From the NCBI GenBank assembly GCA_012513515.1, contig JAAZCA010000014.1, forward strand, positions 1 through 64,000: a stretch of DNA of 64,000 bases, in the 5' to 3' direction. Of this stretch, positions 1 through 64,000 are shown one piece after another. Under the pieces are notes generated by a model. That model was given only the letters and a program-made list of their open reading frames with translations. It did no database searches and was not told where the DNA came from. Position 1 is the first letter of the stretch. Each line of letters starts with the position of its first letter. The DNA is from Myxococcales bacterium. GTDB taxonomy: Bacteria; UBA10199; 2-02-FULL-44-16; JAAZCA01. The position numbers were made by a program, and so were the translations under genes.

Positions 1-504
1 GTTACGAGAAAAGAGATTTCGGCCTATGCGAAGGAACGAAAGATTGTATTCAGGCAGGATAAGAGCAATGATACTTTGAAATATTCTAGGAATGAGATCA
101 GACATAAATTGCTTCCTGCTCTGGCGAAAATAAATCCTTCGGCAGCGGAAATGATATGGAGCCTCTCCATGAGACTCGCCGCCGATGCCGATGCTCTGAC
201 CGATGCTGCCGAGAAGGCCTTTCTCGTATGCGTAGCGCCAACAGCCGATCCTCTGTCGGTTGTTATAGATAAAAATTCTTATAAGAGTTTTCCTGAGGCG
301 GTTAGGATTCGGATTCTAAGAGCAGCCTTCGAGAGGATAGCCGGGAGCAAAAAAGACCTCTCTTCAGACCATCTTTTGAAGATGGACTACATAGCCACTT
401 CCGGCAGCGGATCCGGAAGCTACAGGCTTCCTTTTTCATGCAAATTCGTACGCACAGGGGACGTTTTGGAGCTATTTCGGGCCAAAACGACGCACGACAG
501 GTGA
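1..504 (+). CDS. tilS: tRNA(Ile)-lysidine synthetase, C-terminal part (cut by window start)
   Basis: The reading frame is open from base 1 and ends at TGA 502-504, so the gene starts outside the window. The segment carries the TilS signature near residues 20-40 of the visible part: a DKSN motif, then YSRNEIRHKLLPAL, matching the family's D-x-S-N...Y-x-R-N-x-x-R-x-x-x-x-P block that follows the PP-loop domain. TilS converts the wobble cytidine of tRNA-Ile2 (CAU) to lysidine, using ATP and lysine, in the cytoplasm. The ATP-binding SGGxDS loop would lie upstream and cannot be seen. A tilS-ftsH neighbourhood is common in bacteria and supports the call. A weak GAGCCG/CGGCTC hairpin without a good T tract lies at 512-534, so read-through into ftsH is possible. 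Confidence 0.85.
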   Translation, partial: VTRKEISAYAKERKIVFRQDKSNDTLKYSRNEIRHKLLPALAKINPSAAEMIWSLSMRLAADADALTDAAEKAFLVCVAPTADPLSVVIDKNSYKSFPEAVRIRILRAAFERIAGSKKDLSSDHLLKMDYIATSGSGSGSYRLPFSCKFVRTGDVLELFRAKTTHDR

Positions 505-575
505 TTGATGCGAGCCGCCTTGCCTTGTCGGCTCCTTTCTAATATAGTCCGCGAAACTTTATGGAGGATAAGCAA

Positions 576-2504
576 ATGGCCGTTCAGAAAAAACCCGGTA
601 TGAAACAGGCGCACAAGACGGTGGCGCTGTGGCTGGTTATAATTCTTTTGGTGCTCTCGGTGCTGCACATGATGAACCAGCCGGTTCAGACGGCCGAAAA
701 GATCAGTTTCTCTGAATTTATGAAGGCGGCCCAGAATAATTCCATCGAGTCGGTCAGCATTCAGGAGGATGAATACAAAGGAAAGTTCAAATCCGATTAT
801 AAAACCGGCAGCCGCTTTGAGACGATAGGCCCGATCGACAGCGAGAGGGCGCTTTCCGTACTCGGCGCCAGCGACGCCAAGATCGATTACTTGAAGAAAA
901 AGGAGACTCCATTTTGGCAGTCGATGCTTATCTCATGGCTTCCCATGCTCCTGCTTTTCGGATTTTTCTTTTTCTCCATGCGTCAGCTCCAGGCCGGGGG
1001 TGGCAAGGCGATGAGTTTTGGCAGAAGCAAGGCGAAGCTTATAGCCGACAACTTGAAACGTATAACCTTTGCCGATGTCGCCGGAGTGGACGAGGCAAAA
1101 GACGAGCTGCGTGAGATAATTGCCTTTTTGCGCGAGCCTAAAAAATTCACTATGCTTGGCGGAAGAATTCCCAAGGGAGTTCTTCTGATGGGTCCTCCGG
1201 GATCCGGTAAGACGCTTTTGGCCAGGGCGGTAGCGGGTGAGGCCGGCGTGCCTTTCTTTTCCATTTCCGGATCGGATTTTGTCGAGATGTTCGTCGGCGT
1301 CGGCGCCTCAAGGGTGCGCGATCTCTTCGAACAGGGAAAGAAGAATGCTCCATGCATCATCTTCATAGATGAGATCGATGCGGTGGGCAGGCATCGCGGC
1401 GCCGGCTTGGGCGGCGGGCACGATGAGAGGGAACAGACCCTCAACCAACTCCTCGTTGAGATGGACGGATTCGAGTCTAACGAGGGAGTCATAATAATGG
1501 CCGCCACTAACAGGCCCGATGTTCTCGATCCGGCTCTGCTTCGCCCCGGCAGATTCGATAGGAGGGTGATAGTTCCGCCGCCGGATGTCGGGGGGCGCGA
1601 AGCGATACTCAAGGTGCACGCAGCAAACAAGCCTCTGGCCGCGGACGTCAAACTTGAGATCATCGCGAAAGGAACGCCGGGTTTCTCAGGGGCGGATCTT
1701 GAAAATCTTGTCAATGAGGCGGCCCTTCTTGCCGCGCGAGCCTGTAAAAAGAAGATCGACATGTCTGATTTTGAAATAGCCAAGGACAAGGTCCTCATGG
1801 GCACGGAGAGAAAGAGCATGATCATCTCCGAGGAAGAAAAGAAGAACACGGCATATCACGAGGCAGGACATACCCTCGTCGCAAAATATCTCCCCGGCGC
1901 CGATCCGATACATAAAGTTACGATCATTCCGAGAGGGGCGGCCCTGGGCCTTACTCAACAGCTGCCTACCGACGACAGGTACACCCAGAACAAGAGGTTC
2001 TGCGAAAACAGCCTCGTACTTCTTATGGGCGGAAGGGCTGCCGAGGAACTCGTATTCAATCAGCCTACGACAGGGGCCGGAAACGATATCGAACGAGCCA
2101 CCCACCTCGCCAGGAAGATGGTCTGCGAGTGGGGAATGAGCGAAAAACTGGGACCGCTTGCCTTCGGCAAAAAGGAGGAGGCGATATTCCTGGGCAGAGA
2201 GCTTTCCCGTCACTCCGATTACAGCGAGGAGACCGCGAGAGAAATAGACGGTGAGATTCGCCGCCTGGTGACTTCCAACTACGAAAAGGCGAAGAGCATA
2301 ATATCGGAACACAGGGATCAGCTCGAAAGCCTGGCTCAGGCCCTTCTGAAACACGAATCCTTAAACGGCGAGCAGATCGACCAGGTCATGCGCGGTGAGG
2401 AGGTCGTCATCCAGCAACAAGAGATTCGCAGGGACATCCTCAAGGAACAGCAAGAAGAGGGAAAAGCGGTAAAGCAGAACCCCGCAGCCGACACATCTTT
2501 TTAA
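576..2504 (+). CDS. ftsH: ATP-dependent zinc metalloprotease FtsH
   Basis: This membrane-anchored AAA+ protease degrades misfolded membrane proteins and short-lived regulators. From the N-terminus there is a membrane segment at about residues 13-30, a short periplasmic domain and a second membrane segment at about 115-133. The AAA domain has Walker A GPPGSGKT (about 206-213) and Walker B IIFIDEID, with the SRH motif [20 protein letters not shown] after it. The zinc site HEAGH is at 428-432. The 642-aa length is normal for FtsH. I chose ATG 576 because a GGAGG at 563-567 sits 8 nt upstream; the in-frame ATG at 561 overlaps that ribosome-binding site. The stop codon touches the folP start, indicating one transcript. 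Confidence 0.97.
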
Positions 2505-3326
2505 ATGAAGATACGAAATCTGGAAATAGGCGCCGGTCCCATGCCAGCGATAATGGGGATCTTAAACGTAACCCCGGATTCCTTTTCGGATGGCGGTCTT
2601 CATTTTTTGCCTTCCGATGCGATCTCTCACGCCTTGAAGCTCATCGATGAAGGAGCGGATATAATCGATATAGGGGGCGAGTCGACCCGCCCCGGTTCAT
2701 CCCCAGTTTCAGAGGATGAAGAGATCGACAGGGTAATTCCTATAATAGAAGGGCTAAGGAGTAGGTCCGAGATCCCCATATCAATAGATACGTCGAAATC
2801 CGCAGTTGCAAAGGCCGCCATCGAGGCAGGGGCCGACTTGATCAACGATATAAGCGCCGGTCGCTTCGACCCTGAAATATTTGAACTCGCGGCCCTGCAT
2901 AAAAAACCGATTTGCCTCATGCATATGAAGGGTTTGCCCAAAAATATGCAGGATAACCCCCATTATGACGATCTTATCTTCGAAATTAGCGGTTTTTTGT
3001 CTGAAGCGGCCTCTTTTGCAATATCAAAGGGGGTCCCATCGGAGCTCATCATTCTCGATCCCGGGATAGGTTTTGGCAAGAGCGCCGACGATAACTTATC
3101 TATACTTCGCAATATCGGCTCCTTTAAATCTCTAGGTTTTCCTTTACTCATAGGTACATCAAATAAATCCTTTATTGGAAAGAAGTTAGGCTTGGATGTT
3201 AAAGATAGACTTGAAGCAAGCTTAGCGACGATTCCTGCTTGTATGAATGGCGGGGCCTCAATCTTGAGGATGCATGATGTAAAAGCAACAAAGCGCTTTT
3301 TGGATATGTACCTCCTACTGCAGTAA
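2505..3326 (+). CDS. folP: dihydropteroate synthase
   Basis: Condenses 6-hydroxymethyl-7,8-dihydropterin diphosphate with p-aminobenzoate to give dihydropteroate in folate synthesis; it is the sulfonamide target. Visible signatures are MGILNVTPDSFSDGG (about residues 17-31), the pterin-binding DIGGESTRPG (about 58-67), and the later DPGIGFGK and GTSNKSF blocks. At 273 aa it is full length. The ATG at 2505 follows the ftsH TAA with no gap and no clear ribosome-binding site, so translation is probably coupled to ftsH. An internal ATG at 2541, just before the first signature, is an alternative start. The ftsH-folP order is typical of many proteobacteria. Confidence 0.95.
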   Translation: MKIRNLEIGAGPMPAIMGILNVTPDSFSDGGLHFLPSDAISHALKLIDEGADIIDIGGESTRPGSSPVSEDEEIDRVIPIIEGLRSRSEIPISIDTSKSAVAKAAIEAGADLINDISAGRFDPEIFELAALHKKPICLMHMKGLPKNMQDNPHYDDLIFEISGFLSEAASFAISKGVPSELIILDPGIGFGKSADDNLSILRNIGSFKSLGFPLLIGTSNKSFIGKKLGLDVKDRLEASLATIPACMNGGASILRMHDVKATKRFLDMYLLLQ

Positions 3327-3424
3327 CCCATATCGCACAAAACTTCTATTTGCTTGATATTTATGTAAATTTTTTGTACAAGCTCTCGCCTCTAAATTTA
3401 TACGATTCTCAGGAACAGGGCGAT

Positions 3425-4789
3425 ATGGCAGAACTATCAAATAGAATCTTCGGCACGGATGGAATCAGGGGAAAGGCCAATTTTTATCCGATAGACTCCG
3501 AAACGGCGCTCGCCTTGGGGCGGGCCGTGGCATATCTCTTTAAAAACGGTACAAATCGTCATCGAATAGTCATCGGCAAGGATACCCGCTTATCGGGCTA
3601 CATGATCGAGACTGCGCTTGCCTCCGGGATATGTTCGATGGGGGCGGATGTCATGCTAGTCGGACCTCTGCCGACCCCGGGGGTGGCATTCATATCCAGG
3701 AGCATGAGGGCGGATGCGGGAATAGTGATATCCGCTTCGCATAATCCATTCGACGATAACGGAATTAAGTTCTTCGACAGGGATGGGTTTAAGCTCAGCG
3801 ATTCCATGGAGCTCGATATCGAGGAGTTGGTGAAAAGCGGGATTCCCCGCGAAAAATGGCCCAGCGGAAACCTGATAGGAAAGGCGCAGCGAATAGATGA
3901 CGCTGGTGGCAGGTATATACAGTTCCTAAAGGACGTACTTTCTTACTCCATCTCATTGGATGGTTTTCGCATCGTGGTGGACTGCGGCAATGGCGCAGGC
4001 TATCGCGTCGCTCCCAGCGTATTTCAGGAGCTGGGAGCCGAAGTCATAGAGCTCGGGACTTCACCAGATGGCACCAACATCAATTGCGCTTGCGGTTCCA
4101 TGCATCCGGAACGGATGTGCAACCTCGTTCGAAAGATGGGAGCCGATGCCGGAATCGCTCTGGATGGAGATGCTGACAGGGTTATCATGTGCGACGAGCA
4201 TGGGAACATCGTCGATGGCGATGTCATCATGGCTCTTGCTGCAATAGACCTGAAGAAGCAGGGCAAACTGGCGAAAAACACCTTGGTCGCCACCATAATG
4301 AGCAATATGGCTCTGGATGGTGCGATGCGCGCTGAGGGTATAAATCTAATCAGGACGCGCGTCGGCGACAGACATGTAATATCCACGATGCGCGACAATG
4401 GCCTGAACCTGGGCGGCGAACAATCGGGGCATCTCATCTTTCTTGATCACAATACAACCGGAGACGGAATCGTCGGAGGCCTGAAGGTTCTTGCATCGAT
4501 GGTTCGCTCCGGCAAGCCGCTTTCCGAGCTGGCGAGTGTTTTTGAGCCATACCCGCAGGTCAAAGTGGATGTGAACGTTTTGAAGAAGGTCGATCTTTCA
4601 GCTATTCCTCAGCTGCAAAAGGCCCTCGATAGTTACAGGGTGGAGCTCGGGAATTCCGGACGGCTGCTGCTGCGTTTTTCAGGAACTGAGAATATCGCCA
4701 GGGTTCTTGTGGAAGGACCCAATCGCGAGCGCATAAGGTGCATGGCAAGCGAGCTTGCGGGGCTGCTGACTGATCATCTCGCTAACTGA
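3425..4789 (+). CDS. glmM: phosphoglucosamine mutase
   Basis: Converts glucosamine-6-phosphate to glucosamine-1-phosphate, the step leading to UDP-GlcNAc for peptidoglycan and lipopolysaccharide. The N-terminus has the family hallmark FGTDGIRG. The phospho-serine loop SASHNP places the active serine at residue 105, and the metal loop DGDADR and the C-terminal phosphate loop RFSGTEN are all present. From ATG 3425 the protein has 454 aa, the usual length. The frame stays open upstream to 3350, but that extension (A+T-rich, no ribosome-binding site) does not resemble the family. It lies 98 nt after folP; cdaA, which often sits here in other lineages, is absent. Confidence 0.96.
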   Translation: MAELSNRIFGTDGIRGKANFYPIDSETALALGRAVAYLFKNGTNRHRIVIGKDTRLSGYMIETALASGICSMGADVMLVGPLPTPGVAFISRSMRADAGIVISASHNPFDDNGIKFFDRDGFKLSDSMELDIEELVKSGIPREKWPSGNLIGKAQRIDDAGGRYIQFLKDVLSYSISLDGFRIVVDCGNGAGYRVAPSVFQELGAEVIELGTSPDGTNINCACGSMHPERMCNLVRKMGADAGIALDGDADRVIMCDEHGNIVDGDVIMALAAIDLKKQGKLAKNTLVATIMSNMALDGAMRAEGINLIRTRVGDRHVISTMRDNGLNLGGEQSGHLIFLDHNTTGDGIVGGLKVLASMVRSGKPLSELASVFEPYPQVKVDVNVLKKVDLSAIPQLQKALDSYRVELGNSGRLLLRFSGTENIARVLVEGPNRERIRCMASELAGLLTDHLAN

Positions 4790-4805
4790 TTCAACGGAGG
4801 AGCGC

Positions 4806-5537
4806 TTGATAAAATTAGGAGTAAATGTCGATCACGTTGCCACCTTAAGACAGGCTAGAGGGACCTCTTACCCCGACCCGATAGAAGCCGCACTCCTGGC
4901 AATAGAAGGGGGCGCCGACCAGATAACGATTCATCTGAGGGAAGACCGCAGGCATATTCAGGATCATGACCTGGTTCGAATGAAGTCATCCATAGATGTT
5001 CCCTTGAATCTGGAAATGGCCGCTGCAGATGACATCATCGCCGCCGCCGTCAAGATCAGACCCGATACCGTCACTCTGGTTCCGGAAAAGAGAAACGAGC
5101 TGACGACCGAAGGAGGTCTGGATGTGGTCTCTGCACCTTCCAAACTTAGCGAATGCGTATCAAAACTCAGAGATTCGGGGATTTTGGTCAGCATGTTCAT
5201 AGATCCGGAGGCCTCTCAGGTCGATGCCTCGATCTCCATCGGAATAACCGCCGTCGAATTTCACACCGGTTCATTCTGTGATGCGGTGAATGAAATTCGC
5301 GCCTCTGCGGAATTGGAGCGCCTCCTCTTGGCATCCAGATACGCGGCATCGAAGGGGCTCAAGGTGTGTGCCGGTCATGGTCTCAATACAAAAAACACAC
5401 CGACGGTGGTCAGGGCGATTCCCGAGATAGTTGAATACAATATTGGGCATTCGATTATAGCCAGATCCGTCTTTGTCGGGATGCGTGAGGCGGTAAGGGA
5501 GATGAAGGAAATTCTTTTTGCAGGCGGGAGGAAATAA
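4806..5537 (+). CDS. pdxJ: pyridoxine 5'-phosphate synthase
   Basis: Final ring-closing enzyme of the DXP-dependent vitamin B6 pathway: joins 1-deoxy-xylulose-5-phosphate and 3-amino-2-oxopropyl phosphate to pyridoxine 5'-phosphate. The TIM-barrel protein starts with the family hallmark LGVNVDHVATLRQARGT and carries GGADQITIHLREDRRHI and the C-terminal NIGHSIIARSVFVGM phosphate-binding block. At 243 aa it is full length. The start is a TTG at 4806 with GGAGG at 4796-4800, five bases upstream; no better ATG exists before the conserved block. It lies 16 nt downstream of glmM, so both are likely on the same transcript. The order pdxJ-acpS is a classic bacterial pairing. Confidence 0.96.
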   Translation: MIKLGVNVDHVATLRQARGTSYPDPIEAALLAIEGGADQITIHLREDRRHIQDHDLVRMKSSIDVPLNLEMAAADDIIAAAVKIRPDTVTLVPEKRNELTTEGGLDVVSAPSKLSECVSKLRDSGILVSMFIDPEASQVDASISIGITAVEFHTGSFCDAVNEIRASAELERLLLASRYAASKGLKVCAGHGLNTKNTPTVVRAIPEIVEYNIGHSIIARSVFVGMREAVREMKEILFAGGRK

Positions 5538-5613
5538 TTCTCGGGGGAATTGCCCGAAAGAGACCGCCGATTTTTGCCGGTTGTTCATCGAGGGTATAAA
5601 AACTGGGGGGAGA

Positions 5614-5988
5614 ATGATTATCGGAATCGGAATTGATCTGGTTGACGTAAGAAGGTTCGAATCTATCATCTTCAGGTGGCGCGACAGGTTTCTAAAGAGG
5701 GTTTTTACCGACAAGGAAATCAAATACTGCAATACGAAGAAGCATCCTGCCCAGCGTTTTGCAGCCAGGTTCGCTGCGAAGCAGGCCTTCATCAAGGCCT
5801 TTTTCCCAAAGGGGCACAAGGGAATACGGATGCAGGATATCGAGATAGACCAGAAGGATTCGCGGCCGGTTATAAATCTTTACGGCATTGCAAAGGAGGC
5901 GGCCGATAAGGTCAAGGTCAGCGGCACTCACCTCATGCTTTCCCACGATGGCGATTATTGCATAGCCAATGTAGTTCTGGAATGGTGA
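5614..5988 (+). CDS. acpS: holo-[acyl-carrier-protein] synthase
   Basis: Transfers 4'-phosphopantetheine from CoA to the serine of apo-ACP, activating it for fatty-acid synthesis. The protein begins MIIGIGIDLVDVRRF (the magnesium-binding Asp lies in GIDLVD) and contains the second signature RFAARFAAKQAFIKA with the catalytic Glu position replaced by Gln in AAKQAF, whereas most family members have KEA. That substitution is seen directly in the sequence and deserves checking. The length of 124 aa is normal. ATG 5614 is preceded by GGGGGGAGA, a good ribosome-binding site; the longer open frame starting at 5518 overlaps pdxJ and is not conserved in character. It is followed at once by nnr. Confidence 0.93.
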   Translation: MIIGIGIDLVDVRRFESIIFRWRDRFLKRVFTDKEIKYCNTKKHPAQRFAARFAAKQAFIKAFFPKGHKGIRMQDIEIDQKDSRPVINLYGIAKEAADKVKVSGTHLMLSHDGDYCIANVVLEW

Positions 5989-6011
5989 TCGATTCTCATC
6001 GAGATTTTAAA

Positions 6012-7586
6012 ATGAAACTACTCTCCTCCTCACAGATGCGCTCGCTGGACGAAAGCGCTATAACCCAGCATCGGATTCCATCCATGGAACTCATGGAAAA
6101 CGCTGGAAGGGCGCTCGCCGATGTAGCCGCAACCTCTCGTCCTTCCCGGGCAGCAGTCGTATGCGGCAGAGGGAATAACGGCGGTGATGGGCTCGTGGCT
6201 GCGAGGTATCTGATCGGCATGGGGATCGATGTAGCCGTCCTGATTCTGGCCTCGCCTCAGGAGCTCTCCCCCGACGCTAGGGCGAACTGGGAGAGGCTGG
6301 TGAGGATATCCACGAGGGTCTTCCCCTGTACGGATGCTTCGTATTTGAGCAGTCATGCCTCGATCTTGGCGGAGGCCGATCTCATCGTGGACGCTATTTT
6401 CGGAACAGGTCTCAGGGACGAAGTGAAGGGGATATCCCTTCATGCCATAGAGATGATCAACGCGATGAAGGGGCGAAAGTCGCGCGTGGTATCTGCCGAT
6501 ATCCCGTCGGGGCTTTCATCCGATACCGGCATGCCTCTGGGAGGATCCGTCGTTGCTGATGATACGGTTACATTTGCTCTGCCAAAACTCGGCCTTTGTC
6601 TCGGGAGGGGGTTGGAGTATTGCGGAAATATTCATGTCGTCGATATAGGTATTCCGCCGGAGGAGGCGGAGAAGATCCCTTCTAAATATTCTCTAATAGT
6701 CGGGGATGATGTGCGTCGTTCGTTTTTACCGAGAAGAATGAATTCCCATAAGGGGACCTTCGGACATGTGGCGATATTCGCCGGATCGCGAGCCAAGATC
6801 GGAGCGGGGTATCTCTCCTCGAGGGCGGCGCTGAGAAGCGGTTCCGGCCTCGTCACCTATGCGATGCCGGAAAGCGCCTTCGCATTTTTCGATTCGAATT
6901 ATTCTGAGGTGATGTGCGAACCTCTTCCCGATAACGGTAAGGCATTTTTTTGTCATGAATCGCTGGATAAAGCGTTGCATCTTGCGCAGGACAAGAGCGC
7001 CGTCGCGATAGGTCCGGCGATCGGGACGGAGGAGGCGACGCGCGCTTTTCTCAACGCCTTTGTGAGGGATCTCAAAACCAGCTTGGTCATCGATGCCGAC
7101 GGGCTGAACCTGCTCGATCTCTCTTCCCTCAGGATGAGGGGGGCGGCGACCGTTTTGACGCCGCATCCGGGGGAGATGGCCAGGCTCACCAAAAGCGATA
7201 CCGGATTGGTCAATGCGAACAGGACGCAGGCGGCGATCTCTCTTGCGGCTTCCTGTGGGGCAATTGTGGTCCTCAAGGGGATGGGAACGGTAGTCGCTGC
7301 TCCCGATGGACGCTGTGCGATAAATCGAACCGGGAACTCAGGGATGGCATCGGCCGGAATGGGGGACGCACTCACAGGGATCATCCTCTCCCTTCTCGGT
7401 CAGGGGCTGGACCCATTCGATGCGGCCTGCGCCGGAGTTTTCGTTCATGGAATGGCCGGCGACTTTGCCGCTTCGGAAATAGGAGAGCGCGCGCTGATAA
7501 CTTCCGATTTGATAAAAAATCTTCCGCGTGTTTTTTCGAGCATCGAAACTCATAGTCATTCCCGCGGAATAGAACTGGATCCCTGA
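6012..7586 (+). CDS. nnr: bifunctional NAD(P)H-hydrate epimerase / ADP-dependent NAD(P)H-hydrate dehydratase
   Basis: Repairs hydrated NADH and NADPH. The N-terminal YjeF domain (about residues 1-215) epimerises the hydrate and shows CGRGNNGGDGLVAARYL and the DAIFGTGL block. The C-terminal ribokinase-like domain (about 225-510) dehydrates S-NAD(P)HX with ADP and shows the TPHPGEMARL and NSGMASAGMGDALTGI nucleotide-binding motifs. At 524 aa it is a standard fusion. ATG 6012 was chosen because MKLLSSSQMRSLD is how the family starts; an ATG at 5982 overlapping the acpS stop is an alternative. The last eight or so residues (SRGIELDP) are encoded by a dispersed repeat that runs across the stop codon, so the C-terminus looks repeat-derived. 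Confidence 0.94.
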   Translation: MKLLSSSQMRSLDESAITQHRIPSMELMENAGRALADVAATSRPSRAAVVCGRGNNGGDGLVAARYLIGMGIDVAVLILASPQELSPDARANWERLVRISTRVFPCTDASYLSSHASILAEADLIVDAIFGTGLRDEVKGISLHAIEMINAMKGRKSRVVSADIPSGLSSDTGMPLGGSVVADDTVTFALPKLGLCLGRGLEYCGNIHVVDIGIPPEEAEKIPSKYSLIVGDDVRRSFLPRRMNSHKGTFGHVAIFAGSRAKIGAGYLSSRAALRSGSGLVTYAMPESAFAFFDSNYSEVMCEPLPDNGKAFFCHESLDKALHLAQDKSAVAIGPAIGTEEATRAFLNAFVRDLKTSLVIDADGLNLLDLSSLRMRGAATVLTPHPGEMARLTKSDTGLVNANRTQAAISLAASCGAIVVLKGMGTVVAAPDGRCAINRTGNSGMASAGMGDALTGIILSLLGQGLDPFDAACAGVFVHGMAGDFAASEIGERALITSDLIKNLPRVFSSIETHSHSRGIELDP

Positions 7587-7666
7587 TAGAACCATTCGGG
7601 GATGACAATCATAGTGTCATTTCCGCGGTCTTAAGCCGCCGCTAACGCGGGGCAAACGGGAATCCC
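7577..7666. repeat. dispersed intergenic repeat, modules A and B
   Basis: Module A (7577-7606) is a 30-bp imperfect inverted repeat of the form GGATCCCTGAT...TTCGGGGATGAC. Module B (7616-7666) starts GTCATTTCCGCGG and contains AAGCCGCCGCTAACGCGGGG and a final GGGAATCCC. Both recur many times between 7.5 and 42 kb. Here module A overlaps the last codons and stop of nnr. Confidence 0.85.
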
Positions 7667-7684
7667 GTGGAATAGAAATACAAG

Positions 7685-8131
7685 ATGATAAAACGAAAAA
7701 CAAAATCTCCGGTAGAAACACAGGAATTTGCCGCCGAATTTTCGGCGCGTCTAAGGCCGGGGGACCTTGTCGCGCTCATCGGGGATCTTGGCGCAGGCAA
7801 GACCCATTTTGTCCAAGGGCTTGCAGCGGGTTTTTCCGTTCCGGAAAAAATCTACGTTCGCTCTCCTTCCTTTGCGTTGATAAACGAATATCTTGGCGGT
7901 CGCCTCCCTCTATACCATTTTGATTTTTACAGGCTTTCGGATCCCTCCGAAACAGAGGGGCTTGGAATGGAGGAATACTTTTACGGTGAAGGGGTAACGG
8001 CTGTCGAATGGGCCGATCATTTTCCTGAACTCATCCCCGCGTCCGCGTATTGGGTGGAATTTAAAATCCTCGGCGATAGGGAGAGGGAGATAACGATTAC
8101 GGGAAAAGATGACGTCATTCCCTCGGAATAG
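7685..8131 (+). CDS. tsaE: tRNA threonylcarbamoyladenosine biosynthesis ATPase TsaE
   Basis: TsaE is the small P-loop ATPase that works with TsaB and TsaD to attach threonylcarbamoyl to A37 of ANN-decoding tRNAs. The sequence shows Walker A GDLGAGKTHFVQG (about residues 32-44), the switch-like RSPSFALINEY, the YHFDFYRLSDP block and the Walker B-region VEWADHF. The length of 148 aa is typical. No strong ribosome-binding site precedes ATG 7685, which sits about 18 nt after a module B repeat. Separation from nnr by repeats suggests that the ancestral nnr-tsaE spacing has been invaded. The final residues and TAG stop (DVIPSE*) come from a sequence related to the same repeat family. Confidence 0.94.
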   Translation: MIKRKTKSPVETQEFAAEFSARLRPGDLVALIGDLGAGKTHFVQGLAAGFSVPEKIYVRSPSFALINEYLGGRLPLYHFDFYRLSDPSETEGLGMEEYFYGEGVTAVEWADHFPELIPASAYWVEFKILGDREREITITGKDDVIPSE

Positions 8132-8165
8132 AACTGGATCCCCGATTAAAGCACTCGGGGATGAC
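8113..8165. repeat. dispersed intergenic repeat, module A
   Basis: The 30-bp module A unit GGATCCCCGATT...CTCGGGGATGAC occupies 8136-8165, with 8-bp perfect arms ATCCCCGA and TCGGGGAT. The flank GTCATTCCCTCGGAATAGAACT (8113 onward) matches the sequence before module A at 7577 and overlaps the tsaE stop. Confidence 0.85.
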
Positions 8166-8188
8166 GAACGCGTCGATAAGGAGGCACA

Positions 8189-9565
8189 ATGTACGATCTC
8201 GCTGTAATAGGGGCCGGGCCCGGCGGTTACGTCGCCGCGATTTCAGCGGCTAAACATGGCGCAAAGGTTTTGCTCATTGAGCGCGAACAAGTTGGCGGCG
8301 TATGCCTCAACAGGGGCTGCATACCGACCAAGGCTTATATAGCCTCAGCCCACGCTCTTCACGCCATTCATAAATCCTCTGAATTCGGAATCGAACTCGC
8401 CGGAGCTGCGGCGATCAATTTCGCAAAAGCCAAGAGTCGCAAGGATGAAGTCGTCTCAACTCTTCGGGGCGGAATAGAGACCCTTCTCAAGGGAAACAAA
8501 ATCGAGCTAGTCAGGGGAAGCGCAACCTTTGTGGATTCAGGGCTCAGGATCGGAGAGAGGGAGGTCGATGCGAAAAATATCATCATCGCCACGGGATCCG
8601 ATTGGATCGATCTTCCAGGGATAAAGCGCGATGGCGAAAAAATAGTAACCAGCGACGAAGTTCTCGAATGGGACTCTCTCCCCAAAAGTTTGGCGATCAT
8701 AGGTGGTGGAGTGGTCGGGTGTGAGTTCGCATGTATGCTTTCCGAAATGGGCGTCGCTGTGACCATAATCGAAGCGACTCCCTCTATCCTGCCCCCCGTC
8801 GAGGCCGGCATATCGCGCCTGCTCGCGCGTTCGATGAAATCCCGTGGAATAGAAATCCTGACATCCACCTTTGCCAACTCGGCATCTGTAACCGCCTCCG
8901 GCGTTTCGATATCCCTTTCAACCGGCAACTCCATAGAGGTTGAAAAAGTCATGGTGGCGGTCGGCAGGCGTCCTTTTGTCGAAGGGCTTTCGCTGGCATC
9001 GGCAGGAATCGAGACCGACGGGCGGGGCTATATCATCGTGGATGAAAATTTCATGACCAGGAGAAAGAATTGCTACGCTATCGGGGATGTCAAAGGGGGC
9101 TTCATGCTCGCGCATCAGGCCAGCGCGGAAGGGGAGGCGCTCTCGGAATATCTCTTTGGCGGCAGCGAAAGGCTTCGCGATATCGGTCCTATTCCAAAGC
9201 CGATCTTCACCTACCCGGAGGTAGCCTCCGTGGGATTGACTTCGGAAGAGTTGAAGCGCGACGGGATAAAATTTTCAACCGGAAGATTTCCGTATGCTGC
9301 GTGTGGCAAGGCGCTTTGCGACGGCGAAACGGAAGGACAGGTCCTTGTTCATGGAGATGAAGACGAAAAAGTTCTCGGCGTTCATGCCTTCGGCGAAGGT
9401 GCGACGCTTATGATAGCGGAGGCCGCGCTTGCCATGAAGGCCGGGCTCTCCGTAAGACAGATAGCGCAGACTGTTCACTCTCATCCGACCATCTCCGAAA
9501 CGCTTGCAGAGGCCGCAGCCGACGTGTATGGCAGCGCAGTGCATAAGATGGGGAGGAAATCGTAG
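8189..9565 (+). CDS. lpdA: dihydrolipoyl dehydrogenase
   Basis: FAD-dependent E3 component that reoxidises dihydrolipoamide in 2-oxoacid dehydrogenase or glycine cleavage complexes. Seen in order: FAD-binding GAGPGGYVAAI, the redox-active disulfide GGVCLNRGCIPTK (about residues 37-49), NAD-binding GGGVVGCEFACM, the second FAD motif YAIGDVKGG, and the C-terminal base HSHPTISETL. The length of 458 aa is normal. GATAAGGAGG lies just before ATG 8189. No other complex subunits are adjacent; lipoyl synthase is 15 kb away. The gene is bounded on both sides by module A repeats (8136-8165 and 9573-9602), so it is probably transcribed alone or by read-through. Confidence 0.95.
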   Translation: MYDLAVIGAGPGGYVAAISAAKHGAKVLLIEREQVGGVCLNRGCIPTKAYIASAHALHAIHKSSEFGIELAGAAAINFAKAKSRKDEVVSTLRGGIETLLKGNKIELVRGSATFVDSGLRIGEREVDAKNIIIATGSDWIDLPGIKRDGEKIVTSDEVLEWDSLPKSLAIIGGGVVGCEFACMLSEMGVAVTIIEATPSILPPVEAGISRLLARSMKSRGIEILTSTFANSASVTASGVSISLSTGNSIEVEKVMVAVGRRPFVEGLSLASAGIETDGRGYIIVDENFMTRRKNCYAIGDVKGGFMLAHQASAEGEALSEYLFGGSERLRDIGPIPKPIFTYPEVASVGLTSEELKRDGIKFSTGRFPYAACGKALCDGETEGQVLVHGDEDEKVLGVHAFGEGATLMIAEAALAMKAGLSVRQIAQTVHSHPTISETLAEAAADVYGSAVHKMGRKS

Positions 9566-9572
9566 ATGAACT

Positions 9573-9602
9573 GGATCCCCGATAAAAACGCTCGGGGATG
9601 AC
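9573..9602. repeat. dispersed intergenic repeat, module A
   Basis: GGATCCCCGATAAAAACG CT CGGGGATGAC; same 30-bp inverted repeat as at 8136-8165 and in the same orientation, located between lpdA and lysC. Confidence 0.85.
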
Positions 9603-9623
9603 ACACAGATTGGTCGGAGTAAA

Positions 9624-10841
9624 ATGAATATTATCGTTCAAAAATATGGCGGGACATCGGTGGCGGATCTGGAAAAGATCCGCGCCATAGCCGGGCGAAT
9701 CGCGAAACGCCGGGAGGATGGGGAGGGGATAGCGGTCGTCCTCTCCGCCATGGGGGATTCCACGGATCAACTCGTCGGGATGGCAAATGAAATATCAAAG
9801 GCACCGGATCCTTGCGCGATGGATCTCCTGCTTGCCACCGGCGAGCAAATTTCAATAGCGCTGATGGCAATGACTCTAAAGGAGCTGGGAGTGCCATGCG
9901 AAACCTTCATGGGCTTCGAGGCAGGTTTTTCCACCAGCGGCGATCACTGCAAGGCGAGGATAAGAAGGGTGGACCCCTCCGCGGTCAAGGCATCCATCGA
10001 ATCCGGCAAAGTTGCAATAGTCGCCGGTTTTCAGGGGATTTCGGAGTCGAATGAAATCACGACGATAGGAAGAGGGGGCTCGGATACCACCGCGGTAGCG
10101 CTTGCGGCGGCGCTGGGCGCGGGCCGCTGCGAAATTTACACCGATGTCGATGGCGTCTTCACCGCGGATCCAAGCCTTTGCAAAGACGCAAAGCTTCTGG
10201 AAAAGAGCTCCTATGAAGAGATGATGGAACTCGCCGATGCCGGCGCCAAGGTTCTTCACAGCCGCTCTGTGGAGATAGCGGCGAAATACGGCGTGGTTCT
10301 GGAGGTTCGTTCCTCATCTACGGGAAGGCCCGGGACATCGCTAATCCCCGAAAGTGAAATTTCAGAGGGGAGTGTCATATCCGGGATATCTTGCAATCTA
10401 GATGAGGCGAAGGTCTCTATAAGGAAGGTTCCGGACAAAGTCGGAGTAACCGCGGCAATCTTCAAGCCGATTGCGAGGGCGGGGATAGATGTCGATCTCA
10501 TCATCCAGACGGTTTCTGAGGAGGGCTTCACCGAGCTCAGCTTTACCGTCCCCAAGGAGGACCTTCGTCGCGCGATGACTCTGGCGGAGGTCGTCGCAAG
10601 GGAGGTCGATGCCGGCAAGGTAACCGCATCCGGCGATATCGCTAAAATCTCAATCGTCGGTTTGGGGATGCGCAGCCATGCCGGGGTCGCACACAGGATG
10701 TTCGATGCGCTCGCGCGGGAGGGGATATCCATCCAGATGATTGGTACCTCCGAGATCAAGGTCTCGGTGGTCATCGATATGCGCCGCGCAGAGGATGCCG
10801 TGAAGATACTTCACCGTGAATTTGGATTGGCGGACCGTTGA
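9624..10841 (+). CDS. lysC: aspartate kinase
   Basis: Phosphorylates aspartate, the first step towards lysine, threonine, methionine and diaminopimelate. The N-terminal kinase domain shows KYGGTSVAD (residues 6-14), the GRGGSDTTA motif near residue 150 and the YTDVDGVFTADP block. Two ACT domains follow (from about residue 265), expected to bind lysine and/or threonine for feedback inhibition. At 405 aa it is a standard monofunctional class enzyme. ATG 9624 follows GGTCGGAG. In related bacteria lysC commonly lies downstream of the nnr-tsaE cluster, so the order appears conserved despite repeat insertions in the spacers. Confidence 0.95.
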   Translation: MNIIVQKYGGTSVADLEKIRAIAGRIAKRREDGEGIAVVLSAMGDSTDQLVGMANEISKAPDPCAMDLLLATGEQISIALMAMTLKELGVPCETFMGFEAGFSTSGDHCKARIRRVDPSAVKASIESGKVAIVAGFQGISESNEITTIGRGGSDTTAVALAAALGAGRCEIYTDVDGVFTADPSLCKDAKLLEKSSYEEMMELADAGAKVLHSRSVEIAAKYGVVLEVRSSSTGRPGTSLIPESEISEGSVISGISCNLDEAKVSIRKVPDKVGVTAAIFKPIARAGIDVDLIIQTVSEEGFTELSFTVPKEDLRRAMTLAEVVAREVDAGKVTASGDIAKISIVGLGMRSHAGVAHRMFDALAREGISIQMIGTSEIKVSVVIDMRRAEDAVKILHREFGLADR

Positions 10842-10855
10842 CCTAAAAAACAGGT

Positions 10856-10918
10856 TGAGGCTGAGGTTAAGGTTAAGAAAAATCATTTTCGCTCAACCTT
10901 AACCTAAACCTTAACCTT
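10856..10918. repeat. hexanucleotide-like inverted repeat after lysC
   Basis: GGTTAAGG-type tracts form an 11-bp inverted repeat: AGGTTAAGGTT (10864-10874) against AACCTTAACCT (10895-10905), followed by a further CTTAACCT-like copy. There is no U tract typical of a terminator. The unit recalls the TTAAGA tract at 17766-17826. Confidence 0.6.
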
Positions 10919-10968
10919 TCGAATTTTTCGGTCGATGGTCAAAAACCGTGCGATAATACGATAGTGCA

Positions 10969-11042
10969 ATAGTGCGATAAAAGCATGTCATCCCCGAGTG
11001 ATGAGAAGGTTGTCATCCCCGAGTGGTGTAGTCGGGGATCCA
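10969..11042. repeat. repeat block left of the HTH/Doc cassette
   Basis: Bases 10969-11002 (ATAGTGCGATAAAAGCATGTCATCCCCGAGTGAT, given here as a 34-nt unit beginning ATAGTGCGATAAAAGC) recur with one mismatch at 11829-11862. Module A in reverse orientation follows at 11012-11042. Confidence 0.8.
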
Positions 11043-11083
11043 GCAATAAGCGTGACTCGATATAAAAATAAAGATATATTAAC

Positions 11084-11117
11084 TTGACTATGCAGGTTGA
11101 TATATATTAACCTGCAT
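11084..11117 (+). promoter_or_regulatory. palindromic operator overlapping a probable promoter of the HTH/Doc pair
   Basis: Arms ATGCAGGTT (11090-11098) and AACCTGCAT (11109-11117) are perfect inverted repeats around a central ATATATAT; the whole 28 bp is palindromic except for one base pair. A TTGACT -35-like hexamer lies at 11084-11089, with TATTAA-like -10 candidates inside the palindrome. The position just before the HTH gene suggests autoregulation. Confidence 0.65.
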
Positions 11118-11129
11118 AAAGAGGTTAAT

Positions 11130-11384
11130 ATGACCATCAAAAACTTCGTGTCGACGACGGAAGCCGCTAAAATCCTCGGAATAAGCACGGTAGCTGTCTT
11201 TAAAAAAATCAAGAATGGTCAGCTTCCAGCGCAGAGGGTCGGTAGAAATTATCTGATCGACATAAAAAACCTCGGTCTTAAAGATTCCAAGCCCAATAAA
11301 AAAACAAAAAAGCTGATCAGCGAAGCGGTGAAACGCGCGGTTTCTGAATATGGAGAAGCGTTGAAAAAACTGGGGGAAGAGTAG
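11130..11384 (+). CDS. excisionase/MerR-type HTH protein, probable antitoxin
   Basis: A small 84-aa protein. The N-terminal half contains a helix-turn-helix of the excisionase/MerR-like type: STTEAAKILGISTVAVFKK followed by the wing NGQLPAQRVGRNYLID. The C-terminal half is lysine-rich and predicted helical (about residues 50-84), the kind of segment that wraps a toxin. The start is ATG 11130 with GAGG at 11121. Its stop (TAG 11382-11384) overlaps the GTG start of the Doc gene by one base, so the two are translationally coupled. Together with the palindrome upstream this is the layout of a self-repressing toxin-antitoxin operon. The antitoxin role is inferred from position and partner; a plain regulator is the alternative. 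Confidence 0.75.
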   Translation: MTIKNFVSTTEAAKILGISTVAVFKKIKNGQLPAQRVGRNYLIDIKNLGLKDSKPNKKTKKLISEAVKRAVSEYGEALKKLGEE

Positions 11385-11803
11385 TGCATATACTTTCTCT
11401 TCAGGAAGTTCGCGATATAGCATTCGAGCTCGCCAGAGAGAGTATGGCATGGGACGAACCTATTCCGGATTTTGACACCCGATTTCCTAACGTCCTGGAA
11501 AGCTGTCTATCGGCACCTTTTCAAACCTTTGACAAAAAAAATCTTTACAAAGGGTTGCTCGAAAAGAGCGCAATACTTTTCTATCTCATGATAAAGAATC
11601 ATCCCTTTGCAAATGGCAACAAACGCATAGCGGTTACAGCTCTGCTTGTTTTCTTGGCTCTAAATGGGAAATGGTTGGAGGTAAGCAATCAGGAACTGTA
11701 TAATTTTGCGGTTTGGGTGGCAAGCAGCCCGCCGCAACTCATGAACGAAACCGCTGATGCTATAGAGGGTTTTCTGACAAAAAATATCGTCTGTTACAGT
11801 TGA
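11384..11803 (+). CDS. Fic/Doc family protein, probable toxin
   Basis: The 139-aa protein has the Doc fold signature. The catalytic motif HPFANGNKR (residues 73-81) follows a hydrophobic helix and precedes IAVTALLVFLALNG, as in death-on-curing proteins. P1 Doc phosphorylates EF-Tu and classical Fic enzymes AMPylate targets; this motif is intermediate, with GNKR as in Doc-like proteins and HPF as in Fic, and Asn where Fic usually has Asp or Glu. No inhibitory (S/T)xxxE(G/N) helix is evident, so inhibition would come from the upstream protein. The start is GTG 11384, supported by GGGGGAAGA and the one-base overlap. It acts in the cytoplasm if active. Confidence 0.82.
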   Translation: MHILSLQEVRDIAFELARESMAWDEPIPDFDTRFPNVLESCLSAPFQTFDKKNLYKGLLEKSAILFYLMIKNHPFANGNKRIAVTALLVFLALNGKWLEVSNQELYNFAVWVASSPPQLMNETADAIEGFLTKNIVCYS

Positions 11804-12248
11804 AGGACTGGCAAATTGACCATGGACCATAGTGCGATAAAAGCCTGTCATCCCCGAGTGATTTTATCGGGGATCCCGTAACGACCGTGACTGGTGGAAA
11901 AACAGAGGCTAGAGGTGAGATGTTAGAAACTAGAAAAAAACGGGCTCGTAAAAATCTCGTTTCTCACTTCTAGATTCTAGCTTCTTGATGTCGGTCGATG
12001 GTCAATTGTCGGGTTTAGGATGCATATCCCTGAAAAGAGCTGTTGGCATATTCGTTCAGATATTGTTAGAATGGGCGCCATCATTATTTAAGATTCGGGG
12101 TCCCTTTTATGCGTCAGAAAACGGATGCGCGCCTTATCATAACGAGAATGCCTGTTTCGATTTTTTCGCGTAATCACTTGAAATTATTCATTATTAGCTA
12201 AATCGGCTTTGGCATATAGGTTGCAACGTTATACGCCTGGAGGTTCTT
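11804..12248. other. 445-bp non-coding spacer
   Basis: Besides the repeat block at 11829-11876 it holds an imperfect inverted repeat at about 11904-11987 (AGAGGCTAGA against TCTAGCTTCT) and a CGATGGTCAATTGTC module C-like piece at 11997-12011. The last 200 bp before the large gene are A+T-rich and presumably contain its promoter; I see no convincing -35/-10 pair. A GGAGG lies just before ATG 12249. Confidence 0.5.
11829..11876. repeat. repeat block right of the HTH/Doc cassette
   Basis: Bases 11829-11862 repeat 10969-11002 with a single A/C difference and in the same orientation. They run into a module A copy (11847-11876, reverse orientation). The two blocks bound an 826-bp unit containing only the HTH and Doc genes. 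Confidence 0.8.
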
Positions 12249-15200
12249 ATGAAGAAAATAACCATACTAATTCTTTCCGTGATCGCGATCGCCGCGGCCT
12301 ATCCGCTTTTCGCCGCACAGGATTTTGGGTTTTCCGATCCGATACCGGTCGTCGGGGATAACCCAAATGATCCAGGCGGGACGAGTGCTGTGAGGATGTA
12401 TTTTTTCAATCATCCGGCATACACGGGGGACTCTAACTTCTCATCCTCATATGAGATCGATAAAAAAGTGAGCGATGTGATTGCAGTTCCGGGATCTGTT
12501 AGGATTGGAGAGCCTACTGCTATCTATTTACCCGCTTTTGGCTATGATAAGTCAAATATGCCGAAGTTAAAATCAACTTTAGGTTTAGGGCCTAGGAATT
12601 TGACTCTAAAGTTTGCTGAAGATAAGGAAATTACGCGTTATTTAGTGATGAGACCCTCCACCAAACCTAACCGACATGGAAGGTCAGTAGTGCTTGCAGA
12701 TATCAGAAAAACGAAGTCAGGCGAATACCAATCACTTTCACTCGGAAATGACCGCCAATATATCGGCTATGCAGGCAACTATATTGCCCCATACTTGAGC
12801 GCTTCAGGGAAGAGCGATCATCCGGCATTATTTAAAAGTGCCAGCTCTGCTTACTTCAAATGGTGTTCCAGATCCAATAACATGGGTATCTACTTCGAAT
12901 GTGCCGAAGAGGATACAATAGAAGAGATAGATGATATATTAGCGTACGACCTGGTTCCGCCTGTTGATGCCTCTTTGATGATAACCCCCGTTTTTGATCC
13001 ATTGCAGATACATGTGGGCGGTACAACTGCTGAACGTGGGTACTTGCTGAAAAACGGCCAAAGCACCAAGGGTTTTTATGCACTGAACGCAGCTACTACG
13101 GGTGCAGAACAACGAAAAGGCGAATTTAGAAAAGGCGAATTTAACTTTGCCTTAATTTCTCCTCTAAGTTTCTTTTACAAAGGCAACTACGACAAATATC
13201 GTTTTTTGGGGTACTCAAGTCTTCAGGACTACGTGATAGACATGACAGCGTTTCCTGAGAACAACTCATCACTAGGGGGACTTAATCCAGAAGATTGGTT
13301 CGACTTACTCTATAAAAAGGTTGACGAACCTAAGGACTTTAGCTCAATTTTTATGTTGTATTCTTTAGGTTTAATAAATCTTCCCTATGCCACAGCTAAC
13401 ACTGTTTCGTCCGAGACACGTACCGCAGAATCACTACAGACGATCAGCGATATAATAGCGCCTGCCTACATCACCAACCCATGGTTTCCGGTGGCGGCCA
13501 ACCCTGTGGCAGTTGTCAGGGATTCTAGCCAGGATGTAGCTACCCTTTATTACAACACACTCTTTAGTTGGAATGATTTTTTGCTTACCCCTTATGGGCG
13601 TCCGACAATTTTCAAGGACATGGATGTTCACAGAATGAAGGAACTCGTCGGTTTTAAAAAAACAGACGGATCCTTTACTTCTCTGGAAGACTGGTCTGGA
13701 TATGAGTTCTTTTATCCGAGCAAGGTGGTAGTGCCGGTGGTGATATGGGGAGTCGGTGATGTAGATATTGCGCAGTATGAGACATCCAATCCATCTTCGA
13801 TAATTACGCCGAAAACGGTAGCTCTCGTGGATTATGGCGCCTCCAGCCACCCTGGAATTTTCAATATGGCACATTTGCAGGACAGATCAAGAATTCCTAA
13901 AGACTATCTTCTTCTTCCCTCATCCATCGCTAACAATCGTGGCTTTGCCGGCATGATATACGTCATCGATAAAAATGACACGGAAAGCCAGCTTCATATG
14001 AAGAGTTGGAAATGGACCGAAGAACTAGGAAATGCTGACGATGTCAGAAAACGATTCGCCCTAAGGCCAAGAGAAGAAATATATACGGAAATTCCGTTCA
14101 GGGTTCCTTCCAAGGCTATTATGATTCCTCCCTATGATGGAGATCCAAACGTGGTCCCTTATCAACTTGCCACGGGAAACCTTGATGGAGATTCCTGTCA
14201 GGATATCGTGGTAAGTTATCGAAGCGCCGAGATGGTAACAGATATCCCAACTAAAAATTACACTGACTTTCACGTATCCTATCCAAACCTGTTCAGCATC
14301 ATATTCAGGAGCCCGCTCAAAGATGGTAGCTGCCCATTTTCCACTAGTGATAAATATTGGGATCCTGATGGCATTACTGTTGTTCACAAAACTTTGCCGA
14401 TTTTGGGTGGGAATACGGCCGGCAATGCCGCTGTTTCAGCGGTTTCAATAGGCAATTTCGTGGGAGAACTTGGAAATAAAAAAAGAAACGATATAGCCGT
14501 CGGAAACCTAAATCTCGAGAAGGACGCCGATGGCAATTTTGCCGGCTTTGTCTACGTCTTTGCGAATTCGGAAGATGACATTGATCGTACAACCGGAAAG
14601 CCGATCTTTAGTTCGCCAAACACAGGATATGACCCAACTACGGGCATTGGCGCCATCAGAATTAAGGCCGGTTTTAAATCTCATCCCGATAGCACAGATA
14701 AGTGGGGCGTGGGTTATTTGACGACTGACAGCGTTAGTGTTGAAGAATACGACAACATAGGTGCCATAAGCGGACTTCCGCTGATCCTCCCATCCCTGGC
14801 ATGTCCAGTAAGCGGCAGCGATACAACCAGGGCAGTTAGCGTCCATGAAGGAATGCTCGCCACCCTATATGCGAGAATGAGTGAAAGCATAGGATGTGAT
14901 GAGATAATATCAGCTAACGAAAATAATTTAAACCAAAGCTCATGCATGGACTCCACTCATAAAATGGAATACCCTTTTCAAAAATTCGGCATGCCATTGC
15001 CTCAGCGCTGTGCGCCCAGAGAAGGGGTATGTGGAGCTGGTCTTGTTGAAGAAGCAACTAATTACAAACTTCCGTTGTGGAGTGATATAGATTGCCCAAC
15101 CCAATGCTCAAAATGGGAAAATCTATGCTTACTTAGCCAGATGGACCAAAATCTTACGTCATCTTCAGAACCTTATATGGGGCTTGGCGGAAATTTTTGT

Positions 15201-17552
15201 ATGGTAAGAGATGACATTCATGGCCAACCTCTTAATCCAATGGCTTACCTTTGTATGCAGCAGCTAAATGCTGTGCGCGAGCCGGTGAATAAGCAAGACA
15301 GCTTTGCGTATTTAACCGACTTAGGCGGCATTGCCGATGGATCGCAGACGGAAAATGCATTCTATTATTTTGCGCCACTATTTCCGCCCGATGAAGAAAC
15401 AAGTCTTAGTGTATATTCTACACTTTTTACTGGAAATAATCGCTATGCGCCAATTACGTTTATGGACAATTTGGTCAATGCGAGCAATGCTTGGACGTTC
15501 TATCTGCCATCTACGGCAAGTGCCCAGTATAATCCCACTTACCCAGAGCGTGTGCAACCGTTCCCAAGTGGCGCAGCCGGATGTTCCCTCTTACCTCCTT
15601 CTCAGCAGAACGTAGTCAGCCAGGATAGAGAGATGTCCGTGCCATTTGCATATGATTTTCTCGATCCAAAGATGCCGCTGGAGGATAACCCCCTGTTCAA
15701 TAAAATAAGCCCTCCGAGCGGCTCTCAGGCCGAGACAACCTACTATCCCTCGACTATAGATTATAAAAAAATCCCCCTTATAAAGGGGCGTGAGATGCCG
15801 GGACCTAGGGAGATGACCGTGATACTGGGGGCCGCTGCGCCATGCGGCAATGGATCTGTAGATGTGTATCTTGGCGAGCAATGCGATCCTATTGCTGACG
15901 ACCCAAGTTCCTCATGTAAGAGCTTGGGATTTGGAGATTCGAGCTCATGCAATGCAAATTGCATGTGTAGCGGATGTGGTGATGGTACGGTGGATTCGAA
16001 TGCGGGAGAGGAATGCGATCTGGGTTCAGAGAATTTTTCAGATACCGATCGTGACGGATGTCGAACCGGATGCAAGTTGCACTCATGCGGTGATGAAGTG
16101 GTTGATTCCGACGAGCAGTGCGAAGGAAATCAGACGCAGGAAGGGTCACACTGCGATCCTGACAAATGCCAGTGGGTTTCAAATACCTGCGGAGATGGGA
16201 TCTTTTCACAGGACGCGACTTACAGCGAAGAATGTGATTACTCAGCCGGTGAAGAGGGCGCCTGCAAAACTGCTGGTTTTGAATGTAGCCAAAGTTGCAT
16301 ATGTGAACCTATTTGCGGCGACAATATCGTAGCAGGCGCTGAGGTTTGCGATGGTACCGCCGGCTGTCAGTCAGGATACACCTGTAACGAAGAATGCAGC
16401 GTATGCGAAAAGGTGCCGGTCTGCGGCGATGGAACTGTCGACCCCGGGGAAACCTGCGGAGAGCTGGGGCTTTCATGTGCTGAAGGTTTTGAATGCATCG
16501 CCCAAGGGCAACCTAATGCCTGCACATGTACGCCGGTGCCGGACTCGTTTTCATCCGACTGCGAGGTGAAGTGCGTAAGCTTCGCAGACGAAGCGGAGAA
16601 GCTCTATTACGATTCACTTAACGAGACCTATTTCCGCGCTCCATCGGGAAGAAAGGACGATTTCTTCTGCCCGAACAACTCCGTCATCCAGATGTCCTGC
16701 CTTGTCGCAGATGCTGCATTCAACGGATCCGTCGGCCCTTGGATGATGGTCCAGAGCAAGGGAATGGTGCTGCATGACATGGCCAAGATCACATCATCGG
16801 ATTTTCCGTTCGATGTCGTAGCCCCGCAGAGCCCGATTCGAATCGCTCCTCTCGCATCCTCCGCGAGCTCCGGCGGAAAAGCCGCTGCGGTCGTCCTCCC
16901 GAACCTGGCCTCGATTCGAGGGAATCTGGAGTTTTCAACCAGCGGAGTCTCGCCGATGGCGGCGACATCTGTGATGGAAAGCACGGCCGGCATAATGACG
17001 ATCAACAACATGATAGAGCATCGTGCAGTCGCTCTAATGCCTTCGAGTTCAAAATCGCAGTCGAGGGATGCTGGCAAGGCTGCTGCGGCCCCTGCCGTAC
17101 ATTACACGAGGCTTCGGGCCTATCCGGAACCGACCCACACTACGATAGAGAGCTGGCCGAAGGATCTCGATCCTGAGAAGCTCTATGTCGAGAATCGGCT
17201 GAAACCGGATTATGTCAGGAGCATAATTGAAACTCGTAAAAAGGAAGGGGCAAAGGGAACCCGCGATATCGCCCTGGGAATTTCTGACGATGTCGGCATA
17301 TACGAGATGTCGATATTGCAGGAGACCTATGGTGAAAAGAGCAGCGGCACTACGGCGGTCAACTATTCATTCTATGCTGGGCCCGTATCTTCGATCTCCG
17401 AAGGGGGCGCAGGATGCGGAAAGTGCTCGATATCCGAGAATTCTGGCTTCAATGCCAGGGCCGCCACACCTATATTGCTGGCAGTGCTGTTGTCGGCACT
17501 CGCCCTTGGCGCAGTAAGGGTGAGGGTTAGCGTGAGGTCGAAAAGGAAGTAG
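12249..17552 (+). CDS. very large secreted protein with Cys-rich DUF4215-like repeats and a C-terminal anchor
   Basis: The protein has 1767 aa. Residues 1-23 form a signal peptide ending LFAA. Residues about 640-755 contain two Asp-rich segments (GNLDGDSCQDIVV; IGNFVGELGNKKRNDIAVG) resembling FG-GAP/integrin-alpha repeats. Residues about 1197-1437 hold at least six Cys-rich repeats of the CGDGTVD..GE.CD type (DUF4215-like, common in Myxococcota and other deltaproteobacterial lineages). The tail has a GCGKC motif (about 1720), then a hydrophobic helix (about 1739-1757) and a basic end (VRSKRK), the architecture of proteobacterial C-terminal sorting tails such as MYXO-CTERM. Export and surface anchoring are likely; a ligand or enzymatic role is not visible. 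GGAGG precedes ATG 12249. The central third has lower GC and rarer codons than the C-terminal part. Confidence 0.85.
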   Translation: MKKITILILSVIAIAAAYPLFAAQDFGFSDPIPVVGDNPNDPGGTSAVRMYFFNHPAYTGDSNFSSSYEIDKKVSDVIAVPGSVRIGEPTAIYLPAFGYDKSNMPKLKSTLGLGPRNLTLKFAEDKEITRYLVMRPSTKPNRHGRSVVLADIRKTKSGEYQSLSLGNDRQYIGYAGNYIAPYLSASGKSDHPALFKSASSAYFKWCSRSNNMGIYFECAEEDTIEEIDDILAYDLVPPVDASLMITPVFDPLQIHVGGTTAERGYLLKNGQSTKGFYALNAATTGAEQRKGEFRKGEFNFALISPLSFFYKGNYDKYRFLGYSSLQDYVIDMTAFPENNSSLGGLNPEDWFDLLYKKVDEPKDFSSIFMLYSLGLINLPYATANTVSSETRTAESLQTISDIIAPAYITNPWFPVAANPVAVVRDSSQDVATLYYNTLFSWNDFLLTPYGRPTIFKDMDVHRMKELVGFKKTDGSFTSLEDWSGYEFFYPSKVVVPVVIWGVGDVDIAQYETSNPSSIITPKTVALVDYGASSHPGIFNMAHLQDRSRIPKDYLLLPSSIANNRGFAGMIYVIDKNDTESQLHMKSWKWTEELGNADDVRKRFALRPREEIYTEIPFRVPSKAIMIPPYDGDPNVVPYQLATGNLDGDSCQDIVVSYRSAEMVTDIPTKNYTDFHVSYPNLFSIIFRSPLKDGSCPFSTSDKYWDPDGITVVHKTLPILGGNTAGNAAVSAVSIGNFVGELGNKKRNDIAVGNLNLEKDADGNFAGFVYVFANSEDDIDRTTGKPIFSSPNTGYDPTTGIGAIRIKAGFKSHPDSTDKWGVGYLTTDSVSVEEYDNIGAISGLPLILPSLACPVSGSDTTRAVSVHEGMLATLYARMSESIGCDEIISANENNLNQSSCMDSTHKMEYPFQKFGMPLPQRCAPREGVCGAGLVEEATNYKLPLWSDIDCPTQCSKWENLCLLSQMDQNLTSSSEPYMGLGGNFCMVRDDIHGQPLNPMAYLCMQQLNAVREPVNKQDSFAYLTDLGGIADGSQTENAFYYFAPLFPPDEETSLSVYSTLFTGNNRYAPITFMDNLVNASNAWTFYLPSTASAQYNPTYPERVQPFPSGAAGCSLLPPSQQNVVSQDREMSVPFAYDFLDPKMPLEDNPLFNKISPPSGSQAETTYYPSTIDYKKIPLIKGREMPGPREMTVILGAAAPCGNGSVDVYLGEQCDPIADDPSSSCKSLGFGDSSSCNANCMCSGCGDGTVDSNAGEECDLGSENFSDTDRDGCRTGCKLHSCGDEVVDSDEQCEGNQTQEGSHCDPDKCQWVSNTCGDGIFSQDATYSEECDYSAGEEGACKTAGFECSQSCICEPICGDNIVAGAEVCDGTAGCQSGYTCNEECSVCEKVPVCGDGTVDPGETCGELGLSCAEGFECIAQGQPNACTCTPVPDSFSSDCEVKCVSFADEAEKLYYDSLNETYFRAPSGRKDDFFCPNNSVIQMSCLVADAAFNGSVGPWMMVQSKGMVLHDMAKITSSDFPFDVVAPQSPIRIAPLASSASSGGKAAAVVLPNLASIRGNLEFSTSGVSPMAATSVMESTAGIMTINNMIEHRAVALMPSSSKSQSRDAGKAAAAPAVHYTRLRAYPEPTHTTIESWPKDLDPEKLYVENRLKPDYVRSIIETRKKEGAKGTRDIALGISDDVGIYEMSILQETYGEKSSGTTAVNYSFYAGPVSSISEGGAGCGKCSISENSGFNARAATPILLAVLLSALALGAVRVRVSVRSKRK

Positions 17553-17576
17553 GGCGTTAAAATAGAAGTATCTTCT

Positions 17577-17624
17577 TCGGGGGAGATGTAATCGCTTCGT
17601 GCGGCCGTGTCCCCCGAGTTTTTT
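17577..17624 (+). terminator. probable intrinsic terminator of the large secreted protein gene
   Basis: Stem TCGGGGGA (17577-17584) pairs with TCCCCCGA (17610-17617) around a 25-nt loop that itself contains CGC/GCG, followed by GTTTTTT (17618-17624). It lies 25 nt after the stop codon. Confidence 0.7.
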
Positions 17625-17640
17625 CAGGCATTCTTAAAAT

Positions 17641-17690
17641 CGACCATGGACAATTGGCCTCTGTTTTTTCCAGTCACGGCTGTTGCTGGA
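17641..17690. repeat. dispersed intergenic repeat, module C
   Basis: CGACCATGGACAATTGGCCT...CAGTCACGGCTGTT closely matches 20255-20302 and 32002-32049 (CGACCATGGACAATTGACCT...CAGTCACGCTTGTT). Confidence 0.75.
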
Positions 17691-17695
17691 GGGGG

Positions 17696-17800
17696 TCGAA
17701 TCCTGATCGCTGATCCCTGATCTTTGATCAGCATTTTGTAAGATTAGCTTATATTCGAAAACATCCTTATTAAGATTAAGATCAGGATCAAGATTAAGAT
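17696..17800. repeat. 105-bp direct repeat, left copy
   Basis: Begins TCGAATCCTGATCGCTGATC and ends AGATTAAGAT; the same 105 bp occurs at 18603-18707 with two mismatches and in the same orientation. The pair flanks the two divergent four-helix-bundle genes. Confidence 0.9.
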
Positions 17801-17826
17801 GAAGATTAAGATTAAGAGGAAGATTA
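17766..17826. repeat. AAGATT hexanucleotide tract
   Basis: About ten imperfect AAGATT/AAGATC/AAGAGG units in a row. They create a false Asn-Leu-rich reading frame on the minus strand. Part of the tract lies in the 105-bp direct repeat. Confidence 0.75.
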
Positions 17827-17827
17827 A

Positions 17828-18178
17828 TCAAAATATCGGATTAAATTTTTTCATATTGATGATCATAGCATAAGCCCTGCGAAGCAGCGTTTTTAGTTCT
17901 TCCTGATACTTGGCGGATATATATCCATAAGCCGATAGGATATCGATGATCGAGGCGACCTCGGCTATTGAGCCTGGGGAGATATCGAAAAACCGATTTC
18001 TGTCTTTTTGGGACTTTCTGCCATTTCCTTCCGCTAAGTTAAGCAGGGTGCTGGAAAGGGCTCGTTTAAGCTGATCCTCCAGATAGTAATTTCCCCTTGG
18101 AAGAGATCCTATTAGCTCTGGCATTCTTTTTGCGACCGAAAGCAAAAGTCCGTAGCAGTTAAGCCGCTGATGATTCAT
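17828..18178 (-). CDS. four-helix bundle protein (23S rRNA-IVS/S23-like family)
   Basis: A 116-aa all-helical protein with the family's hallmark core: YYLEDQLKRALSSTLLNLAEG then NGRKSQKDRNRFFDIS and GSIAEVASIIDIL. Members of this family (TIGR02436-type) are found inside 23S rRNA intervening sequences, alone in intergenic regions, or as Avd-like helpers of diversity-generating reverse transcriptases. No rRNA or reverse transcriptase is present here. ATG 18178 has GGAGGAGG six bases upstream. It is divergent from, and clearly paralogous to, the gene at 18264-18599 (long identical blocks VAKRMPELIGS, DQLKRALSS, AEGNGRKS). Biochemical function is unknown. Confidence 0.8.
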   Translation of the reverse strand: MNHQRLNCYGLLLSVAKRMPELIGSLPRGNYYLEDQLKRALSSTLLNLAEGNGRKSQKDRNRFFDISPGSIAEVASIIDILSAYGYISAKYQEELKTLLRRAYAMIINMKKFNPIF

Positions 18179-18193
18179 TTAAAACCTCCTCCT

Positions 18194-18251
18194 TGTGATT
18201 TTAATTTCAAAACCTCCCGACCGGCTGAGAGGTTTTGAAATTAAAATCACA
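18194..18251. repeat. perfect 23-bp-arm palindrome between the divergent four-helix-bundle genes
   Basis: Left arm 18194-18216 begins TGTGATTTTAATTTC and ends AAAACCTC; right arm 18229-18251 is its exact reverse complement; the loop is 12 bp (18217-18228). Ribosome-binding sites of the two genes lie just outside the arms (18185-18192 minus, 18255-18259 plus). It could be an operator, an mRNA hairpin in both leaders, or a recombination scar. Confidence 0.9.
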
Positions 18252-18263
18252 GATGGAGGGGTT

Positions 18264-18599
18264 ATGTTCGGACATCAGCGGCTTTACTGCTACAATCTTT
18301 GCCTTGGGGTGGCAAAAAGGATGCCAGAGCTAATCGGATCATGGCCATCGGGGTCAGGATATCTCGTGGATCAGCTTAAACGGGCCCTTTCGAGCGTTAT
18401 ACTGAATATCGCTGAAGGAAATGGTAGAAAGTCGATAAAGGAGAGAAGACGGTTTTTCGATATCGCGATAGGTTCTGCTGCCGAAGTATCCTCTATCTTC
18501 GATGTCGCCAGAGCTTATGGATATATCACCGAGCCAGTCTATGAGGAGCTTCAGTCGGAGCTGCTTCAGGTGGTGAGGATGCTATACAAGCTGAAGTAA
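18264..18599 (+). CDS. four-helix bundle protein (23S rRNA-IVS/S23-like family), second copy
   Basis: A 111-aa paralogue of the divergent gene at 17828-18178, sharing VAKRMPELIGS, YLVDQLKRALSSVILNIAEG and NGRKS, with a conservative C-terminal half (FFDIAIGSAAEVSSIFDVARAYGYI). The start is ATG 18264 with GGAGGGG just upstream; the frame is open further upstream but that part runs through the palindrome and has no ribosome-binding site. The stop is three bases before the right copy of the 105-bp direct repeat. The two proteins may form a hetero-oligomeric bundle, or the pair may be an inverted gene duplication. No catalytic residues are recognisable. Confidence 0.8.
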   Translation: MFGHQRLYCYNLCLGVAKRMPELIGSWPSGSGYLVDQLKRALSSVILNIAEGNGRKSIKERRRFFDIAIGSAAEVSSIFDVARAYGYITEPVYEELQSELLQVVRMLYKLK

Positions 18600-18602
18600 T
18601 CC

Positions 18603-18707
18603 TCGAATCCTGATCCCTAATCCCTGATCTTTGATCAGCATTTTGTAAGATTAGCTTATATTCGAAAACATCCTTATTAAGATTAAGATCAGGATCAAGA
18701 TTAAGAT
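18603..18707. repeat. 105-bp direct repeat, right copy
   Basis: Same sequence and orientation as 17696-17800, with two substitutions near the left end (CGCTGAT against CCCTAAT). Confidence 0.9.
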
Positions 18708-18727
18708 TCGGGGATGACACCATGAAT

Positions 18728-18779
18728 GTCATTCCCGCATGCTGTAAGCCGCCGCTAACGCGGGGCAAACGGGAATCCC
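18728..18779. repeat. dispersed intergenic repeat, module B
   Basis: GTCATTCCCGCATGCTGTAAG followed by CCGCCGCTAACGCGGGGCAAACGGGAATCCC, nearly the same as 7616-7666. Confidence 0.8.
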
Positions 18780-18845
18780 TTGCCAATCGTTCAGCAGTTA
18801 CGAGTCACCAGTCACAGCTTTTTACCCAATAATCTCTTGTAATCA

Positions 18846-18873
18846 TTGACTTCTTTCTTTTTCTCAATAAGAT
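18846..18873 (+). promoter_or_regulatory. probable sigma-70-type promoter of the OmpA-family gene
   Basis: TTGACT (18846-18851), 16-bp spacer, TAAGAT (18868-18873), 37 bp before the start codon. Confidence 0.55.
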
Positions 18874-18910
18874 CACCGCAAATTCAAGAAGTTAAAGCGG
18901 GGGAGGAAAA

Positions 18911-20233
18911 ATGGCGAAAGTACGAGTCGTGTTGGTTCTTGCAGTGGCGGTTTTTGCGGCCGTCCTCTTTATCTCAAAAGCGGTCGAAGCGGGACACAGC
19001 CCGGATGTGGTGACCTTCAACCCGGTCACGGATGGCGGAAAGTACAACGTCATCCACCAGTCGAAAACCTTGCCACAGTGGGGATTCAACGTCGGAATGA
19101 CCTTCGATTATGCCTACGAGCCGTATGAAAAAGCCACCGCCGCCGGAACGAGGATAATCGGGATAGTTGACGACCTCATGATGACCAACGTCCACGGGGC
19201 TATCGGCTGGACCGACTGGTGGTCGATGGGCGCAAATCTTCCTGTCGCGATTTGGCAAACCTGGTTTGATCCAAACCTTCCCATTGCCACCGTGCAAAAG
19301 GAGAACAAATACGGAAAACTCGGCGATGCGCGCCTCGAGATGAAATTTCGCCTTCTCGACATCGAAAGACACCACGTCGGCTTGGCGCTGGTTCCCTATA
19401 TGTATTTTCCAACCGGACATTGGCAGACCTATCTCGGCAACGATATGTGGAGCCCCGGCGGAACTCTGGTTTTCGATGCCGATATAAAGAACCGCGTCTT
19501 TCTCTCTCTGAACGTCGGTTACAGGATGTATAAATATGTCCGTTACGATACGACAAACCCGAATGCGTTTCTTGATGACACCCTCAGCATGGGGGGAGGG
19601 ATAAATGTCAGAATCAATGACACCTGGGCAATCACCGGTGAGGCATGGAGCGAGTCAGTCATAAAATCCCTCTTCAAGAACCAGCTTCAGAATCCCTCGG
19701 AGTTTTTGGTCGGGACCAAAATCACTCCGCAAGGTGCGGCGAAGGGGTTGGGAATCACAGTCGGCGGAGGAAGGGCGATCACTACCGGCATAGGCGATCC
19801 TGATTTTCGCGTCCTGGTCGGCGTAAACTATCGCTACGATCGTGAGCCGCCGCCGCCGCCGCCAGTTGAAGTTGAAGCAGCGGTAGAAGAAAAGATCATC
19901 ATCACCCAGAAGATTCACTTCGAGTTCAACAAGGCCGTCATAAGGCCAGTTTCTTATCCAATTCTCGACGATGTCGTGATGTTGCTGCAGCAGAATCCGC
20001 AGCTGGGGCTTATCCGTGTTGAAGGCCACACCGACTGGATCGGGAACGATGCCTACAACCAGCGGCTGTCGGAAAAGAGGGCGAACTCCGTCCGCGAGTA
20101 TCTGATCAGCAAGGGGATAGAGCCGTACAGGCTTCAGGCTGTCGGATATGGCGAGTCCAGGCCGATCGCCGACAACAATACCACAAAGGGGCGCGCCCGC
20201 AATAGGCGAACGGAATTTACGGTCGTGCAGTAA
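18911..20233 (+). CDS. OmpA-family outer-membrane protein
   Basis: A 440-aa exported protein. Residues 1-27 form a signal peptide ending AVEAG. Residues about 30-310 look like an outer-membrane beta-barrel: alternating aromatic strands such as GFNVGMTFDYAYEP and VFLSLNVGYRMYKY. A poly-proline linker (about 313-318) leads to an OmpA C-terminal peptidoglycan-binding domain with IHFEFNKAVIRP, VEGHTDWIGND, LSEKRANSVREYL and GYGESRPIADN. This anchors the outer membrane to the cell wall and may form a pore. ATG 18911 follows GGGGGAGG. Monocistronic by context: it has its own promoter upstream and repeats on both sides. Confidence 0.9.
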   Translation: MAKVRVVLVLAVAVFAAVLFISKAVEAGHSPDVVTFNPVTDGGKYNVIHQSKTLPQWGFNVGMTFDYAYEPYEKATAAGTRIIGIVDDLMMTNVHGAIGWTDWWSMGANLPVAIWQTWFDPNLPIATVQKENKYGKLGDARLEMKFRLLDIERHHVGLALVPYMYFPTGHWQTYLGNDMWSPGGTLVFDADIKNRVFLSLNVGYRMYKYVRYDTTNPNAFLDDTLSMGGGINVRINDTWAITGEAWSESVIKSLFKNQLQNPSEFLVGTKITPQGAAKGLGITVGGGRAITTGIGDPDFRVLVGVNYRYDREPPPPPPVEVEAAVEEKIIITQKIHFEFNKAVIRPVSYPILDDVVMLLQQNPQLGLIRVEGHTDWIGNDAYNQRLSEKRANSVREYLISKGIEPYRLQAVGYGESRPIADNNTTKGRARNRRTEFTVVQ

Positions 20234-20252
20234 ATTTCAAGAAGCAAACTAA

Positions 20253-20403
20253 CTTCGACCATGGACAATTGACCTCTGTTTTTCCCAGTCACGCTTGTTA
20301 CGGGATCCCCGATAGAACCATTCGGGGATGACGACCTTTTCGACACTCGGGGATGACAATCACGCCGTCATTCCCGCGGTTTTAAGCCGCCGCTAACGCG
20401 GGG
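20253..20403. repeat. composite of modules C, A and B
   Basis: Module C at 20253-20302, module A at 20303-20332, a second half A (CTCGGGGATGAC, 20346-20357) and module B at 20367-20403. The order C-A-B shows that the modules travel together. Confidence 0.8.
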
Positions 20404-20459
20404 TTCCGACTGTTTCTTAACCTTGATTTTCACTGAAAAATCGATTCTACCTGGCCAGG

Positions 20460-22601
20460 ATGGCTAATAAATTCACAGAACGGGCTCCACTTGCGACCCC
20501 TGTGCAGTACGTAAAAGGGGTTGGTCCGGTCTTGGCAGGGAAGCTCCTCAAGATGGGGATCTTGACCGTTGGAGATCTCCTCGCGGTAACTCCCATCAGA
20601 TATCTTGACCGCAGGAATCTCATCAAGATTTCAGAACTCACTCCCGGGAAGGATCGAACGATCGCCGGCGAGATAGTGAGAAGCAATATAGCTTTTATGG
20701 GACGGCGTAAAAAAAGAATTTATGAACTGGTTGTCGATGACGGCACCGGCAAGGTCTCCGCGAAATTTTTTCATTTCAGGCAGAGCTATTTCGAAGATCG
20801 TTACAGGGTTGGAAGCCGGATTCTGCTATCCGGAGAGGCGAGCGCATTTTCGCAGCGCCTGCAATTCATCCATCCGGAAACGGAAATTCTGGGGGAAGGG
20901 GATGATGCCGCCTCGATAGGAAGAATAATCCCGGTTTATCCCCTGACCGAGGGACTCTACCAAAAGACCATGCGCAAGATAATCAGAAATGCATGGGACA
21001 GATTCAACGGGCACATAAAGCCGATCTTCCCAGAAAAATTTACCGAAAAATTCAATTTGGCCGATCCTTGGAAGTGCCTTCAGGAGATGCATTTCCCGTC
21101 GAACGATCTCGACCCGGAGCTGCTTACCATAGGGCGTTCGATAGCGCACAGGACGCTTATATTCGACGAGTTTTTCTTTCTGGAACTTGGGCTGGCGCTT
21201 CGAAGAAAAAATCATTCGGTGAAACCGGGGATCGCGTTTCCAAGGAATGATGAAATTCACAGCAAATTCATATCATCTCTGCCTTTCGAACTTACGGCGG
21301 CTCAGAAGAGGGTGACAGACGAAATATTCAACGACATGAGTTCCCCAAGGCCGATGAACCGGCTCCTGCAGGGGGACGTCGGCAGCGGCAAGACGGTCGT
21401 GGCCCTCATTGCCGCCCTCAGGGCGATATCGGCGGGATATCAGGCTGCGATAATGGCCCCAACAGAAATTCTGGCGGAACAGCATTTTTTGACGATAGAT
21501 CGCTTCGCTAAAAACGGCGGATTCAACTATGCGCTTTTGACCAGCTCGGTGAAGGGCTTCGAGCGGGAAAAAATTATCGCAGGCCTCGCAGACGGATCGA
21601 TATCGCTTGCGGTTGGAACGCATGCGCTGATTCAGGAAGGGGTTAAATTTCAAAAGCTTGGCTTTATAACGGTGGACGAGCAGCACAGATTCGGCGTCAT
21701 GCAGCGCGCTGAGATCAGGGATAAGGGTTCTCCTGAAAACGCCGATCGCGGCTGGCCGGACATACTCATAATGACTGCGACTCCTATACCGAGGACGCTG
21801 GCGATGACTCTCTACGGAGACCTCGATGTTTCGGTGATAGATGAACTTCCAAAGGGAAGAAAGCCGATTGTTACTCGCTTATACGAGGAGCATAATCGAA
21901 AGAAGCTCTATGACGGTATGCTGCATGAATTGAAAAGCGGCAGACAGGTGTACGTAGTCTATCCTCTTATAGAGGAGAGCGAAAAGGTCGATCTGAAAAA
22001 TGCGACCGACATGTCAAAGGAAATTGCGCGCATCTTCGAACCGCAGTTTAAAGTTGAGCTGCTCCACGGGAGGATGGCTGGCGAGCGCAAAGAGGAGATC
22101 ATGCGCGCATTCAAGGAAAATCGCGTTCATATTCTTGTGGCGACTTCGGTCGTAGAAGTTGGCGTCGATGTTCCCAACGCATCGGTGATGGTGATCGAAC
22201 ACGCCGAGCGCTTCGGCCTTTCGCAGCTCCATCAGCTGCGCGGTCGCGTCGGTCGCAGCGAGCACCAGTCCTATTGCATATTGATGACCAATTACAGGAG
22301 AACCGAGGAGTCGGGGACCAGGCTCGCCGTTATGCTTGAGACGACCGACGGCTTCAAAATCGCGGAGGAGGATCTCGCTATAAGGGGGCCCGGGGAATTT
22401 CTCGGCACGAGACAGTCCGGACTTCCACCATTTAGAATTGCAAACCTTGCGCGCGATGTTGGAATACTGTCGCAGGCGAGGCAGGCGGCTTTCGATTTGA
22501 TAGCCGCCGACCCCAAACTTTCAGCTGCGGAAAATTTGCGGATAAAAGAAGTTCTGCTGTCGCGCTGGGCTGGAAGGATGAATCTGGCGGATATATCGTG
22601 A
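20460..22601 (+). CDS. recG: ATP-dependent DNA helicase RecG
   Basis: Superfamily 2 helicase that regresses stalled replication forks and processes Holliday junctions. Seen: N-terminal wedge/OB region with VQYVKGVGPVLAGKL, Walker A GDVGSGKT (residues 305-312), APTEILAEQH, the DEQHRFGVMQR box, TATPIPRTLAM, and the C-terminal LRGRVGRSEHQSYC and GPGEFLGTRQSGLP blocks. The protein has 713 aa, slightly longer than the E. coli one. Ribosome-binding signals before ATG 20460 are poor (CCAGG abuts the start), so the start is the least certain part. It is followed by a repeat-rich spacer and is not visibly in an operon. Confidence 0.95.
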   Translation: MANKFTERAPLATPVQYVKGVGPVLAGKLLKMGILTVGDLLAVTPIRYLDRRNLIKISELTPGKDRTIAGEIVRSNIAFMGRRKKRIYELVVDDGTGKVSAKFFHFRQSYFEDRYRVGSRILLSGEASAFSQRLQFIHPETEILGEGDDAASIGRIIPVYPLTEGLYQKTMRKIIRNAWDRFNGHIKPIFPEKFTEKFNLADPWKCLQEMHFPSNDLDPELLTIGRSIAHRTLIFDEFFFLELGLALRRKNHSVKPGIAFPRNDEIHSKFISSLPFELTAAQKRVTDEIFNDMSSPRPMNRLLQGDVGSGKTVVALIAALRAISAGYQAAIMAPTEILAEQHFLTIDRFAKNGGFNYALLTSSVKGFEREKIIAGLADGSISLAVGTHALIQEGVKFQKLGFITVDEQHRFGVMQRAEIRDKGSPENADRGWPDILIMTATPIPRTLAMTLYGDLDVSVIDELPKGRKPIVTRLYEEHNRKKLYDGMLHELKSGRQVYVVYPLIEESEKVDLKNATDMSKEIARIFEPQFKVELLHGRMAGERKEEIMRAFKENRVHILVATSVVEVGVDVPNASVMVIEHAERFGLSQLHQLRGRVGRSEHQSYCILMTNYRRTEESGTRLAVMLETTDGFKIAEEDLAIRGPGEFLGTRQSGLPPFRIANLARDVGILSQARQAAFDLIAADPKLSAAENLRIKEVLLSRWAGRMNLADIS

Positions 22602-22606
22602 CAGCC

Positions 22607-22718
22607 GTGACTCGTAACTGGTGAACGGTTGGAACCCCGCGGTAGCGGCGGCTTAATGCCGCGGGAATGACATTCATAGTGTCATCCCCGAATGACGAGA
22701 AGGTCGTCATCCCCAGTG
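22607..22718. repeat. repeat block left of the ATPase cassette
   Basis: Bases 22607-22635 (a 29-nt unit starting GTGACTCGTAACTGG) recur exactly at 24389-24417. An inverted module B follows at 22631-22671, then half A units (GTCATCCCCGAATG, AGAAGGTCGTCATCCCC) to 22718. Confidence 0.8.
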
Positions 22719-22839
22719 TAAACAGAGATCTTGTTGTAACATGCTGAAATTAAACGATAAATCTGCATTATAAGCTTGTTATATGGTATGATATGTTAGT
22801 AATTGATTTTTTTACAGTATTATAATATAGTAGTGATCT

Positions 22840-24300
22840 ATGAGCGAACAAGTTCAAATCTATCTTAATAACCAAATATCTAAAATACCTGCGTTTTTAG
22901 ACGCTTATCTCCATGATCGCAGCGGTAAATTATATGCAAAACGCCATCTTTTTGACCGTGTAATGAGCCGTGTGAACAATTTTCTACAAAATCGTTCTGA
23001 GGTGAGATTTATTGGCATTTCAGGGCTTAGAGGGGTTGGCAAGACCACCTTGCTCGCTCAACTGTCTAAAGAAATTATCTCAAAATACCCAAAGGATTTT
23101 CTTTATTTGACGATGGATGAGGTGACAGGAGTCCTTCAGAGCGATTTGTTGGAAGTTCTAACGGAATATGAAAAAATTATAGGTTGTTCTTTCGAAGAAA
23201 TTAAACGGCCTGTTTTTATTTTTATTGATGAAGTTCATTTTGATGAAAAATGGACGCTGGCATTGAAAACTATTTACGATAAATCTAAACATATATTTGT
23301 TATATGTACAGGCTCGTCCGCGCTTTCTTTGCGCGCGACTCCAGATCTTGCAAGAAGAATCTTATTTGAAAAACTTTATCCGATGAAATTTTCAGAATAT
23401 ATTTTTCTTAAAAATCACGACGATATTGTTTTAAATCAAAAAAAGTTAAATGGTAGTGTGTCAAACGACTTGAGCGCAAAGATTGTTCAGGCTTTGTTGT
23501 ACAGTCCAAGCGGAAAATCTTGTTATGAATCTTTTTTGAAGCTTGAAAAGGATATTAAAGAGTTTTGGTATGGGTTGAACGCTTTGGAAATGGAAAGATT
23601 CCTAAAATTTGGCAATCTGCCTTTTGCATTAAAAGAAACAGAGGAATTCGATTGTTTAAAATTGATTTTAGAAATTATCGACAGGATTGTTGAAAAGGAT
23701 ATTCCAGCACTAGGAAAGTTTAAAATTGAAACTTTGTCTCGAGCAAAAAATATTCTTTTAATGTTGGCTTCCGGTGACGAAACTAGTTTTACGAGTTTTG
23801 CCAAAAGTTTAAATAATATTTCAATAATCACTCTTCAAGATTTGTTTGATGCGTTTGAAAAAGCTGAGATTTTGTTTCGTGTTTATCCCTATGGTTCGGC
23901 TTTTAAAAAGGTGAGAAAGCCGTCCAAGTATCTCTTTATGTCTCCATCCCTTCGTTATGCATTGCTTAGTGTCGTAGAGGGGCGCAATGCTTATTTAACC
24001 CATAAAGGAAAATATTTGGAAGATGTTGTGTGTATGACATTAATTTCAAGCGCTGAGGATATTATTGTGAAATCCCTTTTTTACGATAGCTCAAAAGGTG
24101 GCGCTGATTTTATTATAAAAATTGGAGATAAAAAAATTGTATTAGAGGTCGGTTTTGGGGAAAAAGGTAATGATCAAATTTTATATACGATGAGAAGGAC
24201 GAAGGCGAATTATGGGGTTTTAATATCAGAAACAGAATTAAATTTTGATAGTGAGAACAATATCGTAAAAATACCGCTGCAAACGTTTTTAAGCATATAA
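22840..24300 (+). CDS. A+T-rich AAA ATPase with DUF4143/DUF234-like C-terminus
   Basis: A 486-aa P-loop ATPase: Walker A GLRGVGKTT (residues 62-70), Walker B VFIFIDEVH (about 126-134) and sensor-like CTGSSALSL. Such stand-alone ATPases often carry a C-terminal restriction-endonuclease-like fold; here GGADFIIKIGDKKIVLEVG resembles that core (D and E present) but has Gly where the active-site Lys is expected, so nuclease activity is doubtful. Base composition and codon use are strikingly A+T-rich compared with recG and lipA on either side, and 29-bp direct repeats bound it, all suggesting horizontal acquisition. A TATAAT box lies at 22821-22826. The cellular role is unknown; related proteins are suspected to be defence or toxin-like. 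Confidence 0.75.
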   Translation: MSEQVQIYLNNQISKIPAFLDAYLHDRSGKLYAKRHLFDRVMSRVNNFLQNRSEVRFIGISGLRGVGKTTLLAQLSKEIISKYPKDFLYLTMDEVTGVLQSDLLEVLTEYEKIIGCSFEEIKRPVFIFIDEVHFDEKWTLALKTIYDKSKHIFVICTGSSALSLRATPDLARRILFEKLYPMKFSEYIFLKNHDDIVLNQKKLNGSVSNDLSAKIVQALLYSPSGKSCYESFLKLEKDIKEFWYGLNALEMERFLKFGNLPFALKETEEFDCLKLILEIIDRIVEKDIPALGKFKIETLSRAKNILLMLASGDETSFTSFAKSLNNISIITLQDLFDAFEKAEILFRVYPYGSAFKKVRKPSKYLFMSPSLRYALLSVVEGRNAYLTHKGKYLEDVVCMTLISSAEDIIVKSLFYDSSKGGADFIIKIGDKKIVLEVGFGEKGNDQILYTMRRTKANYGVLISETELNFDSENNIVKIPLQTFLSI

Positions 24301-24328
24301 TTTGAACAGCCGTGACTGGTGAGACAAG

Positions 24329-24430
24329 AAGGTCGTCATCACCGAATGGTTCTATCGGGGATCCCGCAACGACCGTGACTTGTGACTAGTGACTCGTAAC
24401 TGGTGAACGGTTGGAACGGGATCCCGCAAC
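24329..24430. repeat. repeat block right of the ATPase cassette
   Basis: Contains a module A variant (24337-24365, GTCATCACCGAATGG...CGGGGATCC), the 29-nt unit at 24389-24417 identical to 22607-22635, and GGGATCCCGCAAC pieces. It abuts the start of lipA. Confidence 0.8.
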
Positions 24431-24452
24431 AACAGTAGTGAGTGATACGCAT

Positions 24453-25319
24453 ATGAATAAACTAACGCACACACGACTTCCCGAATGGCTCAAGAATCGC
24501 TGTGGAAATGTCGCATCGACTCATGATTTGAAATCGCGCCTGCGAAAAAGAGGGCTCCGTACCGTATGCGAAGCTGCCAAATGCCCCAATATTGGAGAAT
24601 GCTTCGAGCGTGGGACGGCGACATTCATGATAATGGGCGATCTCTGCACGAGAAACTGCAGGTTTTGCAATGTAAAGCATGGGCTGCCGCAGCCTCTCGA
24701 TCGGGAGGAACCTGTGCGGGTTGCTGCGGAAATTTCAGAACTAAAACTTCGTCATGCGGTGATCACATCGGTCACGCGCGATGACCTTCCGGACGGCGGA
24801 GCAGCGCACTTTCGCAAAACTATCGAGGCCATCCGTTCGCATTCTCCTAAAACTACTATAGAAGTTCTCACACCAGATTTCGAGGGGCGTGAAAAGGAGA
24901 TATCCGAGGTTTGTTCCGCTGCTCCGCAGATATTCAACCACAATATTGAAACCGTAGAGCGCCTCACGCCATCCATAAGAAGCATGGCAAGCTACCGAAG
25001 GTCGCTCTCCGTCCTTGAATTCGCAAAGAGGAATTATCCTGACATTCTGGTGAAGAGCGGAATCATCGTAGGTCTTGGTGAACGCCGGGAGGAAATACTT
25101 GAGACTCTAGCCGATCTGAAAACGCTTGGCTGCGATATAGTCACAATCGGCCAGTATTTGAGGCCTTCCAGGAAAGCGATTGCTGTCCACGAATATCTCG
25201 AACCGGAATATTTTACAAAACTGGAAGAAGATGGCAAAAAGCTCGGGTTTAAATATATATTTGCGGGTCCTCTGGTGAGAAGTTCATATATGGCGGAAAT
25301 GGTTTTAAAGGAGTTCTAA
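24453..25319 (+). CDS. lipA: lipoyl synthase
   Basis: Radical-SAM enzyme inserting two sulfurs into protein-bound octanoate to make lipoyl groups for 2-oxoacid dehydrogenases and glycine cleavage, where LpdA would act. It carries the auxiliary-cluster cysteines C39, C44 and C50 (CEAAKCPNIGEC) and the radical-SAM CxxxCxxC at C65, C69 and C72 (CTRNCRFC). The C-terminal RSSYMAE block contains the conserved serine that ligates the auxiliary cluster. The length is 288 aa. ATG 24453 (MNKLTHTRLPEWLK) is typical for the family; the 14-residue upstream extension comes from repeat sequence. The gene at 25322 follows after two bases, so the two are co-transcribed. lipB is not in the window. Confidence 0.95.
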   Translation: MNKLTHTRLPEWLKNRCGNVASTHDLKSRLRKRGLRTVCEAAKCPNIGECFERGTATFMIMGDLCTRNCRFCNVKHGLPQPLDREEPVRVAAEISELKLRHAVITSVTRDDLPDGGAAHFRKTIEAIRSHSPKTTIEVLTPDFEGREKEISEVCSAAPQIFNHNIETVERLTPSIRSMASYRRSLSVLEFAKRNYPDILVKSGIIVGLGERREEILETLADLKTLGCDIVTIGQYLRPSRKAIAVHEYLEPEYFTKLEEDGKKLGFKYIFAGPLVRSSYMAEMVLKEF

Positions 25320-25321
25320 AA

Positions 25322-25747
25322 ATGGTCACTGTCGAAAAATCGATACTCATAGGATCCCCGCGCGAAAAGGTCTTTGATGTAATATCGGCCTTTGAAGAGT
25401 ACCCCGAATTTTTGGATGAAGTTACAAGGGCGAAAATAATCAAAAAATCGCCCAAGGGATCAACCGCTCAGTTTACGATGAACGTGATGCAGGAGGTTTC
25501 CTACACCTTGAAATTCTCCTCCGATAAACCTGAGAAACTTTCATGGAGCTTTATCGAGGGAGACAAACTTCTAAAGGATAACCGCGGTTGGTGGGGGCTT
25601 AAATCTAAAAACAGGAAGGCTACTGAACTTACCTATCACATAGACCTCGAGTTTTCTATCTGGCTTCCGGAGTCGATGGTTTTGGGGTTGCTTTCCGAAC
25701 ACGTCGAGAAGATGCTGGCAAAAGTCAAGGCGCGGGTGGAAAAATGA
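25322..25747 (+). CDS. SRPBCC/START-like protein (Coq10/RatA family)
   Basis: A 141-aa single-domain protein of the START-like polyketide-cyclase fold. It has the usual N-terminal IGSPREKVFDVISAFEEYPEFL (helix-grip entry), central antiparallel strands and a long amphipathic C-terminal helix (LGLLSEHVEKMLAKVKARVE). Members bind hydrophobic ligands; Coq10 handles quinones and E. coli RatA has been described as a ribosome-association toxin. Nothing here indicates toxicity. AAAGGAG in the end of lipA serves as the ribosome-binding site two codons away, so it is translationally linked to lipA. A lipid or lipoyl-related role is possible but not shown. Confidence 0.8.
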   Translation: MVTVEKSILIGSPREKVFDVISAFEEYPEFLDEVTRAKIIKKSPKGSTAQFTMNVMQEVSYTLKFSSDKPEKLSWSFIEGDKLLKDNRGWWGLKSKNRKATELTYHIDLEFSIWLPESMVLGLLSEHVEKMLAKVKARVEK

Positions 25748-25767
25748 CAGCCTCTTCACCACTCACC

Positions 25768-25837
25768 AGTCACGGCTGTTACGGGATCCCCGATAAAAGC
25801 ACTCGGGGATGACACCATGAATGTCATTCCCGCATGC
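25768..25837. repeat. dispersed intergenic repeat, modules A and B (partial)
   Basis: CAGTCACGGCTGTTACGG leads into module A at 25783-25812, followed by a truncated module B (GTCATTCCCGCATGCT, 25823-25838). It sits between convergent genes and touches the shc stop codon. Confidence 0.75.
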
Positions 25838-25838
25838 T

Positions 25839-27917
25839 TTATACTTCTTTCCCAGGGCTGAGCTCCTTGGCATATCTCCCAAGTGCCAGAAGAGGAAAGT
25901 AGTGGCGGTATCCGTGATATCTGATGTAGAAATGCCTCTCGAATCCGGTCCCCGTATAATGCTTCTCATCCCATCCGCCCTCTGCATTGCGGTTGTTCAG
26001 AAGCCAGGCAGCCCCGCGACTTGCGGCCTTTCCCTTGGCGCGACCGCCGGCAATCAGCCCCATGAGGGCCCAGGCAGTCTGCGATGGGAGGCTGACGTTA
26101 TAGCCGGAAAACTCTTTGACATCCTCGTATGTAATAGGGGATTCACTCCAGCCCCCATCTGCCCTTTGGATTGACTCCAGCCAATTCAGGGCCTTCACTA
26201 TGCGCTCATCGGATGGATCTACGCCGATAGCGGAAAGGCCCATAAGTACATTCCAGGTCCCGTAGATGTAATTTACGCCCCATCTGCCGAACCATGCGCC
26301 GAAGGGTTTCTGGCGGTTCCAGATGAACTCTATTGCGCGGGCGACGCGAGGGTCATCCTTCGTATAACCTTTTGTGACAAGGTACTCGAGCATCCTTCCG
26401 GTGATATCCGGGGTCGAGGGGTCGAGGCATGCCTTGTGGTCCGAAAAGGGTATTCGATTGACGAGCTGCTGATTCTGGTTGATATCGAAGGCCCCCCAGC
26501 CGCCATCCTTGCATTGCATGGAGAGCATCCAGTCTATGCCAACGGCAACCGCCTCAGATTTTTCCTCCTCCGGAATAGCTGTCCTGTCTATGGCCGTGAG
26601 GACCTCTATCGTGTCATCGACGTCAGGAAAATAGTCATTCTCAAATTCGAAGGACCACCCGCCTGGTTTTGCAAGGGGGTTTTTGATCTTCCAGTCGCCT
26701 TTTACTGTTCTTATCTGTTTCCCTATGAGCCATCTGGCTGCCTTGAGAAGGGCGGGGTGGTCAGGAGGGAGTCCCGTCTCGAGAAGCGCCATCATCATCC
26801 ATGGCGTATCCCATACCGGCGATATGCAGCACTGCTGATGTATCCTATTTCCGTCGCTTTTGGAAACAAATGGGTCCTTGCCAATCTCACGAATTTTCGA
26901 CGGGCGTGCTGCAGGGGTGTCGCGAATTTCATCCGGAAGCGCAGGTATTTCAGCTGTCGCATAACGCTGTTGAAACATTTTTAGCGCCTGGAAGGGCTTT
27001 CTTATCTGCGGCGAATCGTTGTGATATCCGATGGCTTTGAATGCAAGGGCACAGTAAGCCAGCGCGGGATATATGTCCTCGGTCCTCTTTACATGCTCCC
27101 ATGTCCATTCAGAACACTTTGAAATCGCATACTTACGTAGTGGACTAATAGGTATTTTGTTAAGGATCTTTAAAGCTTTATCTGTGATTAGGAACATATT
27201 TTCAATAGAGATAAGGCCTTTTTCATGCTTAAACCGAAACTTTCTCTGTTCAGGTTTATCTCTAAAGAGCTCGTCTAATGTTATGTTATTAGGAGCTTTT
27301 TTATTTTTTTTCAGCGTCATGAAAATTAGCAGAGGCACGATCGTAGCGCGCGCCCAGCTGGAGAACTCGTATATGTTAAATGGTATCCAGTTCGGCATCA
27401 GTATAAACCATGCCGGCATCTCAGGGCATGCCGACCACGGGATGATGCCGAACATGGCAAGGTGTATCTTTGTGAAAACACGACATTCCTCTATTCCGCC
27501 ATTTTTGACGATGTATTGTCTGGCTTTGACCATATTTTCATCATCGGCCGGGACGCCGGCTATGCGCAATGCGAAATAAGACTCGATCGTCGTGGAGAGA
27601 TCGGGAGGGCCATCGTGATAGATAGCCCAGGTTCCATCTGAACGCTGGACATCGAGGATTCGGTTTTTGATTCCTTCCTGAATTTCAGCATCGACCTCGC
27701 CGAGATAGTGCATGAGGTATATAAACTCCGCTCCGATCGTCTCGTTGGCCTCAAGGGAATACCACCAGTATCCATCCTGGCGCTGCTGGGAAAGAAATCG
27801 TTCGACGGTGGGGGCGAGTGAGGAGAGCAGCCCATCCCGCGTAAGCTCTTTAGCGTCAGCGGGTGTCGGTTCGAGATCCCTTGAAATGCTCTCTTTTATA
27901 GCTGCGTTATCCTTCAT
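25839..27917 (-). CDS. shc: squalene-hopene cyclase
   Basis: Cyclises squalene to hopene/hopanol, precursor of hopanoids that order bacterial membranes. The 692-aa alpha-alpha-barrel protein has the catalytic acid motif DVDDT (residues 432-436) and several QW repeats (QRQDGYWW, QRSDGTW, QCKDGGWG, QRADGGW, NAEGGWDE). ATG 27917 has GGAGG eight bases upstream; an in-frame TTG lies at 27932 but would cover the ribosome-binding site. It probably associates with the inner membrane as a monotopic protein. No squalene synthase (hpnCDE) or other hpn genes are nearby. A segment encoding about residues 200-280 is noticeably A+T-richer than the rest. Confidence 0.94.
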   Translation of the reverse strand: MKDNAAIKESISRDLEPTPADAKELTRDGLLSSLAPTVERFLSQQRQDGYWWYSLEANETIGAEFIYLMHYLGEVDAEIQEGIKNRILDVQRSDGTWAIYHDGPPDLSTTIESYFALRIAGVPADDENMVKARQYIVKNGGIEECRVFTKIHLAMFGIIPWSACPEMPAWFILMPNWIPFNIYEFSSWARATIVPLLIFMTLKKNKKAPNNITLDELFRDKPEQRKFRFKHEKGLISIENMFLITDKALKILNKIPISPLRKYAISKCSEWTWEHVKRTEDIYPALAYCALAFKAIGYHNDSPQIRKPFQALKMFQQRYATAEIPALPDEIRDTPAARPSKIREIGKDPFVSKSDGNRIHQQCCISPVWDTPWMMMALLETGLPPDHPALLKAARWLIGKQIRTVKGDWKIKNPLAKPGGWSFEFENDYFPDVDDTIEVLTAIDRTAIPEEEKSEAVAVGIDWMLSMQCKDGGWGAFDINQNQQLVNRIPFSDHKACLDPSTPDITGRMLEYLVTKGYTKDDPRVARAIEFIWNRQKPFGAWFGRWGVNYIYGTWNVLMGLSAIGVDPSDERIVKALNWLESIQRADGGWSESPITYEDVKEFSGYNVSLPSQTAWALMGLIAGGRAKGKAASRGAAWLLNNRNAEGGWDEKHYTGTGFERHFYIRYHGYRHYFPLLALGRYAKELSPGKEV

Positions 27918-27998
27918 ATGACAATCCTCCAATCTCGGGGCCGAACTCCTGATATCCCCGTAAAGACGTATAAGAAATATTATGTCTGGTAGCGCGGC

Positions 27999-28907
27999 TC
28001 AGCGCCGAAGGGTCTCCACCTCTATACCGCTCTCCTTGAAGAAACCCTTCAATCTTTCTATCAGGCGCTCCTCTATTTGTCTAACCCTTTCTTTTGATAT
28101 GCCAAATTGCTCGGCGATCTCCTTTAGCGTCAGCGGAACTTCGGAGAGCAACCTCTCCTTAAAAATCTTTTTTTCACGATCACTTAGCGTCTCAGAGAAC
28201 TCGGCGAACTTATCTTTAAGAAGTTGCTCCGTCTGATGCTCGGCCAGCGCTACGTCCGGAGTCGCCGCCGCCGAGGCTATAGTATCCTGCCAGCGCCCGC
28301 CTTCATTATCATCCTGTTTTCTGATCGGTGCCTCGAGAGCTAGCTCAGGCGTAGTCAGGCGCCTATGCATATCCTCCACCGCATCCGCATCTACCCCCAG
28401 CCTCTTTGAAAGCTCTACGGGTGTAGCTACATAACCCATTGATTCTAAACGTTCTTTTTCGCGTATCAGATTGTAGAAGAGTTTTTTCTGTTCCTTGGTC
28501 GTGCCTATTTTGATCATCCTGAAGTTATCTATTATATACTTTAGGATGTACGACCTGATCCACCATGTCGCATAATGAGCCAGCCTTGAGCCCTTGTCGG
28601 GCTGAAAGTGTTTTACCGCCTGAAGAAGCCCTATGCTCCCCTCTTGTATCAGGTCATGGACGTTATAGTTGGCGCTACGATACTCCATGGCTATCTTGGC
28701 AACCAATCGCAGATGTGAAATTACGAGCTGCTTGGCGGCCTCGATGTCCCCATGTTCGCGGTACCTCTTAGTGAGCTCGAGCTCCTCCGCATGAGTGAGC
28801 ATCGGATAGCTCGCGACCTCCTGCATATACCTCTGCAGAGGATCGAGGGCCACCAACGATTCCACCCGCCCACATTTGGGTTTATTGGTGTTTCCTGAGC
28901 TGATCAT
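27999..28907 (-). CDS. rpoH: RNA polymerase sigma-32-type factor
   Basis: Group 3 sigma-70 family factor, probably the heat-shock sigma. Region 2 shows DPLQRYMQEVASYPMLTHAEE, DLIQEGSIGLLQAVKHFQP and the -10 recognition stretch YATWWIRSYILKYI. An RpoH-box-like QKKLFYNLIREK follows region 2.4 and distinguishes it from RpoD. Region 4 has the HTH EIAEQFGISKERVRQIEERLIERLK. The length of 302 aa fits RpoH. The ribosome-binding site before ATG 28907 is weak. Its nearest neighbours are shc and pyrC, with which I see no functional link; ftsH, which degrades RpoH in E. coli, is elsewhere in the window. Confidence 0.9.
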   Translation of the reverse strand: MISSGNTNKPKCGRVESLVALDPLQRYMQEVASYPMLTHAEELELTKRYREHGDIEAAKQLVISHLRLVAKIAMEYRSANYNVHDLIQEGSIGLLQAVKHFQPDKGSRLAHYATWWIRSYILKYIIDNFRMIKIGTTKEQKKLFYNLIREKERLESMGYVATPVELSKRLGVDADAVEDMHRRLTTPELALEAPIRKQDDNEGGRWQDTIASAAATPDVALAEHQTEQLLKDKFAEFSETLSDREKKIFKERLLSEVPLTLKEIAEQFGISKERVRQIEERLIERLKGFFKESGIEVETLRR

Positions 28908-28961
28908 CGGGCGATAGCTCTATAATATCAAGGAATTAGGAGCAAGATAATTGTGCCCCGT

Positions 28962-30254
28962 TCAATTGAGCTCTATTAGTGTATCTGAAAGGCAGGTGGC
29001 GTGGATTTTCCCAAAACTCTCCATCCCAGCAAAGGGACAGTTTCTGGACTTGGAATGAAAGCGCTCCGGATCTATTACAACCCTCGCACTCGGATCGAAG
29101 ATCGTGAACTCAGCCGGCATCCCAACCATTAGGCCGGCTGGTGCGCGACCCATGACCCTGCGAGGGCCGCTCGTAAAAAGTTCCAGGAGCCTTTTTAGAT
29201 CCAGGAGGTCATCGCTTACAAGCTTCATGCAGACGGGAAAGGCACTCTCCATCCCTATAACGCCAAATGGAGCAGAGACCAAATCTCTTTTTTCGAAGTC
29301 TGCATGCGGGGCATGATCGGTTGCTATCGCATCCACCGTGCCATCGAGTATGCCGTCGATTAGGGCGAGCCGGTCTGCTTCGGTTCGAAGCGGAGGGCTC
29401 ATCTTTCCATTTGCTCCCAGGTGCAACACGTCCTCTTCGGTGAGGATTATATGATGCGGGGTAACTTCGCAGGTTACGCGGATTCCCTCCCGCTTCGCCA
29501 TTCTCACATAATCCATTCCCTCCGCCGTGCTTACGTGCCCAAGATGAAGGCGCGCCCCGCTTTTTCTGCAGAGCTCTATGTCCCGCCTTATTACGGAATT
29601 CTCCGCCTCGCGGTCGATTCCTTTTACATTCAGTTGGCGTGCGACAGGGCCGTCATTTATCGCCCCTCCAGCGGTGATCTTGGTATTTTCCGGATGAGTG
29701 CTGATGACAAGCGAAAGCTCTTTCGCAATTTCCATAGCGCGCAGCATGATTCCGTCATCGTCGACGCTGCGCCCGTCATCGGAGATCATTTCGATCCCCT
29801 CCTTTTTAAAGGATGCAAGGTCGGTGAGTTCGCTTCCGGAAATAGCGCGCGTAATCGCCGCAACTGGGCTGACGTTAGTAAGCGCTGCCTCACAGGCACG
29901 CGAATTTACAAGACGGATAGTTTCAAGAGAATCCTGAGCGGGTCTCGTGTTCGGCATGCAATAAATTTTTGTAAATCCACCTGCAGCCGCTGCCTTGCTT
30001 CCGGAAAGGATATCCTCCTTGTACTCAAAGCCGGGTTCGCGGAGATGGACATGCAGATCATGAAACCCGGGAGAGAGAAATAAGCCGGAAGCGTCATAGA
30101 CTCGCAGCTCCGGCTTCGGGCGCCTTCCCCCTATTTCGGAGATCACGCCATTCTCGATAAAGAGATTGGCAACCTCGTCCAAGCCTATTGCGGGATCTAC
30201 GAGTCTCGCACCTACGATTGCGTCTATCTTCCTCTTTTGTAAATCAGGTCCCAT
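28962..30254 (-). CDS. pyrC: dihydroorotase (class I)
   Basis: Zinc amidohydrolase converting carbamoyl-aspartate to dihydroorotate in pyrimidine synthesis. It has the metal site HDLHVHLREPG (about residues 61-71), the KxIYCMPNT region, HLGHVST, and the late ATDHAPHADFEK block. The 430-aa length is that of the AtcB-associated type. The start ATG 30254 lies inside the end of pyrB (11-base overlap) with GGAG just upstream, so translation is coupled. With pyrB and pyrR it forms a pyr operon under the attenuator at 31793-31827. Aspartate transcarbamylase and dihydroorotase of this type often form a complex. Confidence 0.95.
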   Translation of the reverse strand: MGPDLQKRKIDAIVGARLVDPAIGLDEVANLFIENGVISEIGGRRPKPELRVYDASGLFLSPGFHDLHVHLREPGFEYKEDILSGSKAAAAGGFTKIYCMPNTRPAQDSLETIRLVNSRACEAALTNVSPVAAITRAISGSELTDLASFKKEGIEMISDDGRSVDDDGIMLRAMEIAKELSLVISTHPENTKITAGGAINDGPVARQLNVKGIDREAENSVIRRDIELCRKSGARLHLGHVSTAEGMDYVRMAKREGIRVTCEVTPHHIILTEEDVLHLGANGKMSPPLRTEADRLALIDGILDGTVDAIATDHAPHADFEKRDLVSAPFGVIGMESAFPVCMKLVSDDLLDLKRLLELFTSGPRRVMGRAPAGLMVGMPAEFTIFDPSARVVIDPERFHSKSRNCPFAGMESFGKIHATCLSDTLIELN

Positions 30255-31236
30255 AGGGCTCCGTTATCTCCTTATCTATTCCGAATATCTTGGCGATCAG
30301 TGCGACGCGGGTCCACATGCCATTGCGTTCCTGCCGCCAGTATTTTGCGCGCGGATCATCATCCACTCTGATATCAATTTCCGTCCTTCTTGGCAGAGGG
30401 TGCATGATAATGGCGCTCTTTTTCAGAACCTTCATATGCTCGTATCTGAAGTGAAATTTGCCGTAATCGACTCCCTTCGACTCGCCTTCCGTATCATATT
30501 CATCCTGAATCCTCGTCATGTAGATCGCGTCGGCTTTCGGGATGACGGATTCGAAATCGTCGGTTTCGGAATATTTCATATTATTCTGATCGAGATATGA
30601 CCTCAGATCATTTTCTATCCGCAGCGTTTCCGGAGATACGAATATAAGTTCGGTATCTTTGAAGTGTCGCATTAGACGGCTGAGCGAGCGCACAGTTCTT
30701 CCCCTCTTAACATCGCCGACCATCACTATCGTTTTTCCATCTATGTCGCCTCCGTTTTTCCCGAACGAGCGGCGAAGGGTGTAGATATCCAGAAGCGCCT
30801 GCGTCGGATGTTCATCCTTCCCCGATCCGCCGTTGATCACGGGAACCCTCCTGGGGGTCCTGTCCAGAAGATCCGCTATGGACTGTGCAAGCCCGGCCTT
30901 TGGTGAACGCATGATGATCATATCGACGTAGCTGCTGAAAGTCCGGATGGCGTCTTCCGCTGTTTCCCCTTTCATTTCGGAGGATGTGTTTGAATCCCTG
31001 ATTTCGGATGTCTGCATGCCGAGTATTTGGCAGGCATTCAAAAAAGAGAGGAAGGTTCTGGTCGAGGGCTGTGTGAAATATAGCATTGCCCTTTTTTCCG
31101 ACATCAGTTTGCGCAGATAATCGGCGCCTCGCTTTGTCCTGGAAATCTTGCGCAGGTTGTTGGTTATCGCATAGAGTTCATCCAAAAACTTTTTGTCGAA
31201 CTGGTCCGAGCGTAAAACATGGAATATTTCAGACAT
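30244..31236 (-). CDS. pyrB: aspartate carbamoyltransferase catalytic subunit
   Basis: Makes carbamoyl-aspartate from carbamoyl phosphate and aspartate, the committed pyrimidine step. Signatures: QPSTRTFLSF (carbamoyl-phosphate site), HPTQALLDIYT and MHPLPRRTEI. The protein has 330 aa, slightly longer than the E. coli catalytic chain. Between the N-terminal site and HPTQ it carries SEMKGETAEDAIRTFSSYVD, as usual. It begins four bases after pyrR and overlaps pyrC by 11 bases. No pyrI regulatory subunit is found here; control is expected from PyrR-dependent attenuation. Confidence 0.96.
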   Translation of the reverse strand: MSEIFHVLRSDQFDKKFLDELYAITNNLRKISRTKRGADYLRKLMSEKRAMLYFTQPSTRTFLSFLNACQILGMQTSEIRDSNTSSEMKGETAEDAIRTFSSYVDMIIMRSPKAGLAQSIADLLDRTPRRVPVINGGSGKDEHPTQALLDIYTLRRSFGKNGGDIDGKTIVMVGDVKRGRTVRSLSRLMRHFKDTELIFVSPETLRIENDLRSYLDQNNMKYSETDDFESVIPKADAIYMTRIQDEYDTEGESKGVDYGKFHFRYEHMKVLKKSAIIMHPLPRRTEIDIRVDDDPRAKYWRQERNGMWTRVALIAKIFGIDKEITEPYGT

Positions 31237-31240
31237 CAGA

Positions 31241-31774
31241 TCATCCTTTCACTATGACTTCGTTGATGCCGTCGGTGCTATGAAAGCGAACCTTCACATT
31301 CTGAGTAGCGAGAGTTTTTATGGTTTTTGCGGCATAGTCGGCCTGTATGGGGAGTTCGCGCCAGCCCCTGTCGACCATGACCATGAGCTTGATGAATTTC
31401 GGTCTGCCGATATCGACTATGGCGTCTAGAGCGGCCCGCGTCGTTCTGCCTGTGTACAACACATCGTCCACCAGGATGACCCCCCTCCCGCTGATGGGAA
31501 ATTGAAGCTCGGACTTCTTTACGACCGGCTGGTATCCCACCTCGCTGAGATCATCCCTGTATAGATTTATATCGATGCTGCCTACATCTACTGGCTTGTC
31601 TCTGAGGGAGCGTATCTTTTTGGCGAGCCATTCGGCAAGGGGAACACCGCGCGTTTTTATCCCTACCAGTGCGATGTCGTCCAACCCATCCGCTACTATC
31701 TTTCTTGCGACATTGAGTATCGCCCGGTCCATCGATGCCTCATTTAGTAGCAATTTTGCGTTGGCCTCTGCCAT
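31241..31774 (-). CDS. pyrR: bifunctional pyr operon regulator / uracil phosphoribosyltransferase PyrR
   Basis: RNA-binding attenuator protein that, with UMP or UTP, promotes termination upstream of the pyr genes; it also has uracil phosphoribosyltransferase activity. The 177-aa type I PRTase shows GIKTRGVPLAEWLA and the PRPP motif VILVDDVLYTGRTTRAA. ATG 31774 is preceded by GAGGGGGG; the frame is open for another 33 codons, but that stretch runs through the terminator hairpin and is not real coding. It is the first gene of pyrR-pyrB-pyrC, and the attenuator at 31793-31827 lies directly upstream, consistent with autoregulation. Confidence 0.95.
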   Translation of the reverse strand: MAEANAKLLLNEASMDRAILNVARKIVADGLDDIALVGIKTRGVPLAEWLAKKIRSLRDKPVDVGSIDINLYRDDLSEVGYQPVVKKSELQFPISGRGVILVDDVLYTGRTTRAALDAIVDIGRPKFIKLMVMVDRGWRELPIQADYAAKTIKTLATQNVKVRFHSTDGINEVIVKG

Positions 31775-31792
31775 ATCCCCCCCTCGATCCCT

Positions 31793-31827
31793 AAAAAAAA
31801 GGCCTCCCGAATTGCTTCGGAAGGCCT
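31793..31827 (-). terminator. pyr operon attenuator (intrinsic terminator)
   Basis: On the minus strand AGGCCTTCCGA pairs with TCGGGAGGCCT (11 bp, one G-U wobble) around a 6-nt loop, followed by eight T. It ends 18 bp before the pyrR start, so it must be read through for expression. A TTGACT -35-like element lies at 31908-31913. Confidence 0.85.
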
Positions 31828-31999
31828 GTTTGGTGCTATATTTTTTTCCTCTCCATTTGTCAGCATCCCCCAATTTTGCGGGCCGTTAAGCCAGATAATG
31901 AAAAAATAGTCAATGAAAAGTTAGTGTTTCTACGGAATGGTCGAAACAGGATCTCTGTAATTACTTCAGGAATTTCTGAAAAGCTAGCTGCAACAATAA

Positions 32000-32121
32000 C
32001 TTCGACCATGGACGATTGACCTCTGTTTTTCCCAGTCACGCTTGTTACGGGATCCCCGATTACACCACTCGGGGATGACAAGCGCATAGTTTTTAGAGGT
32101 GCCCTGAATTTGCTGATTTCT
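32000..32121. repeat. composite of modules C, A and E
   Basis: Module C at 32000-32049, module A at 32050-32079, then module E (GATGACAAGCGCATAG...GGTGCCCTGAATTTGCTGATTT, 32074-32121), which recurs inverted at 40685-40738. Confidence 0.8.
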
Positions 32122-32127
32122 CAGAGA

Positions 32128-32874
32128 TTACTTAATCCATCTTCCAAACTCGCGCCATCTTATGCCGCCGTGATCCTTGTCTATGGAAAGCCACACGAAC
32201 ATCGCCTTTCCCTTTATATTTCCATCGGGAACAAAACCCCACTCCCTGCTGTCGGCGGAATTATCTCTATTGTCACCCATCACGAAATAATATCCCGGAG
32301 GGACAACGAGATCATAGGAGTTCCTATCCAGATATCTCTCGTACTGGACGATATGATCTGAATCCCCAGCCAGTTCATTATAAAAATCGAAATCACGCCA
32401 GCCTCTTACGAATGGGATTGCGCGCTCTGCCGAGTTTTTTACTAGGAGTTTTCTTTTGTCCCCGGGATATTCCTTCACGCTCAGCTTGTGTCGGGGCAGG
32501 TTTTCTCCATTTACCGAAACATCCTCGCCATAAATTTTCACCCTGTCCCCCGGCAGGCCGATAACGCGTTTGATGAAATCCTTGCTCTCATCTTCGGGAT
32601 ATATAAAGACGAGGACATCCCCGCGTTTGGGCTCCGTAAACCTAAAAAAACGATGCCTGGTCAGTGGAATTCTAAGACCGTAGATGAACTTATTCACGAA
32701 GATATGATCCCCGATGGAAAGGGTCGGTATCATCGACCCGGATGGAATCTTGAATGCCTCGATCCCAAAAGATCTTATAAAGAGAGCGGCGATAACCGCT
32801 ATGAGTAGGGCCTCGAAGTACTCCCGAAATGCCCCCTTCTTTTTCTGATGTTTAGGATTAGGTTCTGCTGACAT
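32128..32874 (-). CDS. lepB: signal peptidase I
   Basis: Membrane serine protease removing signal peptides from exported proteins. The 248-aa protein has an N-terminal membrane helix (about residues 20-37), the nucleophile box PSGSMIPTL (Ser47), box C KRGDVLVFIYP, the general-base Lys in DFIKRVIGLPGD and the late MGDNRDNSADSREWG box. ATG 32874 has GGAGGGG just upstream (a GTG three bases earlier is less likely). It is the last gene of the operon M16-M16-argS-SPOR-lepA-lepB, 90 bp after lepA, and the lepA-lepB order is a classic bacterial pairing. Confidence 0.96.
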   Translation of the reverse strand: MSAEPNPKHQKKKGAFREYFEALLIAVIAALFIRSFGIEAFKIPSGSMIPTLSIGDHIFVNKFIYGLRIPLTRHRFFRFTEPKRGDVLVFIYPEDESKDFIKRVIGLPGDRVKIYGEDVSVNGENLPRHKLSVKEYPGDKRKLLVKNSAERAIPFVRGWRDFDFYNELAGDSDHIVQYERYLDRNSYDLVVPPGYYFVMGDNRDNSADSREWGFVPDGNIKGKAMFVWLSIDKDHGGIRWREFGRWIK

Positions 32875-32964
32875 CACCCCTCCAAATAACGTCTTTTTAC
32901 TTCAAGTAATGCTTTAATGTATCGTCCCCTGCGAGCGGACGAAGGGAAATCCCGTTCATTCGAC

Positions 32965-34761
32965 CTATTTTATTTTCAAAACGCTCAAAAAGGCTTCCTG
33001 TGGAATATCGACGCTGCCGACCTTCTTCATCCTCTTCTTCCCCTCTTTCTGTCTTTCGAGGAGTTTTCGTTTTCTTGTGACATCGCCGCCATAGCATTTC
33101 GAGGTAACGTCTTTGCGATAAGCCTTGACCGTCTCCCGGGCAATTATTTTGCCACCTATCGCAGCCTGTATGGCGATATCATACATCTGTCTCGGTATCA
33201 GGGTTCGTAACTTTGATACAAGCTCCCGTCCTTTGTACTGCGCATCATCCCTGTGCACGATTACCGAAAGGGCGTCGACGGGATCGCCGTTGATCAGGAC
33301 AGTGAGCTTTACAAGGCGCGCAGCCCGATAGCCGATGATTTCATAATCCAGCGAGGCATATCCCCTTGAGACCGATTTGAGATTATCAAAAAAATCGAAC
33401 ATCATTTCGGAAAAAGGCATTTCGTACTGGACCATAATTCTCTCGCGGCCGAAGAACTCCAGGTTTTTCTGTTCCGCCCTTCTCTCCTGGCAGAGCTTCA
33501 TTATACCTCCGAGCGAATCGGATGGAGCGAGTATGGAGGCCTTGGCGTAGGGCTCTCGAATCTCTTCGATATTCTGAGGCTCGGGAAGCTTGGCTGGGCT
33601 ATCGACCATGATCTTTTCACCTTTGGTCGTGATCACTTCATATACGACCGTCGGAGCGGTTGAAACAAGCTCGAGGTTATACTCTCTTTCAAGCCTCTCT
33701 TGAACTATCTCCAGATGCAGGGACCCGAGAAAACCCGCTCTGAATCCAAAGCCAAGGGCGGTTGAGCTTTCAGGTTCGTAGCTAAACGCCGAATCGTTCA
33801 GCTTCAACTTTTCGAGGGCCTCCTTCAATTCGTCGTATTGCCCCGGATCCGCCGGATAGAGCCCTGCGAAAACCATGGCCTTCAAGTCCTGAAATCCTGA
33901 AAGGGGTTTTGATGCCGGGTTGGAAGAGAGCGTAATCGTATCGCCAACCTTGGTATCTTTGACCTCTTTGATTCCGGCTACCACTATTCCCACCTCTCCG
34001 GATTTGAGAGCCTCTACATCTCGAAGATGGGGATTGTAAATGCCGAGGCGAAGAACTTCGAAGTTCTTTCCAACGTTCATGAGAAGAATCCGTTGGCCTA
34101 CCCTGATTTCGCCGTCCACTACGCGAATCAGTGCGACGGCACCCATGTAGCTGTCGAACCAGCTGTCGAATATGAGCGCACGCAGCGTCGCTTTCTCGTT
34201 TCCCGTTGGTGGCGGAAGATGCTTCACTATCGCTTCAAGTAGATCCTTTATTCCTTCCCCGGTTTTTGCCGAAACCGCAACGGCGTTGTCGGCAGGAATA
34301 GCCAGAATCTCTTCGCATTGTTCCTTGGCGGATTCAACGTCTGCGCTTGGAAGGTCGATCTTGTTTATCACCGGCACTATGGCCAGATCGTTGTGCATTG
34401 CCAGAAGGGCGTTGGCAAGCGTTTGCGCCTGTACCCCCTGAGTGGCGTCTATGACCAGGAGAGCTCCGTCACAGGCTGCGAGCGAGCGACTGACCTCGTA
34501 ATGAAAATCCACATGCCCGGGAGTGTCTATGAGGTTGAGTTCGTAGGATTTGCCATCTTCTGCGTTGTACGTGATTTGCACGCTCTGGGCCTTGATAGTG
34601 ATTCCGCGTTCACGCTCCAAGTCCATCTTGTCCAGGAATTGGTCCATGTGCTCGCGCTTGCTGAGCGCACCGGTATGTTCAAGGATTCTGTCGGCCAGCG
34701 TCGACTTTCCATGATCTATATGTGCGATGATGCAAAAATTTCTGATGTGCGATTGGGACAT
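32965..34761 (-). CDS. lepA: elongation factor 4 (LepA)
   Basis: Ribosome-binding GTPase, related to EF-G, that affects translocation and 30S biogenesis. The 598-aa protein shows the P-loop [15 protein letters not shown] (about residues 12-26), the switch [26 protein letters not shown], and the LepA-specific C-terminal domain ending [19 protein letters not shown] and [10 protein letters not shown]. Length and all motifs are intact. It begins seven bases after the SPOR gene stop, so it is co-transcribed. Confidence 0.97.
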
Positions 34762-34768
34762 AGAAAAG

Positions 34769-35608
34769 TCACTGCTCGTTCAAGACGACAAGAGCCTCCA
34801 CATTTTCACGCGTTTGAAGTTCCTTCAGATAATGGGCGGCATCCTCCCTGTTTTCAAAACCACCAAGTCTGACCCTGTACCACCGGCCTCGATCCGGTAT
34901 GTCAGCGATCATCATGTAGGCCGGATACCCCTTCCCCTTCCAACGCTCGACGATCTGGGTTCCTTCCTGCATGCTTGGGTAGGAACCTATCTGAACCGAG
35001 TATCTAGCGTTGGAACCCGACTTCACCCTGATCACGCTGGAATCGTTTGTCTGGGCAAGGTCCGCAGATGATATTGAACCGGGTTGTTGGGCCGGCTGAA
35101 CGGCTGCAAGTTCTTCGGCAAAAGGCTGCTGTGCCGGAGCGCTTTCGATGACCTTGGGAAAATCCTGTGAAGGATCGGGCTCTGCCTGCGGCTGATCCGA
35201 TATTCTTTTTTCTATAACGACGGGCTTTTCAGCGCGTAAACTTCTGTCCCCCGATGCACCATCTATCATCTGCCTTATACGTTCCTTGAGTTCAGGAGTC
35301 TTAGCTTCTTTGATGAGTTCCCTGGCTATTTGTTGTGCCTCCGGATCGCTGGTGGTCAGCACCTTCGGCTTTTGAAGATCCTGAGCAGTCTCGGAAATTT
35401 CATTTTCAGCATCAGCACGGAGCGTGCTTCCATCCATTCCCAAAAGCTCGCGTCCATAGCGCGCACCGAGGTAAAAGACGAAGAATATCGTAAAAACTTC
35501 CATGACCAGCAACGCGAAGAACTGCCCAAATGTAAAACGGCAGAAGAAACCATCGCTTCCTGCTGCGCCATTTTCCTGTTTTCTTCGGTTTCTGATATAA
35601 TCAGACAT
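34769..35608 (-). CDS. SPOR-domain membrane protein
   Basis: A 279-aa bitopic protein: cytoplasmic N-terminus of about 28 residues, one membrane helix (about 29-48, [20 protein letters not shown]), a long Pro/Gln/Ala-rich periplasmic linker (about 130-200), and a C-terminal SPOR domain (about 203-279) with [30 protein letters not shown] and AVVLNEQ-like end. SPOR domains bind denuded septal peptidoglycan, so it probably acts at the division site or in wall remodelling. ATG 35608 overlaps the end of argS by eight bases. An argS-SPOR pairing is frequent in deltaproteobacterial genomes, but its meaning is unclear. Confidence 0.88.
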
Positions 35609-37313
35609 CTGCTTCCTCCATCCGCTTCATTTCAGAAGGCGCGGAAATTCCGAGAATTCTCAGGGAGTTTTGTATCACAACCTGTATGTTTTTCAAGAGA
35701 TAGAGCTTGGCCAGCGTTCTCTCCGCATCGGTGCTGATGACCCTGTAGCGTTCATCCCGCTTTCCCTGGCTGTAATAGGATTGGAACATCCTTGAAAGCT
35801 CGAGCAGATAAAAGGAAAGCTTGTGCGGCTCGAGTTCCTCGGCGCATTCCGATATGATGTTCGGAAGGGAGGATGCCATCCTGGAGAGCTTTATTTCTTC
35901 GGGAAGATCGAGCTTTGAAAGATCTACTTCTTCATTCGAAGGTAAAGTGAAACCGGCCTCTTCAGCTTTTCTGAATATGCTGCATATCCTAGCGTGGGCG
36001 TACTGTATGTAGAAGACCGGGTTGTCCGGCGTCTCTTTTTTAGCGAGATCCAGATCGAAATCGAGCTGGGCGTTGTGGGATCTCATCAGAAAGAAATATC
36101 TGCAGGCGTCCCTCCCGACTTCATCTCTGACATTTTCCAGGGTTTCGTAAGTCGCGGACCTGGTGGACATCGAAATCGATTCCCCACCGCGCATCAGATT
36201 GACGAGCTGTATGAGGACGACGTCTAGATTTTTCGGATCATATCCCATGGCCTCCACAGCTGCCTTCATCCTTGCGACGTATCCGCCGTGGTCCGCCCCC
36301 CATATATCTATAACTCGGTGAAATCCGCGATCGAACTTGTTTTTATGGTAGGCGATATCGGCTGCGAAATATGTGAGTGAACCGTCAGCCTTTCGCAGCA
36401 CCCTGTTCTTGTCATCTCCGAATTTCATTGTATTAAACCAAAGCGCGCCCCCCTCTTCGTAGGTATGTCCGTTCTTTTTCAAAAACCTGAAAGCGCTGTC
36501 TATCGCAGAGTCGGCATGCAGGTTATTTTCGTGAAAGTAGGTATCGTGGATCACGCCAGTTTCGGCAAGGTCGCGCTTGATCCTGTCCAAAATTTTCACT
36601 CCAGCATACTCCCCGCAGTACATTATCGCATCTTCTTCTGTCATCGAATCTATCTTGCAGGAAGCTTTCTCCTCTATCTCGGTCGCTATCTCCGCTATGT
36701 ATGAGCCTTGATAACATTCCTTTGGAAATTCGACGCTAGAACCTTTTTTTTGCAGGTAGCGCAGATAGACCGAACGCCCGAGGGTCTTTATCTGGTTGCC
36801 GGTATCATTCACATAATATTCCTTCGTAACCTCGTAGCCGGCCGCCGAAAGAACGCTGGCCAGAGCATCGCCGTACACCGCGCCCCTGCCGTGTCCTATG
36901 TGGAGCGGCCCGGTGGGATTTGCGCTCACGAATTCTATCTGAACTTTTTTTCCCGATCCCAGGTCAACTGATCCGTATCTCTCGCCTTGAACCGATATAT
37001 CCCTCAGCATTTCCAGATAGACTTTTGTATCGATCTTAAAGTTGATAAAGCCCGGGCCCGCTATTTCAACTTTCTCGACGCCCTCCGTACCTAGCGGGAT
37101 CTTGGCTGCAATTATTTCAGCCGCCTTTCTTGGGGGTATTTTGGCGCGCGAGGCTACGACTAGAGCTATGTTGGTTGTAAAATCTCCGTGTGCTTCGGAC
37201 TTGGGAACGGAAATTTCTATTTCCATCTTGCCGTCAAGGCCTGACAGAAGTCCTTCCTGAACGGATGAAAGGATCGCAGCTTTAACTAGTTCTCTAATTT
37301 TATTTTCAAGCAT
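35601..37313 (-). CDS. argS: arginyl-tRNA synthetase
   Basis: Class I synthetase charging tRNA-Arg. It has the additional N-terminal domain, the HIGH box ANPTGPLHIGHGRG (about residues 120-133), WGADHGGYVARM, and SMSTRSATY in the position of KMSKS; degenerate KMSKS is common in ArgRS. The DALR anticodon-binding domain is at the C-terminus (YLLELSRMFQSYY). The length is 570 aa. ATG 37313 (MLENKIRELVK) has GAGGAATG upstream, one base after the upstream protease stop; a longer open frame to 37334 is inside that protease gene. It is part of the protease-argS-SPOR-lepA-lepB operon. Confidence 0.96.
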   Translation of the reverse strand: MLENKIRELVKAAILSSVQEGLLSGLDGKMEIEISVPKSEAHGDFTTNIALVVASRAKIPPRKAAEIIAAKIPLGTEGVEKVEIAGPGFINFKIDTKVYLEMLRDISVQGERYGSVDLGSGKKVQIEFVSANPTGPLHIGHGRGAVYGDALASVLSAAGYEVTKEYYVNDTGNQIKTLGRSVYLRYLQKKGSSVEFPKECYQGSYIAEIATEIEEKASCKIDSMTEEDAIMYCGEYAGVKILDRIKRDLAETGVIHDTYFHENNLHADSAIDSAFRFLKKNGHTYEEGGALWFNTMKFGDDKNRVLRKADGSLTYFAADIAYHKNKFDRGFHRVIDIWGADHGGYVARMKAAVEAMGYDPKNLDVVLIQLVNLMRGGESISMSTRSATYETLENVRDEVGRDACRYFFLMRSHNAQLDFDLDLAKKETPDNPVFYIQYAHARICSIFRKAEEAGFTLPSNEEVDLSKLDLPEEIKLSRMASSLPNIISECAEELEPHKLSFYLLELSRMFQSYYSQGKRDERYRVISTDAERTLAKLYLLKNIQVVIQNSLRILGISAPSEMKRMEEADV

Positions 37314-37314
37314 A

Positions 37315-38688
37315 TCATTCCTCGGTCGGACCAAGCATCAGGATCTTTATTCCGTCCGGATGTAAATACTTTGAGGCTGCATCTTCAACATCATCTTTCG
37401 AAACGCGGGCTATTCCTTCGTAAGCCTTGATCCAATAGTTTGATGGATAACCGTAAAACATGAAGCGGGCTCTGTCAGAAACTATCTTGAATGAACCGTC
37501 CAGTTCGAAAATCGAGGAGGCTAGTAGCGATCTCTTCGCCAGATCCAGCTCTTCGTCAGAGATCTCCCCGTGCTTTGAAAGCTTTTTTATCTGTTCCTTG
37601 GCCAGATTTATCGCAGCATATGCGTTGTCGGCCGATGTGCTCATCTTGACCGTGAAGAGACCGTAGTCGGTCGCCTGCGATATCCCGCCCGACACGCTAT
37701 AGGCCATCCCCCTCTTTACGCGAATCTCCTCGACGAGCCGACTTTTGAACCCGCTGGACCCGAGTACCTGGCTAAGGAGATAGATCGAATACCAATCAGG
37801 GTTATGCCGCTTTACCCCCAGATGCCCCATCCTTATGAAGGTCTGTGTTTTGGGCCCTTTCACCACCCTCAAATCCGGAAGGAATGAGGGCTTCAGCTCT
37901 GGCACATTCGGGAATTCCACCTTCTTGCCGGATTCTTTGGGAAAATATTTTTTCAACTGTTCAACGAGATCTCGAGTTTTGAAATCCCCGGCAGCGGCAA
38001 GGATCATATTCGAAGGTACAAAATAGCTGGCGTGAAAGTTTTTTATATCCTCTTCCCCTATCGATGTCAGCAAATCCGGATCCGGCCTTCTGGCCCACGG
38101 GCTGTTTTTGCCGTAGACGAGCTGGGAAAAGAGTATCGATGCGAAGAGATTGGGTTCGTCCTTGTCGCGTCTCAACGACTCCGCAAGCTTGTGCCTTGCA
38201 ATAGCGACTCTGCCTTTGTCAAATCTGGGTTTGAAGAGGAGATCGGAAAGAAGTCCGACCCCTTTTTCCATGTCCTCAGAAAGTATTGCGAGATATACCG
38301 AACCGCTTTCGGTTCCGATTGAGGATGATAATTCTGCCCCCATTGAATCAATAAGCAGATCCAAATCTTCGGGCGAAAGTTCACCGGCCCCCGCGCTTCT
38401 AACTGCGGAGCCGGTGATTGAAGCCAGTCCCAACTTATCGGCAGGCTCGTAAATGCTGCCTGTTTTTATGGTGACCTGAATCTGTATTATGGGCAGAGAC
38501 CGATCTTCTTTGATAAAGCAGGTCATGCCGTTTGGCAGAACCACTTTATCTACGGAGGGAACAGTCATCTTCGGGAGTTCTTTTCCTTCCAACCCCTTCA
38601 AATATTCCGAATCGGCGGCAGCTCCACCTGGGAATGCGATGGCTAGAACGATCGCGGCAGCTATGGCTATGTAGAATTTTTTTATCAT
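37315..38688 (-). CDS. M16-family peptidase-like protein, inactive-type subunit
   Basis: A 457-aa exported M16 protein with signal peptide (residues 1-25, ending AAAD). The fold signatures are present: VVLPNGMTCFIKEDRSLPI near the start, and GSSGFKSRLVEEIRVKRGMAYSVSGG in the second domain, which carries the conserved Arg/Tyr pair. The zinc site HxxEH expected about 25 residues after the first block is replaced by TGSAV, so this subunit cannot bind zinc. Such proteins pair with an active M16 partner; the neighbour at 38685-40163 overlaps by four bases and keeps HMFEH. A heterodimeric periplasmic peptidase, analogous to processing-peptidase alpha/beta subunits, is the best inference. Confidence 0.88.
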   Translation of the reverse strand: MIKKFYIAIAAAIVLAIAFPGGAAADSEYLKGLEGKELPKMTVPSVDKVVLPNGMTCFIKEDRSLPIIQIQVTIKTGSIYEPADKLGLASITGSAVRSAGAGELSPEDLDLLIDSMGAELSSSIGTESGSVYLAILSEDMEKGVGLLSDLLFKPRFDKGRVAIARHKLAESLRRDKDEPNLFASILFSQLVYGKNSPWARRPDPDLLTSIGEEDIKNFHASYFVPSNMILAAAGDFKTRDLVEQLKKYFPKESGKKVEFPNVPELKPSFLPDLRVVKGPKTQTFIRMGHLGVKRHNPDWYSIYLLSQVLGSSGFKSRLVEEIRVKRGMAYSVSGGISQATDYGLFTVKMSTSADNAYAAINLAKEQIKKLSKHGEISDEELDLAKRSLLASSIFELDGSFKIVSDRARFMFYGYPSNYWIKAYEGIARVSKDDVEDAASKYLHPDGIKILMLGPTEE

Positions 38689-40163
38689 CTGGATTTCACC
38701 CTCTCCACGACTATCCTGTCATCTTTTGTCATGAACTTATTGGAAACCTTTATTACATCTTCAGGGGTGACCGCTGAGATCATTTCCGGATAATCCGCTA
38801 AAATCCTCCAGTCGCCAAATACTGCATCGAAACGTCCAAGGGCCATACCGAGCGATCGATTATCATCCAGAGCGAACATGATCTCTGCAAGCACCTGTTT
38901 TCTGACTCTTGCCAGATCGCCCGCAGATGCCGGAGAAGTTCTTAAAATTTCAATTTCTTCTTCGACAGCAGAAAGAATTTTTTTGGAAGGAACTCCTGTA
39001 AGTGGTTCTATCCACAGTATCAAGAGATTGTCCAAACGCGAGCCCGGATATCCGTTAGAACAGGAAATGCCTCTGGCAAGTTTTTCATCGTAGACAAGTT
39101 TTTTTTCCAACCTGCTCGATCTTCCTTCGCAAAGAAGAGAGGTGATGACGTCGAAGACATATTCATCTTTATCCGGAAGAGTCGGCTTATGATACGCAAT
39201 CGCGATGGAAGGCTCCGAGTTGAAGGCAAATCGCTCGTATGTCCCGCGCTTCCACTCCCCAGAGTGAAGAGGTGCTTCGGGCAAGGGCCTTCGTTCGTAG
39301 CCGCCGAAGACCTTCTGAATTATTTTTTTAGCGTTGGTAATACTCACATCGCCGACTATTATACCGACCATATTCCCCGGGACATAGTAGCGACGATGAA
39401 ATTCTCTCGCGTCGGCTATCGTCAGATTTTCTATGTCTTCCATGGATCCTATCGTCGAAGATCTGTAAGGACCGTCCTTGTAGGCGGCTCGAAGGATCCT
39501 TTCAGCCATCTCTCCGTTCGGATTGTTTTCTGTGAGAGACCTCCTCTCATCGGCTACAACATCTCGCTCTATATAGAATTCGCGAAACACGGGATCGAAT
39601 ACCATCTCGGCAGCGACCCGCGCCCAGAGTTCCAACCTGTTTTTGGGCATGCTGGCATAGTATGCTGTCATGTCCTTTGAGGTAAAGGCGTTGATTTCGT
39701 TCGCCCCGTTTCGCATCAGTATTTCCCAGACTTCATTTTTTAAGCGATACTCATCTGCTTCCTTCTCGAAATTTTTTATCCAGAGATCGATCTGCTCAAT
39801 TTTCATCCGATCCGGTTTTTTGGAGCGTTCCTCCTCCTCTCGAAGTTCGCCAAGATCCTCAATCATCCTGAGCAACGGTTTTTCCTGATCATAATCTTTG
39901 GTGCCGAGGCGCGTCGAACCCTTGAATGCCATGTGTTCGAACATGTGGGCGAGCCCGGTTTTGCCCGGCGTTTCATTGAGACCGCCCACCCTGAGGATCA
40001 CCGCACCAAAAAATACGGGAGCGCCGGTACGCCTGACTATGAGCCATTTCATACCGTTTTTTAGCTGTACCTCATGTACCCTCTGGGAAAGATTGGAGGC
40101 TTCCGCTGAAAAAGCGAAAAAAATGATAAAAACCGCAGCGATAAATCGTAAAAATATGCGCAT
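38685..40163 (-). CDS. M16-family zinc peptidase, catalytic subunit
   Basis: A 492-aa insulinase/pitrilysin-family protease. Signal peptide 1-22 (ending AEAS), then NGMKWLIVRRTGAPV and the inverted zinc motif HMFEH at residues 73-77, with the downstream Glu zinc ligand region (AAEMVFDPVF). An insert of about 50 charged residues (RMIEDLGELREEEERSKK and following) follows the zinc motif and is longer than usual. It is the first gene of a six-gene operon reaching lepB; the start of the next M16 gene overlaps its stop as ATGA. It probably works in the periplasm on short peptides or on protein maturation with its inactive partner. Confidence 0.92.
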   Translation of the reverse strand: MRIFLRFIAAVFIIFFAFSAEASNLSQRVHEVQLKNGMKWLIVRRTGAPVFFGAVILRVGGLNETPGKTGLAHMFEHMAFKGSTRLGTKDYDQEKPLLRMIEDLGELREEEERSKKPDRMKIEQIDLWIKNFEKEADEYRLKNEVWEILMRNGANEINAFTSKDMTAYYASMPKNRLELWARVAAEMVFDPVFREFYIERDVVADERRSLTENNPNGEMAERILRAAYKDGPYRSSTIGSMEDIENLTIADAREFHRRYYVPGNMVGIIVGDVSITNAKKIIQKVFGGYERRPLPEAPLHSGEWKRGTYERFAFNSEPSIAIAYHKPTLPDKDEYVFDVITSLLCEGRSSRLEKKLVYDEKLARGISCSNGYPGSRLDNLLILWIEPLTGVPSKKILSAVEEEIEILRTSPASAGDLARVRKQVLAEIMFALDDNRSLGMALGRFDAVFGDWRILADYPEMISAVTPEDVIKVSNKFMTKDDRIVVERVKSR

Positions 40164-40269
40164 AACTCCTCACTTTTAGCGTATCTCGGTAGCAAATTGG
40201 ACGTACCATAACAAGTGAAATATATAGCTATTCATAGATATGAATTAACTTAATATTTCATATATCATC

Positions 40270-40297
40270 TTGACTTTATATAAAATATTTTTAAAAT
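40270..40297 (+). promoter_or_regulatory. probable promoter of the small acidic protein gene
   Basis: TTGACT (40270-40275), 16-bp spacer, TAAAAT (40292-40297), embedded in a very A+T-rich stretch (40200-40330) that could act as an UP element. It lies about 115 bp before the start codon. Confidence 0.5.
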
Positions 40298-40414
40298 ATA
40301 CTTAAATTAAGCATAATTAAGTATAAACTAAGTCTGCTTTTGCTTTGATATTTCAATGACTTATTGCCTGCTTGGCACCCTAAGGCCGCCAAAGCTGATC
40401 CTAAAGGGGGATAT

Positions 40415-40606
40415 ATGGATCCAGCTCTCAAGGCACTTTGTATTGAAGTTTTAGACGGCGATGTTGACGGGGACGAATTTGCCACCCTGCTGATGGAGAC
40501 CGGGGTCGATCTCGACGATTTTGAGTGGAATGTAGCAAGCAGGCTTCTCGAGCGCGGTGACGTCATGAATTTCCTTACCAGGCGTTATGGATATACCTTG
40601 CAGTGA
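40415..40606 (+). CDS. small acidic protein of unknown function
   Basis: A 63-aa protein that I do not recognise. It is acidic in the first half (DGDVDGDEFATLLMETGVDLDDF, split here as DGDVDGDEF and METGVDLDDF) and ends with a basic-aromatic tail (LTRRYGYTLQ). It is predicted largely helical, with no signal peptide or membrane segment. AAAGGGGG lies just before ATG 40415; the open frame extends upstream to 40364 but lacks a ribosome-binding site there. It has its own likely promoter at 40270-40297. It stands between the divergent M16 operon and the convergent speB gene, so neighbours give no hint. It may be a small regulator. Confidence 0.6.
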   Translation: MDPALKALCIEVLDGDVDGDEFATLLMETGVDLDDFEWNVASRLLERGDVMNFLTRRYGYTLQ

Positions 40607-40684
40607 CCCACCCTTACCTTTCTCAATGCACAAAAACAGTTTTGATCAACGGGATAAGTTCTAAGTTTTCAGTGAATTAACCTT

Positions 40685-40850
40685 CGAAAAATCAGCAAAT
40701 TCAGGGCACCTCCAAAAGCCATGCGCTTGTCATCCCAGCAACAACCGTGACTGGTGAATCGTAACTGGTGAACGGCGGATCAAAGATCAGCGACAATGGA
40801 CCATTGACCAGCTACGATCGGTGGTTTTTGTCGATGGTCAATTGTCCATT
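40685..40850. repeat. module E copy and fragments of modules A, C and D
   Basis: Module E in inverse orientation at 40685-40738, then GTGACTGGTGAATCGTAACTGG (module D-like, as at 22607), a GATCAAAGATCAGC fragment seen in the 105-bp repeat, and CAATGGACCATTGACC (module C-like). The block reaches into the 3' end of speB. Confidence 0.65.
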
Positions 40851-41725
40851 AGCTTTTCAGATATTCCTGAATTATTTAGATATGCGATAGCCTTATAGCC
40901 GAGCTTGGCTGCCAGAAAGTCGCATGCGTGGAGATTCGCTATCGGCGCGAGCTCGACTATGTCCATCCCGACCACAGTCTTTTTTGCAAAAAGTTCATTC
41001 ATGAAATCTACCGCATCGTACCATCCTATTCCTCCCGGCTCCGGAGTTCCGGTGGCAGGCATGAGAGAGGAATCGAATCCATCCAAGTCGAAAGTTATAT
41101 AGACCTCTTCACTCTTGATCGAGTCGAGTGCTTTTTTGATCCAACCTCTGTCATGATGAATCTGATGGGCGTAGAATATCTTGTACTTTTTCTCCCGTGC
41201 GAGTTTTGCCTCCGGTTCAGAGAGATTGCGTATGCCTATTTGTATGGCATCCTTTACGATTTCCCTCACCCGAGCCATCGCGCATGCGTGGTTCATCTTC
41301 GATCCTTCGTAGGAATCGCGCAGGTCAGCGTGGGCATCGAACTGAACGACAGTCACATCGGGAAACTTTTTCTGGACCGCCTTGACAACTGGAGGGGTAA
41401 TGGAGTGCTCGCCGCCAAGGAGGAGCGGCCACTTGTCGTCGGCCAAAATCTTTGAAACCGCTGGCGTGATTAGGTCCCCTATCCTCTCGTGACTTATTCC
41501 TGAAAAGTCAAGGGGAGGAAGGGTTGCTACGCCGATTTGATAAGGTTCGCATCCTGTCTGTTCGTCATAGAGCTCGACCTGCGTTGAAGCATCGAGTATC
41601 GCAGCCGGTCCCAACGCAGTTCCCTTGCCGTAGCTCACGGTAGCTTCGTATGGAATCGGAAGAACCACCACCTTCGACTCTTCGTAGGAAGGAGAGAATT
41701 CATTATTTCCGAGATATCTTATCAT
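40838..41725 (-). CDS. speB: agmatinase
   Basis: Arginase-fold manganese ureohydrolase, expected to hydrolyse agmatine to putrescine and urea. The 295-aa protein has the metal-binding motifs GGEHSIT, FDAHADLRD and DLDGFDSSLMPATGTPEPGG. The upstream arginine decarboxylase gene (seven bases away) makes agmatinase more likely than arginase or guanidinobutyrase. Its last codons lie next to repeat fragments. The enzyme is cytoplasmic and completes arginine to putrescine together with PdaD. Confidence 0.93.
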   Translation of the reverse strand: MIRYLGNNEFSPSYEESKVVVLPIPYEATVSYGKGTALGPAAILDASTQVELYDEQTGCEPYQIGVATLPPLDFSGISHERIGDLITPAVSKILADDKWPLLLGGEHSITPPVVKAVQKKFPDVTVVQFDAHADLRDSYEGSKMNHACAMARVREIVKDAIQIGIRNLSEPEAKLAREKKYKIFYAHQIHHDRGWIKKALDSIKSEEVYITFDLDGFDSSLMPATGTPEPGGIGWYDAVDFMNELFAKKTVVGMDIVELAPIANLHACDFLAAKLGYKAIAYLNNSGISEKLMDN

Positions 41726-41732
41726 CTACTGT

Positions 41733-42284
41733 TCATGGAACGAATATTGCGCCGGCAATAACTGTGGTCCAAAGGCCCTTCGGATCCGCAACCGCTGACT
41801 GAGTGACGTTCATGGTCCTGACTATTTCGCCGGAAATTGTCCACGTTCCCTTTCTGTCGTTCCAAGATTTATCTGGATCGAATGGAACGCCAAGGACGGT
41901 CGCTAGCATCTCGGCGGCCAAATCCTCAGCATAGTCGCCAGCCTGTTTTTCATTCTGCCCGTAGGCATGATGTTCAGAAAGATAGCCATGATTGTCCGGA
42001 TTCTTCGGCGTTGAAAGTCCGACCGAAGCCGCAAGCAAACGATGTGGTTCATTTGTTGCGATGTCGGAGAGGACGCAATAGACAATCTGGCCGGGGTTCA
42101 GCTGATTTACTCCCTCGTTCCTGCTTATGATCTTGCAGTTAGGGGGATAAATGCTCGACACGCGCACCAGATTGAATTGCGCTATTCTTGCATGTCTGAG
42201 AGCCATTTCAAAGCTCTGAAGTTTTTCGCGATGTCTGCCGACTCCCTTGGTAAGAAAGACCTTGTTCGGAACAAATGCTGACAT
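41733..42284 (-). CDS. pdaD: pyruvoyl-dependent arginine decarboxylase
   Basis: Decarboxylates arginine to agmatine with a pyruvoyl group formed by self-cleavage of the proenzyme. The cleavage motif VSSIYPP places the Ser-Ser pair at residues 43-44; cleavage would give a small beta chain and an alpha chain starting with pyruvate. Other family blocks are seen as LNPGQIVYCVLSD and SEHHAYGQNEKQAGDYAE. The length of 183 aa is normal. ATG 42284 follows GGGAGG. It forms a two-gene operon with speB. This enzyme type is best known from archaea, chlamydiae and some deep bacterial lineages, replacing PLP-type SpeA. Confidence 0.93.
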   Translation of the reverse strand: MSAFVPNKVFLTKGVGRHREKLQSFEMALRHARIAQFNLVRVSSIYPPNCKIISRNEGVNQLNPGQIVYCVLSDIATNEPHRLLAASVGLSTPKNPDNHGYLSEHHAYGQNEKQAGDYAEDLAAEMLATVLGVPFDPDKSWNDRKGTWTISGEIVRTMNVTQSAVADPKGLWTTVIAGAIFVP

Positions 42285-42404
42285 TTAAAACCTCCCTTCA
42301 AAATCATCCTGAAAATTCGATGAGCGCAGCTAACACATATGGATAGGTGAAACAAGATAAAATGGAGGATCATGTAAAATATTTTCACCGAGAGATCGCT
42401 CACG

Positions 42405-42460
42405 GCTTTTACTGGATCCCAAGCCGCCTCGCTGTAGGCGGTGTGATTAAAGCACTCAAG
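42405..42460. repeat. degenerate module A/B relic
   Basis: ACTGGATCCCAAGCCGCCTCG followed by GGTGTGATTAAAGCACTCAAGG resembles a decayed module A interrupted by module B sequence. Confidence 0.4.
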
Positions 42461-42472
42461 GCAAGGGGGAAT

Positions 42473-42496
42473 AAAAAAGGAGCCTCAAGAGGCTCC
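42473..42496 (-). terminator. intrinsic terminator after the lysine-repeat gene
   Basis: GGAGCCTC (42479-42486) and GAGGCTCC (42489-42496) form a tight stem; on the minus strand six T follow (42478-42473). It lies 28 bp after the stop of the lysine-repeat gene. Confidence 0.8.
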
Positions 42497-42523
42497 CTTT
42501 TATGTCTGCATCTTCGAAAAGAA

Positions 42524-42676
42524 CTACTTCCTGGTCTTTCTCCTCGGGGACGCCTTCTTCTTTGCTACTTTTTTCTTCTTCACTACCTTTTTCTTCTTTG
42601 CCACTTTTTTCTTCTTCACTACCTTTTTCTTCTTCGCCACCTTCTTTTTCTTCGCTACTTTCTTCTTGCAAACCAT
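42524..42676 (-). CDS. 50-aa lysine-repeat protein, possible nucleoid-associated protein
   Basis: A tiny, extremely basic protein: 28 Lys and 3 Arg in 50 residues. After MVCKKK come six hexapeptide repeats of the form V(A/V)KKKK, encoded by near-identical 18-bp DNA repeats, then a tail ASPRRKTRK. ATG 42676 has GGAGGG directly upstream; the longer frame starting at 42730 lies at the predicted transcription start and is not plausible. A consensus promoter (42735-42763) and a strong terminator (42473-42496) make this a stand-alone, probably well expressed gene. The composition resembles histone H1-like bacterial proteins and the lysine-rich tails of some ribosomal or DNA-binding proteins; DNA or RNA binding is an inference. 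Confidence 0.8.
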   Translation of the reverse strand: MVCKKKVAKKKKVAKKKKVVKKKKVAKKKKVVKKKKVAKKKASPRRKTRK

Positions 42677-42734
42677 TTTCCCCCTCCTTTGCAAAAAAGG
42701 TTGTAAATCAAGTACTTCTGCCAAATCCAAGGTA

Positions 42735-42763
42735 ATTATATGGATTTACAGGGAGATAGTCAA
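42735..42763 (-). promoter_or_regulatory. consensus sigma-70 promoter of the lysine-repeat gene
   Basis: On the minus strand TTGACT (42763-42758), exactly 17 bp, TATAAT (42740-42735). Expected transcription start near 42728 gives a leader of about 50 nt. This is the best promoter match I found in the window. Confidence 0.85.
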
Positions 42764-42924
42764 ACAGATTTTATCAAATTATATTCAATTTAGCTTAATT
42801 ATGTATATGAGTTCTCAAAGAGGGAATTTTTTTGTCGAACTTTTTTCATGGCAAGCGCATCAGGAATTGCGTTTGCGGGAATTTTGAGCTGCACGATATG
42901 ATAGATGGAAGGGCGGCAAAAAAA

Positions 42925-43683
42925 TCACTCCGACTTCAATTTTCTAAGAATTCTGAGGGCGGCGCATGCGGCCCCGAATCCATTGTCGATGTTCATGACT
43001 GTAATTCCTTCGGAACAGCCGTTGAGCATCGCGAGAAGTGCGGTAACTCCTCTGAAACTTGTGCCATAGCCTACGCTGGTCGGAACAGCGATGATCGGAG
43101 CATCGATCAATCCTCCAAGCACGCTCGGCAAAGCCCCTTCCATCCCGGCAGCAACGATAACACAGTCGAGTTCCCGGATGGAGGGAATCGATTTCAGAAG
43201 TCTGTGAAGTCCTGCTACGCCTACATCATAAAATCGGCTGGGCTCGGAGCCAAAAAATTCGGCTGTCTTCGCGGCTTCCTCTGCCACGGCGATATCGGCT
43301 GTCCCGGCGCAGACTATCGCTAGACGCCCCGAAAGCTTCTCGATGCCTCTGTTTATGATGGAAAAGGTCCTGCTCCGCTGATCTATCATAGCGCGTGGAA
43401 ATCGCTGCGAAACCTCGGAAAGAAGTGAGGGGGCTGCGCGAGTCGCGAGGAGATTGGAGCCTTTTTCGCTCACTGATTCGACTATCTTAAATAGATCTTC
43501 GGTCTGTTTCCCCTCGCAGAATATCACCTCGGAAAATCCGTTCCTTAGAGGACGATGAAAATCGTGCTTTGCTATCTCAATATCCGAGTAAGGCATCTCG
43601 CGAAGGGAATCGAGAGCCGCATCGACAGATATGCTTCCAGCGGCGACTTGTTCTATGATCTTTTTTATATCCGATCTGTTCAT
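42925..43683 (-). CDS. larB: nickel-pincer cofactor biosynthesis protein LarB
   Basis: LarB carboxylates and hydrolyses nicotinic acid adenine dinucleotide, the first step towards the nickel-pincer nucleotide of lactate racemase and related enzymes. The 252-aa protein has the PurE-like C-terminal domain: VCAGTADIAVAEEAA, AAGMEGALPSVLGGL, PTSVGYGTSF and MNIDNGFGAA. It overlaps larE by four bases (ATGA), so they are co-translated. LarC, which inserts nickel, and a racemase LarA-type target are not in the window. Confidence 0.93.
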   Translation of the reverse strand: MNRSDIKKIIEQVAAGSISVDAALDSLREMPYSDIEIAKHDFHRPLRNGFSEVIFCEGKQTEDLFKIVESVSEKGSNLLATRAAPSLLSEVSQRFPRAMIDQRSRTFSIINRGIEKLSGRLAIVCAGTADIAVAEEAAKTAEFFGSEPSRFYDVGVAGLHRLLKSIPSIRELDCVIVAAGMEGALPSVLGGLIDAPIIAVPTSVGYGTSFRGVTALLAMLNGCSEGITVMNIDNGFGAACAALRILRKLKSE

Positions 43684-44480
43684 CCCCTGCTCCCCCCGGT
43701 TCTATAGCCGATGATATCGAGCGTTATGAATTTCCAGCCGAGGCGTTTTAGCTCTTTATGAACGAATTCTCCGGCTTCAATACAAATTCCGAATTCGTCC
43801 CGCCTTATTTCTATTCGCGCGAGTTCTCCGTGGTGCCTGACTCTGACCTGTGAAATTCCCAGCGAGCGAAGAAAATCTTCCGCTCTGTCGATTCTCGACA
43901 TGAGTTCGGGGCTCAATGAAAGGCCGGTCGGAATTCGCGAGGCCAAGCATGCAGAGGATGGCTTCTCCGCCGAAGGGAGTGAAAACTCCCTGGCCACGGC
44001 GCGTACATCTTCCTTTGTAAATTCACAATCTATCAGAGGGGTCACCACGCGCGGATTTTCCTTTGACGCCTGATACCCCGGCCTGTCCCCTCCCAAATCT
44101 TCAAGATTCGTCCCCTCGACGAGGAGATCAAGTCCAAGGTGATCGGCGAGCTTCACGAAAGCGCCGTACAGATTCTTTTTGCAGAAATAACATCTGTCGT
44201 CCAGGTTGGCGATAAATGCGGGATCTTTGAACTCAGTTGTTTCTATGATTCTCAGATCGACTTTAAAGTCTGAACAAAACTTTTTAACCTGCAAAAGATC
44301 AGAAGATGGGTAGCTCGGAGATATGGCTGTTGCAGCTACAAAGTTCCCCGGAATTGTCCTCCTCGCGGCCTCCACGAGGAGCATGGAATCGACTCCTCCG
44401 GAAAATGCAACAACGGCGCTCCCAATCTCCCGGAAGCGCCGCATGAGAAGATCTATCTTTTCGGCTATTTTTTTGTTCAT
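43680..44480 (-). CDS. larE: ATP-dependent sacrificial sulfur transferase LarE
   Basis: LarE adenylates the LarB product and donates sulfur, in single-Cys forms from its own cysteine. The 266-aa protein shows the PP-loop FSGGVDSMLL, DDRCYFCKKNLY, EGTNLEDLGGDRPG and the sacrificial-Cys region SSACLASRIPTG. In addition to that Cys there is CYFC upstream, worth comparing with cluster-binding variants. ATG 44480 overlaps the HAD gene stop as ATGA; a GTG at 44501 without ribosome-binding site is less likely. It belongs to the HAD-larE-larB operon. Confidence 0.93.
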   Translation of the reverse strand: MNKKIAEKIDLLMRRFREIGSAVVAFSGGVDSMLLVEAARRTIPGNFVAATAISPSYPSSDLLQVKKFCSDFKVDLRIIETTEFKDPAFIANLDDRCYFCKKNLYGAFVKLADHLGLDLLVEGTNLEDLGGDRPGYQASKENPRVVTPLIDCEFTKEDVRAVAREFSLPSAEKPSSACLASRIPTGLSLSPELMSRIDRAEDFLRSLGISQVRVRHHGELARIEIRRDEFGICIEAGEFVHKELKRLGWKFITLDIIGYRTGGSRG

Positions 44481-45136
44481 GGTACAGCGTTCAAAAGGCA
44501 CTGGCGAAGCTCGCCGACCGTCTCAGCGATATGATCAGCGCCCGCGCTCACAAGCTCATCCTTGGTGCCATACCCGTAGGAGACACCGATCGACTTCAGC
44601 TGGCATTTCTTCGCCGCCTCGATGTCGATTCCCCGATCGCCTATTACGAAGGCATCCTTTATCTTTTCCTTCGCGCAGATATGTTTCAACAGATCACCCT
44701 TGTTGGAATTTTTTCCGCCGAGATCGGCACCGTACACCGAGGTAAACATCGGCCTGATGCCCAAGTGATCGAGGACCATCTCGCATGATACCTGCGGCTT
44801 TGTCGAAGCGATGACCAGCGTGCCGGCCTTGGATGCAGCCTCGAGCAGGCCGACGATCCCCGGATAGAGGCGGTGCTCCGCGATCCCTTCTTTGTGGAAG
44901 CGCTCGCGATAGGTCTCGACGCACTGCTTTATGAAGCGCTTGTCCTTTCGCTTGGTGATCTCTTGGAAGATAGAATCGAGGCTGAAACCTATATAGCGCT
45001 TGAGCCGTTCGATTGGTACGGACTTTACGCCGAATTTCTGAAGGGCGTGATTTATGCACCTTGGAATCGCAGTGCCGGGGTTTACCACGGTTCCATCCAG
45101 ATCAAAAATGAAGTACGTCCTCTTTTTTGTATTCAT
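44477..45136 (-). CDS. HAD-superfamily phosphatase (Gph/PpaX-like)
   Basis: A 219-aa haloacid-dehalogenase hydrolase with nucleophile motif FDLDGTVVNPG near the start, a helical cap domain, motif II IASTKP, the motif III lysine in GKNSNKGDLL and motif IV VIGDRGIDIEAA. Substrates in this subfamily are phosphoglycolate, pyrophosphate or nucleotides. Because it heads an operon with larE and larB, with four-base overlaps, a step in nickel-pincer nucleotide metabolism (for example dephosphorylating a nucleotide by-product) is possible but unproven. ATG 45136 precedes the motif closely; an upstream TTG at 45175 is an alternative. No strong ribosome-binding site is visible. Confidence 0.85.
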   Translation of the reverse strand: MNTKKRTYFIFDLDGTVVNPGTAIPRCINHALQKFGVKSVPIERLKRYIGFSLDSIFQEITKRKDKRFIKQCVETYRERFHKEGIAEHRLYPGIVGLLEAASKAGTLVIASTKPQVSCEMVLDHLGIRPMFTSVYGADLGGKNSNKGDLLKHICAKEKIKDAFVIGDRGIDIEAAKKCQLKSIGVSYGYGTKDELVSAGADHIAETVGELRQCLLNAVP

Positions 45137-45554
45137 AGGGCGGGCCTTATATATGAAGTGGCGGAGCACTTTCAAGCTTAAACTTCTATCTAATTGATAT
45201 TTATGACATATTAGCGTATTTTTAGAATCCAGCCGGCGTCGAAAAAATGGCCATATTCAGCTAAAATCGTCAAAATTATACCACCACCGACTAGGCCTAT
45301 TAAGATAAAATCCCTGCCTTTTTATGCGGGGGTGGGTAGTTTGATTGATCTCAGCAAGACCATCACCTTCTACCCGAGCCCTCATCGCTCATATTCGCTT
45401 CGCCAGAGCAATTGTGTACTCCAAAACAGCAAACTCCAACTGCAACAGAGGTATGGGAATACCCTATCTCTATAAAAGCTACCTATTGATTTATTTCCAT
45501 AAATGTGAGAGTTAGCCGCGCTCAGGTTATTTAAACCCGTCTGCGAGGATTCAG
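45137..45554. other. 418-bp non-coding region between divergent operons
   Basis: Holds the start regions of the HAD-lar operon (minus) and the PTS-IIA-like operon (plus). A short hairpin CCCTGC...GCGGGG lies near 45316-45335 without a T tract. I see no ORF, repeat module or RNA family in it. Confidence 0.5.
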
Positions 45555-46016
45555 ATGAATCTCAAGAAGATATTTACGGCGGGCTCGGTGACGGTCGATC
45601 TGCATGGCGGCAACAAGCAGGAAATTATCAGGGAGCTGATGCTCCTAATGGTGAGCTCGGGCCGGGTCAGATCATCGGATCTCGAAGGCGTAATCGACGC
45701 TATCGTAAAACGCGAGCTGCGCATGTCCACTGGCATGCAGGATGGGATAGCCATCCCTCATGCAAAGAGCAAGGCGGTCAAGAGTCTCGCTGCGGTTTTG
45801 GGGATCAAAAAAAACGGCATCGACTTCGATTCCATCGATGGAAAACCTTCGACCATCTTCATAGCGACCCTTTCGCCGGAAGAAAATCCCATCCCACACG
45901 TTCAATTTTTGGCTGAAATTAGCAAGAGGCTCCGAAGCGCTAACTTCAGAACGAACCTAATCAACTCGAACTCGGATGAGGAGCTGCTCGCCAACCTCAT
46001 CGAAGGCTCGAAATGA
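45555..46016 (+). CDS. PTS fructose/nitrogen-type EIIA domain protein
   Basis: A 153-aa stand-alone EIIA (PtsN-like) protein. The phosphorylatable His is in GIAIPHAKSKAV (about residues 65-76), preceded by the conserved REL.MSTG. block, and the C-terminal half has the usual alpha/beta arrangement. No EIIB/EIIC sugar transporter is nearby, so it is probably regulatory. GAGG precedes ATG 45555. The following gene is a cation/proton antiporter 19 bp downstream; fusions and pairings of EIIA domains with such antiporters are known, suggesting phospho-control of ion transport. Confidence 0.9.
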   Translation: MNLKKIFTAGSVTVDLHGGNKQEIIRELMLLMVSSGRVRSSDLEGVIDAIVKRELRMSTGMQDGIAIPHAKSKAVKSLAAVLGIKKNGIDFDSIDGKPSTIFIATLSPEENPIPHVQFLAEISKRLRSANFRTNLINSNSDEELLANLIEGSK

Positions 46017-46035
46017 CAATCGAAAAGAACAGGCC

Positions 46036-47727
46036 ATGAAAAAAACTTTATTTTTTCTTTTGCTTCTCATTTTTCCACCCCTCCTCCTTGCCTCAGACGG
46101 TTCGACCAGTTCAGATATGGGGGAGAGGATGACGCGCCTAATCCTCGAACTCGCTCTCATCATAATAGTGGCGAGGGGTTTTGGATATTTCTTCACAAGG
46201 GTTCTTAAGCAGCCGGCAGTGCTTGGCGAGCTTTGCGCAGGAATGATCATAGGTCCCTATGCGCTTGGATCACTTCCCCTGCCATTTATAGGCCCGCTCT
46301 TCATGCCCCATCACTCCTCGATTATTCCTCTTAGCGCCGAATTGTATGGAATCGCGACACTTGCCTCCATAATTTTACTTTTCCTTGTCGGTTTAGAAAC
46401 GGACGTAACGGCCTTTCTGAAATACTCCGTTGCTGGAACGTTCGTAGGAATCGGCGGGCTTTTATTTTCATTCATATTCGGAGATCTGCTGGCAATCTTC
46501 TTCGGCGTCGCCGACAGCTTTCTGGATCCGAAGGCGCTTTTCTTGGGAGCGATATTGACAGCAACATCGGTAGGAATAACAGCCCGAGTTCTCTCCGATC
46601 AGAAGAAGCTCGATTCCCCTGAAGGCGTTACGATTTTGGCAGGAGCTGTCATCGACGACGTCTTCGGCATAATAGTTTTGGCCATAGTCGTCGGTATCAG
46701 CAAGGCATCCGGCATGGGAGAAGGCGACATAGAATGGAAGAGCATATCGATGATCGCGATCAAAGCCTTCGGATTCTGGATAATATGTACCGCGCTTGGG
46801 CTTTTGCTCGCCAGAAAGATAACGAAGGTACTGAAGTGGTTCAAATCCACCGACCTGATCGCCAGCCTTTCGCTGGGCTTGGCGCTTTTGCTCGCCGGCC
46901 TTTCGGAATTGGCGGGTCTAGCGATGATAATCGGCGCCTACATAGTGGGGCTTTCCTTGTCGCGCACGGATCTGGTCAACGAGGTGCACAATCACCTGAA
47001 GGGAATTTATTCCATACTGGTTCCGATATTTTTCTGCACGATGGGAATGCTGGTCGATTTTCAAGCGATGAAAGGAGTAATTCTCTTCGGGCTTGTGTAT
47101 ACAGCCTTTGCCTTTGCCGGAAAAATATTCGGGTGCGGAATCCCAGCGCTTTTCATGGGTTTTAACTTAAGAGGGGCTGCGAGGATAGGAATCGGAATGC
47201 TTCCGCGTGGAGAGGTCGCTCTTATCATAGCAGGTATCGGACTTTCATCCGGCATAGTCGGACCTGAGATATTCGGCGTTGCCATTATGATGACGCTTAT
47301 GACGACCATCGCGGCCCCGCCGGCGATGATGAAGGTATTCAAGGGAGACTCCGGTCTCAGAAAGCCCCTCACAGCTGAGGAAACACAGCTTGAAAAAATC
47401 ACCATCACCCTTCCCAATGCCGATATCGCGGAGTTCGTGACGACAAGGCTCGTAACGGCCTTTCGCAATGAGGAATTTTTCGTGCATAGAGCCGATTCTC
47501 GCCTCAGACTATTTCAGATAAGGAAGGATGACATAGTCATGACTTTGACTCAAAGGGGCGGCGTTATAACTGTAGAAACAAAAAGCAAATATGAGTCTCT
47601 GGCGAGGTTCGTCATGGCAGAGGAAATGCTGGATCTCGAAGGGGTCTTTGAAGCGATAGAGGGGATTGTCTGCGCAAGGAAGATAAGCGCCGACCTCATC
47701 TCCGGTGCACTAAATTGGAAGGCCTGA
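46036..47727 (+). CDS. CPA2-type cation:proton antiporter
   Basis: A 563-aa membrane protein starting with a hydrophobic leader (residues 1-19), then about 12 membrane helices of the Na+/H+ exchanger fold to about residue 430: QPAVLGELCAGMIIGPYALG, the unwound-helix LVGLETDV, TATSVGITARVL and AGAVIDDVFG, which contains the paired Asp of electrogenic exchangers. A C-terminal cytoplasmic domain (about 445-563) contains no recognisable TrkA-N motif; it may be a new regulatory domain or the partner of the upstream EIIA. ATG 46036 follows AGGCC; the gene forms an operon with the EIIA and MscS genes (two-base gap to the latter). Confidence 0.9.
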   Translation: MKKTLFFLLLLIFPPLLLASDGSTSSDMGERMTRLILELALIIIVARGFGYFFTRVLKQPAVLGELCAGMIIGPYALGSLPLPFIGPLFMPHHSSIIPLSAELYGIATLASIILLFLVGLETDVTAFLKYSVAGTFVGIGGLLFSFIFGDLLAIFFGVADSFLDPKALFLGAILTATSVGITARVLSDQKKLDSPEGVTILAGAVIDDVFGIIVLAIVVGISKASGMGEGDIEWKSISMIAIKAFGFWIICTALGLLLARKITKVLKWFKSTDLIASLSLGLALLLAGLSELAGLAMIIGAYIVGLSLSRTDLVNEVHNHLKGIYSILVPIFFCTMGMLVDFQAMKGVILFGLVYTAFAFAGKIFGCGIPALFMGFNLRGAARIGIGMLPRGEVALIIAGIGLSSGIVGPEIFGVAIMMTLMTTIAAPPAMMKVFKGDSGLRKPLTAEETQLEKITITLPNADIAEFVTTRLVTAFRNEEFFVHRADSRLRLFQIRKDDIVMTLTQRGGVITVETKSKYESLARFVMAEEMLDLEGVFEAIEGIVCARKISADLISGALNWKA

Positions 47728-47729
47728 AA

Positions 47730-48854
47730 ATGAAAAATCAAACCTTGATTGAAACTGTAATGTCCAAAATTCCAATTCCTGAAACCGCAGCAAGTGCCGG
47801 TCTATTTCTGGTCGCCATTTTCATCAGCAGAGTTTTTGGAAAATGGTTGGAAAGGAGGCTGGCAAGGTCGCAGAGTGAGGGTTTTATTGGCGAGTTCTTA
47901 ACCAAGGAAAAGAAACTGCTCATACACAGCATCAGAATAATCGTATGGTTCGCATTTATCGTATTCCTATCGATGATATGGGCGGATTACATCGAAAAAA
48001 TATTCTCCTCTGCGAAGTCTTTGTACGCTCCTATCATCAAGGGAGTAGTAATCGTCGTAATCGCACTGATGCTTTACAGGGCGATACATCTTGCCACCGA
48101 GATTTTGCTCTCCCGCCTCACCCCGGTTGCCGAGAAAGCGACCCTTCGCGGAAAACAGCGAATGAACAGCATCAGCCAGATATTCCGCTACGGATCATCA
48201 GCATTCATATTCTTCGTTGCCTCGCTGATGCTCCTTGAGACATTCGGAATCGATCTCAAGGCTATACTTGCGACGATAGGAGTTGGAAGTCTCGCGGTAG
48301 GCTTCGGCGCGCAGAGCCTTGTCAAGGATGTAATCGGAGGGGTATTCATACTCTGTGAAGACCAGTTCGGTGTCGGAGATATCGTGGACATAAACGGCGA
48401 AGGTGGTTTGGTTGAAAGGATGACATTGAGGATCACGCAGTTGAGAAATTCGGAAGGAACTCTCATAACAGTTCCAAACGGGTCGATAGTGAATGTCAAA
48501 AACTTCACCAACGAGTGGTCGAGGGTTGACTACAAGATATGCGTTGCGCTTAAAACGGATCTGGAGTTTGCGATCAAGGTGCTTTCTGATGAAGCCGAAA
48601 AATTAAAAAACGATATGCCTGAAGATATCACGGATAACCCTGAAGTTTTAGGTGTGGATGAGTTTCAGGACTCCGCTGTGGTTCTGCGCCTGTGGTTCAA
48701 GACGGCTCCGCTCAGGCAATGGGTGGTTCGGCGAGAGTTTAATAAGAGGGTCCATAAGCGTTTCAAAGAGGAAGGAATTAGCATCCCCTTCCCTCAGAGA
48801 ACTCTCTGGGTAAAACCCGAGGGAATTACACTTCCACCCGGTGCAGAAAAATAG
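47730..48854 (+). CDS. MscS-family mechanosensitive ion channel
   Basis: A 374-aa small-conductance mechanosensitive channel. Four predicted membrane segments precede the pore-lining TM3, which has the Gly/Ala pattern ATIGVGSLAVGFGAQSLVKD (about residues 180-200), followed by the beta domain FILCEDQFGVGDIVDING and LRNSEGTLITVPNGSIV, and the alpha/beta C-terminal domain. It relieves turgor during hypo-osmotic shock. Its position two bases after the antiporter links ion uptake/exchange with osmotic release. ATG 47730 has GGAAGG upstream; an earlier in-frame TTG/ATG at 47715 would overlap the antiporter end. Confidence 0.93.
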   Translation: MKNQTLIETVMSKIPIPETAASAGLFLVAIFISRVFGKWLERRLARSQSEGFIGEFLTKEKKLLIHSIRIIVWFAFIVFLSMIWADYIEKIFSSAKSLYAPIIKGVVIVVIALMLYRAIHLATEILLSRLTPVAEKATLRGKQRMNSISQIFRYGSSAFIFFVASLMLLETFGIDLKAILATIGVGSLAVGFGAQSLVKDVIGGVFILCEDQFGVGDIVDINGEGGLVERMTLRITQLRNSEGTLITVPNGSIVNVKNFTNEWSRVDYKICVALKTDLEFAIKVLSDEAEKLKNDMPEDITDNPEVLGVDEFQDSAVVLRLWFKTAPLRQWVVRREFNKRVHKRFKEEGISIPFPQRTLWVKPEGITLPPGAEK

Positions 48855-48867
48855 AACTCGGATAAAC

Positions 48868-48896
48868 TTGACAGGAAGCGGAGGATGGTATATCCG
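48868..48896 (+). promoter_or_regulatory. probable promoter of initiator tRNA
   Basis: A perfect TTGACA at 48868-48873 is followed after 15 bp by TATATC or after 17 bp by TATCCG (48891-48896). The tRNA starts 13 bp further on. Confidence 0.6.
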
Positions 48897-48909
48897 CCTA
48901 CCTCCATAT

Positions 48910-48983
<74 letters not shown>

Positions 48984-48985
48984 CA

Positions 48986-49017
48986 AAAAGCCTCCAGTCG
49001 ATCGGCTGGAGGCTTTT
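48986..49017. terminator. bidirectional intrinsic terminator
   Basis: Perfect 12-bp stem AAAAGCCTCCAG / CTGGAGGCTTTT with an 8-nt loop, and T-rich flanks on both strands. It ends the tRNA transcript on plus and the histidine-kinase transcript on minus. Confidence 0.85.
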
Positions 49018-49045
49018 GATTTTCTGAATAGAAAGCATATCCGAT

Positions 49046-50875
49046 CTAGCGCATTATCAGAGCAGGAGCTCTCATAAATGACAGCGATGAAGCGATAAAG
49101 GGCTGAGTCAGTCCGATCATTGCAGAGCTCGCCATCCCCGTCCCGCCTTGGACTGGACCCGGGATGGGCGTGCCCTGCGGAGTCTGCATTCCGAGCGATT
49201 GAAGTTTTGCTGGAATGGTAACCTGAAATTCGGTCCCTGCGTTGAAAAGTCCATAACTCTTCAAGTGTTTGTAGGTCATTATCAAGCCGGCTTTTTCGGC
49301 CAGTTCGTGGGCGGCCTTTAGCTCTATGCCAAGGCCTGGTGCCATATCCGGACGTTCTCTCTTCCCTCCCATTGCGGAGGCAGGGTCCCTAAAACCGACA
49401 CCGTTATCCTTTACAGTAAATGTCAGGTTGTCATCGCTGACCGATGATGAAAACTCAACCATCGCATCGGATCCACGCCTCGCAGGATCCGAAAAATTGA
49501 TGGCGTTATCCAAGAGGGTATTCAGTATTTTGAATAGATCAATTTGGATCTCCTGAGGAATCGCTAGGTCTGTCTCAGCAGTTGTCATCTCAACCCGCAC
49601 TCCAAGCTTCTTCGCCAAATGGTTCTTGAACCCGAGGACCTTACTCATCATTCCGCTCGCAGTGCCCATACCATGGTAAATGCGCAGCAGCCTCAAAGAC
49701 CAGCTCTGGCGATCCTCATATGAACGATGGAGCCCTATCTGTTCGATGAGAGAAAGGTTTCCATCTACTTGGCGGAGTGCCTTTTCCATATTTGTTTCCG
49801 TGGCGAGAATCGTATGGAGCCAGTTGGCATTGAAGGTCGGATCCGTAACGAACGCACTGGCAAGCTGATTCACCATCCCCCGAAGGCCCCGATTCGCATC
49901 GAGCAGCGCTACAACGGCCTCCCTAAATCTTTCAGTTTCCTTTCTGGCGAGATCGAGCTCTTCTTCCGTTGGGATCCTGTCCACAGGAAGAAAATGTCCG
50001 GCCAGAATAGATGGAAGATTTTTTTCAATCACCCATATCGTCTTTTGATAGCTGTGCAGAATCTGCTCGGCATCTGAAAAGAATCTTTGATGAAGTGCCG
50101 CCACCGTCGGTGCTCGTTCTCCTCCCATAAGGAAAGACAGATTGACCGACTGAAGATCGCTTGCTTTGTCAGGATGTTCAGATTCCTCCAGGTTCAAAAG
50201 AAAATTATTCAGCTTCTCCTGCGTGGAGGCAAGCAGCCCTCTAACAACGCCCCACTCCTGAGAAACATTCTTTTCTGCACTTTCTTTAATCTTATCTTCC
50301 TCGGCGATGCTTTCACCTCGGTATCTGGAATATATTCTGTAGAGACCATTCCAGAATGCTTTTAGCCTCCCGCCGGTTCCCCTGGCGTTACGAAGGGCTT
50401 CGATCGCCCTGAATGCCTCATCGACCACATCGCGAGCCCCCTTCGGCCTGTTGAAAAATCTGATTATGATGGCGACCAAAAAAGCTCCAAGCCCGCCAAG
50501 CGTACCCCATATCCAACCGCGGAACTCCTCTATTTTTTCGTGATACTTAAGGACTCTGCGATTGCACTCTTCATTTATCATGATGAGTCTTTCCATCCGC
50601 TCCTTGCAAATCGGCCTTTCCTCATCACTTACATCGGCACAGAGCCTTTCCCTTTCGGATTTACCTTCGAGGATCCTTTTAAAGCCTCTGCATAGTTCAA
50701 CCGCAGGTTGGCGCTCATCAACCATAAAATCCGGGATGAAGCTACGCATCAGACTATATTCCTGATCGATATTGAAATCTTTCGGATTGCCCATGCAATA
50801 AGGGGCAACGAGAACTCCGCCACAGAGGTGCCTGCTATAGAATTTTATTTCCGATCCGGGTATCTGGGCCGACAT
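49046..50875 (-). CDS. orphan membrane histidine-kinase-like ATPase
   Basis: A 609-aa protein. The N-terminal 115 residues have no signal peptide and contain several Cys (HLCGGV, APYCMG, RLCADVSDEERPIC), then one membrane helix (about 122-140) and a long, largely helical region (about 150-400). The C-terminal HATPase_c domain shows N box LLDNAINFSDP, G1 DNGVGFRDP and G2 GLGIELKAA. A clear HisKA phospho-acceptor (H-E-x-x-T/R-P) is not evident. A Gly/Pro-rich and then hydrophobic tail of about 50 residues follows the ATPase domain. No response regulator is adjacent. ATG 50875 has GGGAGG. Signal and target are unknown. Confidence 0.8.
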   Translation of the reverse strand: MSAQIPGSEIKFYSRHLCGGVLVAPYCMGNPKDFNIDQEYSLMRSFIPDFMVDERQPAVELCRGFKRILEGKSERERLCADVSDEERPICKERMERLIMINEECNRRVLKYHEKIEEFRGWIWGTLGGLGAFLVAIIIRFFNRPKGARDVVDEAFRAIEALRNARGTGGRLKAFWNGLYRIYSRYRGESIAEEDKIKESAEKNVSQEWGVVRGLLASTQEKLNNFLLNLEESEHPDKASDLQSVNLSFLMGGERAPTVAALHQRFFSDAEQILHSYQKTIWVIEKNLPSILAGHFLPVDRIPTEEELDLARKETERFREAVVALLDANRGLRGMVNQLASAFVTDPTFNANWLHTILATETNMEKALRQVDGNLSLIEQIGLHRSYEDRQSWSLRLLRIYHGMGTASGMMSKVLGFKNHLAKKLGVRVEMTTAETDLAIPQEIQIDLFKILNTLLDNAINFSDPARRGSDAMVEFSSSVSDDNLTFTVKDNGVGFRDPASAMGGKRERPDMAPGLGIELKAAHELAEKAGLIMTYKHLKSYGLFNAGTEFQVTIPAKLQSLGMQTPQGTPIPGPVQGGTGMASSAMIGLTQPFIASSLSFMRAPALIMR

Positions 50876-51169
50876 AATGACCTCCCTATGCTACCCCCGC
50901 CCGAATCCTAATAGAAGTCGTATAAAATTTTCAAGGGATTATTGAAAAAAATGAGGATTTCGTCAAATTTCGTTACAAACTCCGTCAGACGGAGCAAAAT
51001 TTAACCCTCCCTTTCCCTCTGGTGTAGATTTAAAGCTTAGAATTAAACTATCAAAATAAGTATTTGTTATATATTGCTTTTTAAATATTTTATCCCTTAT
51101 GGAATCGACTTGCCCTAAAGAGCAGGCCCTGATATTAGCACGGGCCAGTCAAAGAACAGGAGAAGGCAA
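50876..51169. other. 294-bp divergent promoter region
   Basis: A+T-rich spacer between the kinase gene (minus) and argF (plus). A weak TTGCTT-18 bp-TATGGA element lies at 51074-51103 for argF. No repeat module or ORF is seen. Confidence 0.45.
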
Positions 51170-52093
51170 ATGACACGATCACTCAGGACCCTGAAGGATA
51201 TCACATCGCAGGAATTCACCCAGATACTGGAGAGGACTGGAAGGGTTAAAGCTGCCATAAAGAGCAGGAAGCCAATAGGAAGTCTCGACAATCGGGTCGT
51301 CGCCCTTCTCTTCGAAAAGCCCTCGACGAGAACCCGAGCAAGCTTTGAATCGGCCATTGCAAGGCTCGGCGGAACCCCGGTTTACCTCCCTTCTGCCGAC
51401 CTTCAGATGAAACGCGGCGAACCGGTCAAGGACACTGCACGCATGTTCGGCAACTATTTTGATGCTATCGTTGCAAGGGTTTACAGCCACCAGACCATCC
51501 TTGAATTGGATGAATTCGCAGGAGTACCTATAATCAACGGCCTATGCAACCTGGCACATCCAACACAGGCCATCTGCGACCTGTTCACGGTAAAAGAGGT
51601 TAAAGGCGACCTGAAGGGTTTGACGCTGGCCTACATAGGCGATGGCAACAACGTCTGCCATTCCCTTCTCCTTGCCTGCGCGCACGCCGGCATGAACATC
51701 AACGTCGGCTGCCCTGATGCATACGGGCCAAAAGAGGAATTTGTAAATTATGCGAAGGATATCGCTCAAAAGAGCGGTTCCAAGATCGCTATAATGAGCG
51801 ATCCGCGGGAAGCGGCTTGTAGCTCCGATGTTCTCTATACCGACACTTGGGTGAGCATGGGTGAAGAATCGGAGAAGGAAAAGAAGTTGAAAGATTTCCA
51901 GGGATATCAGATCAACAAGGAACTTCTGGGACTCGCCAACAGGGGCGCAATAATCATGCACTGCCTGCCCGCTTATCGTGGGTACGAAATAACCGAGGAA
52001 GTGATGGAAGGACCGAACTCCGTTATCTGGCAACAGGGCGAAAACAAGATGCACGCCGCAGCCGGAGTCCTCGATTTCTTCTTCGGCAAATGA
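51170..52093 (+). CDS. argF: ornithine carbamoyltransferase
   Basis: Forms citrulline from ornithine and carbamoyl phosphate in arginine synthesis. The 307-aa protein has the carbamoyl-phosphate loop KPSTRTRASFE (about residues 45-55), HPTQAICDLFTV, the ornithine-binding DVLYTDTWVSMGEE and HCLPAYRGYEITEEV. AGGAGAAGG precedes ATG 51170. It is monocistronic, convergent with cheR 17 bp downstream, and no other arg genes are in the window. With pdaD-speB it makes arginine a hub feeding polyamines. Confidence 0.95.
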   Translation: MTRSLRTLKDITSQEFTQILERTGRVKAAIKSRKPIGSLDNRVVALLFEKPSTRTRASFESAIARLGGTPVYLPSADLQMKRGEPVKDTARMFGNYFDAIVARVYSHQTILELDEFAGVPIINGLCNLAHPTQAICDLFTVKEVKGDLKGLTLAYIGDGNNVCHSLLLACAHAGMNINVGCPDAYGPKEEFVNYAKDIAQKSGSKIAIMSDPREAACSSDVLYTDTWVSMGEESEKEKKLKDFQGYQINKELLGLANRGAIIMHCLPAYRGYEITEEVMEGPNSVIWQQGENKMHAAAGVLDFFFGK

Positions 52094-52110
52094 TCACGGC
52101 CAAATTCTTT

Positions 52111-53061
52111 TCATCTTCTGCGATCAGAATTTTCTTCGTATCCCTCCTCGTTTAATTCCCTTATTATGGAATCTATCTTTTCCTGTGATAGAACGTCGGA
52201 GGCGACGAAAGATTTGGAATAATCCTCAATCCTCCTCTCGTATATTCTGAGAGCGCTATTTCTGGCGACAAATTTACCAGAGGCGGCACCTACCAGAGAT
52301 TCACACATCCCAAGAATAAGTTTTCCCCCCGGGTTCAGGCATTCGCAGAGTTTTAACTGGGTTTCCTCCTGCAGCTCCTTATTGAAGTATATGAAGGTGT
52401 TTCTGCAGAAAATTATATCGTTGAAGCGAAAGGGCCTATCGGTAACCACGTCATGCCGTTTAAAATGCACCATCTTCCTGATGGACGGCGCAACTTCAAA
52501 GTCATCGCCGGATTTGATAAAATATTTATCACGACGTTTTCGCCCTATTTCCTTTAAATCAGAAAATCCAAAGACCCCCGCCCTCGCCTTCGTTATCGCC
52601 GAGATGTCTATGTCGGTGGCGACAATGGAACAGGAGATTTTTGAGCCTAAACCTTCTATGCAATCAGATACGGCTATCGCTATGGAATATGGCTCCTGTC
52701 CGGTGGAACATCCGCAACTCCAGATCCTTATCATCCTGTGTTTTTTTGTCAGTTTTTCCTCGATGATGTTGGGAAAAACTACCCTCTCAAGCTCATCGAA
52801 CAGCTCAGGATTTCTAAACATCCCGGTGACGTTTATTGATATCGCATCGAGCAGCTTTGACTGTTCGGAGGGATCTGTTCGCAAGCGTTCGGCATAGTCA
52901 GAATACTTGGAAAGCTCAAGGGCCCGCATCCTGCCGACGATCCTTCGGTTTAGAGTTCCTTCCTTGTACAGGGAAAAGTCGAACCCCGTCCTTTCATGGA
53001 TGACCTTCAGTATTTCGATAATATCGCTGTTCAAAAGACACCGCCTGTCAAATTGCGCCAT
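52111..53061 (-). CDS. cheR: chemotaxis protein methyltransferase CheR
   Basis: S-adenosylmethionine-dependent enzyme methylating glutamates of chemoreceptors. N-terminal helical domain with RRIVGRMRALELSKYSDY, then NVTGMFRNPELF (usually NVTxFFRxxxxF), SAM-binding RIWSCGCSTGQEPYSIA, and FCRNTFIYFNKELQ. The 316-aa protein has a C-terminal extension of about 45 residues after RIYERR, with no CheR pentapeptide-binding feature that I can identify. ATG 53061 lies within the 3' end of the cheC gene (14-base overlap), indicating coupling. It is the last gene of the chemotaxis operon. Confidence 0.93.
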   Translation of the reverse strand: MAQFDRRCLLNSDIIEILKVIHERTGFDFSLYKEGTLNRRIVGRMRALELSKYSDYAERLRTDPSEQSKLLDAISINVTGMFRNPELFDELERVVFPNIIEEKLTKKHRMIRIWSCGCSTGQEPYSIAIAVSDCIEGLGSKISCSIVATDIDISAITKARAGVFGFSDLKEIGRKRRDKYFIKSGDDFEVAPSIRKMVHFKRHDVVTDRPFRFNDIIFCRNTFIYFNKELQEETQLKLCECLNPGGKLILGMCESLVGAASGKFVARNSALRIYERRIEDYSKSFVASDVLSQEKIDSIIRELNEEGYEENSDRRR

Positions 53062-53665
53062 CAACGCCGAGAGCCACCATTATATTCTTGAAAGATTCCG
53101 CGTCGGGCATGAAGAGAAAATACGTCTGCAGCTTTTCACCTTTTATCGAAAACTCGGTATCCACAACCAATATATCATCAACATCTCTGCAAAATTCTGC
53201 AAGGATGACATCTGAAAGAGCTCCTGCCATGTCACTGGCATACTCCGGAACTGATTGCATTACCTGGAAATTTACAATCTTGGATATCGCGATCAGATAA
53301 GATCCGGAAATGATGCTCATCGTTTCTTTGATCGAAGATATTCCCACCTCATCGCAGGAGGATGAACTACCCGGCGCTCTGCCGCTCAAGATATCGGCTA
53401 GGGAAAGAACTGTCTCATAGTCAAAGGTCATCATCATAGCGCCCGATATTCCCTCGCTAAGGCGCATGTACACCGCAGATATGGCGGACTCCGCACCGCC
53501 GAAAATTTCGGTAAAATCGGAGATATTTCGCAAACGCACGGAAGGAACAGAAAGATCAACCCGCCTTTTCAGAAGGGAGGAAAGTGCCGTAGCAGCATTT
53601 CCAGCGCCTATAGTCATGACCTCTCTCAGGGCATCAATTTGGGCGGAAGTTATCGATTTTTCCAT
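53048..53665 (-). CDS. CheC-like protein lacking both catalytic Asn residues
   Basis: A 205-aa member of the CheC/CheX/FliY phosphatase family. The two pseudo-symmetric active-site helices are present, but the E-x-x-N pairs read E-V-M-T (REVMTIGAGNAATALS) and E-T-M-S (KETMSIISGSYLIAIS). Each keeps the Glu but loses the Asn needed for CheY-P hydrolysis, so phosphatase activity is doubtful; a CheD-binding or CheY-P-binding role is possible. ATG 53665 has AGGAGAG. It overlaps cheR and follows the 32-codon ORF by 23 bp. The paralogue at 53800-54393 keeps both pairs. Confidence 0.85.
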   Translation of the reverse strand: MEKSITSAQIDALREVMTIGAGNAATALSSLLKRRVDLSVPSVRLRNISDFTEIFGGAESAISAVYMRLSEGISGAMMMTFDYETVLSLADILSGRAPGSSSSCDEVGISSIKETMSIISGSYLIAISKIVNFQVMQSVPEYASDMAGALSDVILAEFCRDVDDILVVDTEFSIKGEKLQTYFLFMPDAESFKNIMVALGVDGAI

Positions 53666-53688
53666 CTCATCTCTCCTGTTAAAAATAA

Positions 53689-53787
53689 TTAGCGATTAGA
53701 CTTCATAAAACGACTGGCTATATTTAGCAATTCCTTGCCGTAAACCGGCTTATCGTCTATAGCCAACACAGCCCATTCAGATGCCAT
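53689..53787 (-). CDS. 32-aa ORF, possible receiver-domain remnant
   Basis: ATG 53787 to TAA 53689, 33 codons, with GGGGGA seven bases before the start. The peptide reads MASEWAVLAIDDKPVYGKEL and continues LNIASRFMKSNR. The segment VLAIDDKP is like strand 1 and the acidic pocket of a response-regulator receiver domain, but nothing else of that domain follows. It sits in line between the two cheC genes with 12- and 23-bp gaps, so it is probably transcribed. It may be a microprotein or the relic of a deleted cheY. Confidence 0.45.
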   Translation of the reverse strand: MASEWAVLAIDDKPVYGKELLNIASRFMKSNR

Positions 53788-53799
53788 CAATCCCCCGGC

Positions 53800-54393
53800 T
53801 CAAGCTTTAAGAGAATAAAGCAAGGTATCCACTGAATCTTTGGAAGGACTAAAAACAATATATGCCTCTATTTTTGCGTCGAGCTGCATAAATTCGGTCT
53901 TTATACATATCACCTCATCCATCCCCTTTCCAGAGGTCTTCAATGACAAAGATATATCCGACAAGTTTCCTCTGAAAATATTGGGGGAAGTTATGTTAAA
54001 TTTGAGACCTGCCAGTTCAGAGAGCGAATTCAAGTAGGCAGCTAAAACGATATTGCCCACCTCTGAAATAACGGAGAGTTCGTAAGCATTAACATCTTCC
54101 TTGCCGCGCTCTTTTAGAACTGGCATGAGAGAAACCAGATGCCGCGCATAGTCATTTTTCATAAAAAATGAAATATGCCCGCGTATATCTCCGCTTATGC
54201 CGGTATTTAAAAGAAGATACTCCGATAATTTATCCATCGATCCTGCGAGGACGTCTATCGCCATGACCTCTACAGATGGTATGGCGATCATTATCTTTCT
54301 ATTCATCAGCTTGGACAGGGCTATCGCTGCATGACCGGAACCTATGTTGGCAGCTTCAGAAAGGGCGCTTTTCTGCATCTCAGTTAAGTACAT
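53800..54393 (-). CDS. cheC: CheC-family CheY-P phosphatase
   Basis: A 197-aa protein with both CheC active sites intact: E-A-A-N in SEAANIGSGHAAIALS (followed by the expected Pro in IAIPSV) and E-V-G-N in SEVGNIVLAAYLNSLS. CheC proteins dephosphorylate CheY-P and bind CheD, tuning receptor adaptation; cheD is in this operon. AAGGAGG lies ten bases before ATG 54393, inside the 3' end of the kinase gene spacing (two-base gap). The active/inactive CheC pair is notable. Confidence 0.88.
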   Translation of the reverse strand: MYLTEMQKSALSEAANIGSGHAAIALSKLMNRKIMIAIPSVEVMAIDVLAGSMDKLSEYLLLNTGISGDIRGHISFFMKNDYARHLVSLMPVLKERGKEDVNAYELSVISEVGNIVLAAYLNSLSELAGLKFNITSPNIFRGNLSDISLSLKTSGKGMDEVICIKTEFMQLDAKIEAYIVFSPSKDSVDTLLYSLKA

Positions 54394-54395
54394 AT

Positions 54396-56330
54396 TCAGG
54401 CATCCTCCTTGATTGGAATTGTAAAATAAAAACAGGAACCCTTTCCATACTCGGACTCAGCCCATATCTTACCCCCATGTAGCTCTACAATCTCCTTGGA
54501 AATCGACAAACCGAGGCCGGTGCCGCCGGGCTTCCTTGTCGTCGAAGTATCGAGCTGTTCGAATTTTCTGAACAGCCTGTGCATGTTCTCTTTTTTGATT
54601 CCAATTCCATTGTCCCTTACCGATACGACCAGCGAGTTCTTGAGCTTGGCAAAGACCTTTGCATCTCTAAGAAAGGAAGGAAATTTTCTCGAGCTCGAAA
54701 GAAAAGTTGAGATATCAATGGAGCCTCCCTCTTTGGTAAATTTTATTGCGTTGCTCAGCAAGTTAACCAAAACTTGGGAAATACGGTCACGATCGAGAAG
54801 TGTTTTTGGCAGTTTTAGATTAGCATCGTATTTAATATTTATGTTCCTCGTCGTAGCCAGAATCTTAATTGCACCTGCAACTTCCGCAATCAATTTGTTT
54901 ATATCCGCACTAACCAAATTAAGATGTAATTCCCCGGTCTCTATCCTCGAAAGATCGAGCAGATCGCTTATAAGCTGAGCGAGACGGTCTATGTTTCTCA
55001 TCGCTATAGAAAGAAAGCGCTTTTGGGGCTCCGACGCTCTCCCTGCTGTCTCATCCTGAAGCAGCATCACCGACTCTTTGATGGCAGTAAGAGGAGTTCT
55101 GAGCTCATGAGATGCGGTGGAAATAAATTCAGATTTCAGCCTGTCGACTTCTCTCGCCTTTGTAACATCCGAGATCAGGATAACCCATCCGCTCTTACGC
55201 CCAAGCACATCGGCCATAGGAGTGATGGTCAATTCCATGATAACTTCCACATTATTCCTGTCGAACCTGATCTCCCTTCGCGCTATACCCTCCAAGGATG
55301 AAAAGTCCTTAAGGATGGAATAGATCTGACCGATCTTGACAGTATCCCATATCGGAAATCCGTATTTAAACTCCGTTATGCCGAGCAAATTTTTTGCAGA
55401 GGGATTGATCAGCGTCAGATTATATTGGTTATCTATCGCTATCACACCTTCAGCCATGGCATTGAGAATTGATTCCAAACCGATTTTTGAATCCGCAAGG
55501 TGCCTCTTTACGCTATCATAGTCTGAAAACATCGCGAGAACCTGCGCGAACACTCCAATGACTACCATATCATCGTCTGATAAGAAGCGGGAATCTCCTG
55601 TGGATATCAGCAGATAGCCGACTGTTCTGTCGGCTATCCTCAGCGGGACCACCCTCTTGTTTTTAAGAGAAAGCCTGGATGAATCGCATTTCCTGAGATT
55701 TGTGGATATAACGTTGAGAGGGAATCTCACATCCCTGTCAAGTTCTCCAGCATTGCTCTCATCGAGAATAGAAGCGTGTATCGATTCGACATCTTTGTCT
55801 GATGGTTTCGAATCGCAGGCAAGTATGAGAGTATCCGAGTGTTCATTTCGTGTGAATATTGCAAAGAGTTCGACCGGATATGAATCCTTAAGAATCTCAA
55901 AAACAGGTAGAACTACATTGTTGATGTCATACCCGGAAGAGAGGACCGTTGAAAGTCTGTTTATGAGACTGAATTGATCTACTTTTTTTGCCTTTTCCCT
56001 GGATAGGGCGACATCTACAAGCAGCTCCACTGCGTGCGAATCCACTATTCTGGTTTCTTTTGGAACGATGGAGTAGAGAGTCTTCTGATATTCTCTGGAA
56101 CCCGAGAGCTCCATTATTACATCGATCTTCTCTTTCCCTACGAAATCGAGTATATTGGTTCCGGTTTTTACCCCTCGAGCATCCGCATTTATCATAGCCT
56201 TGGAACTTTTTGTCGTATCGCAGAGCCCAACGACTTCAACGGAATCTATATCGAGGAGCATGTCCAGAAGGAACGGTACTCCGTCGCCGCCACCCACAAT
56301 AAGAATCCTTGACTTTGAAGCGGATGACAT
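54396..56330 (-). CDS. cytoplasmic histidine kinase with N-terminal Rossmann-like, GAF and PAS domains
   Basis: A 644-aa protein. Residues about 1-115 look like a dinucleotide-binding fold: [18 protein letters not shown], the acidic end of strand 2 in VEVVGLCD, then [10 protein letters not shown] and VDSHAVELL, as in dehydrogenase N-terminal domains. A GAF-like region (about 125-275), a PAS domain (about 285-405, [30 protein letters not shown]), HisKA with [16 protein letters not shown] and HATPase_c ([28 protein letters not shown]) follow. There is no membrane segment. NAD(P), a nucleotide-sugar or redox state may be the input, which would be unusual for a kinase. It starts 122 bp after cheA and ends two bases before cheC. 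Confidence 0.88.
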
Positions 56331-56461
56331 TTTTTTCAATTCCCCCTGTTATGCGGTCGAGTTTTCTTGCAAGTTGTTAATCACCACTTCACATACTGAT
56401 TCACAGGAACATCACCATTTGTAGCAACACCGACAATGTTATGCCCCTTCCGCTTCCTAAT

Positions 56462-58444
56462 TCAATTCAGAGTGAGAACGTCAACAACGAGGGCGATTGA
56501 ACCGCTGCCTAGTATCGTGGCTCCGGCAATGCCCTTGACCCCCTTGAACTCTTTGGAAAGTTGCTTTATGACTATGTCCTGTTGGTTGAGCAGCCTGTCC
56601 ACCATCGCTGCGTATTTGCGCTCTCCGTCGTCAACTATGAGAGCGTAACCCTTTGAAGATTTTTCACATGGTGCATCGGCGACTGACAGTTTGGTGGAAA
56701 GAATTTCATTTATTCGCATGAGAGGAATAACTTCTCCTCTATGCACTATGGTTTCGGCATTTTCTATCGACCTAATATTTAAACTGGTAACCGGCGCTAT
56801 TTCAACCACGCTGGATATTGGAAAAGCAAAAAATCTCTCTTCAACACCTACTATGAGAGATTTTACAACGGCAGTAGTGATGGGAATCTTCATGCTTATC
56901 TTAGTGCCAAGATGCGCTTTGGATTCTATCAGGATGGTTCCGCCGAGCATCTCCGCTTTATTTTTTACAACATCCATTCCGACGCCTCTGCCCGATATCT
57001 CCGAAACGGATCTTGCAGTGCTGAATCCTGGCATGGCTATTATCATTAAAATTTCGTCATCGGACATTTGAGAAAGCTGCGCCTCAGTGGCAAGCCCCCT
57101 TTCTATTGCACCCATCTTAACGGCTGATATATCCACCCCTTCTCCATCATCAGAGACCGATATGACCACATAGTTTTTCTCACGGACAGCGGACAGCATC
57201 ACCCTGCCTTCCTCCGCTTTTTTATTTCTTTTTCTTTCTTCAGGTTTGGCAATCCCATGATCTACCGCATTTCTAATCAAATGAATCAATGGGTCGGCTA
57301 TTTCATCTAAGACCGCTCTATCGAGCTCTATATCTCCACCGATCATTTCAAACCTGATTTTTTTACTCTCTTTCATCGCAAGATCCCTGACGACCCTGGG
57401 AAACCTGTCGAAAATCTGTGCGACCGGGACTAGCCTCGCCTGCATAATCTCGTTCTGAAGGTCATCAACGAGTCTGTTGAGCGGATCTATGGAAGCTTTA
57501 AGGTCGGCCTCTCCAAGGCGATCGGCTATTTCTCCAATTCTCAGCTTCGCTATCGCGAGTTCCTCCACCAAATTCATCAGTCTGTCTAGCCTCTGCACAT
57601 CAATCCTGACACTGGAAATTCTCTTTATTTGCTCAGCTTGCTGGCCGGTTTTTTTTCTAGCATCTTCGACAGAGAATTGGCTCGAAGAATCATCATAACC
57701 GTACCAGTCATCTTCCACGGGTATTTCGTAAACCTCCACCTCGGCAATTTCCAATATATCGGCAACCCTCTCCTTTACAGAGTTGGGAGGTTCTCTGGTT
57801 ATAAACACACATCCAAAGGAAAGATCGAATTTGTCAGCTTCAATAGACTCGCTGTCCGGAAAGGACTTTATCACCTCTCCAACCTCATGAAGAGTTCTGA
57901 AAACCATGAACGCCCTGACGTTTTTCAAAACACAGCCTTTGTCGAGAGTCACCTTGACATGATAGCAGTTATATCCGTCTCTTTTCACCCTGGCCAGGGT
58001 CCTCTTTTCAAAAACATTGAGGCTTATATCTTCGGATATTTTTTCTTCCTCAAAAACATGCTCCTTCTTGATGGAGGAGTTAAGAGAGTTGATCAGCGAA
58101 GCGACATCGCCATCAAATGCCTTGGATTCAGCTGTAGCTGCCACCATTCTTTCAAGGGTATCGACGCATGAAAAAAGAGTAGTGATTTCTTTTTCATCCA
58201 GAGCGCTCTCCCCGTCCCTCACTTGCGAGAGCAGATCCTCCATCTTATGAGAAAGATCTGAGATGTCGTTATATCCCATGCTGGCGGAGATGCTTTTTAG
58301 CGTATGAGCTGCGCGAAAGATCGAGTTTAACGCCTCTACGTTGGCTCGATCTTTCTCTAGAATCAAAAGGCTCGAATTGAGCAGCTGCAGAAGCTCATCC
58401 GATTCCTGCAGATATATTTTTTTGTATTCCTCTTTCCCAGACAT
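56462..58444 (-). CDS. cheA: chemotaxis histidine kinase CheA
   Basis: The 660-aa kinase has P1 Hpt with phospho-His in FRAAHTLKS (His47), a P2-like CheY/CheB-docking domain (about 135-245), P3 dimerisation helices (VQRLDRLMNLVEELAIAKLR), P4 ATPase (HLIRNAVDHGI, SDDGEGVD, SGRGVGMDVV) and P5 CheW-like domain (LIVGVEERFFAFPISSVVEI). It autophosphorylates under receptor control and feeds CheY and CheB. GAGG precedes ATG 58444, seven bases after cheB. It is the central gene of the chemotaxis operon. Confidence 0.96.
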   Translation of the reverse strand: MSGKEEYKKIYLQESDELLQLLNSSLLILEKDRANVEALNSIFRAAHTLKSISASMGYNDISDLSHKMEDLLSQVRDGESALDEKEITTLFSCVDTLERMVAATAESKAFDGDVASLINSLNSSIKKEHVFEEEKISEDISLNVFEKRTLARVKRDGYNCYHVKVTLDKGCVLKNVRAFMVFRTLHEVGEVIKSFPDSESIEADKFDLSFGCVFITREPPNSVKERVADILEIAEVEVYEIPVEDDWYGYDDSSSQFSVEDARKKTGQQAEQIKRISSVRIDVQRLDRLMNLVEELAIAKLRIGEIADRLGEADLKASIDPLNRLVDDLQNEIMQARLVPVAQIFDRFPRVVRDLAMKESKKIRFEMIGGDIELDRAVLDEIADPLIHLIRNAVDHGIAKPEERKRNKKAEEGRVMLSAVREKNYVVISVSDDGEGVDISAVKMGAIERGLATEAQLSQMSDDEILMIIAMPGFSTARSVSEISGRGVGMDVVKNKAEMLGGTILIESKAHLGTKISMKIPITTAVVKSLIVGVEERFFAFPISSVVEIAPVTSLNIRSIENAETIVHRGEVIPLMRINEILSTKLSVADAPCEKSSKGYALIVDDGERKYAAMVDRLLNQQDIVIKQLSKEFKGVKGIAGATILGSGSIALVVDVLTLN

Positions 58445-58451
58445 GGCCCGT

Positions 58452-59504
58452 TTACCTCAAAATTCGATGAATTTCCTGTGCTATCCCACTCAGTGGCAGA
58501 ACTTTGTCCGCAAGATTCGCAGATACCACGCTCTTAGGCATTCCATATATGACCGAACTGGCTTCATCCTGGGCTATCACAACGCCACCTGCGCTTTTAA
58601 TCGCCGACGAGCCCAAAGTCCCATCGCTTCCCATTCCTGTCAGTACTACTCCAACCACCATGTTAGAAAAAGAAGCCGCGGCAGACTTCATCGTAAAGTC
58701 AGCACAGGGTCTCAGACCGAAAACAGGAGGTGCATCACTCAGGGTGATTATCGGTGTTTGCAATGTACCGGATATTTCCAGATGAGAACCACCCTTTGCC
58801 ACCACCGCCTCTCCAGCGTGCAAAATCATTCCGTTTGCGGCCTCACGAACTGATATCTGGGATATTTTATCTAATCTTTCAGCCAGGGACTTTGTAAATC
58901 CTGCCGGCATGTGTTGCACAACCAGGATGGCAGCGGGAATATCTTTCTCGATGGCAGGCAGAAGTATAGCCAAAGCCTGGGTTCCGCCAGTTGAAGATGC
59001 TATAATGATAATTCTTTTCATGTGCTCGACCTTGCCGGTTTTTTTTGCAGCGCACTTGCTAGCTTCGGCATAGATGAGTTTTAATTTGTTCACCGGGACC
59101 CGGGCGGCGTTTTTAACCTTGGCAAGAATATTTGCCGCAACTTCATCGATATTTAACGAGATCACACCGCTTGGCTTGGTCACAAAATCCACAGCCCCGT
59201 ACTCCAGCGCTTTCAAAGTTTGTTCGGAGTCTTTGGCCGTAAAAGCACTAATTATCACGCACGGAGTGGGCATTTCGCTCATGATGTAGCCAAGAGCATC
59301 AAGGCCGCTCATCACCGGCATCTCGATATCAAGGGTTATAACATCAGGTTTAAGTGAATTGGCGCTTTCGATGGCTTCCTTACCATCCTTTGCAACGGCG
59401 ATAACATTTATATCAGGATCCGAAGAGAGTATCTCCACTATCTTCTTGCGCATGAAAGCGCTGTCATCCGCAACCAAGACTCTTATCTTACTTTTTTCTA
59501 TCAT
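58452..59504 (-). CDS. cheB: chemotaxis-specific protein-glutamate methylesterase/deamidase CheB
   Basis: Removes methyl groups from receptors when phosphorylated by CheA. An N-terminal receiver domain has the phospho-Asp in VITLDIEMP (Asp59) and VTKPSG with the switch Lys. The C-terminal esterase domain has catalytic Ser in IASSTGGTQAL, His in VQHMPAGFTKSLAERLD and Asp in GMGSDGTLG. The 350-aa length is standard. ATG 59504 follows GAGGG. It is in the operon between cheY2 and cheA. Confidence 0.96.
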   Translation of the reverse strand: MIEKSKIRVLVADDSAFMRKKIVEILSSDPDINVIAVAKDGKEAIESANSLKPDVITLDIEMPVMSGLDALGYIMSEMPTPCVIISAFTAKDSEQTLKALEYGAVDFVTKPSGVISLNIDEVAANILAKVKNAARVPVNKLKLIYAEASKCAAKKTGKVEHMKRIIIIASSTGGTQALAILLPAIEKDIPAAILVVQHMPAGFTKSLAERLDKISQISVREAANGMILHAGEAVVAKGGSHLEISGTLQTPIITLSDAPPVFGLRPCADFTMKSAAASFSNMVVGVVLTGMGSDGTLGSSAIKSAGGVVIAQDEASSVIYGMPKSVVSANLADKVLPLSGIAQEIHRILR

Positions 59505-59516
59505 TGATCCCCTCTG

Positions 59517-59882
59517 TCACTCGCCTATGACACGAACCACTTCTTCGATTAGGACTTCAGGCCGAAACGGCTTTATGATGAAACCTTTTGCACCAGCCTG
59601 TATTGCTTCAACAACCATCCCCTGATTGCCAAGGGCGCTGACGACGAGAATTTTTGCATTTGGATCGAATGACATTATTTCGCGGGTCGCCTCTATACCG
59701 TTTTTATCGTTCATGACTATATCCATGGTGATGATATCCGGACGATGTTCCCTATATTTTTTCAAGGCGTCATCACCGCTCACCGCCTCTGCAACGATCT
59801 GATATCCATGTTTCAGCAAGATATCCTTGATCAGCTCCCTCATAAAACTTGCATCATCGGCAACTAGAACCCTTTTTTGCAT
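59517..59882 (-). CDS. cheY: CheY-like response regulator (second copy)
   Basis: A 121-aa single receiver domain: acidic pair VADDASFMRELI, phospho-Asp54 in IITMDIVMNDKNGIEA, the Ser/Thr switch in LVVSALG and Lys in FIIKPFRPE. It has no output domain. GGAGG precedes ATG 59882. It shares the GNQGMVVEAIQAGAKGF block with the upstream cheY (GQQQLVVEAIQAGAKDF), so the two arose by duplication. One may drive a motor while the other acts as a phosphate sink. Confidence 0.93.
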   Translation of the reverse strand: MQKRVLVADDASFMRELIKDILLKHGYQIVAEAVSGDDALKKYREHRPDIITMDIVMNDKNGIEATREIMSFDPNAKILVVSALGNQGMVVEAIQAGAKGFIIKPFRPEVLIEEVVRVIGE

Positions 59883-59896
59883 ACGTCCTCCGCCAA

Positions 59897-60391
59897 TCAG
59901 GTGGTTTTGTCTGCGGCATTTATACTCTTTATTAACATCTGCAAAGTTTTCGTAAAAAACAAAACCGAGCGCCCGTAATTGCCACCTACATCTGAGGCCA
60001 CCAGAGGTATTCCAAGGTCATCCAAAACTGCCAGCGCAGTCTCATAGTTCCTGGCGCCTATGCCAGGCGCCGAACTCTGAATTGAAGGAAACATATTTGC
60101 GCCGCCGGCGATTTTCGCCCTCAGGTTAAGGCGTTTTCCTCCAATTTTTAAAATTCCATCCACCAACTCTCTAATGCCGGAATCGACGAACTTCGAATTC
60201 TTGTGACGGGCGGAAGATCTGGCTGCTGATCTTTCCGGCAACATAGCATGCAGAAGCCCGGCTGAATGCGCCACACAATCATATATAGCAACGCCGAGAC
60301 AGGAGCCCAATGCCTTGGTTTCAAGAACGAGAGGAACTCTCACGACAGCGCTCTCAGCTATTCCGACAATAACATTTCCTTCAAGAGTCAT
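59897..60391 (-). CDS. cheD: chemoreceptor glutamine deamidase CheD
   Basis: Deamidates specific glutamines of chemoreceptors to glutamate and binds CheC. The catalytic triad can be seen at the expected spacings: Thr25, Cys31 in ALGSCLGVAIYD and His48 in GLLHAMLPE. The conserved AKIAGGANMF block follows. The length of 164 aa is typical. It lies between the two cheY genes. The presence of an intact CheC in the same operon suggests the CheC-CheD-CheY-P feedback known from Bacillus and Thermotoga. Confidence 0.94.
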   Translation of the reverse strand: MTLEGNVIVGIAESAVVRVPLVLETKALGSCLGVAIYDCVAHSAGLLHAMLPERSAARSSARHKNSKFVDSGIRELVDGILKIGGKRLNLRAKIAGGANMFPSIQSSAPGIGARNYETALAVLDDLGIPLVASDVGGNYGRSVLFFTKTLQMLIKSINAADKTT

Positions 60392-60400
60392 CTCAAATGA

Positions 60401-60772
60401 TCACCTTGCAAGTTTTTCGACTGCAGCAAGAATTCTGGCGGATTCGAAAGGCTTTACTACAAAGTCTTTCGCGCCAGCCTGTATTGCTTCAACAACAAGT
60501 TGTTGCTGCCCCATGGCGCTTACAACCAGTATCACCGCGCGTTCATCGGATTCGATTATTTGTTTGACCGCATCAATCCCATTCATTTCGGGCATTATGA
60601 TATCCATCGTAACAAGGTCAGGTTTTAGCTTCGTGTACATTTCAACCGCTTCCTTTCCGTTGGCGGCCTCTCCAGCTATGCGATGTCCGGCTTCCTTGAG
60701 AATATCTGAAAGCATCTTCCTCATGAATATTGCATCATCTACAATTAAAATATTCATTTTCTTCTTAGTCAT
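60401..60772 (-). CDS. cheY: CheY-like response regulator (first copy)
   Basis: A 123-aa receiver-only protein: NILIVDDAIFMRKML, phospho-Asp57 in LVTMDIIMPEMNGIDA, switch residue in ILVVSAMG and Lys in FVVKPFESA. ATG 60772 has GGAGG six bases upstream; the six-codon upstream extension to 60790 would cover the ribosome-binding site. It overlaps the end of the pilZ gene by eight bases. It is the likely main flagellar or motility-output regulator. Confidence 0.93.
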   Translation of the reverse strand: MTKKKMNILIVDDAIFMRKMLSDILKEAGHRIAGEAANGKEAVEMYTKLKPDLVTMDIIMPEMNGIDAVKQIIESDERAVILVVSAMGQQQLVVEAIQAGAKDFVVKPFESARILAAVEKLAR

Positions 60773-61190
60773 GACGCCCTCCGGTTTCATCCTTTCTACT
60801 GGTTCTATCTGTCGGCCAATCGGACAATCCTATGAATTCATACATCCTGGCGAAACAGAAGTCGGCGAAGAGGCGCCTTGCCTCATTGCTGATATTTTCA
60901 AATGCAATGCCATACTCATGTCGTCCAGTGGAATTTTCCGATGTGCGTACTATACGCCCTCTTATCTTGAGAGATTCTCCACCTGAATCTCCGAGTAATA
61001 TTTCAAGGTCTATCAGAGAATCGGATGGAAGATCTTCCTCAGCAATGAGGAGACAGCCTCCTGCGCTTATATTACCCGACTTGGCAGCGCGTTTCTCCCC
61101 GCCTCCGGAAACGGAATAAAGAACCTCGATGGGTATATCGAGTCTTGCGCTCTTCCTTCGTTCACCTTCGCTGTTTCGGGAATCGGTCAT
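60765..61190 (-). CDS. PilZ-domain protein
   Basis: A 141-aa probable cyclic-di-GMP receptor. The ligand motifs are RKSAR (residues 12-16, the RxxxR box) and NISAGGCLL (the [D/N]xSxxG box), followed by a beta-barrel with a hydrophobic LEILLGDSG strand. Its place between cheW and cheY suggests that cyclic-di-GMP input meets chemotaxis output, for example by braking a motor or modulating adaptation. Ribosome-binding signals before ATG 61190 are weak. Confidence 0.88.
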   Translation of the reverse strand: MTDSRNSEGERRKSARLDIPIEVLYSVSGGGEKRAAKSGNISAGGCLLIAEEDLPSDSLIDLEILLGDSGGESLKIRGRIVRTSENSTGRHEYGIAFENISNEARRLFADFCFARMYEFIGLSDWPTDRTSRKDETGGRHD

Positions 61191-61204
61191 TTGGAATCTG
61201 CCTT

Positions 61205-61690
61205 TTATTGTTCCGTCTGCACTGGAAGATGTGCGCTCTCTTCCTTGCTGAGTATGCTACCAGCATCCAGGACAATGATGAGCCTATCCTGAAACTTACC
61301 AACACCCTTTATGAATTCCGCATGGACTTTGGATTCAATCATCGCAGGAGTCGGCTCCATATCATTTAAGGGCATGCGAATAACCTCTGGTACCTCGTCC
61401 ACTATTAAGCCTATTTTGCTATCCCCAACTTCGACAATTATTATTCTGGCGATATCCGTTCTTAGCGAATTTTTGATGGCGAAGCGTTGCGCCAGATCCA
61501 TAACAGCCACTATCTGCCCTCTCAAGTTCAGCACCCCGGTTATAAAGTCGGGGGCCTTGGGCATGGGAGTTATTTCCTGCATTCTGATAATTTCCCTGAC
61601 TTGCGATATGTCCAAAGCAAACTCTTCATCAGCAAGCCTGAAGACCACCAATTGGAGCTCTTCGGATACGGATTTATTTTTGTCATTCAT
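61205..61690 (-). CDS. cheW: chemotaxis adaptor CheW
   Basis: The 161-aa scaffold couples receptors to CheA. The SH3-like double barrel is recognisable by LQLVVFRLADEEFALDISQV, EIIRMQEITPMPKAPDFI, GVLNLRGQIVAVMDLA and the C-terminal FIKGVGKFQDRLIIVLDAG. It starts 15 bp after the receptor gene, and these two head the operon. It is cytoplasmic, part of the receptor array. Confidence 0.95.
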   Translation of the reverse strand: MNDKNKSVSEELQLVVFRLADEEFALDISQVREIIRMQEITPMPKAPDFITGVLNLRGQIVAVMDLAQRFAIKNSLRTDIARIIIVEVGDSKIGLIVDEVPEVIRMPLNDMEPTPAMIESKVHAEFIKGVGKFQDRLIIVLDAGSILSKEESAHLPVQTEQ

Positions 61691-61705
61691 TTAGTTGCTC
61701 GCTTT

Positions 61706-63898
61706 TTATAAAGTTTGTGAGTTCTTTTTCGCATGCCTCTTCTGAGGAAGAGCGTCTTCAGGGCCGGTAGAATCAAGTCTGAATTGTCCCACCATATCTC
61801 GCAAGGCTATACCCATGTCAGCGAGTTCTTGAGCGCTGGAAACAAGCTCTTCCATAGAAGCGGTCATCTCCTCCGATGAAGCGCTCGCTTCTTCAGTGGC
61901 TGCGGCGGTCTCTTCAGCTACCGAAGCTATATCAGAGACGGCTTTAGCGACCTGTTTTGCGCTGGAAGCCTGTTCCTGGTTAGCAGAGGAAACATCTTCC
62001 ACCATCGCAGCGAGCCTTTCAGAACTCTTCACAATCTCAATAAGCCCTGAGCCGAGCCTTTTGGTGATCTCGTTTATCTCTTCCGCATCCTGGGCGGCAC
62101 CCTGTATGCTGAGAACCGCGTCGCCTGTATCCTGTTGTACATCTTTTATGAGCTTTTCGATCTCTTCGGCAGATTTAGCGGATGCCTCTGCAAGTTTTCT
62201 GACTTCCTCTGCAACGACGGCAAAACCTCGACCATACTCACCAGCCCTTGCTGCCTCTATGGCCGCGTTTAAGGCCAGCAGGTTTGTCTGATCTGCAATG
62301 CTGGTTATCACGTCCACTATTTCTCCTATCTGATCGGACCTCTCCCCGAGTTTTTTTACAGAATCAACAGATCTCCCGACAATCTCCGAGATTTTAGTCA
62401 CCTTCCGTTGGGTTTCTGTAGCAGCTTCGCTCCCTTTTTGAGATATCTTGAGAGAACCGGCAGCCTCGTTTGCAGCATGCTGCGCGCTAACTGAGACTTG
62501 ACTTATAGCAGCGGACACATGTTCCATCACCTTTTGAGTTTCATCTATTCTCTGCGCCTGCGACTCGGTTCCTTTTGATATCTGCTGGACGGTAGATGAA
62601 ACCTCTTCCGTCGTGGCATTCATCTGCTGAGCGGTCGAAGAAAGCTCCTGTGAAGAGACGGAGATTCGCTCAGAAGTCCTCAGGATCTGCGAGACCATCC
62701 CTCGCAAAGTGGCGATCATATCCTGTAACGATTTTGAAAGATCCCCTATCTCATCGTCGGTTTTTTCATCAGGAGAGACAGATAGGTTCCCAGAAGCAAC
62801 CTGTTTGGCAACCAATGACATCCTTATCATCGGGCCTGCAATTATGCCTGAAAGGTAAAGAGCTGCGAACGCAACTGCGACAACCGAAAAGACCACGATC
62901 AGGATGACCCAATTCCTGAGAGCGAAGACAGGTGCGAAGGCCTCGTCATAGTCCATCTTTGATATTATATGCCACCCGAAATCCGTCGCAAAGTTTTCAC
63001 CGAGCCCAAGAGCCCGATAGCTTTCGATGACCTTGTTGCCCTTATAATCTTTCGCTATCAGATTTCCGCTGGCATTTTTAATAGCGGATCTTCCAGCATC
63101 GGTATCGATTTTTGCTTTCAAAATTCTAAAGGCATTGTCAAATCTCGAATCGCTTCTCACTAAAAGATCATCGCCTATCAAGAGCGATTCTCCAGTGCGG
63201 CCCAGACCTGTAGCATCATTGACAAGATCGTTTATCCTATCCGTTCCAACCTGAAACGCGATGACGGCTATCACGGACCCATCGGAAGCCTTAACCGGTA
63301 CCCCCACAAAAAATGCAGGCGAATTGCTGGGCGCGTAAATTGAAAAATCTTCAAAAACCACTTTTTTTTGTTTAATGACCTTTGACCAGAGCCTCGCCAA
63401 TCCAGAATTACTTAAACTGCCGGTCGTAAGATTTGTTCCGAGATCACTTTCCCTTGTATATGTGTGCATCACATGACCATGCGTGACGCACATAAAGAAC
63501 ATATCGTAGTAACCAAATGTCTTAGAATAAAAATCAAAAAACGGCGCGATCTCGGCTTGTATTTTTTTATATTCCTCCGTAGTGATGTCAAAAACGCCAC
63601 CATCCCTTGCTCCGCTCGAGTCGTGATATCTATTCAACCTTTCAAAGGCCAATCTCGTATTGCCGAGCTGCGCCAAAAGCGTGGCATTAGCAGAGAGCTC
63701 CTCGAAATAATGCAAGACCAACCTCCCTTTTAATTCATTGATGGAGGTAAGCTCCGAAAAAATCTTTTTCTCCAAAGCATTTCTTGAATTTGAATACGCA
63801 AGAACGCTAGTGACGAGAAGAGGAAGCAAGGCTATCAGAAGAAACCACACGAGCAGCTTTCCCTTCAATCCACTTAAAAATTTTCTAGTACGCATCAT
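61706..63898 (-). CDS. methyl-accepting chemotaxis protein with dCache-type sensor
   Basis: A 730-aa transmembrane receptor. Membrane helix 1 (about residues 14-34) is followed by a periplasmic double-Cache-like domain (about 40-325), membrane helix 2 (about 330-352), HAMP (about 355-405), and a long signalling coiled coil with the hairpin tip [24 protein letters not shown]. The C-terminus has no NWETF-type CheR pentapeptide. Two adjacent ATGs (63898 and 63895) follow AGGGGGG. Cache ligands are usually amino acids, organic acids or amines; none can be assigned. It is the first complete gene of the operon. Confidence 0.94.
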
Positions 63899-63922
63899 CC
63901 CCCCTAATTTTGGCTGAAACCG

Positions 63923-64000
63923 CTACCCGGATTTACCCTTTCTGAATATCCTCAGATTCGCATCGCTGAGATCAAACAAACCCCTCATTTCATCAGGTAC
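63923..64000 (-). CDS. C-terminal end of an upstream gene (cut by window end)
   Basis: An open frame on the minus strand enters the window at 64000 and stops at TAG 63925-63923. The visible 25 residues end DLSDANLRIFRKGKSG. It lies 24 bp before the receptor gene and in the same direction, so it may be the preceding member of the chemotaxis operon. Too little is visible to recognise a family. Confidence 0.4.
   Translation of the reverse strand, partial: VPDEMRGLFDLSDANLRIFRKGKSG

Follow-up and report, generated by a model that had tools for sequence, protein, structure and literature searches.

Probable small mobile elements combining S23/IVP genes with degenerate short-period arrays in a Myxococcales genome and other bacteria

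The window, i.e., the whole 64,000-nucleotide stretch of contig JAAZCA010000014.1 analysed here, contains three cassettes bounded by direct repeats. The first consists of a gene for an HTH_17/excisionase-like DNA-binding protein (11130..11384, plus strand; profile searches) and a Fic/Doc toxin-like gene (11384..11803, plus strand; PF02661 at 1.2e-11, TIGR01550 at 3.7e-17) and lies between 34-bp repeats (10969-11002 and 11829-11862, plus strand) with one mismatch, the left of which comprises the end of an 8-bp-period array and one half of a CGGGGATGAC palindrome. The second is made up of two divergent genes for S23/IVP four-helix-bundle proteins (PF05635), gene A on the minus strand (17828..18178; Pfam 1.4e-18, TIGR02436 1.2e-17) and gene B on the plus strand (18264..18599; Pfam 2.2e-22, TIGR02436 2.8e-22), enclosed by 105-bp repeats (17696-17800 and 18603-18707) with two mismatches. 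The third is a gene for an AAA_14/DUF4143 ATPase with 34% GC between recG and lipA (22840..24300, plus strand; profile search), flanked by identical 29-bp repeats on the plus strand, the left one (22607-22635) being a 7-bp-period GTGACTC array and the right one (24389-24417) lying within a 7-bp-period array at 24375-24411. The initial annotation had read these repeat pairs directly from the sequence, and rereading and a repeat search reproduced all coordinates, lengths and mismatch counts. The first cassette is accompanied by two inverted array hairpins without an S23 gene, AGGTTA ... TAACCT located 3' of lysC (10852..10918; array scan, fold of −30.9 kcal/mol) and CTAGAAG ... CTTCTAG located 3' of doc (11905..11990; seen in the sequence, fold of −32.1 kcal/mol).

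The same annotation had proposed that the spacer modules act as homologous or site-specific recombination slots, with the HTH/Doc pair, the S23 pair and the ATPase as cargo. We compared the modules over 1.30 Mb of the 1.79-Mb genome and found near-identical flanks (at least 28 bp) in the same orientation at 13 of 49 short intervals. Direct-repeat flanks were present at 5 of 6 low-GC intervals vs. 8 of 43 others (Fisher p = 0.003), and each of the three free-standing Fic/Doc genes that the genome carries has such flanks, the one at C31 in the form of a 138-bp duplication that takes in the 3'-terminal part of the gene upstream of it; a fourth Fic gene, located in a type I RM operon, carries no direct-repeat flanks. 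The slot model is further favoured by recG adjoining lipA without the ATPase in 12 of 12 relatives checked, all of other genera, and by an S23 pair in the more distant genome G053 which is also flanked by direct repeats, with an added segment. The slot model is only partly supported, since module pairs also flank core genes; these include oppC besides tsf and frr-pyrH-tsf (55- and 110-bp repeats), and such flanks are one half of what the proposal itself had named as speaking against it.

The three pairs also behave differently when followed through the genome. The 34-bp copies are mutual best matches, with one further copy at C40, and represent a locally related repeat. The 105-bp copies are likewise mutual best matches (98%). 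In contrast, the 29-bp word at the ATPase recurs identically at two unrelated loci, C5 and C39, and is therefore a dispersed word of 7-bp period. Because of this dispersal, a single mechanism for all three pairs was rejected; they are not one phenomenon. Two other copies of the S23 pair (C9 and C30) lack direct repeats across the flanks that were scanned, and the empty sites in Nostoc described below contain no waiting array copy. We regard recombination slots as a rather doubtful explanation. For the S23 cassette, the better evidence points to an element moving with its own arrays rather than to passive slot cargo.

An ordinary alternative is a repeat-rich genome of the REP or NIME type, in which accessory genes merely happen to lie, repeat pairs are to be expected by chance, and gene conversion acting locally keeps adjacent spacers alike. 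Modules are present in 117 of 668 spacers genome-wide, which makes it common for a gene to have some copy on either side, as the initial annotation had cautioned; they are rarer between divergent and commoner between convergent genes. The flanked core genes and the locally related sequence in the spacers surrounding the tsf operon fit this account as well, and we consider it possible without favouring it. The low-GC enrichment speaks against it, however, and it is already contradicted for the S23 cassette by the S23-specific, inverted association with arrays across phyla and by the occupied and empty sites reported below.

Both S23 genes clearly belong to their family, as scores of 67.5 (A) and 79.7 bits (B) were obtained for Pfam (cut-off 33.8) and of 64 and 79 for TIGR02436 (cut-off 24). 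PF05635 was the only match of the profile searches in the cassette, which yielded no Y1 (HUH) transposase, and no recognisable transposase, integrase or reverse transcriptase belonging to the element was found. A diversity-generating retroelement with an Avd four-helix bundle was ruled out because the genome contains no match to the reverse transcriptase profile RVT_1 (PF00078). S23 gave no match in phages with the query used. The A and B regions are 74% identical as inverted repeats and are separated by a central palindrome predicted to form a long hairpin (18183..18264; −45.6 kcal/mol), at which assemblies break. A degenerate 6-bp-period array (ATTAAG/ATCAGG...; 17769..17823, array-scan score 31.4) lies at the left edge of the pair, and a 7-bp-period array (CTAATCC/CTGATC; 18609..18636, score 12.2) follows gene B. 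The window copy thus has periods of 6 at its left and 7 at its right end, and the complementarity of its arrays is weak, below that of the cyanobacterial elements.

The S23 pair is part of a dispersed element of about 0.87 kb, of which the span 17793..18675 is common to other genomic copies at 87–89% identity. There are about four copies in this genome and several in relatives. Further matches (C30:23651-24528, C9:84434-85276, C4:1-468 and C29:2-330) show that the pair occurs at C14, C30, C9 and C4/C29 in unrelated contexts, with the central palindrome kept in the C9, C30 and C4 copies; altogether, the 1.79-Mb genome contains 12–13 PF05635 matches. Head-to-head S23 pairs were also found in relative G003 (four plus one partial), in G004, G042 and G001, and in G053, and those of G042 were also seen as seven loci of a delta-proteobacterial MAG. 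An Rfam search with the two structured hairpin elements on either side of an RfaH/NusG-like gene on C9 gave only chance-level matches.

Each 105-bp repeat, termed module M (17696..17800 and, in the same orientation, 18603..18707), folds as an array, a loop and a complementary array, the left one including a degenerate 7-bp-period TGATCCC array (17703..17729, score 13.4). About 17 further solo copies of M occur in the genome, and a solo copy at C29 matches the 105-bp repeats with 98.9% identity across 91 bp. Judging from these predicted folds, the 105-bp flanks are best described as S23-less hairpins of 6–7-bp-period arrays. Solo M may also represent a circular junction or a 'solo LTR' that remained after the two sides of the S23 pair had recombined, but we prefer an S23-less element because an array hairpin is also predicted for M. 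Such hairpins (module M, AGGTTA and CTAGAAG) are scattered through the spacers of this genome and supply the 105-bp flanks as well as the array words seen in the repeats around HTH/Doc and the ATPase.

The association of arrays with S23 was examined across 40 genomes, with Fic genes as controls. The S23 genes are bracketed by degenerate 7–8-bp arrays which the controls lack. Within 300 bp downstream, the median array score was 15.8 for S23 vs. 6.4 for Fic, with a shuffled maximum of about 11, and scores of at least 14 were reached at 16 of 29 S23 and 4 of 29 Fic genes. Array density at S23 exceeded that of the surrounding 14 kb 9.4-fold, involving 25 of 40 loci, with 7 as the best period in 18 cases and 8 in 5; at spacer level, the association was 17/41 vs. 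13/175 (p = 5e-7). The other 15 of 40 loci had no above-threshold array, so arrays are not universal. Upstream and downstream arrays were mutually inverted beyond the 99th percentile of cross pairs at 22 of 39 S23 loci, compared to 0 of 27 Fic loci. Among plasmid S23 loci, arrays were nearby in 13 of 14 and mostly visibly inverted, and only 5 of 14 exceeded their own 99th percentile in the flank test, the baseline of the cross pairs being raised by arrays similar in composition. Arrays on both sides of S23 genes and inverted relative to each other occur in many phyla.

At three loci of Nostoc-type plasmids, sites with the element could be compared with empty ones and with ones that lack S23. 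Here array-S23-array is present in one plasmid and missing from the equivalent site in near relatives. The empty sites (C057, pC052_A/B, Microchaete and Aulosira plasmid 1) contain no array, and in elements shared between unrelated sites (81% identity) homology begins and ends at the arrays, with nothing in common outside. These alignments indicate that array-S23-array was inserted as one unit. They also render it quite unlikely that S23 lands in pre-existing heptamer arrays, which would be a preferred target or arise by replication slippage, without carrying any along, an explanation prompted by the frequent S23-less arrays of S23-containing genomes and by one Nostoc plasmid with an S23-less array pair where relatives carry S23. 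Arrays away from S23 amount to 11.6 and 6.8 per 100 kb in S23-containing genomes (two scans) and are nearly absent from S23-free genomes (0.6), which also argues against this order of events, the comparison being correlative. The plasmid elements lie at or near a gene end, usually in operon direction, and all window and plasmid copies examined are located either in the intervals separating protein-coding genes or at the ends of such genes, none in rRNA. Target duplication is not clean, with 3–5 bp at best (TTCTA/CTA, possible) at one Nostoc site and 15 bp replaced at another. Two plasmid copies of the element are 99.4% identical while their flanks are 82.3% and 93.3% identical, a contrast that gene conversion could also yield.

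Taking these results together, we consider the four-helix-bundle cassette to be probably a small mobile element of the form 6–8-bp array, S23/IVP gene or genes, and complementary array, which moves and leaves non-autonomous derivatives. It would belong to a widespread family that has hardly been described so far. In the lineage of the window, the element is present in several copies, with two S23 genes arranged head to head on either side of a long palindrome. We read the element as a relative of the 23S rRNA intervening sequences placed between protein genes. These rRNA sequences are excised from the RNA by RNase III without ligation. By analogy, an insert transcribed with its host operon would be processed in the same way once its complementary arrays pair, and would thus do little harm to the operon. 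S23 might be a trans-acting factor that copies or inserts the element through its action on array RNA or DNA, and we infer such a role for S23 alongside a mobility enzyme. The S23-less hairpins would be non-autonomous derivatives, comparable to REP sequences in their relation to RAYT genes, and recombination between near-identical array modules of neighbouring spacers may lead to gene duplication, deletion or capture and so to the direct-repeat flanks of some accessory genes. A wider version, which we hold only tentatively, makes S23/IVP the trans-acting factor by which scattered 6–8-bp arrays are made or multiplied, probably via an RNA hairpin intermediate, with the arrays as non-autonomous members and the rRNA intervening sequences as a special case. 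Carriers of such arrays, mostly heptameric and intergenic, would include cyanobacteria, Bacteroidota, delta-proteobacteria and others.

Among known systems, the intervening sequences of 23S rRNA in Coxiella and Leptospira encode the same protein family, the S23p/IVP ORF lying within terminal complementary sequences that form a stem, and are regarded as selfish; in Coxiella, the ORF is preceded by GACAGAT heptamers in strain-variable number (PMC4990558). Complementary termini of this kind are found at the 22 loci mentioned and in the plasmid elements, and only weakly in the window copy. Unlike the rRNA sequences, the elements described here are located at or between protein-coding genes in many copies, have long degenerate tandem arrays as arms and abundant S23-less derivatives, and carry a head-to-head gene pair in the window lineage. 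RAYT genes resemble them in being single- or low-copy genes within short palindromic REP/REPIN repeats that are also dispersed alone and are poor at promoters (PMC3116915), all of which applies to the S23 system. However, S23 lacks a Y1/HUH transposase domain, and the units are 6–8-bp tandem arrays whose letters vary among genomes and even within one. Intergenic, degenerate heptamer arrays like those at S23 are known as cyanobacterial STRR, as GGGAATC in Xanthomonas, where they often form convergent pairs, and Nostoc, and as TAACTGA in Beggiatoaceae, but without a reported associated gene or mention of S23; one study found no evident mechanism, and mobile elements were not linked to the arrays in the other (PMC4692102, PMC4679880).

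The S23 array element may be the origin of the seven-letter repeat tracts in many bacterial genomes. To our knowledge, heptamer arrays have gone unexplained for decades, as has the S23 protein, and their link provides a candidate cause for the former and a candidate job for the latter, both testable. The rRNA intervening sequences would become a small part of a broader family that inserts between operon genes, those of CRISPR-cas operons included, and direct repeats at accessory genes in such genomes may stem from S23 elements rather than from dedicated cargo slots. In Neisseria, NIME/dRS3 repeats and minimal mobile elements involve the swapping of accessory genes at positions bounded by constant core genes, and presumably share with this genome a mosaic structure of the spacers, with palindromes resembling ATTCCCGC...GCGGGAAT; we know of no S23 gene or short-period arrays in their description. 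The nearest solved S23 structure is that of XCC0516 (2GSC), from Xanthomonas campestris judging by its name.

The genome that carries the window comprises 1.79 Mb on 42 contigs and is 99% complete, the window lying on contig C14; its nearest available relatives belong to the same family and share about 70% DNA identity with it. Direct reading and a repeat search located the three flanking repeat pairs exactly where the initial annotation had placed them. The 34-bp copies (10969–11002 and 11829–11862) enclose genes for an excisionase-like HTH protein and Doc, the 105-bp copies of module M (17696–17800 and 18603–18707) two divergent S23/IVP genes, and the 29-bp copies (22607–22635 and 24389–24417) the gene for an AAA_14/DUF4143 ATPase. 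This ATPase gene is missing from the recG-lipA interval in all 12 relatives with both genes in the locus compared. A comparison of copies within 1.30 Mb of the own genome revealed that the three pairs differ in kind: each 34-bp copy finds its best match in its partner, and so does each 105-bp copy, although one solo copy comes almost as close to the latter; the 29-bp word recurs in identical form at two unrelated loci.

The modules had been read as recombination slots collecting cargo, which called for a genome-wide count of direct module pairs around accessory and core genes. After calling genes and spacers in the same 1.30 Mb, we detected dispersed modules in 117 of 668 spacers, more commonly between convergent and more rarely between divergent genes. 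Between successive spacers with modules lay 49 intervals holding one to three genes each, and we examined their flanks for near-identical direct repeats of at least 28 bp. Such flanks were present at 5 of 6 low-GC intervals and at 8 of the 43 remaining ones (p = 0.003, Fisher test), which supports the slot reading. However, the core gene tsf is among the flanked intervals without low GC, frr-pyrH-tsf is also flanked over a longer span, and the copies differ in kind.

The S23 pair of the window recurs as a dispersed element: contigs C30, C9 and C4/C29 carry it in differing contexts, again head-to-head around the central palindrome. The C4/C29 copy is split by contig ends, which generally tend to fall at this palindrome. 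Other genera and families likewise have head-to-head S23 pairs, with multiple copies in genomes G003, G004 and the uncultured delta-proteobacterial MAG G042 and a single one in G001, and such a pair was also found in the more distant G053. There, a direct repeat of about 100–117 bp stands on both sides (L189:915–1015 and 1882–1998), its right copy abutting the coding-looking end of the adjacent gene.

Short-period tandem arrays also adjoin S23 genes in other phyla, although not every one of them. Period scores of the 300 bp next to S23, taken at one locus in each of 29 genomes, were far above those of Fic loci of the same genome set and of shuffled sequence. A further scan covered 40 stretches, at most 14 kb long and from genomes largely shared with that set. 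Up to a distance of about 300 bp from S23, arrays were 9.4 times as dense as in the remaining sequence; 25 of the 40 loci had an array there, with a best period of 7 in 18 and of 8 in 5 cases. Arrays occupied 17 of 41 S23-adjacent spacers vs. 13 of 175 others (p = 5e-7; length-matched p = 5e-5). The arrays on the two sides are mutually inverted, exceeding the 99th percentile of cross-locus pairs at 22 of 39 S23 loci vs. 0 of 27 Fic loci. Plasmid records matching S23 were mostly from cyanobacteria, many of them heterocystous; among phage records, the query used found no S23 match. Of 14 plasmid loci, 13 carried arrays at the S23 gene; in Nostoc edaphicum, for instance, GGGAACAGGGAACAGGGAACAGAG precedes and TCTGTTCCCTGTTCCCTGTTCCC follows the gene. 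Some S23 elements lie within cyanobacterial plasmid CRISPR-cas operons (L262:1889–4053, L268:1813–4061 and L271:1–4491), namely between cas6 and cas4 in two type I-D systems and between cas10 and cmr3 in one of type III-B.

Comparing occupied with empty sites in Nostoc-type plasmids showed that S23 elements insert there together with their arrays. At a three-gene locus of Nostoc plasmids, two plasmids have no insert and two others share an S23 element located where gene 2 ends; in one more plasmid, a different S23 element follows gene 3. The arrays belong to the insert in every occupied case. An Aulosira gene, intact in three relatives, has an S23 element close to its 3' end in place of about 15 bp. 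At a TraM-gene locus, two plasmids have an S23 element where another has no insert; in one more, the same position holds an array plus a complementary one but no S23. The two S23 copies at this locus are 99.4% identical over 481 bp, compared with 82.3% and 93.3% for the flanks. Aulosira and Nostoc also share an element at unrelated sites, with similarity along 418 bp whose two limits are the arrays. Target duplication is irregular, and no mobility enzyme was identified for the element.

Arrays also occur away from S23, at 11.6 per 100 kb in S23-bearing genomes. Independent Fic-centred stretches from such genomes, in which no S23 gene was found, contained 6.8 per 100 kb and at least one array in 12 of 20, whereas S23-lacking genomes contained 0.6 per 100 kb, with arrays in 2 of 20 (Fisher p = 0.002); within the class, the values were 9.4 vs. 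0.7, the whole comparison being correlative and its statistics ignoring kinship. The window's own modules are of the same kind as these scattered arrays: an array, a loop and a complementary array make up the fold of module M and of the hairpins that follow lysC and doc, and the array words have a period of 8 in the 34-bp and of 7 in the 29-bp repeats.

Association, anatomy and insertions are observed, whereas the mechanism is inferred: the S23 element may be related to the rRNA intervening sequence, with a stem built from tandem arrays. It would be tolerated inside operons because it could be processed out of the RNA, and S23 would help to multiply it; hairpins left behind without S23 might later be the homologous sequences through which local rearrangements occur. 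The Coxiella intervening sequence fits this family as an rRNA-dwelling member: its termini are complementary, and GACAGAT heptamers precede its S23p ORF (PMC4990558). Heptamer arrays were reported from Xanthomonas, Nostoc and Beggiatoaceae, where no associated gene was found (PMC4692102, PMC4679880). No paper in the open-access literature was found to connect such arrays with S23 genes located outside rRNA; because subscription journals lay outside the search, the novelty of this link is provisional.

Direct repeats flank each of the three Fic/Doc genes that stand free in the own genome, and the fourth Fic gene belongs to a type I restriction-modification operon (C9:75991–82649), between hsdM- and hsdR-like genes. 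The gene on C31 (C31:57422–58961; stretches L049 and L091) has 138-bp flanks with 3 mismatches that include a duplicate of the 3' end of the peptidase gene upstream, and is apparently a recent insertion with a long duplication; that on C6 lies between repeats of about 250 bp. Just downstream of three Fic genes from different genomes (L203, L208 and L217), we saw 12-bp tandem repeats that resemble one another (GTTGACGCAAAA / GGTTGGCGATTA) and are of a type distinct from the S23 arrays.

Window positions 12249–17552 encode a 1767-aa protein with a signal peptide, cysteine-rich DUF4215-like segments and a C-terminal hydrophobic anchor, which matched no family over its length. Another intergenic element, dispersed and without a match in Rfam, consists of two long hairpins in succession (of about 180 and 230 nt, pairs reaching −238 kcal/mol). 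Two copies bracket an RfaH/NusG-like gene on C9 (L048:4485–4900 and 5830–6240), and others lie at C39:32632–32859, C19:151975–152175 and C19:164944–165144. The outer ends of this element also adjoin two of the S23-pair copies (C30 and C4/C29).

What the first reader, a model, noticed from the sequence alone, without database searches (positions are those of the whole stretch)
17696..18707. Divergent four-helix-bundle paralogues around a perfect 23-bp-arm palindrome
Two clearly paralogous S23/IVS-type genes face away from each other. The 58-bp region between them is a palindrome with 23-bp perfect arms, and the whole unit sits in 105-bp direct repeats. The symmetry (both ribosome-binding sites just outside the arms) suggests that a single inverted-duplication event or a mobile unit created it. 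Family members elsewhere move with rRNA intervening sequences, but no rRNA is present here.
Basis: partly seen in the sequence, partly recalled or inferred. Interest (0 to 1): 0.68.

Follow-up and report, generated by a model that had tools for sequence, protein, structure and literature searches.

The report
Dispersed two-gene element with central hairpin
A pair of related small genes pointing away from each other around a near-perfect DNA hairpin is one copy of a small dispersed genetic element. It recurs many times in this and distant bacteria, always with the hairpin but with different hairpin sequences, and it resembles a two-gene version of the selfish 'intervening sequences' known from ribosomal RNA genes.

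Summary
Two PF05635 (S23/IVP) genes diverge from a 58-bp palindrome with 23-bp perfect arms; random windows give at most 12. The unit is not unique. The same genome has four copies at unrelated sites. About 20 more lie in relatives and in a second, distant class. In all 25 hairpins compared, the arms pair 92-94% within a unit but match only 39-49% between genomes. The loop motif TCA...GG is shared, and the loop is inverted in several copies. Arm homogenisation plus loop inversion is the known signature of replication template switching.

Both genes are under purifying selection (dN/dS 0.03-0.25). Homology between copies stops just outside the genes, and three units carry 24-114-bp direct repeats copied from the 3' end of a host gene, so dispersal is well supported. 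No transposase or reverse transcriptase is found. The 105-bp repeats belong to a dispersed repeat, not fixed unit ends. One recent duplication is not supported.

Also new here: 44 of 95 free-standing single IVP genes are bracketed by inverted short-repeat arrays, many beside tRNA genes. What the hairpin does, and how the unit moves, is inferred.

The parts
17828..18178 (-). left IVP/S23 gene (type N, 116 aa, starts MNHQRL)
   Evidence: PF05635 E 1.4e-18, TIGR02436; dN/dS 0.05-0.25 between genome copies
18264..18599 (+). right IVP/S23 gene (type L, 111 aa, starts MFGHQRL)
   Evidence: PF05635 E 2.2e-22, TIGR02436; dN/dS 0.03-0.15 between genome copies
18194..18216 (.). left arm of the central palindrome, TGTGATTTTAATTTCAAAACCTC
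   Evidence: unchanged in the other copies of the genome
18217..18228 (.). 12-nt loop; its reverse complement TCAGCCGGTCGG matches the TCA...GG loop of other units, so it is inverted relative to the C30, C9 and C4 copies
18229..18251 (.). right arm of the central palindrome
18185..18194 (-). Shine-Dalgarno of the left gene (AAGGAGGAGG on - strand)
   Evidence: read
18255..18261 (+). Shine-Dalgarno of the right gene (GGAGGGG)
   Evidence: read
17793..18675 (.). extent of homology between this unit and the C30 copy (87% over 883 bp); the C9 copy covers 17806-18646
   Evidence: coordinates = offset 16500 + blastn range
17696..17800 (.). left copy of dispersed repeat R: degenerate TGATCNC array, about 45-nt core, degenerate ATTAAG array
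18603..18707 (.). right copy of dispersed repeat R, 98% identical to the left copy
17801..17827 (.). degenerate (ATTAAG/GAAGAT)n array at the left outer end of the unit

Best explanation
The locus is one copy of a dispersed, IVS-like selfish element of about 0.85 kb with an inverted two-gene plan: two diverged IVP/S23 (Avd-like four-helix-bundle) genes read outwards from a central hairpin and are followed by degenerate short-repeat arrays. Shown: the hairpin is present in every intact unit of two distant classes, with a shared loop motif and coordinated arm changes; both proteins are under purifying selection; copies sit at unrelated sites; three units are bracketed by duplicated host sequence from gene 3' ends. 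Inferred: template switching keeps the arms identical and flips the loop. Also inferred: the hairpin, as RNA or single-stranded DNA, is the structure that the two Avd-like proteins (probably as a mixed oligomer) recognise, for spreading of the unit or for control of its own messages. How new copies are made is not known.
For: Four palindromic units in the genome, with homology confined to the unit. Units in G001, G003, G004, G042 and in the class of G053. 25 hairpins: 94%/92% pairing within a unit against 39%/49% arm identity between genomes; loop TCAnnn..GG. Arms identical in three G000 copies although dS between these copies is 0.18-0.59 and dN/dS is 0.03-0.13. Loop inverted between near-identical units (WIN against C30; G053 C3a against C2a). 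Template switching is documented to homogenise arms and invert spacers (PMC8604942). Nine units without the palindrome also lack N-terminal codons. Direct repeats from gene 3' ends in L121, L123 and L120. Proteins match solved S23 protein 2GSC, E 3e-16, which the literature describes as a homopentamer and aligns with DGR Avd (PMC4990558; PMC10053308). The whole unit as RNA folds to -400 kcal/mol, z -20.5.
Against: Template switching can by itself create coordinated arm changes, so covariation does not prove a functional structure. Only three of about 30 units show unique flanking direct repeats; most show none above chance. Loop orientation is not fixed relative to the genes, which argues against a simple role in one gene's mRNA. 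Outer ends of the pair units do not form a clear terminal inverted repeat. No mobility enzyme identified; no binding data.
Confidence: 0.6

Rival explanations
1. The palindrome is only a mutational by-product: after an old inverted duplication, replication template switching keeps perfecting the centre, and the sequence itself has no function.
For: Loop inversions and perfect arms are what template switching produces (PMC8604942). Arm length varies from about 20 to 43 and in G078 runs into the coding sequence. G078's two genes are nearly identical.
Against: The same loop motif TCA...GG and the same geometry occur in two distant classes. Three G000 copies have identical arms despite high synonymous divergence. 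Palindromes tend to be lost, yet every intact pair keeps one.
Confidence: 0.25
2. A static divergent gene pair with a symmetrical operator or promoter: the palindrome is the binding site through which the proteins or a host regulator control both genes.
For: Position between two start codons with ribosome-binding sites just outside the arms; constant start-to-start geometry.
Against: No -10-like box above chance in 25 intergenic regions. Arm sequences differ completely between genomes and even between units of one genome (G003), unlike an operator shared by one regulator. Units are multicopy and dispersed.
Confidence: 0.2
3. A bidirectional terminator or insulator that stops read-through from convergent neighbours.
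For: In the second class the inner stem is followed by T-tracts on both strands (GAACTTTTTTTT); 10 of 26 units lie between convergent genes.
Against: In the window's own class the stem is followed by A-rich sequence, not T. Termination in front of both start codons would silence the genes that selection maintains.
Confidence: 0.07
4. A former 23S rRNA intervening sequence that escaped into intergenic DNA, now decaying.
For: Same protein family as rRNA IVS ORFs. The Coxiella IVS has a 28-bp terminal stem and heptamer repeats before its S23p gene (PMC4990558), as free-standing single IVP genes do here.
Against: Genes are under purifying selection, not decaying. Pair-type proteins form their own clade. 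The only two relatives with an assembled 23S stretch carry no IVP gene in it. No 23S in this genome to test.
Confidence: 0.1

Closest known systems
23S rRNA intervening sequences (IVS) with S23p ORF (Coxiella, Leptospira, Brucella)
   Same: Encodes a PF05635/S23 four-helix-bundle protein in a small strongly folded element; single-gene relatives here have flanking stems and degenerate short repeats, as the Coxiella IVS does (PMC4990558)
   Different: Not in rRNA; two divergent paralogous genes; hairpin in the centre instead of a stem around the ORF; many copies per genome; genes conserved instead of decaying
Avd accessory protein of diversity-generating retroelements
   Same: Structural relatives of PF05635 (PMC10053308); weak PHROG hit to Avd, E 0.053
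   Different: No reverse transcriptase beside the unit and none found anywhere in G000, G003, G042, G053, G077 or G083; no TR/VR seen
REP/REPIN-RAYT or IS200/IS605 hairpin elements (from own knowledge)
   Same: Small dispersed elements built around hairpins; 20-odd gene-less R repeats share the unit's outer arms
   Different: No Y1 transposase in the unit; the hairpin lies between two IVP genes; arm sequence is not conserved

Membership tests
PF05635 / TIGR02436 (S23, 23S rRNA-intervening sequence protein) | profile score over curated cut-off | tested here: met
   67.5 and 79.7 bits against 33.8; 64 and 79 against 24
rRNA intervening sequence (IVS) | lies inside an rRNA gene (helix 9, 25 or 45) | tested here: not met
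   no rRNA in the window; neighbours are protein genes
rRNA intervening sequence (IVS) | terminal inverted repeats form a stem around the ORF | tested here: not met
   outer flanks of the pair unit have a best inverted-repeat score of 11, no more than unrelated flanks give; the central palindrome is between the genes instead
rRNA intervening sequence (IVS) | excised from RNA by RNase III | not testable with these tools
   the unit would form about 790 nt of folded RNA, but there are no RNA data
Diversity-generating retroelement | reverse transcriptase gene | tested here: not met
   PF00078 absent from G000 (99.3% complete) and five other pair-bearing genomes
Diversity-generating retroelement | template repeat / variable repeat pair | not tested
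   no RT, so not pursued
Classical insertion sequence | transposase gene inside the element | tested here: not met
   only the two IVP genes are recognisable in the ORF listing of 17.6-18.7 kb
Mobile genetic element (general) | copies at non-homologous sites with homology ending at the element | tested here: met
Mobile genetic element (general) | target-site duplication | tested here: inconclusive
   clear in L121, L123 and L120; not detectable in most units

The most novel reading that the evidence does not exclude
A new class of bacterial mobile element: an inverted gene pair around a loop-marked hairpin whose Avd-like proteins drive its copying, without a transposase or reverse transcriptase of its own, into the 3' ends of host genes with long (24-114 bp) target duplications. 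It would be the intergenic double form of a wider family of IVS-like elements bracketed by short-repeat stems.
Probability: 0.25. Interest if true: 0.85.

Novelty: new variant of a known kind. Interest (0 to 1): 0.62.

Why it matters
S23/IVP proteins are widespread and of unknown function, and how rRNA intervening sequences arise and spread is an open question. A multicopy intergenic form, with conserved genes, a hairpin that can be compared across two classes, and target duplications in some copies, gives a direct handle: which nucleic acid do these Avd-like pentamers bind, and how is the element copied. It also suggests that IVS-like elements are far commoner outside rRNA, including between tRNA genes, than the name implies.

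Tried and rejected
Viral contigs: no relative of the pair found; phages: no match; plasmids: only distant single IVP genes in cyanobacteria and Azospirillum. Defence library: no hit. RT-driven (DGR) spreading: no RT in most pair-bearing genomes. 23S intervening sequence in relatives: only LAGLIDADG-like ORFs found. Promoter in the palindrome: no -10 match beyond shuffles. MAFFT alignment of hairpins was out of structural register, so pair counting on it was dropped in favour of arm-anchored counts. R repeat as a strong RNA hairpin: z only -1.0 and -2.3. One common split of the two paralogue types across both classes: rejected by the AU test under a motif-based label that is unreliable in the second class.

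Full report
CHECK. The window holds two PF05635 genes facing away from each other, 17828-18178 (-) and 18264-18599 (+), separated by 85 bp that contain a 58-bp palindrome with 23-bp perfect arms, 18194-18216 and 18229-18251. No other perfect inverted repeat in the window has arms over 12, and 20 random windows of the same dinucleotide content had maxima of 9-12. The 105-bp direct repeats (17696-17800, 18603-18707; 98%) exist, but they are members of a dispersed repeat with 23 matches in this genome. That repeat consists of a degenerate TGATCNC array, a core of about 45 nt, and a degenerate ATTAAG array.

COPIES IN THIS GENOME. The genome (a 1.79-Mb draft, 99% complete) has 12 PF05635 genes. 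Eight belong to four divergent units with the same palindrome: the window, C30, C9, and one whose halves sit at the ends of contigs C4 and C29, probably because assembly broke at the palindrome. Homology between the three complete units ends just outside the genes (883, 846 and 841 bp at 87-93%), and the neighbouring genes differ. The dN/dS ratios between copies are 0.03-0.15 (right gene) and 0.05-0.25 (left gene), with dS 0.09-0.73. The 23-bp arms are the same in the three complete copies, whose dS is 0.18-0.59. So both proteins and the hairpin are conserved while silent sites drift.

RELATIVES. The same arrangement occurs in G001, G003, G004 and G042 (same class; records name some as deltaproteobacterial or Bdellovibrio-labelled metagenome genomes) and in many genomes of the class of G053, which is related only at domain level. 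In 25 hairpins the arms pair 94% (window's class) and 92% (second class) within a unit, but ungapped arm identity between genomes is only 39% and 49%. The loop keeps a motif, TCA, three to five bases, then GG.GG or GGCAG, in both classes. The loop is inverted between otherwise near-identical units: window against C30, C9 and C4, and G053 C3a against C2a with the identical 12-nt loop. Such inversion together with arm homogenisation is the documented signature of polymerase template switching at inverted repeats (PMC8604942). This warns that covariation alone does not prove selection for pairing; the shared loop motif, constant geometry and universal presence in intact pairs are the better evidence for function. 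Nine units that lack the palindrome have also lost N-terminal codons.

PARALOGUES. Pair-type proteins form a clade apart from single IVPs (92/79 support). In the window's class each of 14 units has one N-type gene (F.IS..SI) and one L-type gene (F.IA..SA/V). In the tree G000's left genes group with N-type genes of other genera and its right genes fall with L-type genes, so the duplication here is older than the genera. The G001/G003/G004 genes form their own subclade with both types, and G078's two genes are nearly identical with 43-bp arms, so homogenisation or renewed duplication also happens.

INSERTION. In G053 two units follow a host gene whose last 8-11 codons and stop are repeated on the far side (L121, 24 bp, one mismatch; L123, 33 bp); in a third (L120) a diverged repeat of up to 114 bp copies the 3' end of a host gene. 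A genome search found only the two copies of the L120 repeat. Most other units show no direct repeat beyond chance or only degenerate arrays. Of 26 units with both neighbours identified, 10 lie between convergent genes, 13 between co-directional and 3 between divergent ones.

MECHANISM. As RNA the whole unit would form one fold of -400 kcal/mol (z -20.5), because the two genes themselves are inverted repeats. No -10-like box stands out between the genes. No reverse transcriptase is present in G000, G003, G042, G053, G077 or G083, and the unit carries no transposase. The nearest solved structure is 2GSC (E 3e-16), reported as a homopentamer (PMC4990558) and aligned with DGR Avd (PMC10053308). 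The proposal that the two Avd-like proteins recognise the hairpin is inference; so is the route of copying.

GENERAL CONTEXT. Free-standing single IVP genes from many phyla were compared with mismatched flanks as control: 44 of 95 have flanking inverted repeats beyond the 99% null, and the best-scoring ones are arrays of degenerate six- to nine-base repeats close to the gene. The rRNA IVS of Coxiella likewise has a terminal stem and heptamers before S23p. Of 22 tRNA genes found in these flanks, 20 lie within 300 bp of the IVP gene (4.9 expected), 18 of them on the same strand. The IVS-like plan thus appears widespread outside rRNA, and the window's unit is an inverted double version of it. I found no description of this in the held literature, but many subscription papers are not held.

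LIMITS. Genomes are drafts, often broken at the palindromes, so copy numbers are minimal. Relatedness between loci was not corrected for in the counts. No 23S gene is assembled in this genome.

Noticed in passing
L001, L002, L003, L012, L058-L086, L163-L224: 44 of 95 single free-standing IVP genes are bracketed by inverted repeats beyond the 99% null, the best of them arrays of degenerate 6-9-mers.
   Followed up: partly
L002, L003, L012, L071, L078-L082, L163, L165, L173, L179, L208, L239, L246: A subset of single IVP genes lies just downstream of, or between, tRNA genes on the same strand (20 of 22 tRNAs within 300 bp; 4.9 expected), as if an IVS sat in a tRNA transcript; the L012 copy is a pseudogene between tRNA genes.
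   Followed up: partly
17696-17800, 18603-18707; L013-L035: Dispersed repeat R with about 23 matches in the genome; its two ends resemble the outer ends of the IVP unit, so it may be a gene-less derivative.
   Followed up: partly
L305, L306 (23S rRNA of G080 and G033): 23S rRNA regions contain LAGLIDADG-like ORFs instead of an IVP-type intervening sequence; archease- and RtcB-like ORFs lie near the G080 23S (named by eye).
   Followed up: no
7555-7652, 11012-11061, 11847-11896, 20250-20403, 24335-24384, 25731-25859, 31997-32079: Mosaic families of other intergenic repeats (GTCATTCCCG..., GACCATGGACAATTG..., AGTCACGGCTGTTACGGGATCC...) between many genes of the window.
   Followed up: no
42555-42680: 18-bp tandem repeat TTCTTCTTYRCYACYTTY, probably a Lys/Ala-rich coding repeat read on the - strand.
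   Followed up: no
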